Below, one piece after another: positions 1-64,000 of a stretch of DNA of 64,000 nucleotides (position 1 is its first letter; each line of letters starts with the position of its first letter). The stretch is from Watersipora subatra. Its lineage: Eukaryota > Bryozoa > Gymnolaemata > Cheilostomatida > Watersiporidae. The notes beneath the pieces are model-generated. The model made no database searches, was not told where the DNA came from, and saw only the letters and a program-made list of their open reading frames with translations. The DNA is taken from NCBI RefSeq assembly GCF_963576615.1, contig NC_088714.1, positions 65,759,167 to 65,823,166 on the forward strand, given 5' to 3'. The translations under genes and the position numbers were made by a program.

Positions 1-182
1 GGGAGAGAGGGAGAGAGGGAGGGAGGGAGGGAGGGAGGGAGGGAGGGAGGGAGGGAGGGAGGGAGGGAGGGAGGGAGGGAGGGAGGGAGGGAGGGAGGGA
101 GGGAGGGAGGGAGGGAGGGAGGGAGGGAGGGAGGGAGGGAGGGAGAGAGAGAGGGAGGGAGAGAGGGAGAGAGGGAGAGAGA
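1..182. repeat. GGGA/GA purine microsatellite
   Basis: Nearly pure purine tract on the + strand built from GGGA units, grading into GA and GAGGGA at both sides. It continues past the window start. It could form G-rich or triplex structures, but no function is visible. Confidence 0.97.
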
Positions 183-370
183 GAAACTGAGTTAATGCTT
201 CTTTCAACCCTTTTGAGTTATGGTGTGCACACAGAATGCATGATGGCAGCAGATAGGTTGAACGTTAACATAAACTACTTCACAATTCAAGATACTATTA
301 CAACACTAAGCTCATTTGATGTACCAAAGTGCTATCTGCATCCAAGTTCAAAGATAAAAGCCGTTTGCCA
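183..370 (+). other. Exon-like open stretch of unknown gene
   Basis: From the edge of the purine microsatellite the frame at 183 is open for about 62 codons and ends at a strong donor-like site (CCA followed by GTAAGT at 371). The translation is non-repetitive and protein-like, with two nearby Met residues and several Cys, and runs from TELMLLST to IKAVC. I do not recognise a family. It could be an internal exon of a gene entering from the left, a decayed transposon ORF, or chance. No partner exon was found between here and PPCDC. Confidence 0.25.
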
Positions 371-1590
371 GTAAGTAATGTATTGTATGGAGATATTAGT
401 AGCATCAGATGTCAGGAAGGAGCAATGCTGAAACCATCGGAGATACACAATATTGCAATGAGCAAAACAACTGGTACACCGAAGCACTCTCAGGAAAAAC
501 AACAATTACAAAAGTATCAACAAGCAAATCAGAAGCTTCCAAGAGGAAGGTATCCAACTGAGAAGATGCGTCAATCGGCTTGCCAGGAAAACCATGGCGT
601 GTACTAACTGTATGATTGTGTAGAGATATTATGTGTGTGACTGATTTGTATTTTGTCAAGTATGTCATAACATCAACATCAGAGCCTATCATCTGACTGT
701 GACAGGTCTAAAACAGAATGTGTGAGCGTGTGCAGAATAATAGAACAATACAAGCCAACATCAAAAAATGCAGCATATGAACAATATATGAAAACAACAT
801 AGGCTACAAACAGTTTGGAGTATTGTGTGAATGACAAATGGTTGAAATTGTGTTACGAAAGTTGACTATGACGTGGATCTACACTAACCACCACCAGCCA
901 TGACCAACTGCAACTTATAACCGCCTCCATCCAGTACATTCTTCTGACGTAAACAAGCACCAACCTCCCCAACGGAAGAGAAGTTACACAATAACATCTT
1001 CTACTCGAATTACACCCAACAGATTTAATACCCAAAGACAGTTCTCACTCATATCAACCTCTGCAACATAGAGATACTAGTCCGAATACCTAAACGTATG
1101 CCCACAGGCTAATAGAGACATAAAATACAACGGCTACAATTGCACTTCATCTTTTGACTGTAATACCTCATTGTACGCACGAGACTGGGCTTAAGAGCAT
1201 TACAGCTGTTAATAAGTTGGAGATGTAGCAAAAAAGTGTGATGATGTATGTGAAATATGAAATGCGAAATGTGGCGATATAATCAGTAAAGATATAACAT
1301 GGCAGTGAAATATTCTTGTACTAGCGGAATGCCCGTCATTGTATGGGTATTAAAAATCAGTTTATAAATAATGTAAGGTAGTGTAGTTGCCGACCACTTG
1401 CTATTAGTCTGGCACATTGCCAGCACGGCTAATTTGAGTACGCTTACTAATAAGAGTTAACTACTTGCTCTCACAATTGAGCACGCATAAAATTATGCTA
1501 TTGTTCTCCATGACGTCGCTCCATGATGTTGCGCCGTAACGAAGAGCGGTAGTGTATTTTCACCCATATAACGACATATATTGCCTAATG
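371..1590. other. Region without recognised gene
   Basis: Small open frames occur on both strands (for example 329-607), but none shows a domain or a convincing splice context. Composition is ordinary AT-rich intergenic DNA and I see no tandem repeat. Confidence 0.5.
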
Positions 1591-1602
1591 AATTCATCAA
1601 GA

Positions 1603-1660
1603 TCGTGTGGCTTAATTGGTAAGGGATTGGAATAGCAAACTGGAGGTTCGAAGATAAAAA
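1603..1660 (+). repeat. tRNA-derived SINE head
   Basis: The stretch carries a pol III type A-box (TGGCTTAATTGG) and, about 30 nt later, a B-box (GGTTCGAAGAT), spaced as in a tRNA gene. The flanks do not pair into an acceptor stem, so it is read as the 5' head of a tRNA-derived SINE or a decayed tRNA pseudogene rather than a working tRNA. Confidence 0.5.
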
Positions 1661-2374
1661 TCTGCGATATAGATTCATCATTCTAAGATTTTAATAGCTA
1701 TAGCTGGACATACTGAAGGACACACATACACGCAAACTTTGAGAAATATATATAAAAGTCCTATATGTCTTCTTAGTAATAATACTAATAAAAGTTCACA
1801 TAAAAGTTCAGTTAGTGAGTAAAGCTATAAAATAATTTAAAGAATATTATTCGCTATAAGCATGCATGAATAATATTATTTTTATTCAGCTGAACAATTA
1901 TATTCCAAAAATTTTAAAAACAAGTTTATTCGAAATTTCAAGAAGGTAATATTTTAGTATACAATAAAGTTACAGAGAGACAACAGAGTGATATTTGAAA
2001 GAGACCAAATAATTGAAAGCAAGCCAGGTCATAGATTACTGTAAAAGGCGATAATACTATTGATTTAATACAAATAAAATAGGAATTGAAATACGTTTCT
2101 ATGGCCACATCAATAAATAGCTTAGTTTCCCATGCTTAGGCTCTCTATAATTACAAAGTTTGTCCATGTATGCTACACACAGTACAGCCCACTTATATAT
2201 TTGTATGTGTATATGAAATATCTTGAAGTAAATTTTGAACTTGCAATTTTTGTGTGTATAATTTCATTGCTGGCGTATGTGTATACTAATGATCGTTTAA
2301 ATTCATAGGATTTTTTATGACTTGACAGTTAGGGTAACTTTGGCTTGTGAAAACCCGCTGTCAAATTTATCATA
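1661..2374. other. Intergenic, nothing recognised
   Basis: AT-rich sequence between the SINE-like head and the long-TIR transposon. No open frame with a domain, no tandem array and no inverted repeat of note. Confidence 0.4.
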
Positions 2375-3254
2375 AAGGTTGACTTGCAACAAAATGCACA
2401 TTACAGTTATTTGGTATCAAAAGATTCACCATGTCTTACTCTGTTGTGTTGTAGGTGCAAAATATGTGGGAATGTGATTACAAGCTCTTAAAGGCTAAAA
2501 AACGAACAGTTAATTGCAGCCACACGAGACCGCCGTAGTTTGGATTCTCTTTCCAAAACGGCTCAAATGGAACGTAGTTGTACAAGATGGTTTCAGTTTA
2601 CACTTTCACGCAACCTCATTCGTTGAAATATTTAAACAAATATGCTTAACGCATTCAATAAAACTATGTCTATTGTTCTTACACGTTTGTTTTATCGTCA
2701 TTGTAATGCTGTCACTTTTAGCACTAATATCTTATAACTTACCGTAAAAATTTGTTTAATTTTTTAACCTTAGCTCAAAGGAGTACATATCGTCTGATTA
2801 TCATGACGAGCCTGTTGGTCACCTGTGATAATTGAAAAGCGCTAGGGAAATTATTTGCGAAGTATGGGGTCACATGATCAGATTATGACTAGACGATTAG
2901 ACCAAGCCGAAACAAAACTGTAAAGTAGCGAACATCTATATTTGATACGGGGTCTCCGGTAAAACCAGAAGTGCTTGTCATAAACTAGTGCTACGAGAAG
3001 TTTTATATTGAGCTTTTTATTGGCCTTTCAATTCACGTGAGAACATCACGTAACAAAACAATAACCAAATGTAATGACTACATCAGAGAAATAAGCTGAT
3101 TCCAATCTACGGCAACTTTTCATTTTTGAGCTTTTAAATGCTTGTAATCACATTTCCACATATTTTGCCCCTACAACACAACAGAGTAAGACATGGAGAG
3201 CCTTTTGATACCAAATAACTACCTATAATGTGAATTTTGTTGCAAGTCAACCTT
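2375..3254. mobile_element. Family C non-autonomous transposon, copy 1
   Basis: The two ends are inverted copies of each other for roughly 130 bp, starting AGGTTGACTTGCAACAAAA at the left and mirrored at 3254. No transposase is encoded. Two more copies exist at 23861-26003 and 44866-47857, each split by another insertion. This copy is uninterrupted and shows the empty-site sequence for both nested insertions. It ends about 160 bp before the PPCDC start codon, so it may lie within or next to that promoter. Confidence 0.85.
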
Positions 3255-3413
3255 GAAAGAGTTTGTATGAAGATTAGGACAAAATGAAGCCATTTCAAGT
3301 AGACAGCAACCTCAACATGGCTAGCAGCAAATCTCAAGGTTCACCTTGAATCTTGTTAAGCAGGAACTGCTAGCAGAGATTCATCTTATGGTGCATAGTT
3401 TACATTTTAGAGG

Positions 3414-6400
3414 ATGTCAGACCCAACTCGAATCCTGATTGGCTGCTCAGGTAGCGTTGCGGCAATAAAATTGGAGGAGCTTGTTGAGCAGTTGCTCTCA
3501 GCTGTCAGCAACTCAGAACTTCGTGTGATCATCACCGAGCATGCACGCCATTTTACTCCTCTCAAAAAGTCTGTAGAGAAAGTTATATATTACACGGATG
3601 AAGATGAATGGAAGGTTTGTGTTAGTTATAGATATATAAACCTAGATTGGCCAATAGGGAAAACGCCTGTCAAAAGCCTGACTTAAATAGCATGACGTTA
3701 CGTCATTGTATTGTACCTAATGCTTGACTGCACTGTTGTTTACAATGGAGCTAATGGAGAAGGTGACAAAATCACATTTATTTTCACATAAAAACCTTCT
3801 TGGATACATAATCTAGTGAATCAAAGCGATTATGTGATAATATCTGATAACCACCATAGATTAAAACTAGCCCACCCACCCGAAGAGCAGACCCTGGCTA
3901 GGTACAAGACTAATATCATGCTGAACTAAACATGACTAAATATGATGAGCCTGTGAAGTTTTGATTTGATCAGGGAAGTGGAATCAGTGGCTTTCTTAGC
4001 TAGAGCTGGAATGACACCAAGGAATGCAGGGTCGGGCCAGACTCAGGGTCAGCAATGAGGGTCAAGATCGAGTCGGACCAGGTCAACATGGTGATTTTTT
4101 TTATTCATTTAAGGTTAAGAGATAGTTCTATTACAGCCTAATGTTGTAACATCAATAACCTAAAATAAAAGAACCCATCATCACACCAATCATTATATTT
4201 TGTGGCTCGGTTTATAGATGCAATTTACAATTTATGGCTAGACATTGGTGGATTAATGCTATTCAATGGGTGATAGATTAATGGCATGATTTGGCTAGTG
4301 TTTTTATTACGGATTTTATTTTCAACTGCTATTATAATCAACAAGAAGAGATTAGTTGAGAAATACTTTGCAAATATAGAAATGGATAACCCAGCATAAT
4401 GGAAAGCCAAAATCCATCAGTTCCCTAAAACTTTTGGTATTAGTGAAAGAAACTGAAAATAAAATAAATTTTCTGGAATGAAGGTTCGTAGACACGCTTT
4501 TAAGTTCCTCAGAATGCCTTCGTTGTAAATGCCTCGATAGTATTGAAGTGGACCCTTCTTTGTAGCTTAACTTGCTTTCGTATATTGTACAAATAATTGA
4601 TATTTCTCTTTCTTGACCGGCTTCTTCATGAATTCCCAGACCACCGACATGTTGATTATTTCTTGCCGAAAAACATTGTGAAACCTATAGTCCAAAGACT
4701 ATTGTCGCAGACGTAAAAATATAGTCTGAACCCACCTTGTTTTATTTCACTTGGTCCTTTCGCGCTAGGACTATACGCGACTCTAATTCATCGCACTTGA
4801 AAAGCGATATACAATCGCTCTCATTTAGCCATAAACCTACCCGTGTCTTTGTACAAGAAGACCCGAGGGTTGGGTGGCCCGACCAGGGCACCTCTGACCC
4901 GGTGGGTCAAGACCAGACGAGCTACCCGTGCCAGCTCTATTCTTAGCTTCATAATGTGCCCTAATCAAAATATATCTCTTTGCTATCTCACGAGCTAGGC
5001 TACTAGCATGAAGATTACACTTAAACAATAGCATGATGTTGAACCTCAGCAACCTCTCCATGGTGGCAATTAGTGCTAGCCTGGGAAAGTTTGTCACCAA
5101 CCCAGCACTACTAAGCAACACTCTCATCGCTTTCTCACTGTGGTTTCAAACCTCAATCACCACAGGCGAAGACAAAGTCAAGCCACCACAATTCTTAACT
5201 GTGATTAGGGCATTCGTTGCTTGGTTGACATCATAGTTGGTAACATCCACGATGCTAGTAATACAATCATTAGACTTCAGCTTTAGTGACCGAGATACAT
5301 AGCCAGTTGTAAAATAATCATTCTGTCTCATTTTTGACTTGAGACATACTTGCATACTCATCATATTTAGTTATGTTTAGTTCGGCATGATATTAGTCTA
5401 TTCACCGAGCCAGGGTCTGGCTCTTCGGATGGGTGGGCTATTTGCTCCCCCTCCTCTCCTTTCCCTCTTCTCTCTTATCCCCTTCTCCCTTCTTCTTAGG
5501 AAAAGGGGAAAAGAGAGAAGGGGAATAGAAGAGGAGGTTGAAAATAAAGCCCTGATGGCTCATGATTTGTGTGCAACATTTCATAACTTTTATAGTTTTA
5601 ATCTATGGTGGTTATCAGATATTATCAGATAATCGCTTTGATTCACTAGATTATGTATCCAAGAAGGTTTTTATGTGAAAATAAATGTGATTTTGTCACC
5701 TTCTCCTCATTAGCTCCATTGTAAACAACAGTGCAGTCAAGCATGAGGTACAATACAATGATGTTACGTCACGCTATTTAAGTCTGACAAGGCAACCAAT
5801 GGGAATAGCTATTATTGGCCAATCTAAGTTTATATATCTATGGTGTTAGTAGTTAACAAGGACGATTTTTACCCATTTTGAACAGCCATTCATTTTAGCC
5901 AGAACCAGAGGGAAAAGAACCGAACAAGAGCGTATATAACAACTAAGAAAATAGATCACTTAGTCTTTGTTTACATGATTAGTAAATTTTAATAAATTTT
6001 ATCAAAGTCTTTGGGCGGTGTTCAGGGTAAGGTCATTTAGTTTCTTTCAAACAAAAGAACGAAATAGCATCAGAACAAACTATATAAATGAAAAACATTT
6101 AGTAGTTGCCTACTATACAACATTTCTTTTGAGAAAGCAACTCCAAAATATGTACAAACTTGGACTTTTGATTGTCAGTTCAACGAGTATTAGTTAGTAG
6201 TAGCTTGGTAATAAATTTGGTTTAGTAGTTCAATTTAACAGTGAATTCCTCAAACCGCTTTTAGTGAAATCCTCTTATAGCCATTGTGAATATCTAACCT
6301 TGATATCACACATCCCCGATACTGCTATCGTGACCTGTATAACGGTGTCATACCTCTCCGATACTGCTCTCATGACCTGTATACCGGTGTCATGCGTTTC

Positions 6401-9400
6401 TTATCCTAGTCTCCTGCATTGCTAATAACTCATGTCACCAATTCCCAATGGTGGTATCAGAAATTTTTAATTTGACTCACGCCTGTGCAATACCAATGTC
6501 AAGTATCGTTAGACCATTGTCACACATCTCCAATGCTTAGTTTCGTAAATTCCCAATACTTCTTACGCAAACCCAAGTATTTGTGTAACAAATTCTTGTG
6601 TAACCCCGAATTCGTAACATCAGTTTCCTGGCATAGTCCTGGTGTTACAAGTCAGCAAGATTGGTGTCTTGATCCACCAACATGGATCGTATATAGGCTG
6701 TTGACCATTATTTCTATTAACTTAAACATACCGGTAATACATACGAAAGACTGCTTGAAGGAGTTGCTTGTGTCCCCACTTGCTGTCTCGGTACTCCTGC
6801 GAAGTTGCACCACTGATCTCTGAGACGCATTGTGGTGGAGTCTTCAACGCTAGTAGTTGTTGGAACTCATAAAACCCAATTAGGGGACTGCATGCACTGG
6901 CTCCAATCAATGCGTCTTCTGCTTTCACCACTATTGTAACGGAAGAAACATGCCTTCCAACAAACATCTTCAGATATCTAATCACTAATAAAAACAGATC
7001 TAATAGGCATTTTATCTTCAGCAACTAAAGGCTTCAACTGTAATGCTCAAGTAGAAAATTATTTAAGGTTGGACCAATTACAGCTCTGAAAACACTACCT
7101 GCACCTATGCAATTCTCATTGATTGATAGTTGGGAGTTTGCACCAGACCGCCACCATGTGTATTCTTTGTAGTTCTGTGTTGTAAATAGTAACCACATGT
7201 ATGAATAGTACTGTAAGACTTTAACAGTCCCAATAAACATAACCAAACAAGGTTCAAGGGAAAGGGCAAGAGGAAGTAAAAGTTTGATAAGAGATACACA
7301 ACCTTGTTTAGAAAGCTGTACATCGCTAAACATTACCCTAGTCACCAAACTGTCACTAAACATTACCCTAGCCACTGACCTGTCACCAAACATTACCCGA
7401 GTCACTGACCTGTCACTAAACATTACCCTAGCCATTGGCCTGTCACTGAACATTACCCTAGTCACCAACCTGTCACTGAGCATTACCCTAGTCACTGACC
7501 TGTCAATGAACATTTCCCTAGTCACTGACCTGTCACTAAACATTACCCTAGTCACTGACCTGTCACTGGACATTACTCTAGTCACCAACCTGTCACTGAA
7601 CATTACCCTAGTCACTGACCTGTCACTAAACATTACCCTAGTAACTGACCTGTCACTGGACATCACTCTAGTCACTGATCTGTCACTGAACATTACCCTA
7701 GTCACTGACCTGTCACTGAACATTACTCTAGTCACTGACCTGTCACTAAACATTACCCTAGCCACTGACCTGTCACTGAACATTACCCTAGTCACTGACC
7801 TGTCACTGAACATTACCTGAATCACTGACCTGTCACCGAACATTGCCTTAGTCACTGACCTGTCACTGAACATTACCCTAGCCGCTGACCTGTCACTGAA
7901 CATTACCCTAGCCACTGACCTGTCACTGAACATTACTCTAGTCACCAACCTGTCACTAAACATTACCCGAGTCACTGACCTGTCACTGAACATTACCCTA
8001 GCCACTGACCTGTCACTAAACATTACCCTAGTCACTGACCTGTCACTGAACATTACTCTAGTCACCAACCTGTCACTAAACATTACCCGAGTCACTGACC
8101 TGTCACTGAACATTACCCTAGCCACTGACATGTTACTGAACATTACCCTAGCCACTGACCTGTTACTGAACATTACCCTAGTCACTGACCTGTCACTGAA
8201 CATTACCCGAGTCACGGACCTGTCACTAAACATTGCCTTAGTCACTGACCTGTCACTGAACATTACCCTAGCCGCTGACCTGTCACTGAACATTACCCTA
8301 GCCACTGACCTGTCACTGAACATTACTCTAGTCACCAACCTGTCACTAAACATTACCCTAGTCACTGACCTGTCACTGAACATTACTCTAGTCACCAACC
8401 TGTCACTAAACATTACCCGAGTCACTGACCTGTCACTGAACATTACCCTAGCCACTGACATGTTACTGAACATTACCCTAGCCACTGACCTGTTACTGAA
8501 CATTACCCTAGTCACTGACCTGTCACTGAACATTACCCGAGTCACGGACCTGTCACTAAACATTACATTAGTCACTGAACATTACCCTAGCCACTGACCT
8601 GTCACTGAACATTACCCTAGTCACTGACCTGTCACTGAACATAACTCTAGTCACCAACCTGTCACTGAACATTACCCTAGTCACCAACCTGTCACTGAAC
8701 ATTACCCTAGCCACTGACCTGTCACTGAACATTACCCTAGTCACTGGTCTGTCACTAAACATTACCCTAGTCACTGGTCATTCAATGAACATAGCCCTGG
8801 TCACTGAAGCATCAATTTGGATAAAATATCATGTAAGGATATTACTTGTTTAGAGAATGCTTTGGTTTATGTATGAAATAGATGCTTTGAGGTTCTATAA
8901 ATTGCAGATAAATTTAACCTATCACTGTTATCTATATTCTTAATTTTTTAATATAATATTTGTAATCCACGACCAAACAGAGCGAAGCGATTGGTTGGCA
9001 GATTTATGATAAATGCACATGTGCACACAACTCCCGAAAATTATTCATCAACAATGAGACGAACCCTTGTATCAAAATTTCATCAATAAATTTAACCATC
9101 GTTTTGTAGAGTCGTTAAAGTATAATAACGATACAAAACACATACAAACCTATTTAAACATGTTACCAAGTCTTTGTAAACTGTCGTTATTATCTTAAAA
9201 CTTACCCATCTGATCGGATTATACACAAATAGACAGATTTATTTGAACGGAAATTGCCACAAAACGCTTGAAAAGTTCGGTTTAATTAAAATTAAGACTG
9301 AAAATTGAAACGCCAATAAAGCCGTGCGACAGATAGTAGAACTATTTAGCAGTGCGCATTTCACGAGAAAACCTTGCTAATTTCACCAGTCTATGGCCTT

Positions 9401-11301
9401 GTTTACTTGTAATCGAATTTATTCAAAGGTTTCTGTAATAAACGTAGACCGTTTGAGGCGTAGACCGATTTACAGGTACGAATTTGTAGTACACAGTTTA
9501 TCAGCCTATGTTTTCTTTGTCCAATCACCGAAGGTTTCATTGAACTATTTAAAACGTTAGCCGAAATTCTTTACAACTTCTGTACAAGCTAGGGCCGAAC
9601 TACAATGCCCCTTTATGACGAGGCATTCCTCTCGATCTAGCATGGGGTTTGACAATACACAAGAGTCAAGGTCCTACCACGACTAAAGCTGTCATTGATA
9701 TAGGCCACCACGGAATGACCGCTGGAATAACGTTTGTTGATCTTTCTCCCGAGTTCGAAACATCAATGACTTACTTGTTAACAACTTCGCTAGGGAGCCC
9801 ATCACTCGATTAGCTATCAATGACCAAATCTTACAACGTAAAAGAGAGGAGACTAGACTGCGCGACATTTAACAGATACTGTATAGCCTACTTATAACAG
9901 ATATTGTAATATCAACAATTAACCAATTACTTGTATACCTGGTTTCAACCCGACATTACCTCCAAAATAAATTGTTAGTTGCACCTTTGTAGAGTCGTGC
10001 TCCCTTAAATTTATTGTATATCATCTCAAACAAGTCTCATTTACACTATACTGTCAATTCCTACTGAGAACTACTTTTTCAACAATCAACAGTACCCTTT
10101 CTTTTTTCCATTATCACTTTCGTCGTGAGTTGTATGACAGTGGAATTTCTAGTAGTTATAATGATGTACTTTCATCCTTTGGTATATTTGGTCCCTTATA
10201 TACACAAGTTGACGCTGTAAGTACTGTGTACCCATAGGCATGGAACAAGATGGGAGATAATGTGCTGCATATCGAGTTAGGAAAATGGGCGGATGTGTTT
10301 GTTATAGCTCCACTGAGTGCTAACTCCCTCGCCAAGATGGCCAATGGACTGTGTGATAACTTATTGGTAAGAGTCTGTCTCTCCCATGCTTGGTTGAATT
10401 GTTGAAACATAAATGTGGGCGCCCTAGTCAGCCGTTAGTATCAACTCAACGTAAACTTCACCAACGATTTATAATTTATCCCAACCAATGGCTAATCCTA
10501 TAATCATTTTTTCTTTTCTGCTACATGTACTTGTGTGAATGCTAGGAATCTAGATGAAGTTATCTCCCCAACAGTGTGCTGCCTTCTGGTTGTACTGTAG
10601 AATTAGTTTTATGTTTTTTGTTCAGTTTCATTGAAATTTTATGGAAGTTTTTAGACCTTTCCATTTAATAGTTATTTATTAGAGTAAAGACTTGTAATAC
10701 ATAACCTGGATGTCCTTTCACCATAGGCTCTGATATTAATATGATGTCCTTCATGTATGTGTTAGTCGGTAGGTACCTTTCAACAAGCTCTTGTTTTATT
10801 CCGGTTTTTCACTCGTTTGCCTTTGAGCCTTTCCCTCAGAGCTTCAAGTGTCAAATTAAAGTATTTTGACCTTATGAGCAATAAAAGATAGTATGAAATA
10901 TGAGAGGTATTTTTTAAACAGCAAGAAGCCATTTGCAAATGGAATATTACACTCACTCCGTAGAGATAACTCCAGCTAGATCCACATGAGACTAAGAGTG
11001 TGCTCAACCTGTCATAGACTGTCATATCTCATATACTGTAAGATCGTTATGGTTGTAGACATGCACAGTGCGAGCATGGGACATGCGGAAGCCTCTCTTG
11101 TTTGCTCCTGCCATGAACACTCGTATGCTCCAACACCCAATTACTCGTCCTCAGATCAATTCCCTCGTATCCTTTGGTTACATAGAAATCCCGACTGTTG
11201 TGAAGATGTTAGCATGTGGAGAGAAGGGAGATGGGGCTATGGCTTCCGTTAACACTATAGTAGATCGGGTTGTGGCTTCTTTAAAAACTAGCAATACATG
11301 A
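3414..11301 (+). CDS. PPCDC: Phosphopantothenoylcysteine decarboxylase, 3 exons
   Basis: Coding exons are 3414-3614, 10238-10366 and 11059-11301, all with phase-0 GT-AG junctions, giving 190 aa (human PPCDC is about 204). The enzyme is an FMN-dependent cytosolic flavoprotein of the HFCD family. It decarboxylates 4'-phosphopantothenoyl-L-cysteine to 4'-phosphopantetheine, the third step of CoA synthesis. Visible hallmarks are the N-terminal FMN-phosphate loop IGCSGSVAAIK (residues 9-19), catalytic His78 in HIEL, the PAMNTRM motif with Asn130 (127-133), and Cys163 in the flexible flap ACGEKGDGAM. The usual Trp after PAMN..M is Leu134. The ATG at 3414 is chosen because it lies a few residues before the flavin loop, as in relatives. 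Intron 1 is 6.6 kb and full of repeats; intron 2 is about 0.7 kb. The family assignment is very secure. Confidence 0.93.
3626..5841. mobile_element. Transposon with long imperfect TIRs, family E
   Basis: The segment 3626-3905 reappears inverted at 5398-5841, interrupted there by a polypyrimidine/polypurine hairpin (about 5440-5540). The ends read ATAGATATATAAAC on both strands. Flanks TGTGTTAG (3618-3625) and GGTGTTAG (5842-5849) look like an 8-bp target duplication with one mismatch, which would fit a hAT-like element. No transposase is evident in the 2.2 kb. The insertion begins 11 nt after the end of PPCDC exon 1. Confidence 0.7.
5850..7320. other. PPCDC intron 1, no element recognised
   Basis: Intronic sequence between the family E transposon and the 30-bp array. 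There is a short two-copy repeat of about 50 bp near 6310-6400 (GATACTGCT..GTGACCTGTATA). Nothing else stands out. Confidence 0.4.
7322..8805. repeat. 30-bp minisatellite, about 49 copies
   Basis: Tandem array of a 30-bp unit (core ACATTACCCTAGTCACTGAC followed by CTGTCACTGA) inside PPCDC intron 1. Variant units recur in blocks, for example the GCCGCTGACC block at about 7881 and 8271, showing higher-order duplications. A 20-bp unit truncation near 8575 shifts the register. Because 30 is divisible by three, long open frames appear on both strands; these are artefacts. Confidence 0.97.
8966..10152 (+). mobile_element. Helitron-like element, copy 1
   Basis: Homologous (inverted) to 24105-25370. 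In this orientation the unit starts TCCACGACC and ends TTTCTAG, it is flanked by A on the left and T on the right, and it has no TIRs or target duplication. The TC start, CTAG end and A/T insertion are the signature of Helitrons. No Rep/helicase is encoded, so it would be non-autonomous. A convincing 3' hairpin was not seen, so Helitron status is tentative, but the repeat unit itself is clear. It lies 85 bp before PPCDC exon 2. Confidence 0.6.
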
Positions 11302-11439
11302 TTAGTACTATAGTACTACGGTAATAGGACTGTTGGAACTCGGGCCTCCATGGGCTTGTTAGGCTAGCGGGCAAAGACATACCAAACAGGAAATGCATCA
11401 TCTAAGTGCCATCTATGCTTTATATAAATGCTGAGCAAT

Positions 11440-12420
11440 TTATTTGAGGAGTTTAGATTGTGTGGGCGGTTTCTATATTGCGTAAGAGGAGTCTATATTG
11501 TGTAGGCGACTTACTGTGTGGGAGGAGTCTATACTGTGTGGGAGGAGTCTATACTGTGTGGGAGGAGTCTATACTGAGTGGGAGGAGTCTATACTGTGTG
11601 GGAGGAGTCTTACTGTGTGGGAGGAGTCTCTACTATGTGGGAGGAACTATACTGTGTGAAAGTAGTCTATACTGTGTGGGAGGAGTCTATACTGTGTGGG
11701 AGGAGTCTATACTGAGTGGGAGGAGTCTATACTGTGTGGGAGGAGTCTTACTGTGTGGGAGGAGTCTCTACTATGTGGGAGGAACTATACTGTGTGAAAG
11801 TAGTCTATACTGTGTGGGAGGAGTCTATACTGTGTGGGAGGAGTCTATACTGTGTGGGAGGAGTCTTACTGTGTGGGAGGAGTCTCTACTATGTGGGAGG
11901 AACTATACTGTGTGAAAGTAGTCTATACTGTGTGGGAGGAGTCTATACTGTGTGGGAAGAGTCTATACTGTGTGGGAGGAGTCTTACTGTGTGGGAGGAG
12001 TCTATACTATGTGGGAGGAACTGCACTGTGTGAAAGTAGTCTATACTGTGTGGGAAAAGTCTATACTGTGTGGGAGGAGTCTATACTATGTGGGAGGAGT
12101 CTTACTGTGTGGGAGGAACTATACTGTGTGAAAGTAGTCTATACTGTGTGGGAAGAGTCTATACTGTGTGGGAGGAGTCTATACTGTGGGAGAGGAGTCT
12201 ATACTGTGTGAGATTGGTCTATAATAGGTGAAAGAGATCTATACTGTGTAACAGTCTTACTGTGTGGCAGGAGTCTTACTGTGTGGGAGGAGTTTATACT
12301 GTGTGTGAGGAGTCTTACTGTTTGGGAGAAGTTCATACTGTGTGGGAGGAGCCTATACTGGGTGGGAGGAGTCTATATTGCATAAGAGGAGTCTATGCTG
12401 TTTGTGAAAAGTCTAAATGG
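11440..12420. repeat. 20-bp minisatellite with ~118-bp higher order
   Basis: Basic unit GTCTATACTGTGTGGGAGGA, about 50 copies including degenerate ones. Truncated 17-18-bp variants and a GTGTGAAAGTA variant recur in fixed order, giving a higher-order repeat of about 118 bp between about 11560 and 12030. It lies just downstream of PPCDC. The + strand reading frames through it are artefacts. Confidence 0.95.
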
Positions 12421-12868
12421 TGTTTGAGTGGTGTTTAAAAATTCTCGTTGGTATGGAAGAAGTCTAGGTGGCGCAGACGTAGCAGTTTTGTATCAACAAA
12501 GTCACCACAGGAAAACTTGAATAATATGTTGTCTAATCACAAGGAATAACTCGTTCAAAGGCTATAGATTCTTTAGAAGGTACAATAATGGTTTTATTTT
12601 AATAACTGATGATTAACATATATGCATTGGCTTAGATGCCATTTTGTAATATCTGCCATTTTATAAGGTTTTATACTCAGCCGATGTTATCATCTGTCCT
12701 AATAAATATACATATTTTTTAATCTCTTTTCATTCGCTATTTTCTCCAGTTTTAGTTTTAGTTTGTATGCGCTACAGCGTGTAAGGAAGATAAGTATCAC
12801 ATGAGTCAGGACTTGACCATGTATATCGCTTGCTGTCACTATAGCTTCTCTTAAATACCAGGTATATA

Positions 12869-13493
12869 CAGTCATACCTCGACATACAAGCTCAATGTGT
12901 TCTGTGACTGAACTCCTTCGTCAATTTACTCTTGTCTCAAGGTACTATTTCCTATATAAAATAACTAAATATAAATTAATCCGTCACCATACTAGTGCAC
13001 TTCTTTACATTTTTACCTGCGATACATGCGTAGTTACTGATGGTCTGAGAGAGACTTGACAGCAACGCGTTTGGTACACTAAACATATGTAACTGAAACA
13101 TAGAATTTAACCTAAATGAACTTGGTTTACTAAACACACGCTTAATGTTATGTTTTAATCTTTTACTAAACTTACTTTTATTTTGCCATATTGATTTTTA
13201 TTAATCGTTTCTGGTTTGGCGCTTTTTGCCTCGCATTCTGTAAAATCGACCTTTTGCAAACTGATTTGAGGAGAAAGACCGAGTGATGATCTTCTCGAAA
13301 GCAACCTCTCACAGCTTTCGAGGCATACCGTGGCCATTAAGAACCATCCTTGGGCATATAGTGGCCATCGAGAACCGGCTTGTCTGCTCGTATTTCAAAG
13401 ATTACTTGTATGTCAAGGAAGAAACTTGCTCGAAACTCCGCTTGTATCTCGATTTTCTCGTTTGTTGGGACACTCTATGTCAAGGTATGACTG
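12869..13493. mobile_element. Tigger/pogo-like MITE, family A copy 1
   Basis: The left end CAGTCATACCTCGACATAC is mirrored at the right end (complement CAGTCATACCTTGACATAG), with TA preceding the left end. CAGT.ATACCTCGAC termini are typical of pogo/Tigger-type Tc1-mariner relatives. The interior has no transposase. A second copy with the same interior is at about 40457-41820. Confidence 0.75.
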
Positions 13494-13928
13494 CAGTAGA
13501 ATTGGTGTCCTGAAATGAAAATAAGCTTCTAACACCAGGTATATGCTACTGTTGTTGTCTTCTTTTGCTCATGAAATTGCTTGACCATGATTTTAGTTGT
13601 GCATGCTGATAAATGCAGTCTGTTACAGGAAAGAGTCAGCGGTATTGCTGACTTTACCAAGAGCAGAGTTTGCTATAAAAATAGTCACCAGGTTTGGCTA
13701 GCGTTAAATTAAACAATCTCTAAAGGTATTAAGAAGTTGTCTTCTCATTCATAAATTCTACCTTGTTCAGTCAATAAGCAACAGCACGCAGACGTCCTAT
13801 AAAAATTTAGCTAATAAAGGAAGATGAAAAATATTAACAAAATTGGTTGGATGTAGGGTTGGTCTTTTATTACTGCATTATGTAATAGGGAAACTCCATT
13901 AAGTTTTATTAAAGTTCTTATCTCTAGT

Positions 13929-13977
13929 GCTATCAATGATATACAGCCCCCCAGGGGGACTGTATATCATTGGTGCT
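13929..13977. repeat. Short palindrome with C5/G5 centre
   Basis: Inverted repeat with arms ATCAATGATATACAG and CTGTATATCATTGGT around a CCCCCCAGGGGGA centre, giving a stem of about 20 bp with few mismatches. Function unknown; it could be a tiny foldback element. Confidence 0.7.
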
Positions 13978-14290
13978 ATGGACTGATATGTGCCAGTAAC
14001 TAAACACTTACGGTTACGGTGGTCTCCAATGTTGGTGATGGTGGTCTACAATGCTTATATAAATGAACACATTCTTGGTATGCTGCACATGCTATTGTTG
14101 TTATCAAAGGTAGAACAATGTTTCATATAAAAGCTAGCAGAACCAGATATAATTGTAATTAGAGAGGATAGGAAAGCCTTGCTAATTCTACCCTACTGAC
14201 CCACTCGCGTGCAGTTACTGCCAAGAATGGTATCTCTTGAACATCTTATTTAACCACCTGAGAATTTATGGGATAAACTAATTACTAATA
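13978..14290. other. Intergenic, nothing recognised
   Basis: Stretch between the short palindrome and the 49-bp array. No gene-like open frame is seen. Confidence 0.4.
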
Positions 14291-14292
14291 AG

Positions 14293-14829
14293 CATTCTAC
14301 TCACATTGTGAGGGATCGCGTACTACTATAATCATAAAATACATTCTACTCACATTGTGAGGGATCACGTACTACTATAATCATAAAATACATTCTACTC
14401 ACATTGTGAGGGATCACGTACTACTATAATCATAAAATACATTCTACTCACATTGTGAGGGATCACGTACTACTATAATCATAAAATACATTCTACTCAC
14501 ATTGTGAGGGATCGCGTACTACAATAATCATAAAATACATTCTACTCACATTGTGAGGGATCACGTACTACTATAATCATAAAATACATTCTACTCACAT
14601 TGTGAGGGATCACGTACTACTATAATCATAAAATACATTCTACTCACATTGTGAGGGATCACGTACTACTATAATCATAAAATACATTCTACTCACATTG
14701 TGAGGGATCACGTACTACTATAATCATAAAATACATTCTACTCACATTGTGAGGGGTCGCGTACTACTATAATCATAAAATACATTCTACTCACATTGTG
14801 AGGGATTGCGTACTACAATAATCATAAAA
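14293..14829. repeat. 49-bp tandem array, 11 copies
   Basis: Highly uniform 49-bp unit starting CATTCTACTCACATTGTGAG. Each unit contains the palindrome CTCAC-ATT-GTGAG followed by GGATCACGTACTACTATAAT. Units differ by only one to three bases (GGATCGCG, GGGTCGCG and GGATTGCG variants). The copies are contiguous with no spacers, so this is not a CRISPR array. Confidence 0.97.
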
Positions 14830-14839
14830 TTCTAGTGAG

Positions 14840-15890
14840 AAGATAGTTTTTCAATCAAATTGAATTGGCATTCTAGAAAAAAAACTTGGCCCCACAAAGA
14901 GGCCAGAACTCCAAGAATAAGGCTGTCGGTTTGGTTAACTTTGAAGTAATATGTATACTAGTACCTCTGAAATGATAAGTTACGATATATTGGACTGTTA
15001 GTTGTATGTAAGGCTACAAATGCAGTAATGAACAAGGCCTTCTTGACAGTCACATCTATTATGTTGCTGTTAGCAAAATTTCAGTGAGAAGCTTTAAAGC
15101 TAAAGGAAGAATCGCTGAAAAAGCAGCATTAGACAGAGAGACTGGATAATAATAATAGTAGGATTTTAGGAAATAATTTGTGAGATGGAAAGTATTGTTT
15201 CCTGCTCCTTTCACTTCACCATTACAGTGTTGGCTGAATAAAACCAACTCGTTATGTGATAACAGTGAGTCGTGATTGGCAGCGTTTTGTGTGAGGACAT
15301 GCTTGAAAAATACTGGTGATGACTTCGGAGTGAGGCTGACCTACAATATTTCTACTAGACACACAGTACGATCTGCTACAATGTGTGTGACCTTCAGCTT
15401 ACTTTCCAGTTATATTTCAGAGTGTTTGAGTATATGCAGCCATTTAGTAAAATTATGCGTGGGTGGGAGGGAAGGGTGGGTCTTTAGCTACTATCACCTT
15501 GTATCAGCTCTTGGCTCATTCATCATTAGGGTGTTATCAAGTTATTTTACTGGTAATTGAACATTCCTTAATAAAAAGCAACATTTTCTCAAGCAATAAA
15601 CATAGAAAGTGGAAGCTTGCTGGGAAGCCAAAAAAGTGTGTGGTTTTTCTGGCTTGAAATCTGCCTGCAAAATACAAACTTATGGAATGTTTAGGCAGAC
15701 TTGAGGGTTGTTATTCAAAATCTTATGGTTTGTCTTCTGATATAGTAAAGGTGATATAGCCAGCAATCGTAACTTTGGTGGGCTGCGCTATCACTGTGTA
15801 AACAGAAAATTAATGCCAGCCACCGCAATTCCAGAGCAAACAAAGGGTTGACAAGATATAGCTGCTCTTATCTCTACTCTAAATTCGTGG
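14840..15890. other. 5' flank of the ShKT gene
   Basis: Non-repetitive AT-rich sequence upstream of the TATA box of the ShKT-domain gene. Open frames at 15276-15560 and 15463-15657 show no family features. Regulatory content cannot be resolved by eye. Confidence 0.4.
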
Positions 15891-15893
15891 TGT

Positions 15894-15900
15894 TATATAA
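15894..15900 (+). promoter_or_regulatory. TATA box of ShKT gene
   Basis: TATATAA lies 55 bp before the ATG at 15955. Transcription would start about 25-30 nt downstream, leaving a short 5' leader of about 30 nt. Confidence 0.6.
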
Positions 15901-15954
15901 ACAATAAGCTTGGTTGTGAGGAGCCACTTGCTATATGTAACGCTAGCTGTCACC

Positions 15955-17047
15955 ATGACACCTTCACCATTCACCTTTTCTCTTCTATTCCTATTGGTAA
16001 GCGCCTGGCATCATGATGTGCTTTTCTACTACTCACTATTCTCTTTTGTATTATTATTACTCATTTTGTCTCAGGAAACATTTTGACTTTAGTCTGAGCT
16101 TAGAATACAACCTTTGACATCTTTCCAGAATCGCATCTGCTCAAACCTGAGCTAATCTTGAGGCACTGAAACAACCTATGTATGTATTGTCTATTATATA
16201 TTATAATAGTGAGCATATGTTACCATCGCAGGTGGTGCTGCCGTGTGCTGCCAGAACATGTGATAAGAATGTGCCAGACTTACAGGAGTGTGCTCAATAT
16301 GGGAAGTACATCTGCACCATTCCTGAGAGAGCGGCTTACTGTCAGAGGTATTGTGGAATCTGCAAAGATGGTGAGAAGAATACCCAAGTATCAAACAGCA
16401 AGGAGGACGCCAACGAGGAAACAAGCTGTAAAGACACAAACCGACTGTGCGCATTCCGAAAAGCTAGCTGCAAGAACTCATTGGTTGTCAAATCTTTGTG
16501 CAAAAAATCTTGCGGTCTCTGTCTTCCGTCACCAGCTGTTGCCAGAATAATAACCAATACTCATCGGGTTATCGCATCAACATCCACTATCAAATCAACG
16601 GAAAGAACAGCTCCAGCAATGACAACTACAGTGAAATCAACACTACGAACCACCCAAAAGAAAAGTGAAAAGCTGACACATCCATTTATTCACTCCCAAA
16701 AACGCGAGTTACCACCGTGTAACCCCGGTATTCCTGATGCAATAACTTGTGCATTTGAGCCAGATGTTTGCGCAGTTGAAGAGAAAATGATGTTTTGCCA
16801 GCGCTACTGCGGTATCTGTCCCGAGGTACCAGCGGCCACTACTACCCTTCAACCGCCAACGAGTAAAAAAGTGTACCAAAGCAATGTCAAAGGTCCAGTG
16901 CTGGCTCAGCAGCCGAGCTCTGCTAAGGATTCATCGTGCGTGGATCTAACCAACTTTCTCTGTCCTATGTTCAAATGCATGAGTGATAACAAAGAGTTTA
17001 AAAAATTGTGTGAGAAACAAACTTTGTATATCTGTGACAGACAGTGA
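15955..17047 (+). CDS. Secreted protein with tandem ShKT domains
   Basis: Exons 15955-15996 and 16232-17047 join in phase 0 to a 285-aa protein. Exon 1 encodes a hydrophobic signal peptide (MTPSPFTFSLLFLL) that continues into VVLP from exon 2. Three complete six-cysteine ShKT modules follow: about residues 24-58 (ending CQRYCGIC), 75-106 (ending CKKSCGLC) and 171-204 (ending CQRYCGIC). A fourth begins near 248 (CVDLTNFLC) but lacks the final CxxxCxxC pattern. Between modules 2 and 3 and between 3 and 4 are Thr/Ser/Lys-rich linkers, probably O-glycosylated. ShKT modules are found in secreted enzymes, matrix proteins and ion-channel-binding peptides of many animals, so toxicity is not implied. 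Function is unknown. A TATA box and short leader support this start. Confidence 0.85.
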
Positions 17048-18180
17048 CAGGTGCCCTGCCACAAAGCGCATTACTGTAGATTTTCATTTTCCAATCTGAT
17101 ATTCATATTTTCAGTGTCTAAGAATTCTCACCGAATCCGTATCAAACTTACATTGCAGTCTATATTTATTTTTATAATTTAATCGATTTATATCCTGAAG
17201 ACAGGAAGCAGTCCTATAGTCACTTGTGTTCAGCCAATAGAGAACCAGCTTTAATCAACACAACTCTTTTTTATTGCTACATATAGTCTGTTACCATAAC
17301 AATCAAACTGGTCACTTGTCATGTGTAATCTCACTACAATAAGCAGGTGGTAACGTGGGTTGGGGGTGTTGGCAGCGCATACTTGACCGAGTGTAAAACA
17401 AGACAGCAGCAAAGCTTATGTTGATATTTTTACAATGCGACGTGCATGATAGCATAATGTAACATCTTTTGGGTAGAATGTACAATTATTGTATATTTCA
17501 GCTATATCACAGAGGTATATAGAAATAACTTTCCTCGTTTGCCTTGAGGCAATGTAGTTAATTCCTAGCAAAAGGACTATAGTTCTATAATTTTTTAACA
17601 AATTAGGTGTTACTGGCATGCCGCCCCTAGTAGTCTAGGGTGCCTGACAGGTGGTAGGTCCACTACTGAAAACGCAATCGCTAGCGATAGGAAGGACATC
17701 CAGCCTTATGTTGCTCGCTCCACTAAACCAACGAACAAATTAGTTTGCTGTAGGTACCCTGCAGAGGGACCTGCTGAAAGGTGTCAGTTTTATTGGCCGT
17801 TAGTCAAATATTCTACTGAGCAATGACAGAGGTCTCTTGTGACAATAATACTGAGTCAGCCAAATGAGGGCAAGCTAATCATTCCATTTTATATGTCAAT
17901 TTCAGTGCAGTCTCAAGCTTTCATAGGAATGAAATCCTCAGATTTGCTCATGCTCTCTAGTAAATGGAATTACAATAATATTTATAAAACTAATTGATAA
18001 ATTGAATAATCAAACTGTTTAGAGTAAAGTAACATCAGCAAGGAGCAATATCTTCTGCAGAAAGTAGTCAAATATATATTTTAATAGCAATGACACTGAA
18101 ACACGCAGCAACTGATATGAGCTTGACAACAGAAACACACTCATCGAGTTTGCTCAAGTTGTTGATGATGAACAGATGGA
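17048..18180. other. Convergent 3' flanks of ShKT gene and ABHD12
   Basis: About 1.1 kb between two genes that face each other. No repeat array and no gene recognised. It probably holds the 3' UTR of the ShKT gene and, if ABHD12 has a further terminal exon, the end of that gene. Confidence 0.5.
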
Positions 18181-18365
18181 TGCAGAGTCTGACAGAGGCA
18201 TTTATTTAAATATAGATGGCGTCACTGGAAGATTGGAATAGTTGAAAGTTGAGCGATAGATTGGTTACTTCTGAACTTGTTCTGTGCTTGATATAAAGTC
18301 CCTGCAAACAGTTGACTGTTGACTACATTAGAATTAACTCGAAGTAAAAAAGCTCATCATTTTTA

Positions 18366-18521
18366 ACACATATACATGTAACATACTAACAACGGATGTG
18401 AACATGTGATGACTTTTTATGCACATTCATGTAGCGTGTTAGAGAAGGCTGTAAACACACCATGCCTCTTTGAACACATATGCATGTAACATGCTAACAA
18501 ATGTTGTGAGCGTGTGATGCC
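18366..18521. repeat. Two-copy direct repeat, 108 bp apart
   Basis: The sequence around ACACATATACATGTAACAT, continuing through TGTGA..GTGATG, occurs at 18366 and again at 18474. It lies just beyond the last assigned ABHD12 exon and so may be 3' UTR or last-intron sequence. Confidence 0.7.
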
Positions 18522-18542
18522 TGAGATATGAGAAACCCCAAC

Positions 18543-21500
18543 TTACTCTATAATTCTTGGCAATTCAGTGGCTGTACAGATCCATTTGTGCAGTAGACCG
18601 AGTTCCTTAGGAAATGTGTGGAATACAACAGGAGGAAAAGAGTCGGGACGCTTCTTACTCGCTTCGTATAACTAAAAAAGAAAGCCGAACAGAGCCCTCG
18701 CTATAAGTCTTAGAATTATACCACCAGACTTCCAGAGCAATAAGCTTTCCTGAGGAAATGCTGCTAGACATCGAGGATGTTAGACATCAAGGATGTCGGA
18801 CATCATGCAGCGTAAACATACCGAAAAAACTACATTTAAAATATTGCCAGTTTGTTATGAGTAGATGCCAACTGTCAACCTGCAATCAACAATGTTTAAA
18901 ACAATGTGATCACATCAAATTCGAGTAGACTTTTATCAGAAAGTATAAATATTTTTTATCATTTGAAACTTTGTTTGTTTTAGGTCATCTGAGTGCCAGG
19001 ATGTTTCAAGATAAAAAATAAAAAAAATTGATTGCAGTTAAAACGCTCAGAAAAAGAGACGTGCCCAGACTTGCCTATAATGATGCCAATAATCATGTGG
19101 CTGACTGTCTCGCTTACTGTATTCAAGTTACAGTGCTACGCGTCACTATTGACATAGTTTATTGTGTATTTGTTCATGATTGTTACAATAAAACTTTAAA
19201 TACAACCTTGGATACATTGCTATAGATTTCTAAAATGATTTAAAACTTGGTTGGTTAAAACTTTTCTGAATTTTTTTTTCTAAACACTTTGTAAACATAT
19301 GAGTAACCAATGCTGAGACCGTACATCTATCGCTTATAAACAAAAAATGGCACATTTAACATAATCTTGGAGAAGTCTAGGCACGCCTTTTTCTTCTGAG
19401 TGTTTGAACTTCAATCAAGTTTGGTCGATTTTCATCTTGAAACATCTTAGCAGTCAGATCACCTCAAACAAAAAAATTTCCAATGATGAAAAATTACTGT
19501 AAAACCTCTATTTGGATGCCATGGTGCTCTATTTTTCAACCCTTCCCGATAGTGGCAGTCAAATAGAGGTGGCGTTCAAATAAAGGCTGGCGTTGTATTC
19601 TTCAAATAGCTCGTCAGACTTTTAATAAGATAAATTTCACCCTTTTACGGGCAAAACGAATGTCACCTATATTTTGTACTTTTCTTCAGTTGGAGTGACA
19701 TTAACCATTTTAGATACAAAAAAACTGCTAACTCACCTCCAACTTGTTGTAGATCTCTAAATAAATATGCATTAGGAAGCCGAGAAATATCTCTACCAGT
19801 TGATATCTATTGCTTGCAATTGATCTGTGATGATATTATAGCCTGTGCTCTGCTCTGCAATTTGTTGAAGCTTTCAATTTTAATTTCGTTCTAAATTTGA
19901 ACGTATATTTTATTTTATACCAATTTATATAATAATGTTGCATGAAAACTCATAGTACTTATTTATATGTTTGCTATAGTTCGCAGCCAAAGCTGGCTTT
20001 TTATGTGCCATAGAAGAGGAGTTATGGGCGATGATTTATTATAAGTTGAGTGAAGATAACCGCAGGGTTGATATTAAATAATATGCTATAAATCTGAAAA
20101 TTCATATGTAATAGACTAATAAACTATCAAATGCTACAAATATATATTCAATAATAAATAACATAAACAAACCATACTTATAATGTATGCAGAAACAAAA
20201 ACTAACATTTTTGAAATAAAATATTTGCATCTTTTGCTCGGCCAGTTGGGTTCTGATTGTTGCTCGTTGTTCTGGCTGTTCAATACCTTCCAAAATGTCT
20301 GACCTCAACTCTACTTCTGCACTGTTGAGCTAGTCGATATTAGTGTTCAAACAATTTTTTTGGCAGAGCAAAACTTTGACGCGTCACATTTCGAGTAAAT
20401 AACAATAAACTTTCTGTGATGTTGCTTTCAAAGTTTCAATGAAATAACCGAAGAGCTTTGGAGTTGGAAAACAGACTTCGATACAAACAGAAACAATAAA
20501 AAAATTAATTGTTGTTGATGTAACCGAGTCATAATTAGTACGAACGATAGTCGACACTTCTCAATTGATCACTTGCTATTATTGTTTCGTAAAGATCAAA
20601 GAATGTCAAAGTGGTGGTCAAATAGAGGTGGCGTTCAATTAAAGGTGACATTTAATTAGAGGTTTTACGATATCTATGCTATCTAATAGAAATCTACTAG
20701 AATTTCATGTGATCGCATCTTAAAGTGGCACAATATGGCAGTGGATAACAGGCAATTGACAGTTGGCAATTGACAAATAACAATTGACAAATAGCAATAG
20801 GCAAATAAAGTAGACAAATGACAATTGACAAATGGCAATTGACGGTCGGCAATTGAAAGGAAAGCAACTGGCAAGTAACTGGTGAAATTAAACAACTGAC
20901 AAATTAAACAACCGATAAATTGAAACGATAAAAATGATAATTAGTTTATAAGTCATGCAAATAACTGGACTCATACCTTGACTCCAAGTGCATAGGGTAC
21001 AACGATGTCATCCTCCGCGTGCAGTATCAACACTGGCAACTCTATATGACATATGCTGCAAGAAGTCAGTAGTAGTAATGTGTGATATAAGTAACAGTAT
21101 ATGATATGAGTAATAGTGTGTAGTGTAGGTAACAGTATATGATATGAGTAATAGTGTGTAGGTAACAGTATATGATATGAGTAATAGTGTGTAGTGTAGG
21201 TAACAGTATATGATATGAGTAATAGTGTGTAGGTAACAGTATATGATATGAGTAATAGTGTGTAGGTAACAGTATATGATATGAGTAATAGTGTGTAGTA
21301 TAGGTAACAGTATATGATATGAGTAATAGTGTGTAGTGTAGGTAACAGTATATGATATGAGTAATAGTGTGTAGTGTAGGTAACAGTATATGATATGAGT
21401 AATAGTGTGCAGTATAGGTAACAGTATATGTTGAGTAATAGTGTGTAGTATAGGTAACAGTATATGATATGAGTAATAGTGTGTAGTATAGGTAACAGTA

Positions 21501-24500
21501 TATGATGAGTAATAGTGTGTAGGTAACAGTATATGATATGAGTAATAGTGTGTAGTGTAGGTAACAGTATATGATATGAGTAATAGTGTGTAGTGTAGGT
21601 AACAGTATATGATATGAGTAATAGTGTGTAGTGTAGGTAACAGTATATGATATGAGTAATAGTGTGTAGGTAACAGTAAATTAAGTGAGTGAAAAGGGGA
21701 GGAGTAGCGGTATCAGATGGAATCTCATCAGACGGGACAATTTTAATCTATTCCGGTCTCTTCACCTCTACGCATAGCTCAAGAGATAAAAAAGAAAACA
21801 AGCGAAGATGCTAGGAAGAAAGGGTGGAGACACGTACGATAAGTAAAAGGATAAGGAGAGAATACGGACACAAGTATGCGAAGTACAGCAATTAGTAATC
21901 TTATTGAGTGTCAGAGTAAACATAGTATTGGGTATTTGGGTCACTATGACCTACTCAGCGGCTAAAAACAGAAAGGAGAGGCATAAATGGCTGATAACTA
22001 GATGTCTAAGATATCTATGACTCAAAATCTTTGACACTGTATTTCAAGTGTAATACTTGGATAAGATTTGTGAGATAAAACAGTTTGTTCATTTAATAAA
22101 ACATTCACGCCTGTCCAAAGAATATCATTTATATAGTAACTAAACGTTACCTGGTTACCTAGAATAAAATTATATATCAGCCATTGACTGAAACATTTCA
22201 GATGGTTCAAAAGAAACAGCGTAAACTAGACGACAGTATTATTTCCCTCATCCGGTGTTTTTCTATTCAACCAACATATAGTTTGATACACATTAAATCT
22301 ATGAACAACCAAAAACCATCAGGAGTAAAACTCAGTGGAAACATGCATCTCATTGCACGAACACAGTGCTTGACGCGCTCTCAGCTGTAAAATGCAAGTA
22401 TTGCTCAATTGTTGAGGGGCAGCATGTATGTCCTACCCACATTTCTGGAGTGCAAGTCTTCGGGCTACAGCCTGAATATAACAGCCTGAACATAACTTAG
22501 CCTGTCATTCGTGCTCAAGGAGCCCACAGGAAAGATAAGTATTTCTACCTATAAGGATTGCCTCAAAGCGATGGGATCTCTTCCAACTTTTCTCATCAAA
22601 GCTGCCACAGTTGGTAGCTAAGGAAATAGCAAGAAGGCGCTGCTTCTAGAAGCAACCAGAGCCACCCAGTACATTAATAAAAAGTTAGCAGGCCAAACAG
22701 ATCAACCATGAGATAGTGTTAAAAATAGTGCAGAGCGAGTAAAATTATAAACAGTTCTCTTAGAGATGAGCTTACAACGGAAGCACAAAAAAAGCAAAAG
22801 ATAAAAAATGTGATGGAGTTGTCACAACAATAAAGTTGCCATGGCATGAAACTTACTGTTCTAGAACAGTGACGACGCCCTCTTCTCATTATGATATCAT
22901 AATTTTAATGGTATGGTGATGGTAGTTATTACCTCTTTACAATTAGATTTGCATAAAGTTGTGTTAACAACAGATTTAGCAGAGCTTTATGGATTACTCT
23001 ATGGATTAGATTTGAAGGTTGTCATGTCGAAAAGGATGCCTCAGCTTCTCTTCGACCTTCACTAGGGGTGTTAGAAACCAGAAAAGAAGTACTCACTGCT
23101 CATCATTTTGAAGGTAGATTCCATAAGAGTGCATTGCTTCAAGAAAAACATCATCAAACCACCAAAGCAGGCGGACGACCTTAGAGAAGGGGTGCTCTAG
23201 AGCCGCCTCAAAGACATTGTTGAACGGAGACTCGAGAATTAAGGCTCTAGGATATTCTTCCTTCTGTTCTGTGAGAAACCTCACAGCTTTGGTGGCAATA
23301 CTACAATAACGCATGATCAGTTGTGCTTTACATACACTACACTGTAGTATAGCATATGTAAGTAATATTGATTCAACTTAACGCTTTGCAGGTAACAGAA
23401 ATTCATGGTTAGGATATTTTACGCTCACTAACAGGTACATGTACATGTAGGTCTACCGTGTCAGGCTATCAATACCAATACCTTGTCTAGTTTAACATAA
23501 CCCTAAAGACATGGTACATACAGACACACCCGATAAAAATTCATTTGCGCCATGTTCATCTGTCTGTTTGTCATTAAGGGAAATAATGACCCAATGGATT
23601 AGAATGTATACCCCAATAAAAAAGATTTATTTTTATTGAGGGAGGACAACTTCAATACTTTCAGAGAAAACCACTCCACTAAAACTACATTGTATAAGGA
23701 GCTAAAGTCATCAAACGAAGCACATGCTGTAAAACGTTCAGTCATTATTTGTTCAGCCTTACGACAGCGATATCAGGCAACAGAATAAAGATGGCAGCCT
23801 TACAGTTCTCAAGTATCCAGTTAGAAGCCTCCACCTCTATTCATAAATATTGAATCCTTAAATGTTGACTTGCAACAAAATTCACATTACAGTTATTTGG
23901 TATCAAAAGATTCACCATGTCTTACTCGGTTGTGTTGTAGGTGCCAAATACATGGAAATGTGATTACAAGCTCTTAAAAGCTCAAAAACGAAAAGCCGCC
24001 GTAAATTGGAATCTATTTATCTAGCGTAGTCATTACAGTTTGGTTATCGTATTGTCACGTGATGTTCTCACGTGAATTGAAATGCCAATAAAAAGCTCAA
24101 TCTACTAGAAATTCCACTGTCATACAGCCCACGGCCAAAGTGATATTGGAAAAAAGAAAGGGTACTGATGGTTGAGAAATGCAATATTAGCAGTCAAATG
24201 GCACTGCAGTGCAATAGGATAACTGCAATGGTAGCTGTAATGTACTGGGTGTGGGTGTTATTATATACAACAAACAGCAATAACGAAAGGAAAAGATTAT
24301 ATGTTTATATCTCTCCCCCTACAATAGGAGAAATGCAATATTGGCCAATATTAGTAGTAAAATGCACTGATATTATTAGAATAACCAATATTATTAATAT
24401 AGTAATAATATAAAACCAATGCACAATTTTGTTTACATTTCAGAACATCATAGCTAACAATATCGAGAAGTGATATTTATATAGATGTTTAAAAAATCTA

Positions 24501-27500
24501 TTTAAAAAAGTGTTTGGTCATGACAAACAGCAATAATGAAAGGAAAAGATTATATGTTTATATCTCTCCCCCTGCAATAGAAGAAATGCAATATTAGAAG
24601 TAAAATGCACTGATATTATTAGAATAACCAATATTATTAATATAGTAATACAGTAATAATAGAAAACCAATGCACAATTTTGTTTATATTTAAAAACGTC
24701 ATAGCTAACAATATCAAGAAGTATCAAGAAGAATATCTAAACTTAAAATTAGATATCGTAATAATCTCATAATCGTTAGAAAAAAATATCATCGTCATTT
24801 CCTTTACTTACACTGCGTTGGACACCAGTTAGAATACCAAAGTACTCAAATGTGTCTAAAATGTCAGTTACTTTGAAATCGGCAAAAATGAAACGATTTC
24901 AGTACTCCTACGTTAATTACAGAAACTTTCGGCAATTCGACAATGCTATAGACTAGTGAAATGTGCACGTTATTCTTTCGTGAAATGCGCACGACTTAAT
25001 CGTTCTATTCTCTGTCGCTCGGCGTTTCAATTATCGGTCTTAACTTTGATAAAAGTGAGGCTTAGCAAGTTTTAATAACGATTTTCGTCCAAATAAATCT
25101 GTCTATTTGTGTATAATCTAATCAGATGGGTAGGTTTTAAGATAATGCCGACGGTTTACAAAGACTTGGTAACATATTTAAATAGGCTTATATGTGTTCT
25201 GTATCGTTATTATACTTTAACGACTCTACAAAATGATGGTTAAATTTGTGATGAAATTTCGAGACAAGGGTTCGTCTCATTGTTGATAAATAATTTTCGG
25301 GAGTTGTGTGCACATGTGCATTTATCATAAATCTCCCAACCAATCGCTTCGCTCGTGTTTTGTCGTGGGAAAACTTATCGTAGCACTAGTTTATGACAAA
25401 CACTTCGAGTTTTACCAAAGACCCCGTATCAAATATAGATGCTCGCTACTTTACAGTTTTGTTTTGGCTTGGACTAATCGTCAAGTCGTAACCTGATCAT
25501 GTGACCCAATACTTCAAAATAAATTTTTGCAGCACTTTTCGATTATCACAGGTAACCAACAGGCTCGTCATGATTACCAGACAATGATATGTACTCCTTC
25601 GAGCTAAGGTTAAAAAGTTTAACAATTTTTCAGGTAAGTTATAAGATATCAGTGCTAAAAGTGACAGCATTACAATGACGATAAAATAGACGTGTAAGAA
25701 CAATAGACATGGTTTCATTGAATGCGTGAAGTATATTTGTGAAAATATTTCGACGAATGAGATTGCATGAAAGTGTAAACAGAAACCATTCTGTAACAAC
25801 TACGTCCCATTTGAGCTGTTTTGGAAAGCGAATCCAAACTATGGCGGTCTCGTGTGGCTGCGATTAACTGTTCGTTTTTTAGCTTTTAAGAGCTTGTAAT
25901 CACATTCCCATATATTTTGCACCTACAAAACAACAAAGTAAAACATGGTGAATCATTTGATACCAAATAACTGTAATGTGAATTTGGTTGCAAATCAACC
26001 TTTAACAAATATTCAGGGCAGGTGCAGCCATTACGCTTGTGGAAATCTAATAGCTAGTCCTTGAAAAGTATTCCAATTCTTAGTTCAGGTAGACCAATAG
26101 GAAAAGTACAATAGCTATTATATATACATTATTATATAGAGCCTGTTTAAACGGCGCTGTGATACATAATGAAACTCTACATAAAAATAGTTAATTTTCT
26201 ACACATTTCTTTGGACCATCAAAGGTTGGGTCACCTGAATACCTCTACACACCTTAACTTCGCATCTTCAGTACAAATATTACTGAATTTACTTGCAATA
26301 GTCATTTACCTGAACTTTAATTGACAAAATTGTTTACTTTCAGTTCTCATTTAAAATATTTTTAGAAACTTTGTTTCAAGATGAAGATTTCTAGAATATT
26401 CCGACTTGACAGAAGAATACCAAAAGCCTAAAATAGTTTGTATTATCATTTTAAAGAATATCTAAATAAATATTTGTTTACAAATACAGTACAAAATGTT
26501 TAGTGTGAGATAGTTAATTATTAATTTCTTTGAGATTATTTTAAGCCTGCTGGCGCAATCATAACATCATGAAAATATTCATGTGCAGTTATCTACTCCT
26601 TTAGTAAGGTGAGACAAATCCATGTTTATGCATGACCAAGTAACAACAGCTATTAATAGTCTATTATACTATTAGTTGGTCACAGCTGGGTCGGTCGGAG
26701 ATGGAGCTGATGATGTAGATTGTAGAATAAAACTTTTTAAATGAATTATAAAATATTAATATTGTCTGAAATTATATAAAACTAATTAAATGAAACACCC
26801 ACGAAAAACGAGCTAACATTATTGAGCCAGAAATAAAAAAATGTATTTGGAGTTATTAAAACTATGAGAAAATACAAAATCACAATTTGGGTTTTTCAAA
26901 AATCTAATTATTCTCAGATTTGTCTGCTTTTTAATACACAAATTTGAAATGATAACTTTTAAGGTAACAGACTGAGAAAGACTAGGGAATGATAAACAGA
27001 AGAGGCATACCCGGTGCCAAGTGAGTGGCCCCAGACATATATTGGAATATGAGGTCCTGCTTTCTCTCTTAGCATCAGATAGAGACTGACCACATCACTC
27101 ATGACACCATCTTCTGAAGTCGGAGAGCCTGTGGAGTCACCAAATCCTGCAAAGCACAAAAGTGAGAACAACTTCATAATTGTCCTGACAGATTAGCGAC
27201 AATTTTTTTAAACTTTATAAAATGACAAGGCAAAAGTTGATGTATGTGACAAATAGTAAGATGGCAGGGAGCACAGATTACAATTTTAAACAAGTGTTGG
27301 AATTTCACCAATGATTATTTGCCATGGAGTATGGCATCTGAGGTCAAAGTTTAATCTTTCTAGCATGATAATTTGGGTTTGTAGCCTCACACATTTTCAA
27401 CCGTGTGAACCACTTGTTGATGGCTGGTCTTATGTTGCCCCCAGCTCAATCACTAAATATTTAGACAACTTTTTTATTTATGCCCAAGAAACGAGCGAAG

Positions 27501-30500
27501 AAGAGACAGGCAGAGGTAGATAGACTGACCTCTGTAGTCAAATGCTATAAAATGAAAGCCCAGCGCTGCCATCTGTTGATAGAGTACCACTCTATGATAA
27601 AGAGCCCTGAAACACAGCGGACAGTTATACAGACTAGGTTAATAGCATGAAAAATCTTACTAACCTCTATAATCTAAGGCTATAATGTGGAACTCCTGGG
27701 ATGATAACAATTTATACATAATCACTCTATTATCCGTGCCTCTGCAACATAGAATCAGCAAGACTTGTGTCAGTGTTTACCTAAAGTCATCAAGTCTCTC
27801 TTTTACTGCCAGCTACAGAGTTCTTATATAGACTGAATGACTCTATTTGGACCTCTATGGTACCTGGTATTTGGTAGCTCGATGTCTCTGCTAAATTAAA
27901 AAAAAAACTCTTTTCACAAAACTTCTGAGACCAGTTACATTCATCATGCAATAAATTTAAAATTATACAGACAAGAAAATGACCGAAATTCTCTCTTTTG
28001 AATGACAACAAACAAGTCAAATTCTTATGATATAAGAATTTGACTTGTTTGATTAAATTAAATTTTGATATAAATTATATAAAATTACATGATTTTCACT
28101 AAAATAAAGCTAGAAACATACTATTATAAAATATGTCGTCAGAACATTGGATACCGGTATTTTGGAAGAACTGGTCGTGAAACTAAGAAGTAAGAATATA
28201 ATATTATACCAATCCTGGTGTGACCAGGAAACGCTAGCCTTAGTGCAGCAAACCCAGATGTGAGCAGAAATATTAACCCTAGTGCAGCAAACTCTGGTGT
28301 GACCAAAAATCCTGACCCTTGTGTGAACAAAAAAACACTAACCTTAACCCACCGAATGCTATGGGGTGACCGAGAAAGGCCAAATCTAGTGCAGCAAACA
28401 CATTGGAAGCTAAGACCCGCTGAACATTCAGTAGAATTAAAGAGTTAACCTTCTTTCAGTTTGAATAAATAAAAAAGACAACTATCAACAGGCGAGGTCT
28501 GTTGGCAAATGACAGACCTGGTACCAGTATTTCCATGGCAATAGAGCATGATTGATGGACCGGCAGACAACAGAGATTCAAATTCCTCTGGTTGTAAACC
28601 TGGCTTCTCCAAGGACTTGGGGAGAACATGCCTACAAGAATCTGTCATTTTATCAAATTTGTCATTTATTGTATTATATTCAGGTATTCTTGTATTATAT
28701 TCAGTTATTATTTTATTATATTCATGAATGTGGAAGGTTCACTTCAAGGTTCTCCAGCGTATTAATTTAAAAACATCTTCCAACACAATGGTCAATGTGA
28801 AAGACTAGACCTACACCTGAACATAGCTGAGGTCTTTGTCCAACGGCTGGACACCCGATAGGGCTGCACAAACTTGTACCAAAGCTTCTTATGTAAATAT
28901 GTGATAGCATTAACCTGAGAGTGCTTCAGGAAAATATGGAAAAAAGTAAAAAATTTCCAACGAAAAATACCGACAAGATACAATAAAATAATATCAAATG
29001 GCAATAATAAAATAAATCAAAGACACCCACCAGACACCAACGGTTATGTTGTCCTCCACATGATGGTAGAAGTTTCTAGCATAGTCTAGTTGAACAGAGC
29101 TGGGGTCAGACAGGTTAACGTTGTACGGTATCTTAACTACAACACATTTCATAGTACAATACATCCTTACGCAGTAATGTAACCATGTGACAACCCAATG
29201 AAGTGCTTGTTAAAGTCTTGCTTTACCTTGGAAATAGAGTCTGATATACTTTGTGTGTTTTGCAAACAAAAATGAAAGGATGTTGATCTAAAGACTAATG
29301 AGCTTTTTGCAAATCTCACATGTGAAGATAACTCCTGCAGACATGTGAATAACCTTTCTGAAAGCACGATTTGATATTATAATGAATGGTTGGCCTGAAG
29401 TTGAATGTTGCTATAATAATATTTGATTCCTTCTGCTAAGATCTCCCTGTCCGATAGGGTTATTATAAACCAAATCAAGAGACTAATCAGGTGCAGTGCT
29501 AGCTACCTTTATGCTATGGCAGATATACAATAATAGAAAATTCAAGCTATAACTAAAATGTTGGCAACTTGAATAAAAAGGAGAGTGATGCAAGGGTGTA
29601 AAGTACACAGTATTACATAAACATGCTCATAGAAAATCAGCTCTGACAAGTGACAGCGAAATGCACATTTGATGCCAAAATAAAAAGGTTCAAGGTACAG
29701 CACTAATATCTTACACGCATTAAGGTAAACGATGTGCTTTGAAATCTGGGGAAATATTTTGATGACGGCCGGAGCGACGACTGCGAGGAAGACGACTAAA
29801 GATATGAGGAGGTAGAATACTGTCCAACACAAAAACCTACAAGAGAGGAATTTGTTACACTTGAGAAAACTAGTCAATCCATGGGTACAGTTTACTCTAT
29901 TAATATATATGTATATATGTAGCTCTATATTCATACCTGTCTATAATCCTCATACTTACGCCTACTCTATATACATGTCTATGCATTGTTTATAAACCTA
30001 TATACATGTATATTTCTCCCTATCTATAATTCTCATACTTATACCTATATAGAGATCTATGTATACTTCTATGTGTCTATAATTCTCATACACCTACATG
30101 TATATATATGTAGACCCATCTATATTCATACCTGTCTATAATTCTCATACACCTACATGTATATATATGTAGACCCATCTATATTCATACCTGTCTATAA
30201 TTCTCACACATCTACATGTATATATATGTAGACCCATCTATATTGAAACCTGTCTATAATTCTCATACATCTACATATATGTAGACCCATCTATATTCAT
30301 ACCTGTCTATAATTCTCATACGTATATAGAGATCTATGTATATTTGTACGTGTCTATAATCTTCACAAACCTATATATACATATATATATATATAACTAT
30401 ATATATATATATAACTATATATATATAAATATATATATGTATATATATATATGTATATATGTAAAATTGGGTAAAAATGAAAGTTAAAGTTAAGTTTAAA

Positions 30501-31717
30501 ACAACTTTATTACTAATAGTTTCATATTGCCATGCAATAATCATCAGATAAAATTGTTAGCACTGAAAACGACTTATATATAGACTTATATATAGTCGTT
30601 TTCAGTGCTAACAATTTTATCTGATGATTATTGCATGGCAATATGAAACTATTAGTAATAAAGTTGTTTTAAACTTAACTTTAACTTTCATTTTTACCCA
30701 ATTTTACATCGCTCTATTTTAATATTGAGCACTTTCATGCAAGAGACTGTTCATACTGCATCTACTGTATATGTATATATGTATATATATATAGACATAT
30801 CTACACTTCTACCTTTTATATTCTTCATACCTACACCTACTATATTTATTCAACACTATGTTTATGGCTGCCCTTATTCCTCATACCTGCCTATAGACTT
30901 CAAACAACTCGCGCAAGTCTGGGGAGCGACATCCAAGGCACTCCTTTCACCACCACGACCATCAGTCTCTGATGATGGACTCTCATCTGTATTTCTGAGC
31001 CCGCTACCTGCCAGGATAAAACTGAGTTGTTTGGATAACAACTACAGTTGGTAGTTGTACTACCAACTATCATACTACTGGTTAGAATGATAGCCATAAA
31101 AGCTCTTATATCCCTTTAGAATAACTACACTTTTTGGTGAGCCAGTGTGATGAACATATTTCTCTAAATTTTGGTGACAAGTAATTCTACTTCCTTAGCA
31201 GAATTTATTCCCTCTCCGCTGCATGTATAGCACTATATTTCTAACCAGATTTAGCCTGGAACTAATTATACTGTGATACCTGCGCATGGGATTTGACACT
31301 TGAGTAATTGCAGCTGAATGCCCTGCCTAACACCACCAACGGTCCTTCTGTGATTTGAACCGTTGACCTAATGATTATATGCCAGCGCACTAACCTCTGA
31401 ACCACGCCTGCTCCTGTACAATGCATAGGCTGCTCCTAGCCAATACACAATGCCCTTGCGATACATTTACCACTACCAAATAGTAAATCAGAAACAAGCA
31501 ATAGATATGTCGATCACACCACTTCCTCATTGCCTCTATAGACATTAATGCTGCTGCCAACCTTCAAGTTACTACTATAAACAAACAAACGAGCAGTGAT
31601 CTACTACAATTGTCTTACAGAGAGTATTACGTAAAGCAAATACCTAAACACAAGGTCTTACCAACATTTCCTTCCATTCTTCTTCGACGCATCCTTTCTG
31701 CGAGTTTCTCAAATTTT
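18543..31717 (-). CDS. ABHD12: ABHD12-type lysophosphatidylserine lipase
   Basis: Exons in transcript order: 31717-31662, 31007-30887, 29836-29715, 29136-29031, 28631-28518, one of 27741-27665 or 27606-27530, 27146-27011, 23300-23097, 21055-20977, 18671-18543. All phases match. Counting from the first in-frame ATG in exon 1 (31692) the product has about 372 aa (human 398). ABHD12 is a single-pass ER membrane serine hydrolase that cleaves lysophosphatidylserine and related lipids. Seen here: one TM segment (about 52-75), the HGNTG oxyanion motif (159-163), nucleophile Ser232 in GHSLG, acid Asp319 or Asp320 in LILHAEDD, and His358 in LLHKW. ESPFNN and LPRIIE also match the family. The true start may be in a further upstream exon, since the frame is open at the 5' side of exon 1. 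The stop TAA overlaps a possible donor (GA/GTAAGT), so another short terminal exon is possible. Confidence 0.92.
19498..20670. mobile_element. Family B transposon, copy 1
   Basis: The left end CTGTAAAACCTCTATTTGG is mirrored by the right end (complement TCGTAAAACCTCTAATTAAA), with TA on both outer sides, as for Tc1/mariner-type insertion. Subterminal repeats of the type CAAATAGAGGTGGCGTTCAA occur at both ends. No transposase is found. It lies in the last ABHD12 intron. Related copies are at 34882-35202, 39604-39702, 50098-50206 and 56268-57260. Confidence 0.8.
20740..20910. repeat. Degenerate 12-14-bp CAATTGACAAAT repeat
   Basis: Imperfect tandem copies of GGCAATTGACAAAT immediately before ABHD12 exon 9 on the genomic + strand, that is, just downstream of that exon in the transcript. 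Confidence 0.8.
21060..21685. repeat. 36-38-bp minisatellite
   Basis: About 17-18 copies of a unit containing GTAACAGTATATGATATGAG followed by TAATAGTGTGTAGTGTAG, with shorter units that lack the TAGTGTAG tail. It lies in the ABHD12 intron and begins 5 bp from exon 9 (on its acceptor side), so the acceptor borders the array. Confidence 0.95.
24105..25370 (-). mobile_element. Helitron-like element, copy 2
   Basis: Read on the - strand it starts TCCCACGAC and ends TTTCTAG, as in copy 1 at 8966-10152. Comparison with the uninterrupted family C copies shows a clean insertion without target duplication (host AGTTT / TATATTGAGC). Its middle (24170-24905) differs from copy 1 and resembles parts of the family F element at 44960-47031, and holds a direct duplication. 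Confidence 0.6.
24270..24740. repeat. Direct duplication, period about 250 bp
   Basis: The segment running from GACAAACAGCAATAA through the TATTAATATAGTAATA run to the GCACAATTTTGTTTA motif is present twice, starting near 24268 and 24520, about 95 percent alike with small indels. Confidence 0.85.
27530..27606 (-). other. ABHD12: ABHD12 alternative exon 6b (77 nt)
   Basis: Enters in phase 2 and leaves in phase 1, encoding 25 whole codons from ALYHRVVLY to FIAFDYR. This is the strand/helix segment after the oxyanion loop. Acceptor TTTCAG and donor GTCAGT are good. It resembles vertebrate ABHD12 (HRVELY...LGYHVV.FDYR) in its HRV.LY and LGFH positions. Length and phases equal those of exon 6a, 58 nt upstream in the transcript. 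Confidence 0.88.
27665..27741 (-). other. ABHD12: ABHD12 alternative exon 6a (77 nt)
   Basis: Same length and same phases as exon 6b, encoding 25 whole codons from GTDNRVIMY to IIALDYR. About 10 of 25 residues match 6b. Acceptor TTGCAG and donor GTTAGT. It keeps the YK.LSS seen in vertebrate ABHD12 but has SQEF in place of the usual LGYH-like turn. Including both exons would put the exon 6b sequence out of frame and reach a stop (TAG) inside it, so only one can be used per mRNA. Confidence 0.88.
28010..28050. repeat. Perfect 19-bp hairpin in ABHD12 intron 5
   Basis: Arms AAACAAGTCAAATTCTTAT and its exact complement, separated by 3 nt. It lies in the intron that leads into the alternative exons 6a/6b, about 270 nt before exon 6a. 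Confidence 0.9.
28200..28400. repeat. Imperfect ~55-bp repeat, 3-4 copies
   Basis: The motif CCTTAGTGCAGCAAAC..TGGTGTGACCA recurs near 28218, 28268, 28320 and 28390 with considerable divergence, also inside ABHD12 intron 5. Confidence 0.7.
29935..30345. repeat. ~59-bp minisatellite with CTGTCTATAATTCTCATAC core
   Basis: Six to seven copies, each with the palindromic ACATGTATATATATGTAGA segment. Divergent at the edges. It lies in ABHD12 intron 2. Confidence 0.9.
30355..30458. repeat. TA-rich microsatellite
   Basis: (TA)n with occasional TGTA and TAAC steps, abutting the large foldback element. Confidence 0.95.
30459..30709. mobile_element. Near-perfect 251-bp foldback element
   Basis: Two arms of about 112 bp, apparently identical, begin ATGTAAAATTGGGTAAAAAT and mirror around a short AT-rich centre (GACTTATATATAGACTTATA). 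Nothing separates the arms except that centre. The arms match without visible mismatches, implying a young insertion or gene conversion. It lies in ABHD12 intron 2 and would fold into one long hairpin in the pre-mRNA. Confidence 0.92.
31344..31414 (-). repeat. tRNA-derived SINE head / tRNA pseudogene
   Basis: On the - strand the 71-nt stretch has an A-box-like TGGTTCAGAGG, then TTAGTGCGCTGG, and a B-box GGTTCAAATCA in tRNA spacing. The ends do not form an acceptor stem, so a SINE head is more likely than a functional tRNA. Confidence 0.65.
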
Positions 31718-33834
31718 CTGTAAACAACACAATATGATGAGACAATAAGTTTCAGAAAACACTCGAGAGAAAAAGAGACTAGGAAAGCTTTAACTTAAGA
31801 TTAAGCTTGAACTTTTTTGAGCGTTAACTTAAAAAAGCTTCAACATTAAGATTTTATCTTGTTTCATTGTCTTTACATATAAAACGGAAAACAAAATGCT
31901 AAAGAAGCTCTGAGACTAAAAAATGTTTGACTTTTTAAGAACTTCAGAGCCTCAGCTATTAAATGAGATTCAGTTTTAACAAAAGGCTCTTATATCACAA
32001 AAGAAGTGTAATGATGTAATAACAAAAATGTAGATTTAGAGATCAGATATCCACAATCCTGTTCACTTCTTGAATTTTTACATATTCCTCTCTGAATACA
32101 CAAGTCTAATGTATATCAGTAATGAATCCAGGCTTCAGATCAAGACAAGTACATCATATGAAAAAGAACCACCAGAACATCATTTCTTAATGTCACGTGC
32201 TACAAATCAGCCTGCATAGTATGCATATCTAAAGAACAGTGTATCAATCAAGAAACAAGCCTTGACAGTCATCATGCAAAGCATGAGAAACCTTGTCAAC
32301 ATTTATTAGGCATATGCTGACTGCGTTTCCTAGAATATGTTCAATCTTTGCTATATGTATTTTTTCCATATGTGAAAAATGACCTGGCGAACAGTTTAAA
32401 GTGCTAATATTAAAACGACTCTTGGAGATATCAAAAAAGGGTCAGAATAGTTTTGATTCACATAATTGACTTATCACATGACAATTGCTATACTTTTTTT
32501 ATCGAGAATAACCTAAATAACATCTTCAAAATCAAATAAAGTTAATAGAAAAGTTGATGGCATCATGGCAGCATAAATTTTTCATTATTTATTTTGAATG
32601 CTATCCAAGTTATACATTATTATATAATTAATAGCTCGCATTAATGGTTACTACATTAATAGTTCAGATATATGAGTGAACACATAGCTCCATTTTAAAG
32701 ATTCCATTCCAACAATGATCTGCAAAGTGCTGAAAAAACTTTAGTCTATTTTTGATATTTATGTCTACGACATTATTACATCATCCTTCTAATTCGAAAG
32801 CTAGCAAAAATAAAAGGTATTTTCAATTTGATTGAGTAAAAACACTAGCATATGATTGAAACAATTAATGCAATAAACAGTTAAACATAATTCTGTTAAG
32901 TATGGCTTACATAACTGGCAAAGAGTCTTTAATTATTTAACAACACATCACGATACTTTATATAAAGCATGACTAAAGTTGTCTTCACTCGTGAACATGT
33001 TGATTTAAGAACTGTTTAGATTTCCAGGTTGCATTAAAAAACACATATTAAAATAATCATGGCTTTTTAAGAGACGACATTATCAGGATCTCCACCCCTT
33101 CCTAACACCTTTGTGCAATGTATTAACACGAAATTTCAGCCTGGAGCTTGAATAAACATGCAAAAATTATAGTAATTGAGTAGAGTAAAAAAAACACAAA
33201 TGTGGATGCTTGCATGCTTTACAAAAGCACTTGGCTTCTCAAAAATGTATCTACTGATTCATCAGTTTATCATTTCCTAGTCCTAAAATAATTGCATTAA
33301 TAATGAGCTCGACAATGCATTAGTGGTAATGGCCGACACAAACAATTTTTAGTCGACCAACGTGACGCGAATGCCGTTGAAAATTGTACATTTTTCTATA
33401 TATCCTCGTCTCACAACACAATTTTCAGTTCGCAAGGCGGTTTGTCAATAATGCTGATTATCGATGGCGAACAACTCTGTTTCGTGTTTTTTCTGCATTA
33501 CAGAAATTGTTTCAAATTAAGTTACTTGATTTATTAAAAATGAATTAAAACCACATGAGCAGGCCAGTCATAGACTATCATTAATTTTTATTCATTAGTT
33601 TACACCGACAACTAATCTGAGAGGAAAAAATTAAACCGGGTATACGCCTATCAATTCATCTTGAAAATGTAGGAAGTGTGAAAAGCTACGGAAACAGCCT
33701 TAGCGCAGAAAACGCCTCGCGTTAAATACAAACGTTTCCATGGAAGCAAGCAATTCGTCGATAGACAGATTATTGTCCAATCAAATCCTTGTTTGTTGTG
33801 ACATTCACGCAACAAAGATAGTGAAGTATTTTCG
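31718..33834. other. ABHD12-SUZ12 divergent interval, ABHD12 side
   Basis: AT-rich, unique-looking sequence upstream of the first recognised ABHD12 exon. It may hide an upstream ABHD12 exon, since exon 1 is open at its 5' edge. No tandem repeat. Confidence 0.4.
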
Positions 33835-33846
33835 TCCCGCGCCAAA
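33835..33846 (-). promoter_or_regulatory. Perfect E2F-type site
   Basis: TCCCGCGCCAAA is the complement of TTTGGCGCGGGA, matching the E2F consensus TTTSGCGC plus flanks. It sits in the least AT-rich part of the interval between the divergent ABHD12 and SUZ12 genes. PRC2 genes are known E2F targets in mammals, so a role at the SUZ12 promoter is plausible. The transcription start is not mapped. Confidence 0.45.
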
Positions 33847-33849
33847 TAC

Positions 33850-36800
33850 GGAGTGTCAAGGACGAAAACTTGACATTTTGGTGGTGATAATCTATCGCCG
33901 ATTAAACCTTATTATGCAGCGTTATGCCATGCTGCATCAATTGTTCCGGCTCTTTTAGAGCATATTAGCTGTGTAAATAATTAAAATGTATTTATCGATC
34001 ACTACTGTCATTGTTGTTATTGTTTATTTTGAGGAATCTAGCCAACATTTTTCCCTGTCACGAGTGAAGAATCAATATTAACAATGGTACTAGTCATAAA
34101 AAGATACCATTACAGAGTGCTGCTAACCAAAAATGTTTGTGCTTAAATCGAGTTAGACTAAAATGGAGCTCTGTATTGCAACAAACTGATCACTCTAAAT
34201 TTTGATCGATTTTGTAGTGGCTACTACTGGCGTAGTAACTAAACAAAGTTGCCAAAGATTAGCGTTTTTACTCTACTTTATACGAAAGCAATTAGTGTAG
34301 TTTACAGTCTGCTTTTATTTTTAGGCGAGGTGGTGTCAGAATTTCATTCAGATTTGTCCTAAAGTGTTACCATTGGAGCCAACGTATGTTATAACCCAAT
34401 AATACTCTAAGTTGTTTTCTCTATCTATTCAGCCCCGTTATTCAAATCAACATTTTACCAGTCAGATGTAGTTTATCATAATTTTACCATGTTCATTCGT
34501 GTAGCTCAATCTATTTAAATAGACTCTCTCAATCCAGGACATAAAGTGTAGCGCTTCTGAATAAAATTTTCTATATAGCTTTAAGGCAAGCATGGAACTC
34601 TAATCAATTTTAAAAACTCATTTACTAATAAGCTGTAATAATGAGCAACAAACTATGCATTCAATAAAGTACAATATTGTGCAATTTTGTGCAACAATAT
34701 TGTGCAACTACATAATTTGTTACATAAATCCAAATTATGTTTCAGATCTGAAAAAACATCTTTTATCATTCTAAAATATAAAAAGTAAACATGTTTCTAT
34801 ACATTATGTTTCTATACATACTACTTGTACATTATACTTGTACATTATTTACCAATGCTGATAAATGCAAAGAAAAACTTACTGTTTAACCTCTGAGCGC
34901 CATTTTTATTTAAACGCTTTATTCGTCAAACTCGCTCTTATACTGCGATGCATTAAAAACCATTTAGTAAAAATGTTGATCTCCACGGTATTAATGTCGC
35001 TCTGCCCGAAGGAGAGTGCAAAATAGGCCACATTAGCATTGCTTCGTCCGTAAAAGGGTTAAATTTATCTTTCCAAAATTTAAACCAGTTAGTAGAAAAA
35101 TAAAGCACCATCCTCCATTTAAATGTCTCCTCTAGTAGGAAACCACTATAAGGGAAGGGTTGAAAAATAGAGCGCCATAATGCTCAAATAGATGTTTCAC
35201 AGTATATAAAAGAAATACATATATTATTTAGCTTTGTCTTCAACAGATGAATGCAGCCAGTGGATGAGGTTGAGGAAAAGCATTTTCTCAATTTTACCAT
35301 GAATGTCATTTTATCATGACTGCAAAAACATGCCTTAGCCACCGATTGAATTGACGGGTTTGCAGAACAAATGCATTTTGGTAACATCCAACCAAAACTT
35401 GACATTTTTCCTTTATTTATTGCATGGCTTTGCTATTTTAGCTTTGTTGCTAAAGTTTCTAGTTTTTTAGCTTTTAAGCCACTTTTGTTAGTTTTACTTA
35501 CAAAAACAAAACTTGCTGCTCAAACATCTGATGTGATGTACACTAACTCTTGTTTGCCATGCAAGTCATAATGGTTTCTTTGAAAATTGCCTTGTATGGT
35601 AAACAAAAGTTTGCTCATGATCTGGATTGCAATTCAAAATACCCAAATATTGGGCTCGCTTCTTGGTGTTTGAAACTTATATAAAGCTCATACGAAGTAT
35701 TAACAAACTTTGTTATCAGCGCTCACAGTTTCTTCATGGATTATTAACGCACATTCGTGTAAACTCGGCGTATTGTTTGGTTCCTTTGTTCACTAAAGGG
35801 AATTGGTATATGTAAAGGGTCATAGCAAGGTTGCGCTTGTCTTGCTCATCTACATATGTTACACTTTTCGTTACAATATATAAATTTTATGTATGTTACA
35901 TTTTTCATCACAATATATAAATGATTTGTGAGGAGAAAAAAATGTCTTCATTATAGGTGAGCGTTTAGTATTCTTCAAGATCATGGTTGTCAAGACATGT
36001 TTGAAGAACTTCAGTATAAAGTGCCATTATAAAGGTTTTATTGATCTTGTTTTAGTCTGAGATATACTTTACAGTGCAAACTTTGGTTTTAAAATCGCAC
36101 TGTTCATATTTTTAAACACTGTCGTGTACTGAAGTTTAACATCTGAATGAACTGCTTCTATAAGGTAGATGGGCATCTATAATGTCCCAATGAAATGTAC
36201 ATAAACGAACAACATGTGACCATTTTTTTCTGCAGCTGTCTCTGTATACATACACACCCCGCAATTCTTAGCGTCGCTGTTTGTGTATCTTTAAATTACT
36301 CAATTAAATTTTCATCATAGTTTATGATTCCAATCTACAAGTTCTTTCGCCTTTGGGCTTTGTATTCAGCTTGTAGCAAGTCTTTATTTTGTTATGGTTA
36401 TTCAATATAATCCCAGCCTGTCTAATTATATAATCTCAAACATTTTTAGGCTCAATAGAAATACAATACTTGTGATAAGCTTGGAGTGTCTTTCTAGGAA
36501 GGGAGAGTAGGTAGGTTTATATTGTAGTAGAGATTATGTCATTCATTTGTATGATTTCTATTTTCAAAGTGTTTGAAGGTTCCCGTCACATGAAAAGGGA
36601 TGCCATTTCTAATACCCTTTGAATTAGATTTGCTCAATTTTTCTGTAATAAAAATGTGTATTATCGATTACACAATGACATGTCACAAAGAAAAGCCTAC
36701 GCATGGAATTACACCAAGTTTTTATTTCTCACTGCTCATACATGTGTGAGTCGTGTTGACTTTTCATGGCATCATCAGTATTTGTATTCTGCTGCAGTTA

Positions 36801-36850
36801 TCTAAGAGAAGATGTGTTCTGCAGCATTTTTGTAAGTTTTTTTTGTTGCA
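33850..36850. other. SUZ12 upstream region
   Basis: About 3 kb that probably holds the SUZ12 promoter, 5' UTR exon and first intron. Apart from the family B fragment at 34882-35202 no element or coding exon was recognised. No frame encoding the usual SUZ12 N-terminal LFLQAFEKPTQ-type motif was found. Confidence 0.4.
34882..35202. mobile_element. Family B transposon, copy 2 (321 bp)
   Basis: TA-flanked, with left end CTGTTTAACCTCTGAGCG and right end complementary to CTGTGAAACATCTATTTGAG. The interior matches the opposite strand of 56268-56480, including the segment resembling a piggyBac-like terminus. Confidence 0.7.
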
Positions 36851-36851
36851 G

Positions 36852-39800
36852 AAGCCAAAGCCAATGAAGCGGTTGAAGGAGCCTTTAAATGGCTCCACTA
36901 CCTCATCAGAAATGGTCTCTGAATATCAGATAACCAATGGCAAGAGTGATGCAGCCCCTCCTGAAGGGAAGACATGCCCGAGGGCATATAGTAAGACAAG
37001 CAGGGGAATTCCGGATCGCTCTACAGTCCCCCAGGAGAAAGTGCCGAGCATTGAAGGTAGATGTCACATGCAACTCTGCTCGCCTGGCTCATACCAAACG
37101 TATTATGTTGCATTACATGAGCATTTTGATGCCATTCTATTCTATTGGTCTATTACAGATGCTGTGTATATCTACCGGATGATAATGAACAGTGGCACCC
37201 GACCGGTTGGTATACACCCTTCAACTCCCATGCTTTACTCTTGTATAGTTGGTCCGTCAGTTGAATTATCTTATCACTCGTTGTGTTGCAGCCCATATTC
37301 CTTCAGAGAAGTCTCACATATTTAGCACAAGCTCGTAAAGTGCAACGAAATACTCCCAAGTCGTAAGTTCATCGACTTTAGCTTACGTAATTGTTAATCC
37401 TCAGAGTAATAGCATTTATTTTAACCCTTTATCAAGTTGAAAGTTAGCTGACAGCTCACCAAATGCGCTATTAGCAGAAAACAACATTGCAAATCCTTCT
37501 CTCTATATTATTTTGGTATCATTTTGACTAAATGTTACATTTTGGCAACGTTTTAATTCTCGAAAATGACTGTAAAGACTTCAAAAGACAAACCAAAGAC
37601 TTCACTCATTAATTAGATCATAGTTGTTTTCAAAATTGGTCTCTCACTACTAATTTAAAATTCACTGTTGAAAGATGAAAGAATATGATTATATTGTTAT
37701 TACGGATTGTAAGTTTTAAATGCTGTCAGCGAACCTTCACGGGCAGCTCAGTGTTGAACTGTAAATCAACACGGTATACTCTCAATGCTTTAGCCGCCGA
37801 TCCATGTGATACATAAATGCTGATCACTTCTAGTCAAAGTTGCAATGTGTAAATGCGCTGACTATGACAAAACAGTTAAAATACATTCTTAATTCTATAG
37901 ACGCAGTTTGGACATGACTGCATTACCAGTAAGACCATTGTGTTTTAAGTTGAAAAATAAACATCAGATGGAAACCTAGCCACTAGCCTGGAGAGTCTTT
38001 CATTTGACTGTTTAGTATCTCTACCCGTATAAAAATAATTAACCCGCAAACTGATCAAACGACTTGTAAAAACTACTGCAAGTTTTCTGTTTCTCCAAAA
38101 GTCAGTGAAAAATTTGCGAATCAATTTTAATTAAACGTGAAAGTTCTTGATAGCTTTCAATAACTTATTCGAATGAGTATCATAAGGATAATTTAACTAA
38201 GAACTCCAGCGTTTGATGGCCAACACAAACTGCAATCATGCAATTCGTGGCTGCACAATTTTCTTCCCATATACCGTTTGTAACAGAAATTTGTTAGTTT
38301 CTACATAACTGCATCAAGTTTATTACTGGATATTAAATTTTCTCCATGTATCCTTTTAATAATTCATCCTTTAAATTTATTGCATATTAATAAATCACTG
38401 GTGTATATGTTCGTGGTTACTGTCATGAATGTTTGTTATATCAGCAACTGGAAAATGTCATTACCTCCAAACAGCTGTATTCAGTGTTTCATGGTTCAGC
38501 CTATAGAATAATAAAAACCAAAATGTGTCAAAATGACGAACACATCTAAATTGTATATGCTTTTTTTATAATTGTTAGTCTAAGGCCTCGCTCTCACAAA
38601 GTATATCTGTGTTTAGAAAAGGGATATAAAATACATCCTTGTTTTTTTCTAGCACTAGCAATGCCTTAGTCTTCTAACAGTTTAATCATGTTCTAAAATT
38701 ATTTCAAAAATGTTTTCCTCTGAAGCATTGAGATCGGTAGCTTTTTAGACATGACCTTTTTTAATTATAGTCCATTCGGCTATAGCCCTTTCTGCTATAG
38801 CCCTTTTAGCTATAGTTTCTCTTGTTCTTCTCTGAACATTCTCATAGAGTTGACACTTGTTGTTCGGTGACTGCAGCTCAGAGGATTTGGAAAGCTTGGT
38901 ACAGAAGCTATCTAATATGGCTGCTATGTGCTCTCAAGTGCAGTTAACCCTCACCAATGTTTTGAATCTCCGCGTTGGACCGACGGATAAGAAGGAAGTC
39001 TCTATAGAGTTCTATCTACAGAAAAACTGTTATAAACGACGCAAGGTGATGTCACTGTCTGCAATCTCATTTAAGTCGAGGTCATGATGTGGGGAAAATA
39101 TATGCGCATGTTTTACATAGTCGTGTTTGCTAATTTTTAAACAAATATTTGGCTAATGGGCCACAGAGGTTACATTATGGCTGCTCATTATAATGGCTAC
39201 TTACCATTCCATTAACTAATCTCAATTTGTCCTCCAAATTTGAACAGACACACGAGATCCCTAACAATCAGCAATGCCAGCAAACAAACACTTTTTTTAA
39301 AGGTAGTTGTGAGTAATGATTTTCTCCCTAGTTTGCTGAGTAGTTACAATATTTGAGCTGCAAGGAAACTGAACATATAATCTTGATTAGATGAAAGTTC
39401 TGGGTGTGAAAAGCATCACAATTCACAATATGTATGCACTCGAGTCTGGTTTATTCTGCTGGATTATTCCACGCGCATCCTTTTAAGAGCATGTATTCTG
39501 GTTGGCCTTATACTGCAGTTTCAGATCTCCGAGTTGGTTTCAATCCTCACCTATAAACCATCAAGCACCCATGTTTAAGCTATTTAAATATTTGACGGAC
39601 ATACCGTAAAACCTCTAATTGAATGCCACCTTCAATTGACCGCCACTAAAGAAAAAGGGTTGCAAAATGCAGCATTATGGCGTTCAATTAGAGGTTTTAC
39701 GGTAACTATGAAAGAAGACATGCACCCATGTTTAAGCTGTCATCTTCACTTACAGACGGATATAACTATGAAGGAGAAGTTCATTAAGAAGATTCTCCTA

Positions 39801-42800
39801 GTCACTCCTTATGATTTCTCTGCAGATCGTCACTGCATCACTCTCGATGCAGCCGAGCTCTCTTCTAATATAGGCTCCCACCACATGTCCGCTTGTTATC
39901 TCAAGGCCAAGGTCACTGTGGCCACAGAGCGGAAACCCTCACAGCCTCCTGGTACCTTTTTCATTTAGTCTCGTAATTGCATAAGCCTACTCGTTTCCTG
40001 TAGAGATTACGCCTACTTCCATGCGGTAGGCCATAACATGGTGAGGTCACCGCTAAGTGAGGACACCACGTGTTGGGGACATCACGTGATAGGTAGACTA
40101 TGTGTTGGCCATCATGCGATGAAGCCTCGATATATGATCTTAAGCTCTATTCTGAGCCGGGTAGGGCCCAAAATGTCGATTACTTTCTTTTTGGTGGGTC
40201 TAGCTTCTTTCTCACGATTCTTATTAACCAAATTGAATAATTGTGCTATTTATTCTCTTTGCTTCATTGTACACCTGGCTATCTCTCACAGCTCACTAGA
40301 CTTCCAGAGTACAAGTATATATAATAAAGATGGCTATATATGTCATTTTCTCTTCCAAGTGCGGCTAGAGAGAAGCCGTTGTTTTTAAGGCTGACTGTAG
40401 GGCTTTCATTATTCAAATTAAATTTGAGAACTTGCAATTGCTTGTCGCTTTTTACTGTAGTCACACCTTGACATACGAGCTTAATGAGTTCCGGTAGTGT
40501 GACTGAGCCGGTTTGTCAATTCTCTCATATTTCAAATCAAATTTTCCTATATAAAACAATTAAATACAAATTAATCCGTTCCCACACTTTAAAAAAAGCA
40601 CCTAAAACAGGATATTACAACGGAAAATGTGTTTTTAATTGTTTTAAGTCACTAACTACGCTCAGAAAGTAACAAATACTTATCTAGTGGTTATGCTCTG
40701 CAATAAAATTATACAGTACTGTACGTAGTTCTTACGTTCGAGACAGACGTTAGCTGCTAACTGCGTTGTGAGAGAGACTTGATAGTAACACATTTGGTAC
40801 ACTAAACTTTTGTGACACTACATAGCATAACATAAACTTCACAATTAAGGTAAATGACTTTGGCCTATTATATACACTATACTTACTATATTCACTGTAC
40901 TTACTATATATACTATACTTACTATATACACTATACTATACTTACTATATACACTATACTATACTTACTATATACACTATACTATACTTACTATATTCAC
41001 TATATTATACTTACTATATACACTATATTATACTTACTATATACACTATATTATACTTACTATATACACTATATTATACTTACTATATACACTATACTAT
41101 ACTTACTATATACACTATACTATACTTACTATATACACTATATTATACTTACTATATACACTATATTATACTTACTATATACACTATATTATACTTACTA
41201 TATACACTATACTATACTTACTATATACACTATATTATACTTACTATATACACTATATTATACTTACTATATACACTATATTATACTTACTATATACACT
41301 ATATTATACTTACTATATACACTATATTATACTTACTATATACACTATACTTATCATATACACTATACTATACTTACTATATACACTATATTATACTTAC
41401 TATATACACTATATTATACTTACTATATACACTATATTATACTTACTATATACACTATACTTACTATATACACTATATTATACTTACTATATATATACTA
41501 TACTAAATTCTAATTTAAATTTCATTTTCAGCTTTTTACTTCCTGCTTTACTCTTGCCTTGTTTTTTTTACTCATTTTCAATTTCACTTTTAGTCGACCT
41601 TTGTAAAACCTTTCCGAACTGATTTGACGAGAAAGACCGAGCGATGATATTTTCTTAAGGGGCCTCTCATGTACTCGGCCTCTGGTGGCTGCATCGATAA
41701 TCATCTCGTACACTTGTATCTTCAATTTGCCTCAATCGAAAGGCAAAAAATTGTTCGGAGCTTTGCTCGCATCTCAAATTTCTCATGTTGGGACATTCGT
41801 AGGTCGGTATCCAAACATAATAAATTTGTAAACTCTATTTATGGAATTTCTTACGGAATACAAAGAAAAAATTTTACATAAATTATTTACTTTGAATTTA
41901 TGTAAAAGATTGACGTTATAGGAGCATCTATTGTATTTGATCTGGCTTGAGGCGAGTGAAATGCAAAACATCGACCGATTAGTCTAACTGGTTAAGATGT
42001 TTTATTGTCCCTGGAAGGAGCTGCTCATCTACCAATCTTTGAGAGATAATTGTGGCATCTATGAACTTTCTCTGTGATGTTTTGTTTGTAGCTAAGAAGA
42101 CAAAGAGGAGGTACTATCCAGAGGTGCCTGAACCCAAATACCGACTAAAGGAATATGTATCTACATTACTCCTACATTCTGGGGGAAAGTCTTACCTCCC
42201 TAGCGGGAAACAGACTCTTTTTTTACAAGAAGTGGAGAGTGGCCAGCACATGACTCCAAAATTCATGGTAGCATGTTCCTACAGAGACAAATCTAGCAAT
42301 ATCTTCATATGAGATATGGTTACTGGGCAACAAAATCTCTTTCATTTCTTCCCTCTATATATAAAGTGTATGGACTTGTACCAGCTCTAGTATTCTGTAT
42401 ATAAAGTGTATTGACATGTACCAGCTATAGTATTCTGTATATAAAGTGTATTGACATGTACCAGCTATAGTATTCTGTATATAAAATGTATGGACATATA
42501 CCAGCTCTAATACTCTGTATATAAGGTGTATGGACATGTACCAGCTCTAATACTCTGTATATAAAATGTATGGACATATACCAGCTCTAATATTCTGTAT
42601 ATAAGGTGTATGGACATGTACCAGCTCTAATACTCTGTATATAAGGTATATGGACATGTACCAGCTCTAATACTCTGTATATAAGGTATATGGACATGTA
42701 CCAGCTCTAATACTCTGTATATATGGTATATGAACATGTACCAGCTCTAATACTCTGTATATAAGGTGTATGGACATGTACCAGCTCTAATACTCTGTGT

Positions 42801-45800
42801 ATATGGTATATGGACATGTATCAGTTCTAATACTCTGTATGTCACGGAGAGAAACCCTGTGCTACTGAATGCACTTATAGGCAGCTCATCCGAATTTAAT
42901 TAAGTTGTCCTATGAACTTCAATAGAGTTGTCCTATGAATTCCAATAGAGTTGTCCTATGAACTTTAATAGAGTTGTCCTATGATTTTTAATAGAGTTGT
43001 CCTATAAACTTTAATAGAGTTGTCCTATGAACTTTAATAGAGTTGTCCTATCCTATGAACTTTTATAGAGATGTCTTATGAACTTTAAAAGAGTTGTCCT
43101 ATGAACTTTAATAGAGTTGTCCTGTCCTATGAACTTTAATAGAGTTGTCCTATGAACTTTAATAGAATTTTTCTATGAACTTTAATAGAGTTGTCCTATG
43201 AACTTTAATAGAGTTGTCCAATGAACTTTAATAGAGTTGTCCTATGATTTTTAATAGAGTTGTCCTATAAACTTTAATAGAGTTGTCCTATGAACTTTAA
43301 TAGAGTTGTCCTATCCTATGAACTTTTATAGAGATGTCTTATGAACTTTAAAAGAGTTGTCCTATGAACTTTAATAGAGTTGTCCTGTCCTATGAACTTT
43401 AATAGAGTTGTCTTATGAACTTTAATAGAGTTTTCCTATAACTTTAATAAAGTTGTCCTATGAACTTTAATAGAGTTGTTTTATGAACTGTTTTTGACTC
43501 TTTGATGTATCTGTAGGACTGGGATGACCTCAGCTCAGCCCCCCAGTTGGTTCTAGAGTCATTACAAGTCAACCAGCGGAAGTTCACAAAACCGTCCGTT
43601 GAACGACCAAACTTAACTAATACGACTCAAATTCGGGGCCATGTCAGAGCTCAAATGGATTTATCCGGTCAAGCCGCGCAGTCTCTACACGAGGAAGGTG
43701 ACATGCCCTCCTCTCAGACCTCGGCTTCAGCTTCCGATATCACAAGTAGGTGGAGCCTATATAGGAAGTCTTACGAGCTGAATGAGCGCTGCTGTCAGTA
43801 GGGCAATAATCTTACAATTAAATATTTCGCTGTAACTGGATTCTATAAGTTGCTCTGAACCTTCACTTGACAAAATGGAAAAGGATACAAAAATATGAAA
43901 TAGGAAACAAGAAGTAAACTTCAAACTTGCTTCAACTTCCTTATATTTGTAATAAAATTCTAATGCGCAACAATTTACTGACAGTCGGAGGAAAGATTAG
44001 CAAGCTGCTTGCCTACGTAGTAATTAATACATGATGGTAATTACCTGAGATGATTGATTAAAGATGGCTGCCCTGGTGTGGTGGTCATTGATTAAAGATG
44101 GCTGCCCTGGTGTGGTGGTCATCGATGGCTGCCCTGGTGTGGTGGTCATTGATTAAAGATGGCTGCCCTGGTGTGGTGGTCATCAATGGCTGCCCTGGTG
44201 TGGTGGTCATCGATGGCTGCCCTGGTGTGGTGGTCATTGATTAAAGATGGCTGCCCTGGTGTGGTGGTCATCGATGGCTGCTCTGGTTTGGTGGTCATCG
44301 ATTAAAGATGGCTGCCCTGGTGTGGTGGTCATTGATTAAAGATGGCTGCCCTGGTGTGGTGGTCATCGATTAAAGATGGCTGCCCTGGTGTGGTGGTCAT
44401 CGTTGGAAACTTAATGTTTAAGGCTGAGGAGGTGGTAACAAAACTCCAGTCTAGATTGCGGGAATTTTATGAATAAGCAACTTATTTTTGTTTTTCTATC
44501 TAATATATTTTAAAGCTCGCTTTTTTTTACTGGTCGGCTTATTCACTCTCACTCATTTTTAGTTTTTCTTTCTCACATTCACTTCTTCATGAACTCTAAC
44601 GATGCTCTCGAGGGATTGTAAGAGTTTGTACAGCGGTGTGTGAATAGCGGTGTGTGAATGTCTTTCTATTAACTCATTCGCACCCTACTAATTTCGCACC
44701 CTGCCTAGCACGTTATAAATACGCGTGCTTGCGTGCGAATTAGTTAATAGTTGTCTTGATTATAAGAACATCAGTCTTCTTTCTTTATAGACTACTTGCT
44801 AAGACCACCCTAGTAGTTTTCTTGGTATCCATTTTATAAACTGAAAAAGGTTTAAAACACTCCTTAAAGGTTGACTTGCAACAAAACTTACATTTAGTTA
44901 TTTGGTATTACAAAGTTCACCATGTCTTACTCTGCTGTGGTGTAGGTGCAAAATATGTGTCATGGTCACAGAAACCATAGTTAAATCGGAATTATAAGAT
45001 TCAGAGTTATCTAAACTAGCAAAAGGAGAAAATTCTCACAGTTATTTTGCAAAAAAGTTTTGATTCTAGCTTAATTACAGCAGATTTTATGGTCAAAAAA
45101 CTGAATGCACGTTTACTATTAGTGCGAAAACATAGTTCCGAGAAAACTGGCGTTAAAGTTTGAGAAACGAAAACCAATGCACAATTTTTTTTACATTTCA
45201 AAACGTCATAGCAACCAATATCAAGAAGTTGTGATATTTATCTAGATTTCTGTATTTTTATCAAAAAATTATGCTGAATTTAAAAATCCAAACAGATTTT
45301 AGCTGGTTGTCATAGAAATAACTGTATATTTATTAAAAAATGTATTACTTAACCCTTTCGCGGGCAAAGCGACATTTTTGTCGCTTTGCGATACTCCTTC
45401 AAATGGGCAGAGCGGCACTTTTGTCGCTATGGTAACATTTTTCTTTTATTGCGGCTTTTGGTTTGCTAAAAGCCGTTTTTGTTTACTTTTTTGATCGATA
45501 GCTAGCTACGATATATTGGCTTCGGTTAGCCTCTAAGATAATTTTCTATTAGCACAAAATGATCGTTTTTAGCAGAATAAAAATTGCGAAAAAAATTAGT
45601 AAATCGTTCTAAATAATTTTTAATTATTTAGAACGAATTATTTATTATTTCTTTCTTTCTTTTTGGTTCTGTTTTAGCCATTATTTACTGAAAGCTTCGA
45701 GAGTTTTAATTTAGTTTATCGTCATGACGACTTCATAGAGAACTCTCCGTGATTATTCTAATACAGCAAGTACTAGTACCAGAGTTACTAAGAGAATCAC

Positions 45801-48800
45801 AGCTGACTGTGACTTTTTAGATTTAGTAGCCAAAAATGACAATGAATCAGGTTCAAATTGTGATTGTAATTATTTTACATCTGGAAGTAATATTGATGAA
45901 GAAGCTGGTAGCAGTAATGATGAGATGATGCCAGTGCCTGGAAGAATATTACCAATATGAAGAGAGATAAATCTCCTACCATTCATCAGTTTGTAGTAGC
46001 GATAGGTCCAGTATTTACTCCAGTAGATGCTGTGTGATTGGTACAAAAAGACAAGAATAAGCACATGGTGCAAAGACTGTGATGTAGGCCTTTGTAAAGG
46101 AAAATGCTTTTGTATATATTATACAGAAATCATGCTTATTAAAGTGAACACTTGTATCATAAAAAGATGTACAAAATATATATTTATCTTGGTAGATCTA
46201 CATTTATAAATATATTTATGTTATACATTTTTATTCATTTATAATATATAGATATATGTACATCTGGACATATACATGTATACATATGCATGTTTATACA
46301 TAGATATATGCACACATTAACAAACAAAAGAGTGTATAAACCTTTTAAAAGAAATTGATTTTCCGGAAAATTAATTCGTCCAGGGGAGTCTGATATAGTC
46401 CTGAAAATTCGCCCGCGAAGGGGTTAATTTTGCAGATTTTAAAAACGGCCTGGCAGTACCGCGATATCGGGCACAGCCAAATCATCAACAAAATCTTTAG
46501 AAAAATAACAACAGCAACATATTGCATACCATCGGTCACTATATGCTTTGATCTTTTAAATTCGAATAATTATTCTTATAATTAAATCTGATAATATTCT
46601 TATAAAATCGAATAATTATTCTTACAATTAAATATTGTAATAATCTTGAAGAATCGCTAGGAAAATAGCATCGTAATTCCCTTTACTTTCACTGCTTTTG
46701 ACATCAGTTGGAATACCAAAGTACTCGTATAAGTGTCCAAAATGTCAAAGTTATCTTTAAAATCAGCAAAAAAGAAACGATTATATTTATCGGACACCAT
46801 TTTTCAGTACTTCCCGTTTAGCATAGCAACGGTTTTAAGGGGGTTTTTCCGAGTGTTGAAGACTTCTATTGGCTAAATTGACTTCAGCTTCAGAAAGATC
46901 ACTCTTTGATTGGTCCAGATGCACGTGTTACAAAAATCGGTACCAATATCATAAATTCAGTTAATGCAACTTCAAAGTCGGATAACTCAACTTAGTGATT
47001 TGCGACTTAACCATGGTTTCTGTGACCATGACCCATATATGGAAATGTGATTACAAACTCTTGAAAGCTCAAAAACGAACAGTTAATCGCCGCCATCACG
47101 AAACTGCCGTAGATTAGAATCTCTTTCCAAAATGGCTCAAATGGGATGTAGCTGAACAAGATGGCTTCTGTTTACACTTTCATGCAACCCCATTCGTCGA
47201 AATATTTTCACAAATATACTTCACGCATTCAATAAAACCATGTCTATTGTCCTTGCGCGTCTATTTCATCATCATTGTAATGCTTTCACTTTCAGCACTG
47301 ATATCTTATAACCTACCGTGAAAATTCATTTAATTTTTTAACCTTAGCTTGAAGGAGTCTATCATTGTCTGATAAACATGACGAGCCTGTTGGTCACCTG
47401 TGATAATCGAAAAATGCTGCAGAAATTATTCGCGCTGTTTGGCAGGAAGTTCGGGTCACATGATCAGATTACGACTAGACGATTAGACCAAGCCGAAACA
47501 AAACTTTTAAGTAGCAAGCATTTATATTTGATACGGGCTCTTCGGTAAAACCCGAAATGTTTGTCATAAACTAGTGCTACGAGAAGTTTAATATTGAACC
47601 TTTTATTGGCCTTTCAATTCACGTGAGAACATCACATGTCAAAACAATAACCAAATGGGTTGACTGCAGCAGAGAAATAAACTGATTCCAATCTACGGCG
47701 GTTTCGTGATGGCGGCGATTAACTGTTCGTTTTTGAGCTTTTAAGAGTTTGTAATCACATTTCCACATATCTTACACTTACAACACATCTGAGTAAGACA
47801 TGGTGAATCTTTTGATACCAAATAACTGTAAAATGAATTTTGTTGCAAGTCAACCTTCAAAACTATGCGAGCAACAGAAATAAATCATCTGAAGGAGAGT
47901 GCATACATATGTACTGCTCTGCTGTACTCTAGTGTTTTGGAGAGTGCATGCATATGTACTGCTCTATAGTACTCTAGTGTTTTGGAGAGCGCTTGCATAT
48001 GTACTGCTCTATAGTACTCTAGTGTTTTGGAGAGTGCATACATATGTACTGCTCTATAGTACTCTAGTGTTTTGGAGAGTGCATACATATGTACTGCTCT
48101 ATAGTACTCTAGTGTTTTGGAGAGCGCTTGCATATGTACTGCTCTATAGTACTCTAGTGTTTTGGAGAGTGCATGCATATGTACTGCTCTATAGTACTCT
48201 AGTGTTTTGGAGAGTGCATGCATATGTGCTGCTCTATAGTACTCTAGTGTTTTGGAGAGTGCATGCATATGTACTGCTCTATAGTACTCTAGTGTTTTGG
48301 AGAGTGCATGCATATGTACTGCTCTATAGTACTCTAGTGTTTTGGAGAGTGCTTGCATATGTACTGCTCTATAGTACTCTAGTGTTTTGGAGAGCGCATG
48401 CATATGTACTGCTCTATAGTACTCTAGTGTTTTGGAGAGTGCATGCATATGTACTGCTCTATAGTACTCTAGTGTTTTGGAGAGTGCATGCATATGTACT
48501 GCTCTATAGTACTCTAGTGTTTTGGAGAGTGCTTGCATATGTACTGCTCTATAGTACTCTAGTGTTTTGGAGAGTGCATGCATATGTGCTGCTCTATAGT
48601 ACTCTAGTGTTTTGGAGAGTGCATGCATATGTACTGCTCTATAGTACTCTAGTGTTTTGGAGAGTGCATGCATATGTACTGCTCTATAATACTCTAGTGT
48701 TTTGGAGAGTGCATGCATATGTGCTGCTCTATAGTACTCTAGTGTTTTGGAGAGTGCATGCATATGTGCTGCTCTATAGTACTCTAGTGTTTTGGAGAGT

Positions 48801-51800
48801 GCATGCATATGTGCTGCTCTATAGTACTCTAGTGTTTTGGAGAGTGCATGCATATGTACTGCTCTATAGTACTCTAGTGTTTTGGAGAGTGCATGCATAT
48901 GTACTGCTCTATAGTACTCTAGTGTTTTGGAGAGTGCATGCATATGTACTGCTCTGTAGTACTCTAGTGTTTTGGAGAGTGCATACATATGTACTGCTCT
49001 ATAGTACTCTAGTGTTTTGGAGAGTGCATGCATATGTGCTGCTCTATAGTACTCTAGTGTTTTGGAGAGTGCATGCATATGTACTGCTCTATTATAGTAC
49101 TCTAGTGTTTTGGAGAGTGCATGCATATGTGCTGCTCTATAGTACTCTAGTGTTTTGGAGAGTGCATGCATATGTACTGCTCTATTATAGTACTCTAGTG
49201 TTTTGGAGAGTGCATGCATATGTACTGCTCTATTATAGTACTCTAGTGTTTTGGAGAGTGCATGCATATGTGCTGCTCTATAGTACTCTAGTGTTTTGGA
49301 GAGTGCATGCATATGTACTGCTTTATAGTACTCTAGTGTTTTGGAGAGTGCATGCATATGTGCTGCTCTATAGTACTCTAGTGTTTTGGAGAGTGCATGC
49401 ATATGTACTGCTCTATAGTACTCTAGTGTTTTGAGAAACTTTGGACATCTTGCTGGAAATTACATTGCTTGTCGAGACAATTGTTTGCTCACTCCGTGTC
49501 AAAAGATTTGCATTTAGAGGACATCATCATAAATCAAGGTTTAAGTGCATTATGAATTTACATACTCTATGTAAAAATAATCTATAAAAACACTATGTAA
49601 AACATTCTATGTAAAAATACTCTATGTGAAAGTATTTATGTAAAAACAATCTATGTAAAAACTGTCTATGTAAAAACACTATGTAAAAATTCAATTCTAA
49701 ATCATTTGAAGAATGAGGTTTCTATTTCAATATCCGATAACTCCAATGTAGCGCCAGCAATTTCAGGCACTTTTCTAAGATTGAGGCTAAATATAAAGCC
49801 GTGGCAGTCTTTAGTTTACATAGTAGTTGCTATGATTGTAAGTAACATGTAAGTTGTTATGATTGTAAGTAACATGTAAGTTTTATGATTGTAAGTAACA
49901 TGTAAGTTGTTAAGATTGTAAGTAACATGTAAGTTGTTATGATTGTAAGTAACATGTAAGTTGTTAAGGTTGTAAGTAACATGTAAGTTGTTATGATTGT
50001 AAGTAACATGTAAGTTGTTAAGGTTGTAAGTAACATGTAAGTTGTTATGATTGTAAGTAACATGTAAGTTGTTAAGGAAGTGGCGGTCAATTATTTGCGC
50101 TCAGTGACTTGCGCTCAGCTTAGTGGCACTCAAATAGAGGTGGCGTTCAAATAAAGGTGGCGTTCAAATAAAGGTGGCATTCAAATACAGGTTTTACGTA
50201 GATCTAGGTATTAACACATGCACTAGAGTGTCACGTATCTTCATGCGATAAGCATCTTGATGTTACTTGGTGTCTACACCCTTATACGTAGGCACCACCT
50301 GGTGGCTGTATACTTACATCTAGGCACAACCTGGTGTCTATATAGTTATACCTAATGAGCCACCTATTGTCTACATGCGTATACTCATGTGTCAGGTGTA
50401 AACCCGTGTCCGTACTCAATGGTATTAAGTTTATGCCCACAGCCAGGAGTTACATTCTGCTGATAGATGATGGTAAACAATATCTTCTTCAGAGTCTGAC
50501 CAACTATACTTTGTACTGCAATACAAAGGAGCTCCGCAGACGACTGTGCAGGTGGGATACACGTGCCCATTCTGTCTGAAGAAGACTCATCCTGCGACCC
50601 TTGTTCTCCTACTTAAGCACATGAGACTTTGTCATAATAGACTTCTTTTTTTATACAAGGTCAGTCGCTTCCCTTTCTGTGGTTGCACCCATCCCTCCAC
50701 ACTCGGAGTATTTCTGCCTACTCACAGGAGTCATCTAGCTTCTCTATTGGAATTGTTCCCTCTTTACTCGCTAGATTTACCTAGGTCTTACATCTCGTAG
50801 TTTCTCTTGTAGCTACTTTTTATCGAAGTTATCTCCCTCACTGTCATTACCTTTATGTGCGGATGTTATTTCTTCTGGTATTAGCTTGAATTATATCTCT
50901 TCCAGTACATGAAATCAGTATCCATTCACAAAAGCTTTGTATTCTCCCTCTGATCAGGGCCCCTATTGTTATTACTTTGGGGGTCTTGTATTCCCGACGT
51001 ACAGAGAGTCCTATACCTTTTCTGATACCATTCCTTAGTTGGTTCATAGTACCCAGCATAAGTTATACCTACATAAGACTTATATAGACTGTGTATTTGA
51101 TAAGAGTAAGTTATACCTACGTAATAGTTATAGAGACTGTGTATTTGACAAGAGTTAGTTATACCTATATAAGAGTTATATAGACTGTGTATTTGATAAG
51201 AGTAAGTTATACCTACATAAGAGTTATATAGTCTGTGTATTTGATAAGAGTAAGTTATACCTGCGTAAGAGCTATATAGACTGTTTGTTTAATAAGAGTA
51301 AGTTATGCCCATGTAAGAGTTATACAGACAGTTTCTCTGATAGGAAATGGAGGGAGAGGCCGCCATCACAGTTACAGTGAATACATTTTATGACGGGTCA
51401 TACAGCGGCAACCCTCTTGACATTATTCCGTCTCAGAAGCAAGCACCCTCAATCTGTGAGTCTTTCAAATGTGTAGAGCCAATGAGACGCGCGCCTTATA
51501 CTGAAGTACTGAATATCAGGTAGGTCTACTCTGCATATACGCGTCAGTCGTCTTTGCATACAGTATAGACCCTCCCGTCTCATTACAACGAACTTCGAAG
51601 ATTTCAAATTTTGCATAGCATTACATGTTTTATACAGTTGTGCTATGCCTGGGCTAACATTAGCTTAAGAATGGGTAGCTAGAGGAGGATTACTTCATGA
51701 AGTGAGTGTTTAGCAGTTAAAAATATAGAGTTGTTCCCTCTCTGCATTGGTTCAACTTGGTCATCGTCAGCTCATAGGTACTACTGTATTACCAGGTTGC

Positions 51801-54800
51801 ATGTCGTTTACCCTTGTTGATTGTATGCTTTTCTTGATGATTAGTGGGCTCTCAGAGCTAGAGCTTGATGATTGATGATTAGTGGGCTCTCAGAGCTAGA
51901 GCACTCAGATTGTCGTTTGGTCCAGGAGACTCGCAGCTGATTAGGGTGTTCAGACTTCAAACTTGAGAGTATCATTGCTATTTATGTGTCAACATACTTT
52001 TCATAGGGCAGACAGGCGACCTTTGACCTTGGAAGAGTTTACGAAACACGAACCACTGCCACTGATAAGCAGTAGTAGTGCACTATTAGGACATAACAGG
52101 TATGTATTCGAAAAGGCCTCATATCTCATCATATTTTATCCAATACCGTAACCAGTTCTAGTCCCGGGTGTTTGTGAGTTCTCATCTCCAGATATCCAAG
52201 ATTGGATGACTCTCTAACCTCTATTCCACCATATATTGCTTATGAATCCGACACAGAAACATCACAATAGATGTAACTAATTTTTTATACAACTTTGCCT
52301 TTCAGTCTATATGTACTTGCTTTCTTCTATGTTTTTTTACATCTGTTACTCTGTCACAGTGTTCAACTATTAAACAGACCTCCTGCCTCGTTCAAGTAAC
52401 TCTTATTTTTCTTTTCTATATTTTTTGTTTGTTACTCTGTTCTTCCTAAGCTTTCCAATAAGGAATAACTCTGAATAAGGTGTCCGTTATTATATCTGAA
52501 TAAGGTGTCCGTTATTATATCTGAATAAGGTGTCAGTTCCAATATCTGAATAAGGTGTCAGTTCTGATATCTGAGTTAGCTATCAGTTGTTATATCTGAA
52601 TAAGTGTTCGTTCTTATATCTGAATAAGGTGTCCGTTATTGTATCTGAATAAGGTGTTCGTTATTATATCTGAATAAGGTATCAGCTCTAATATCTGAGT
52701 AAGGTGTCAATTCTGATATTTGAGTTAGGTATCAGTTGTTATATCTGAATAAGGTGTTCGTTCTTATATCTGAATAAGGTGTCCATTATTATATCTGAAT
52801 AAGGTGTTCGTTATTATATCTGAATAAGGTGTCAGTTCTAATATCTTAATAAGGTGTCAGTTCCAATATCTGAATAAGTTGCCAGTTCTGATATCTGAGT
52901 TAGGTATCAGTTGTTATATCTGAATAAAGTGTTCGTTCTTATATCTGAATAAAGTGTCCGTTATTATATCTGAATAAGGCGTTCGTTATTATATCTGAAT
53001 AAGGTGTCAGTTCTAATATCTTAATAAGGTGTCAGTTCTGGTATCTGAGTTAGGTATCAGTTGTTATATCTGAATAAGTGTTCGTTCTTATTTCTGAATA
53101 AGGTGTCCGTTATTATATCTGAGTTAGGTATCAGTTATTATATCTGAATAAGGTGTCTGTTATTATATCTGAATAAAGTGTCCGTTATTATATCTGAATA
53201 AGGTGTCCGTTATTATATCTGAGTTAGGTATCCGTTATTATATCTGAATAAGGTGTCTGTTATTATATCTGAATAAAGTGTCCGTTATTATATCTGAATA
53301 AGGTGTCCTTTATTATATCTGAATAAGGTGTCATTGGTCTAACACCATAAGTTAATTTTGTAACAGTAGTTCTTTCAGAGAAGATGGTGTCTTATTACTT
53401 TTAGGGTGATTGTCATGCGCACAAATATGTGAGTTATATCATCCTAGTTACTGATCCCTACATGAGGATCTAAGAATAACCAGCATTGGCTGAATGAGCT
53501 TCGCTGGTTAGACACAAAATAACCATAATAATGTAACAGAGTCGTTACTTTTCTGTTGAGAGTTATCAGTATTTGTTTCTATTCTTACCACAGGTTATAT
53601 TACCATTCAATCAGCAATCAGCCTGTCCTCTCCAATGATTTTGACACCGACAGTGATGGGGAGGACACTGAATGGTGTCGCATCGCCTCTAGTCGTCTCA
53701 TAGATGATTTCATAGATGTAAACAAAGGGGAGAAGGAGCTCATGAAGCTGTGGAACCATTTCATCAGCAGAAACCCTGTGTGAGTGTGCCCGTGTTCCAC
53801 AGTCATTACTAGGTGATCACTTCAAGTCTAAAAACATTCTCTGTCTAAATATCACATATTTTATGAGGCAACAGAACACCATCACTAGAAGTCTAAAGAT
53901 GGTATTACATGATTAGTTGAAAAATCTTTTACGATTGTTTTTGAAATATTTAGGAACAGGCGTCCGGATATTACATGAAGTGATCACAATGATACTGTGA
54001 AATCTATCGTTGGCAGTTACAAAATGTTTCAAATCGTCTTTATATTCTTTAGCTCCTTTGCAAATTATATTATGTTGCACCAACTATTGGCCTCGGAATA
54101 TGTTAGCGATCATTTTCAGTTGGAATTCACGTTTTGCTTTACCAAGGCCCCCTCAAAGGGAAGCTAATAATGAGGCTAATTATATTCTGTCAATCAGTTT
54201 ATTTTAACCCGAGTTCTGACTTGTAGTAAGGGTAGACTTGTAAACTCCCGAAACTTATCTGGCTGGATTTATGAGTGGCTTGAAGGACAGTAAAAAAAGG
54301 TTAATGGATAAAGCAAATCATGGCTTATTATAAATAGCTGTCTCCCTTTTCTCTCATGAAATATTCTTAGAATTACACTTGACCTGTTTGGGGCTTTCAT
54401 TAATTGGATTTGTCAACCCTTTAACAATACTGAGCTTTAGTAGTCCTTTCATTAATTGGATTTGTCAACCCTTTAACAATACTGAGCTTTAGTAGTCCTT
54501 TCATTAATTGGATTTGTCAATGCTTTAACAGTACTGAGCTTTAGTAGTACTTTCGTTAATTGGATTTGTCAACCCTTTAACAATACTGAGCTTTAGTAGT
54601 CCTTTCATTAATTGGATTTGTCAACCCTTTAACAATACTGAGCTTTAGTAGTCCTTTCATTAATTGGATTTGTCAACCCTTTAACAATACTGAGCTTTAG
54701 TAGTCCTTTCATTAATTGGATTGGTCAACCCTTTAACAATACTGAGCCTTAGTAGTCCTTTCATTAATTGGTTTGTCAACCCTTTAACAATACTGAACTT

Positions 54801-57800
54801 TAGTAGTCCTTTCATTAATTGGATTTGTCAACCCTTTAACAATACTGAGCTTTACTAGTCCTTTCATTAATTGGATTTGTCAACCCTTTAACAATACTGA
54901 GCCTTAGTAGTCCTTTCATTAATTGGATTTGTCAACCCTTTAACAATACTGAGCTTTAGAAGTCCTTTCATTAATTGAATTTGTCAACCCTTTAACAATA
55001 CTGAGCTTTAGAAGTCCTTTCATTAATTGGATTTGTCAACCCTTTAACAATACTCAGCCTTAGAAGTCCTAACATAATTTAGTCAGTTTGTTAAGTTTTG
55101 ATAGACTTGACTGGTTGCTAATGTAGTACTAAGATGACGTGCCAGTCATGTTTGATCATTCCTCTTATTTCCGTTGTATTCAACTGGGCTTTAAACAACC
55201 AGCTGTCTCTATCCTCCTCCGTAACAGATTATTTGTAAATGGTGCATTGAGGATTGGCATACAATCAGCTACTGTTTGTGATCAACATTTGATCATTCGT
55301 CTACAAGTTCGACGTTGGTAAATGTAAGGTTGTGGTACTTCTCAGTTGGTCTCATGATATTTGGAAAAGTCGGTTGGTAACTTAACAGTCGTATTTATTG
55401 TTTAGGTATAATCGGCTTGATCTCCCATAACTGACTTTTTATGAGCAACATTCTGTCAACAGGATCGATCTGTCAAATGGTAGCGGTTTAATTGCTGTCA
55501 GTCTTTGCTGACATGACGTTTGCTGATGTCATGTTTACTCATGTCATGTTTACTCATGTCATGTTTACTCATGTCATGTTTACTCATGTCATGTTTACTC
55601 ATGTCATGTTTACTCATGTCATGTTTACTCATGTCATGTTTACTCATGTCATGTTTACTCATGTCATGTTTACTCATGTCATGTTTACTCATGTCATGTT
55701 TACTCATGTCATGTTTACTCATGTCATGTTTACTCATGTCATGTTTACTCATGTCATGTTTACTCATGTCATGTTTACATGAAACGCTACTTATCATAAC
55801 GGTGAAATATAATTTTAAGTAATTTATAATTGTGTTAGATATCTACAAGATGAGTTTGAAGGAATAACTTAGGTAATATTCAGTAAAACATAACAGTTGC
55901 AATACTTGGTATGAACAGACATTTCTACAACCAATTTTTCTTTAAAAGAGTTAAGGTAATACAGTATATCATAGCGTACAGTATATAGTGAAATGTATGT
56001 GTTGGTATGTGTCTGTCACTCTTGACAATGCTCGGTATCAATATTCATTCAAATCTATAAGCCTTTGTTACAAAACCTCCAGGTTGACCTCGGTATCAGT
56101 TAACACTTTGATGCCAAGGTCCAAGATAATTCAGGGAGTTGTCGTCTCACCTAGACCTACACCTGAGTAAATTTGGCCTCGTAGTTTCACTTTGTTTTTC
56201 TGCACTTGCGGCTTACGTAGGATTATAAAATTTTGGTTGCTTCGTGTGGTATGCTTTTTCAGTTTTACTGTAAAACCTCTATTGGAACACCATTGCGTTC
56301 TATTTTTCAACCCTTTCCCTACGTTGTTTGATTATAGATGACGTTCAAATAGAGGGTGACGTTCAAATAGAGGCTGGCGTTGTATTTTCTACATAGCTCA
56401 TCAGAATTTCGGGAAGCTAAATTTAACCCTTTTACAGGCGAAGCAAACGTCGTCTATATTTTGCACTCTCCTTCAAGCGGAACGACATTATATATCAGAT
56501 TTGTCGCACCCTTTTAGGGTGCAACAAACCTGATACAACTTACCTCCAACTTGTCGTAGATCTTTAAATAAATATGCATTGGGAAGCTGAGAAATATCTC
56601 TAATAGTTGATATCTATTGCTTGCAATTACATACAATGATCTTATAGCCTGCGTTGCAATTTCTTAGAGCTTTTAATTTTTTAATCCATTCTAAATCGGA
56701 AGGTACATTTTTATTTTATAACTATATTTAACAAGGTTGCATCAAAGCTCATTGCACTCATCGATATGTTTGCTACAGTTTGCAGCCAAAACTGGCTTTT
56801 TGTGTGCAATAGAAAAGGAGTTGTGAGCGTGGATCCATTGTAAGCTGAGTTCAGATTACCGGAATGATGCTATCAAATAATATGCTATAAATCTGCAAAT
56901 TTATAAGTTGTTATAATAATAATAATGTATCAAATGCTTCAAATATCTATTGAAGATATCCTTCTCAAAAACAAATAACATGAACAAATCATACTTATTC
57001 CTGTAGGAACAAAAATTGACATTTTTGAAACAATACTTGCATCATTTGCTTGGCAGGTTGCGTTCTGATTGTTGCTTCGTATGGAATAATTTCATATTCT
57101 TCTGGTTGTCTAATACCTTCCACATTGTCTTCTGACCTCAACTCTTCTTATGCACTGCTGAACTAATCGATAGTTACCAAAAAAAATTTTTAGCTTAACA
57201 AAACTTTTACACGTCGCTATTTGAAAAACTTCACAAAAATAATGATTAACTTTTTAGATGCATGCTTAGCACAAATTAGTCTGAAAATAGTAGTACAGAT
57301 GCCATCGTAATTGTAAACCATTTTTCACATGCATCAAAATATCAAGACCGCATTAAACGAGGCGCTACTATTTGCCTGATAAAGTTACAGTGCATTTTGG
57401 ATATGGTGTTCCTCTTACACGGTTTTTTCGCCTTGTGATGTGGAACTTGATGTTTTTGTCGCCCTCGCCGTCCAACATTTTTTCGCCATACAATATCAAC
57501 AAAAATTTCTCACGAAAATCAAATTAGACAATCGGTGTACTGAATACATTGGAATAATGAACATACCGATATGCTATTCGCTGAAATCCCTCCCACAGCG
57601 CATTAAAGAGGTACAATGCTCCCTCTCAGTTCAGCATTCTTTTCCTTTCCTAAATGCTTGATATTGTGTGAGTAAGACGAAAATTAGGGAAAAGTGAGCG
57701 AAAGTAAAGTTTATTGTGCATTTTAGCATTTAATATAATATTTACTGTGAAATTTAATGTATTATACGTAAATAACTGCATATATAACTTTAATTCGTTA

Positions 57801-58778
57801 TCCATGAGTCCTAAGTTTGATAACGACGTTAAAGGAGGAAGTAAGAAAAAAGAAAACGATTACCATTGCAGCGAATTTAGAATTACTAGGTTAACTATAG
57901 GTTAACTATAAATTAACTATAGCTACTAAGGTTAACATACTATTTTGTTGGTAATTTTTAATAAGTACAGTATGCATATAAGATTTTGATGTTTTTACCA
58001 AGGAGTGTTTGTATTAAATAATTACTACAGGTTTCCACACCCCTCTATACGACATTTTCACCTTACGATGCCAACACTGATGTGAATTAATGTCATATGG
58101 CGGAGTGTAATGTATTAATGTTCTGTTCTACATGTATGGAGCTTAAAAATAATATCCGGTTGAAAAAGATTTGTGCTCTCCTGAGTGCTTTCACAGTCAA
58201 GTGAAAGTTGTTAATATGTTCTAGGTCCATCAGGCTTGTTTATGTATACAAGGTTAGGCTTGTCTAATCTGGGTTTGTATGGGTATAATAATTGGTGGCA
58301 ACAGTGACAATTGGATTAACTGGGATCCCTCTTCCGTTAGTTCGGTTTAACGAGGTTCAACCGTATTTGGTAACTGTCACAGTTATTGCTGTTTCATTCA
58401 ATTGTGTTTACAAATCACGTGTAGTCACTCATAGAGTTGTGCATTACTTCAGAGTTAGATCGCTATTAAAACCCGTCTGCAGCTGAGCTATTACATGAGG
58501 CATTTTAATCTATTTTCAGTTATATCTGTGACGCTCAGATGGAAGGGGCTTGTCTAAGGTTCATCCGTGAACACAGCGAGATCGTATCCTTCAAGTTACG
58601 TAACAACTTCTTATGCCACCTGGCTACTCTCTATGACTCAGGAGTCCTTCAAACTAAACACATCAAGACAATCATTGATGCATTGCCGAAGAAGGCAGCG
58701 ACAGGAATAAAAGCTAAGGCAGTCGTGAATGGTTATGCGACATCACTTTCTCGCATTAAGTTGGAACCCCTAAAATAG
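36852..58778 (+). CDS. SUZ12: Polycomb repressive complex 2 subunit SUZ12
   Basis: Exons: 36852-37056, 37159-37205, 37292-37362, 38877-39045, 39756-39951, 42092-42267, 43517-43745, 50493-50659, 51344-51519, 52007-52099, 53594-53779, 58520-58778. From the ATG at 36864 they join in frame to about 653 aa (human 739, with a longer low-complexity N-terminus). SUZ12 is the PRC2 scaffold: its N-terminal half binds RBBP4 and accessory factors, and its VEFS box binds EZH2/EED for H3K27 methylation. Seen here: IYRMIMNSGTRP-PIFLQRSLTYL (ZnB-like helix region), the C2H2 finger Cys385/Cys388/His403/His408, FYDGSYSGNP, LLGHNRLYYHS, and the VEFS box with VNKGEKELMKLWN (548-560). In exon 8 the frame was chosen by the zinc finger and by phase; an overlapping longer open frame is rejected. 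The first exon is uncertain and the N-terminus is unusually divergent. Confidence 0.93.
39604..39702. mobile_element. 99-bp family B MITE
   Basis: TA-flanked element with terminal inverted repeats CCGTAAAACCTCTAATTGAA, about 35 bp long with few mismatches. It ends 53 bp before the acceptor of SUZ12 exon 5 (39756), so it lies in the branch-point neighbourhood. Confidence 0.88.
40457..41820. mobile_element. Tigger/pogo-like MITE, family A copy 2, expanded
   Basis: The left part (AGTCACACCTTGACATACGAG onwards) and the right part (TTTGTAAAACCTTTCCGAAC..GGTATCC) match the two halves of 12869-13493. Between them is a microsatellite of about 640 bp that copy 1 lacks. It lies in SUZ12 intron 5. Confidence 0.7.
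40858..41505. repeat. 22-bp TATACTATACTTACTATATACAC array
   Basis: About 29 copies of a unit alternating CACTATACTATACTTACTATATA and CACTATATTATACTTACTATA variants, grown inside the family A element. It is stop-free in one frame only by composition. Confidence 0.95.
42355..42842. repeat. 40-bp minisatellite, 12 copies
   Basis: Unit CTGTATATAAGGTGTATGGA followed by CATGTACCAGCTCTAATACT, starting about 90 bp after SUZ12 exon 6, with register kept throughout. Confidence 0.96.
42897..43495. repeat. 24-bp minisatellite with ~240-bp higher order
   Basis: Unit GTTGTCCTATGAACTTTAAT plus AGAG. The variants (CTATGATTTTT, CTATCCTATGAAC, GAGATGTCTTATG, CTGTCCTATG) repeat in the same order at about 42970-43140 and 43240-43400, showing a block duplication. 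It ends about 20 bp before the SUZ12 exon 7 acceptor. Confidence 0.95.
44053..44405. repeat. 21/34-bp minisatellite
   Basis: Alternating long units (GATTAAAGATGGCTGCCCTG followed by GTGTGGTGGTCATC) and short units lacking GATTAAA. Noticeably more GC-rich than its surroundings. SUZ12 intron 7. Confidence 0.95.
44669..44747. mobile_element. Tiny TTAA-flanked MITE
   Basis: TTAA on both sides, ends ACTCATTCGCACCC and, complemented, CTAATTCGCACGCAAGC. TTAA target duplication with short TIRs is typical of piggyBac-mobilised MITEs. Confidence 0.55.
44960..47031. mobile_element. Family F transposon inside family C
   Basis: The terminal inverted repeats TCATGGTCACAGAAACCATR start at 44960 and are mirrored at 47031. 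It interrupts family C where the other copies read CAAAATATGTGGAAATG. A possible 8-bp duplicated target (AATATGTG / CATATATG) is too degenerate to be sure. Internal pieces (GCACAATTTT..TCAAGAAGT; TTTCACTGCTTTTGACATCAG) also occur in 24420-24900. Confidence 0.75.
45353..46423 (+). mobile_element. piggyBac deletion derivative
   Basis: Exact TTAA target duplication (45349-45352 and 46424-46427), ends CCCTTTCGCGGGC and GCCCGCGAAGGGG. The interior keeps pieces of a piggyBac-type transposase. One is an acidic N-terminal segment near 45820-45960 (LVAKNDNESG..NIDEEAGSSNDE). The other is the C-terminal Cys-rich tail near 46060-46135 (TWCKDCDVGLCKGKCF..YY). The DDD catalytic core is missing, so it cannot be autonomous. 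It is the innermost layer of a three-level nest. Confidence 0.85.
47895..49436. repeat. 45-bp minisatellite, about 34 copies
   Basis: Unit GGAGAGTGCATGCATATGTACTGCTCTATAGTACTCTAGTGTTTT read in two parts, GAGAGTGCATGCATATGTAC and TGCTCTATAGTACTCTAGTG plus TTTTG. Near-uniform. Several late units have a TAT insertion (TATTATAG). Since 45 is divisible by three, frames of 505 and 511 codons appear on opposite strands; neither is a gene. SUZ12 intron 7. Confidence 0.98.
49555..49690. repeat. Degenerate CTATGTAAAAAC repeat
   Basis: About nine diverged copies of CTATGTAAAAA with variable spacing. SUZ12 intron 7. Confidence 0.75.
49826..50085. repeat. 26-27-bp minisatellite
   Basis: Unit GATTGTAAGTAACATGTAAG plus TTGTTAT, alternating in the last copies with a GGTTGTAAG form. 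About 10 copies. Confidence 0.93.
50098..50206. mobile_element. Family B terminal fragment
   Basis: Three subterminal copies of AAATAGAGGTGGCGTTCAAA-type sequence followed by the terminus GGTTTTACGTA. Only the right end is present; the left side is replaced by the 27-bp array. Confidence 0.65.
51056..51335. repeat. 48-49-bp minisatellite, ~6 copies
   Basis: Unit AGTTATACCTACATAAGAGT plus TATATAGACTGTGTATTTGATAAG. It ends within 10 bp of the SUZ12 exon 9 acceptor at 51344. Confidence 0.93.
51835..51905. repeat. Two-copy ~39-bp direct repeat
   Basis: TGATGATTAGTGGGCTCTCA followed by GAGCTAGAGC occurs twice in SUZ12 intron 9. Confidence 0.85.
52462..53335. repeat. 26-27-bp minisatellite
   Basis: About 33 copies of TATCTGAATAAGGTGTCCGT plus TATTA, with TTCG, TCAG and GAGTTAGGTATCAG variants in recurring blocks. 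SUZ12 intron 10. Confidence 0.95.
54390..55070. repeat. 52-53-bp minisatellite, ~13 copies
   Basis: Unit CCTTTCATTAATTGGATTTG continuing TCAACCCTTTAACAATACTG and AGCTTTAGTAGT. SUZ12 intron 11. Confidence 0.96.
55503..55780. repeat. 15-bp ATGTTTACTCATGTC array, ~17 copies
   Basis: Essentially perfect repeats, stop-free in several frames on both strands because the period is 15. SUZ12 intron 11. Confidence 0.97.
56268..57260. mobile_element. Family B transposon, copy 5 (right-truncated)
   Basis: Left end CTGTAAAACCTCTATTGG after TA; interior parallel to 19498-20420. The right terminus is missing. Contains a TTTAACCCTTTTACAGGCGA segment resembling the end of the piggyBac derivative at 45349. 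SUZ12 intron 11. Confidence 0.7.
57261..58519. other. SUZ12 intron 11, last part
   Basis: AT-rich intron sequence up to the final exon. The open frames at 57440 and 57714 lack recognisable features. No tandem array. Confidence 0.4.
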
Positions 58779-59070
58779 GAGTGAGATGTAGTATATCAGA
58801 AATGATTTATGGAGTCAACACAACAAGGTCTTCGACTCGCTGCCTCCGCAGCATCTCTCCAACTATCAGACACTTTTTGAGTGCCTCTTTTATAGATCTA
58901 ATCTTATTTTTTCTCCGTATTTCAAGCAAGGCGCAAGTGTATATAGCAGAGCTTCTGTCTGATCTATCTCCCTGACCTTTCACCTCACTCAGACGCAAGG
59001 CCATATATCATACTGCTTTCATAAATAGACATTTTTGTGTACAGTATTACCAATTTGTGCACTGCCGCTA
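58779..59070. other. SUZ12 3' UTR / 3' flank
   Basis: Sequence directly after the SUZ12 stop codon. I see no clear AATAAA near the stop, so the end of the transcript is not placed. Confidence 0.4.
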
Positions 59071-59071
59071 T

Positions 59072-59232
59072 CCAATGAAATAACACTCCTAGCCAATGAG
59101 GTAACACTCCTAGACAATGAAGTAACACCTTTAGCCAATGAGGTAACACTTCTAGCCAATGAGGTAACACTTCTAGCCAATGAGGTAGTACTATGAGGCA
59201 ATAAGGTAACACTACTAGCCAAAGAGGTAACA
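59072..59232. repeat. 21-bp minisatellite, 7 copies
   Basis: Unit AATGAGGTAACACTTCTAGCC with moderate divergence, about 300 bp after the SUZ12 stop. Confidence 0.93.
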
Positions 59233-59548
59233 AATTGTAAACTGTTACAGCTGCCTGCCAAGTACCTATTGCATGACAGTTTTTCTCTCCCTAAATTTTC
59301 AAATACATCACATCAATGAATCTAAACTAAACTTGGTTTGTACAGTGTAGGGAGCAAACATAGCCTGTATTTTCTACTCAAAGGTTGAGTGACCATGACA
59401 AAGAACTCCTTCCTTAAAACATTAACTACGTTAAGACATCCCTTTGCATTTTTCTCTTTCAAGCTACTGAGCATAGGTCCTTCACTCATCTTTATGGGTC
59501 ATGTGTGTTCCTGTCTTGTGTCTGGGTTTGTTCAGGCTGTCACTATCC

Positions 59549-61165
59549 AGTATATCACACCTCACCATACAGTATATCATATCTCACCATACAGTATATC
59601 ATATCTCACCATACAGTATATCATATCTCACCATACAGTATATCATATCTCACCATACAGTATATCATATCTCACCATACAGTATATCATACCTCACCAT
59701 ACAGTATATCATACCTCACCATACAGTATATCATACCTCACCATACAGTATATCATACCTCACCATATAGTATATCATATCTCACCATACAGTATATCAT
59801 ATCTCATTATATGGTATATCATATCTCACCATACAGTATATCATATCTCACCATACAGTATATCATATCTCACCATACAGTATATCATACCTCACCATAC
59901 AGTATATCATATCTCACCATACAGTATATCATACCTCACCATACAGTATATCATACCTCAGCATATAGTATATCATATCTCACCATACAGTATATCATAC
60001 CTCACCATACAGTATATCATATCTCACCATACAGTATATCATATCTCATTATATGGTATATCATATCTCACCATACAGTATATCATATCTCACCATACAG
60101 TATATCATATCTCACCATAAAGTATATCATATCTCACCATACAGTATATCATACCTCACCATACAGTATATCATATCTCACCATGCAGTATATCATACCT
60201 CACCATACAGTATATCATACCTCACCATATAGTATATCATATCTCACCATACAGTATATCATACCTCACCATACATATCATATCTCACCATAAAGTATAT
60301 CATATCTCACCATACAGTATATCATATCTCACCATACAGTACATCATACCTCACCATAAAGTATACAATATCTCACCATACAGTATATCATATCTCACCA
60401 TACAGTATATCATACCTCACAATAAAGTATATCATATCTCACTATACAGTATATCATATCTCACCATACAGTACATCATACCTCACCATAAAGTATATAA
60501 TATCTCACCATACAGTATATCATATCTCACCATACAGTATATCATATCTCACCATACAGTATATCATATCTCACCATACAGTATATCATATCTCACCATA
60601 CAGTACATCATACCTCACCATAAAGTATATCATACCTCACCATACAGTATGTCATACCTCACCATACAGTATATCATATCTCACCATACAGTATATCATA
60701 TCTCACCATATGGTATATCATATCTCACCATACAGTACATCATACCTCACCGTACACTATATCATATCTCACCATACAGTATATCATATCTCACCATACA
60801 GTATATCATACCTCACCATACAGTATATCACATCTCACCATACAGTATATCATATCTCACCATACAGTATATCATATATCACCATAAAGTATATCATATC
60901 ACACTATATCATATCTCACCATACAGTATATCATACCTCACCATAAAGTATATAATATCTCACCATACAGTATATCATATCTCACCATACTGTATATCAC
61001 ACTTCACCATACAGTATATCATATCTCACCATACAGTATATCATATTTCACCATACAGTATATCATATCTCACCATACAGTACATCATATCTCACCATAC
61101 AGTATATCATACCTCACCATACAGTATATCATACCTCACCATACAGTACATCATATCTCACTATC
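59549..61165. repeat. 22-bp satellite-like array, ~73 copies
   Basis: Unit CATACAGTATATCATATCTC AC, with CATACCTCAC and TAAAGTATA variants and higher-order blocks, e.g. the CATTATATGGTATA variant at about 59807 and 60047. It is the largest array in the window. The three open frames across it are repeat artefacts. Confidence 0.97.
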
Positions 61166-61169
61166 ATCT

Positions 61170-63480
61170 TTAAATAACCTACTTCACTAGCAGCCAATCA
61201 TACTTAACCATGCCTCAGAGGTACCAGTCTGTCCACCTTACCTAAATCGAACATTGTTGATGACACCTTGCTTTCCTGTAGCAAGTCTCAGCTAACCTCG
61301 AGTCAGATTTATCATCTATTTAGAGTTGTATCCTCTCACAAAGTCATACTAATCGTACATTGCTATCGAGGTCCCATAATATTATCATTAGATAGTCCGA
61401 ATTGATGTAAACCTGCCTCACTGTGTATCCTGTACAACTTCTGCAAGAGCAAATCTATTTCATAGTTACCGAATTCTTTCCTCTAGCCTGTAACAGCAGC
61501 GTAATGTCAGGAGGGTCAACGCTATACCGTAGTAGCACTTAATGAACTGGCTGAATCAGCATCGACTTCCCCTAAAGAATCAGCTTCACCACTGTTCTGT
61601 TGAGTGTATCAGGTGGTAAGAGTCAATGCGGTTCCGGTCACACCCTACCCATCAGCATTTTGTCCTCTCTGCTGTCAACTCTGTTCTAGCCCTTTTTGTG
61701 GCTGGAGCCTGACCAAAGTTTAATCCTCACAATGGTCGCTTCCTGTTGAATATATTAATAAGTTTCAACCTTTCATCAAAAGTGTTGCCATGAAAACAGG
61801 CATTCAATTTCAGGTAAGTTCAGCTCTATACAGAATGTACGCGGCAGTTATAAATAATGAGTTACATGATGGAGTTACCTCTTTTAGTCTTCACTTTATG
61901 CACTGAGATGTTAAAAGGCTGATGACTGCTCATTTTCATAGCCGGCCGCGGTACATCTCATACGTGAGTAGACTGAAATGGAAAAGTTGGGCTGTTTTCA
62001 CATTTTGGCTGCAGTTCAAAAGGGGAGATTGTGGAGGCGCCGTTGCTGCAATATTTAATTAGGCTTCATTGAAATAAAATTTCACTAGTGCGTGTTTCAG
62101 CATACATGTGAACATATAGTATGCATGTTGTTATCTAGATAAACATGCGTTATGGAGTGCATCTCATCAACAGGTCTTTAATCATCATATGCTGAAATCT
62201 ATGAGCTCCGCAAGTTTGTGCCAATATGGCATTATGTTTTACGCAAGGCCTGTGATATATATACAGGTATGAAATATAGGGTACTGTACATGTATAACAA
62301 AGATCGCTGCTTTTCCACTATCTGTGATAGAGTCCTTCCAACTGAACATGGCAACAATTTAGCGTTAACAATTTGAAGAAAAATATTTCAACTAAAATAC
62401 ATGTAAATATAAAAGTTTGGAGATGGGCAGCTGCCTGTAAGGATAGACACAGTTCAACGCCCAATCAGAACCAAGGATTACAAGAGAGGTTCCACCTAAA
62501 CTATTTCTGCCATTTATTCAATGAAAGGAGAAATGTCAAGATAGTGGTACAGAGGCAATGATTATCTACACTAATTCCTCACTCATACACTTTTTCTTAG
62601 TGGCCGCAAGCATTTGTACAATAGTCTTCCTCTTTTTGAGAGCAAGTTGAAATTTTTGAAATAGTTTCCATCTTGTTTAGTTGAGAGGAGCTGTGTGAGT
62701 TGTCTCATCACACCACAAATAAGCCATGTCTATCATTGTTAAGGCTGTAGCTAAAATAATCAACCACATTTTTTTCTAGATTCAGTAAATAAACAGGCTC
62801 ATTCAGCTGGCTTTGAGCTGGTAGTTCTGGAACTCACCTGCTCCAAGTACATACTAATTGGTATGCTTTAGTTGAAGCTTCCAATTTGTCAAAGTCTGGG
62901 ATCATAGTCTAATATTGTAAGAGAATTGATCATTCGTAACCATATAAAAGTGTTCAAGGCGTTGTTGGTCAATAAAATGATGCAGTAGGTCAGAAGTCCG
63001 CCACCATTGGCCAAGCGATGAGTACATTTTGTTGAGGATAGTATTGCTGGGTCACGGTAGATTACATAGCTGATCACGCTAAGGACTGGCTACTCACAGG
63101 GACGTTGTACTGATCCAACTAGTATATAAGCTCAGCTAATTAGTCTATAATACCGTGTTATGTCCCTTTTAACTGTTTATGCTTTTTGGTATATATCAAC
63201 AATGCCTTAATTAGTTGGCCAATTTTATAGCGCAGACCTGCCAACGCCTGCCAATGATTTCGCTTACGTGATTAGACCTCTGTGTCTCTCATGCTGTGTC
63301 AAGACATGGCAAGTGCTTGCAGACCTAACTCATCGTAATGTCTCAGATTTTTGTACCTGTAACTAGTTCACTAGCCAAGTTAGTTTAGAGGGCAAACAAG
63401 GTTGGTCGTCTTTGGGCCATTTCTGTATCTTAATAACTGACAACTGCAAAAAACAATTATGATTTTGTATTGCTTATTGC
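61170..63480. other. Intergenic, no gene recognised
   Basis: Unique-looking sequence after the 22-bp array. A possible mini first exon (ATG at 61790, reading MKTGIQFQ, then donor GTAAGT at 61814) exists but has no support beyond the donor. No domains seen in other frames. Confidence 0.35.
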
Positions 63481-63484
63481 TTTT

Positions 63485-63543
63485 TATTATAAATATCTTT
63501 TTTATTCCATGGTGTCATGGAATAAAAAAAGATATTTATAATA
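63485..63543. repeat. 27-bp near-perfect hairpin
   Basis: TATTATAAATATCTTTTTTA..CCATG and its complement around a GTGT loop, with one extra A in the right arm. Confidence 0.9.
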
Positions 63544-63784
63544 GTCATAATCATAAACTACAGCATATGATTATGTATGTAGTATAGTACGTTGAACTTT
63601 TTGTCACTGCAACTTTCTATTCACTATCCCGACTCCTTAGCAATTCTATTAGGTTACCAACTTTTTATGACTTTGTTTGTTCAATTCACTCAATAATTCC
63701 TGATTTCTGCCTTCTCATCTTTTTTCTTTGTTTTGGCAACGAAATCATCATTTGGTTGATGGTCACTAAAACCAACGAAATGAC

Positions 63785-64000
63785 ATACTATACATACTAT
63801 ATATATACATACTATATATATACATACTATATACTATACATACTATATATATACATACTATATATATACATACTATACATACTATATATATACATACTAT
63901 ATATATACATACTATACATACTATACATACTATATATATATACATACTATACATACTATATATATACATACTATATATATACATACTATATATATACATA
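63785..64000. repeat. TATACATACTATA microsatellite
   Basis: Imperfect 10-15-bp units of ATACATACTATATAT running off the window end. The - strand frame here is an artefact. Confidence 0.97.

What the first reader, a model, noticed from the sequence alone, without database searches (positions are those of the whole stretch)
27530..27741. Equal-length mutually exclusive exons in ABHD12
Two 77-nt exons (6a 27741-27665, 6b 27606-27530) sit 58 nt apart with identical entry and exit phases, and each encodes the same 25-residue element next to the oxyanion loop and active-site entrance. They share about 10 of 25 residues, so this is an old duplication. Using both would reach an early stop. The choice could tune lipid specificity. 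I know of no described ABHD12 isoform pair of this kind, but could not search.
Basis: partly seen in the sequence, partly recalled or inferred. Interest (0 to 1): 0.85.

Follow-up and report, generated by a model that had tools for sequence, protein, structure and literature searches.

The report
Swappable exon pair in bryozoan ABHD12
A lipid-cutting enzyme gene in a bryozoan, a colonial sea animal, appears to carry two interchangeable versions of one exon that would rebuild part of the enzyme's core; the pair looks real and functional, but which tissues use which version and what it changes remain untested.

Summary
On the minus strand, two 77-nt exons (27741-27665 and 27606-27530) lie 58 nt apart, with canonical splice sites and the same phases. 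Either completes an open ABHD12 frame; both or neither reaches a stop. The window is from the bryozoan Watersipora subatra. NCBI's "ABHD12-like isoform X1" equals the 6a splice form letter for letter; a 6b protein was not seen. Each exon encodes helix alphaA, strand beta4 and the DYR(G) turn of the hydrolase core. They share 11 of 26 residues, and none of 20,000 shuffles scored as high. Both fit the ABHD12 profile far better than simulated neutral decay, though both are divergent members. 6a has Asn where 63 of 64 aligned relatives have His; 6b keeps the His. The 58-nt intron, probably too short for a workable 5' splice site to branch point distance, plus frameshifting, would explain mutual exclusion. 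Tuned lipid specificity is only a guess; altered activity or stability is as likely. My searches showed no ABHD12 pair of this kind. It is a new member of a known kind: tandem duplicated, mutually exclusive exons. RNA evidence is missing.

The parts
27665..27741 (-). Exon 6a, 77 nt, encodes (R)GTDNRVIMYKLLSSQEFHIIALDYR(G)
   Evidence: part of NCBI model P0001, which equals the spliced 6a model letter for letter
27530..27606 (-). Exon 6b, 77 nt, encodes (R)ALYHRVVLYQQMAALGFHFIAFDYR(G)
   Evidence: intact, canonical splice sites; no protein or RNA record of it seen
27607..27664 (-). 58-nt intron between 6a and 6b; adenines fitting a loose branch-point motif only at +17, +26, +37 from the 6a donor
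28518..28631 (-). Shared upstream exon ending ...LYCHGNTGT(R): beta3 and oxyanion-loop motif
27011..27146 (-). Shared downstream exon, (G)FGDSTG...WGHSLGTG, with nucleophile motif GHSLG
29031..29136 (-). Constitutive ABHD12 exon
29715..29836 (-). Exon with most of the long N-terminal helix, presumed transmembrane
30887..31007 (-). Constitutive ABHD12 exon, N-terminal part
31662..31717 (-). First exon of the model seen here; NCBI start codon at 31692 (one search drew the exon one base too early)
23097..23300 (-). Constitutive exon, IATKAVRF...LILESPFNN...
20977..21055 (-). Constitutive exon with the motif LILHAEDD (catalytic Asp by recalled family knowledge)
18547..18671 (-). Constitutive exon with LLHKW (catalytic His by recalled family knowledge)
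18265..18301 (-). Last coding exon with stop

Best explanation
Exons 6a and 6b are a tandem-duplicated, mutually exclusive exon pair in the ABHD12 (lysophosphatidylserine lipase) gene of Watersipora subatra. Shown from sequence: both are intact, homologous, the same length and phase, and each completes an ABHD12 frame. Inferred: the 58-nt intron is too short to hold a branch point far enough from the 6a donor, so 6a and 6b cannot be joined efficiently. Any transcript with both or neither carries an early stop and is probably destroyed by nonsense-mediated decay. The cell thus makes two enzymes that differ only in helix alphaA and strand beta4 of the hydrolase core. 6b keeps the family's near-invariant His169 and 6a has Asn. 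The most likely effect is a difference in activity, stability or substrate preference between two otherwise identical membrane lipases, with choice by tissue or stage.
For: Exact structure, phases and frames. An independently predicted NCBI protein, 'ABHD12-like isoform X1', equals the spliced 6a model over all 383 residues. The label 'isoform X1' (NCBI convention, recalled) implies at least one other protein isoform, and that 90%-identity cluster holds 2 member sequences. Homology beyond chance. Profile fit of 54 and 52 bits against 49-77 for 60 gap-free relatives; in six settings of simulated neutral decay 0, 0, 1, 0, 0 and 0 of 1035, 1371, 1737, 1241, 1619 and 1961 open copies reached the other copy's score. 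Of a 130-protein panel, 80 match 6a and 78 match 6b by tblastn (E <= 1e-3), 59 both. 43 of 64 relatives share more residues with 6a, and 51 of 64 more with 6b, than 6a and 6b share. The stretch occurs once in the genome. The other introns of this gene model are 245-3710 nt. Precedents: U2AF1 exons Ab/3, where including or excluding both gives stops and NMD (PMC5224494 passages), and OGDH 4a/4b, enforced by branch points 25-41 nt from the 5' splice site, below a threshold of about 50 nt (PMC7969005 passages).
Against: No RNA evidence was available; 6b usage has not been seen. The second member of the P0001 cluster could differ elsewhere. Both exons score near the bottom of the family (each above 1 of 60). 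The simulations start from the living copies, not an ancestor, and hold no indels. Differences by codon position (11, 5, 14) are only weakly skewed. The branch point is guessed by motif; the 50-nt threshold comes from vertebrate work, and minimal intron length in this species is unknown. No second bryozoan carrying the pair was found.
Confidence: 0.83

Rival explanations
1. Only one copy (6a, as in the NCBI model) is used; 6b is a silent or decaying leftover of an exon duplication.
For: Only 6a was seen in a public protein. A search with the 6b region gave 6 proteins among 7 candidates: the 6a-bearing P0001 and five distant relatives, no 6b protein.
Against: 6b is open, has canonical sites, keeps the near-invariant His169, Arg170, His183 and DYR, and scores 52 bits, where neutral copies of 6a score on average about -2, 17 and 30 at full, half and quarter divergence. 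A 6b isoform would be about 96% identical to P0001 (15 changes in 383-391 residues) and so hidden inside the 90% cluster.
Confidence: 0.07
2. The pair acts mainly as an on/off switch: double inclusion or skipping makes unproductive transcripts that set ABHD12 dose (poison-exon logic), and the protein difference matters little.
For: Both 6a+6b and exon skipping give early stops.
Against: The copies differ at 15 of 26 residues, with isoform-specific changes at near-invariant positions; the 58-nt intron disfavours double inclusion.
Confidence: 0.07
3. Assembly or allelic artefact, for example a duplicated fragment from the other haplotype.
For: None found.
Against: Copies are only 61% identical in DNA (47 of 77), far beyond allelic difference; the stretch occurs once in the 783.7 Mb assembly; the genome paper reports PacBio HiFi data and a primary-assembly QV of 63.2 (passages).
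Confidence: 0.02

Closest known systems
U2AF1 exons Ab/3 (vertebrates)
   Same: Tandem duplicated exons; inclusion or exclusion of both gives stops and NMD (PMC5224494, passages seen).
   Different: Different gene; seven residue changes there against 15 of 26 here; the intervening introns were not compared.
OGDH exons 4a/4b and alpha-tropomyosin exons
   Same: Mutual exclusion enforced by branch points too close to the upstream 5' splice site (OGDH 25-41 nt; PMC7969005 passages; tropomyosin only as a title in its reference list, and recalled).
   Different: OGDH's intron is 118-131 nt in birds and mammals; here it is 58 nt and the branch point is not mapped.
Human tandem duplicated exon substitution events (PMC9741552)
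   Same: Homologous exon swap leaving the rest of the protein identical; described there as mostly ancient, with mostly conservative substitutions (passages).
   Different: The term ABHD does not occur in that paper's main text (supplements not held); this event is in a bryozoan.
ABHD12 of vertebrates, molluscs and arthropods
   Same: Same gene family: 30-43% identity to P0001 in alignment A2, GHSLG and AEDD-type motifs.
   Different: 0 of 125 proteins (P0001-P0125) holds two DYR[GSN] motifs, the sign of both versions in tandem. Isoforms at 90% identity or more are merged in that database, and only 120 of 655 matches were listed.

Membership tests
ABHD12 lipase | Best sequence relatives are ABHD12 proteins | tested here: met
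   655 matches, 120 listed; listed rows with a name are ABHD12, ABHD12B, ABHD12-like or generic (hypothetical/unnamed protein, AB hydrolase-1, S33)
ABHD12 lipase | Alpha/beta-hydrolase fold, GxSxG nucleophile motif, N-terminal membrane helix | tested here: met
   GHSLG and AEDD present; Pfam Hydrolase_4 and Abhydrolase_1 above cut-off; model mean pLDDT 90.7 with a long N-terminal helix 42-78, membrane insertion inferred; Foldseek and VIA matches to hydrolases
ABHD12 lipase | Lysophosphatidylserine lipase activity | not testable with these tools
   needs enzyme assay
Tandem duplicated mutually exclusive exons | Adjacent homologous exons, same phase, each completing the frame | tested here: met
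Tandem duplicated mutually exclusive exons | A sequence feature that forbids joint inclusion (frame or short intron) | tested here: met
   stop if both or neither; 58-nt intron. Branch point by motif only
Tandem duplicated mutually exclusive exons | Both exons used, one at a time, in RNA | not testable with these tools
   no RNA reads; 6a in an NCBI model, 6b not seen
Dscam-type competing RNA structure | Strong docking/selector pairing | tested here: inconclusive
   fold of 27500-27780 is ordinary, z -0.32; in 27147-28517 two distant 16-nt inverted repeats at 81% and one local 31-nt hairpin

The most novel reading that the evidence does not exclude
One gene makes two functionally distinct ABHD12 enzymes by exchanging helix alphaA and strand beta4 of the catalytic core. 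The 6a form, with Asn instead of the His kept in 63 of 64 aligned relatives, would be an enzyme of altered chemistry or a damped partner, so that splicing rather than a second gene sets lysophosphatidylserine signalling in bryozoan tissues.
Probability: 0.3. Interest if true: 0.62.

Novelty: new member of a known kind. Interest (0 to 1): 0.5.

Why it matters
ABHD12 loss in people causes PHARC. Two listed PHARC missense changes, Arg186Pro and Thr202Ile (PMC10557151 passages), fall by motif and spacing at residues 170 and 186 of this protein, inside the swapped element. A natural animal pair of alternative alphaA-beta4 cassettes on an otherwise identical enzyme would give a ready test of what that element does in ABHD12, and would add a lipid hydrolase to the genes with mutually exclusive exons.

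Tried and rejected
Artefact or chance pairing: rejected on identity, single occurrence and shuffles. A third copy of exon 6, or duplicates of other exons of this gene: tblastn of a 130-protein panel over the window at E <= 1e-3 gave no alignment away from the gene's exons (which replaces a coarser binning). Competing RNA structure as the main mechanism: no support. Other bryozoan copies: in the listed rows of the three protein searches (120 of 655, 6 of 6, 5 of 5) the only likely one is P0002, an unnamed 215-aa fragment 66% identical, which begins inside the exon (VIALDYRG) and cannot tell a from b; that it is bryozoan is my guess from its identity. Solved structures by sequence: no match for the 109-aa piece with 6a, 5 bacterial-type hydrolase sequences for the full 6b isoform.

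Literature; 3 papers hold 'ABHD12' and 'mutually exclusive exon'; none was opened; 24 papers, 15 listed, none opened; 136 papers, 12 listed, all with 0 occurrences of ABHD12; the other 124 were not seen; none; 1 paper, on trout. No title or abstract start shown names such a pair; this is not proof of absence, and subscription journals are outside the library.

Human exon boundaries: c.620-2A>G in intron 6 puts the human exon 6 end at c.619, which by my motif mapping is the same place and phase as the 6a/6b donor. Arg186 (c.557) is listed in exon 5, so the human counterpart is split; its upstream boundary was not found. Distances from the exon to the active site could not be measured, because model coordinates are not in the Python box. 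In the VIA table no ABHD12 chain is listed; that says nothing about the fold.

Full report
What is there. On the minus strand between 31717 and 18265 lies a multi-exon gene whose spliced product is an ABHD12-type membrane lipase. I set exon ends by hand at canonical splice sites (the first exon was drawn one base early there and should start at 31717). The two candidate exons are each 77 nt, end on the same phase, and are separated by 58 nt. Joining either between 28518 and 27146 gives an open frame of 391 residues plus stop. Joining both gives a stop inside 6b, and skipping both gives a stop two codons after the junction codon.

Whose genome. The own-genome search gives 783,720,542 bases in 239 contigs. 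The best protein match, 383 residues, is NCBI's [quoted passage not shown]. The published W. subatra assembly is 783.70 Mb (abstract; passages). That protein equals my spliced 6a model from the ATG at 31692 to the stop, letter for letter, so it confirms those junctions. The "isoform X1" label, by NCBI convention as I recall it, means at least one further isoform. The cluster at 90% identity holds 2 member sequences, while a row such as P0003, with one sequence in three sources, counts 1. I could not see the second member, so this is a hint, not proof, that 6b is annotated.

More than chance. 6a and 6b share 11 of 26 residues and 47 of 77 bases. The ungapped score without the shared Arg is 57; 0 of 20,000 shuffles reached it (z 7.2). 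Scanning the minus strand for AG-77-GT gave 263 stretches, 62 open in that phase; after 6b the next best against 6a scores 0, and after 6a the next best against 6b scores 1. On the plus strand (51 open of 247) the best against 6a is 4. In the whole genome the 212-base stretch matches once. Protein searches with a 6a piece and a 6b piece each give five places: three in this gene and two weak hydrolase matches in long open frames on other contigs (E 0.006 to 0.04).

Are both under selection? Against a profile from 64 relatives (alignment A2), 6a scores 54 bits and 6b 52. The 60 gap-free relatives score 49 to 77, median 68, so both are divergent members, each above 1 of 60. Neutral mutation of one copy to the observed divergence gives means of -2 and -4 bits, at half the divergence 17 and 15, at a quarter 30 and 28. 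Of 1035, 1371, 1737, 1241, 1619 and 1961 open simulations in six settings, 0, 0, 1, 0, 0 and 0 reached the other copy's real score. The simulations start from the living copies and hold no indels. Differences by codon position are 11, 5 and 14 in 26 codons, a weak skew. Of a panel of 130 proteins, 80 match 6a and 78 match 6b in tblastn at E <= 1e-3, 59 of them both, and none matches elsewhere in the window off the gene's exons.

Age. 43 of 64 relatives share more residues with 6a than 6b does, and 51 of 64 share more with 6b than 6a does. The copies are therefore as far apart as phyla are in this element, which fits an old duplication or fast divergence. One shared oddity fits a duplication within the bryozoan line: at residue 172 both copies have Ile or Val, where 54 of 64 relatives have Glu or Gln and none has Ile or Val. 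A second bryozoan would settle this and was not found.

What differs. The exon covers residues 165-191. In the predicted structure (mean pLDDT 90.7) that is helix 168-179 (alphaA), strand 182-187 (beta4) and the DYR(G) turn, directly after the oxyanion-loop motif HGN at 159-161 (strand names and loop role from general knowledge of the fold). Both copies keep Arg165, Arg170, Tyr174, His183 and Asp-Tyr-Arg 188-190. 6a has Asn at 169, where 63 of 64 aligned relatives have His. In a cruder motif count over 125 proteins, P0001 included, 120 have His, 1 has Arg, 3 gave no match, and only P0001 has Asn. 6b keeps the His but has Met at 177, where 58 of 64 have Leu and 2 have Met. Each copy thus departs at a different near-invariant position. 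In human ABHD12 two PHARC missense changes, Arg186Pro and Thr202Ile (passages), map by the HRV...VVT spacing to residues 170 and 186, inside the swapped element. That mapping is mine and rests on motif spacing.

How exclusion works. The other introns of the gene model are 245 to 3710 nt; this one is 58 nt. Adenines fitting a loose branch-point motif lie in it at +17, +26 and +37 from the 6a donor. OGDH exons 4a and 4b are kept apart by branch points 25-41 nt from the donor, below a proposed threshold of about 50 nt (PMC7969005 passages). U2AF1 exons Ab and 3 show the frame-and-NMD safeguard (PMC5224494 passages). Both logics are met here by sequence. No special RNA fold was found. The branch point and NMD are inferred, not measured, and the threshold comes from vertebrate work.

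Known or new. Six paper searches bearing on ABHD12, hydrolases or bryozoans with exon duplication or mutually exclusive exons showed no such pair in the titles and abstract starts listed; none of the papers in those lists that hold the word ABHD12 was opened, and subscription papers are outside that library. The main text of the survey of 236 human tandem duplicated exon events does not contain "ABHD". I file this as a new member of a known kind.

Noticed in passing
window 23858-23995 and 25868-26005: A 138-nt inverted repeat, 91% complementary, with 1872 nt between the arms, in the intron after 27011: looks like an inserted fold-back element.
   Followed up: no
window 30459-30574 and 30594-30709: A 116-nt inverted repeat, 100% complementary, with 19 nt between arms, in an ABHD12 intron: hairpin-type insertion or inverted duplication.
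   Followed up: no
window 7329-8807, 47894-49433, 59540-61161 and others: Many long minisatellite arrays (23 overlapping rows at score 400 or more, units 15-263 nt); three stop-free stretches of over 500 codons lie in two of them, most likely because the units are multiples of three.
   Followed up: partly
window 16151-17044 (+): A 298-aa open frame with one ShK domain match (23.6 bits, cut-off 20.9), Cys-rich elsewhere too by eye, beside the ABHD12 3' end.
   Followed up: partly
P0073 and P0107 (Ischnura elegans ABHD12 isoforms X2 and X3): X2 carries two tandem versions of the LVLESPFNN segment and X3 only one: a separate duplicated exon in a damselfly ABHD12, perhaps also alternative.
   Followed up: partly
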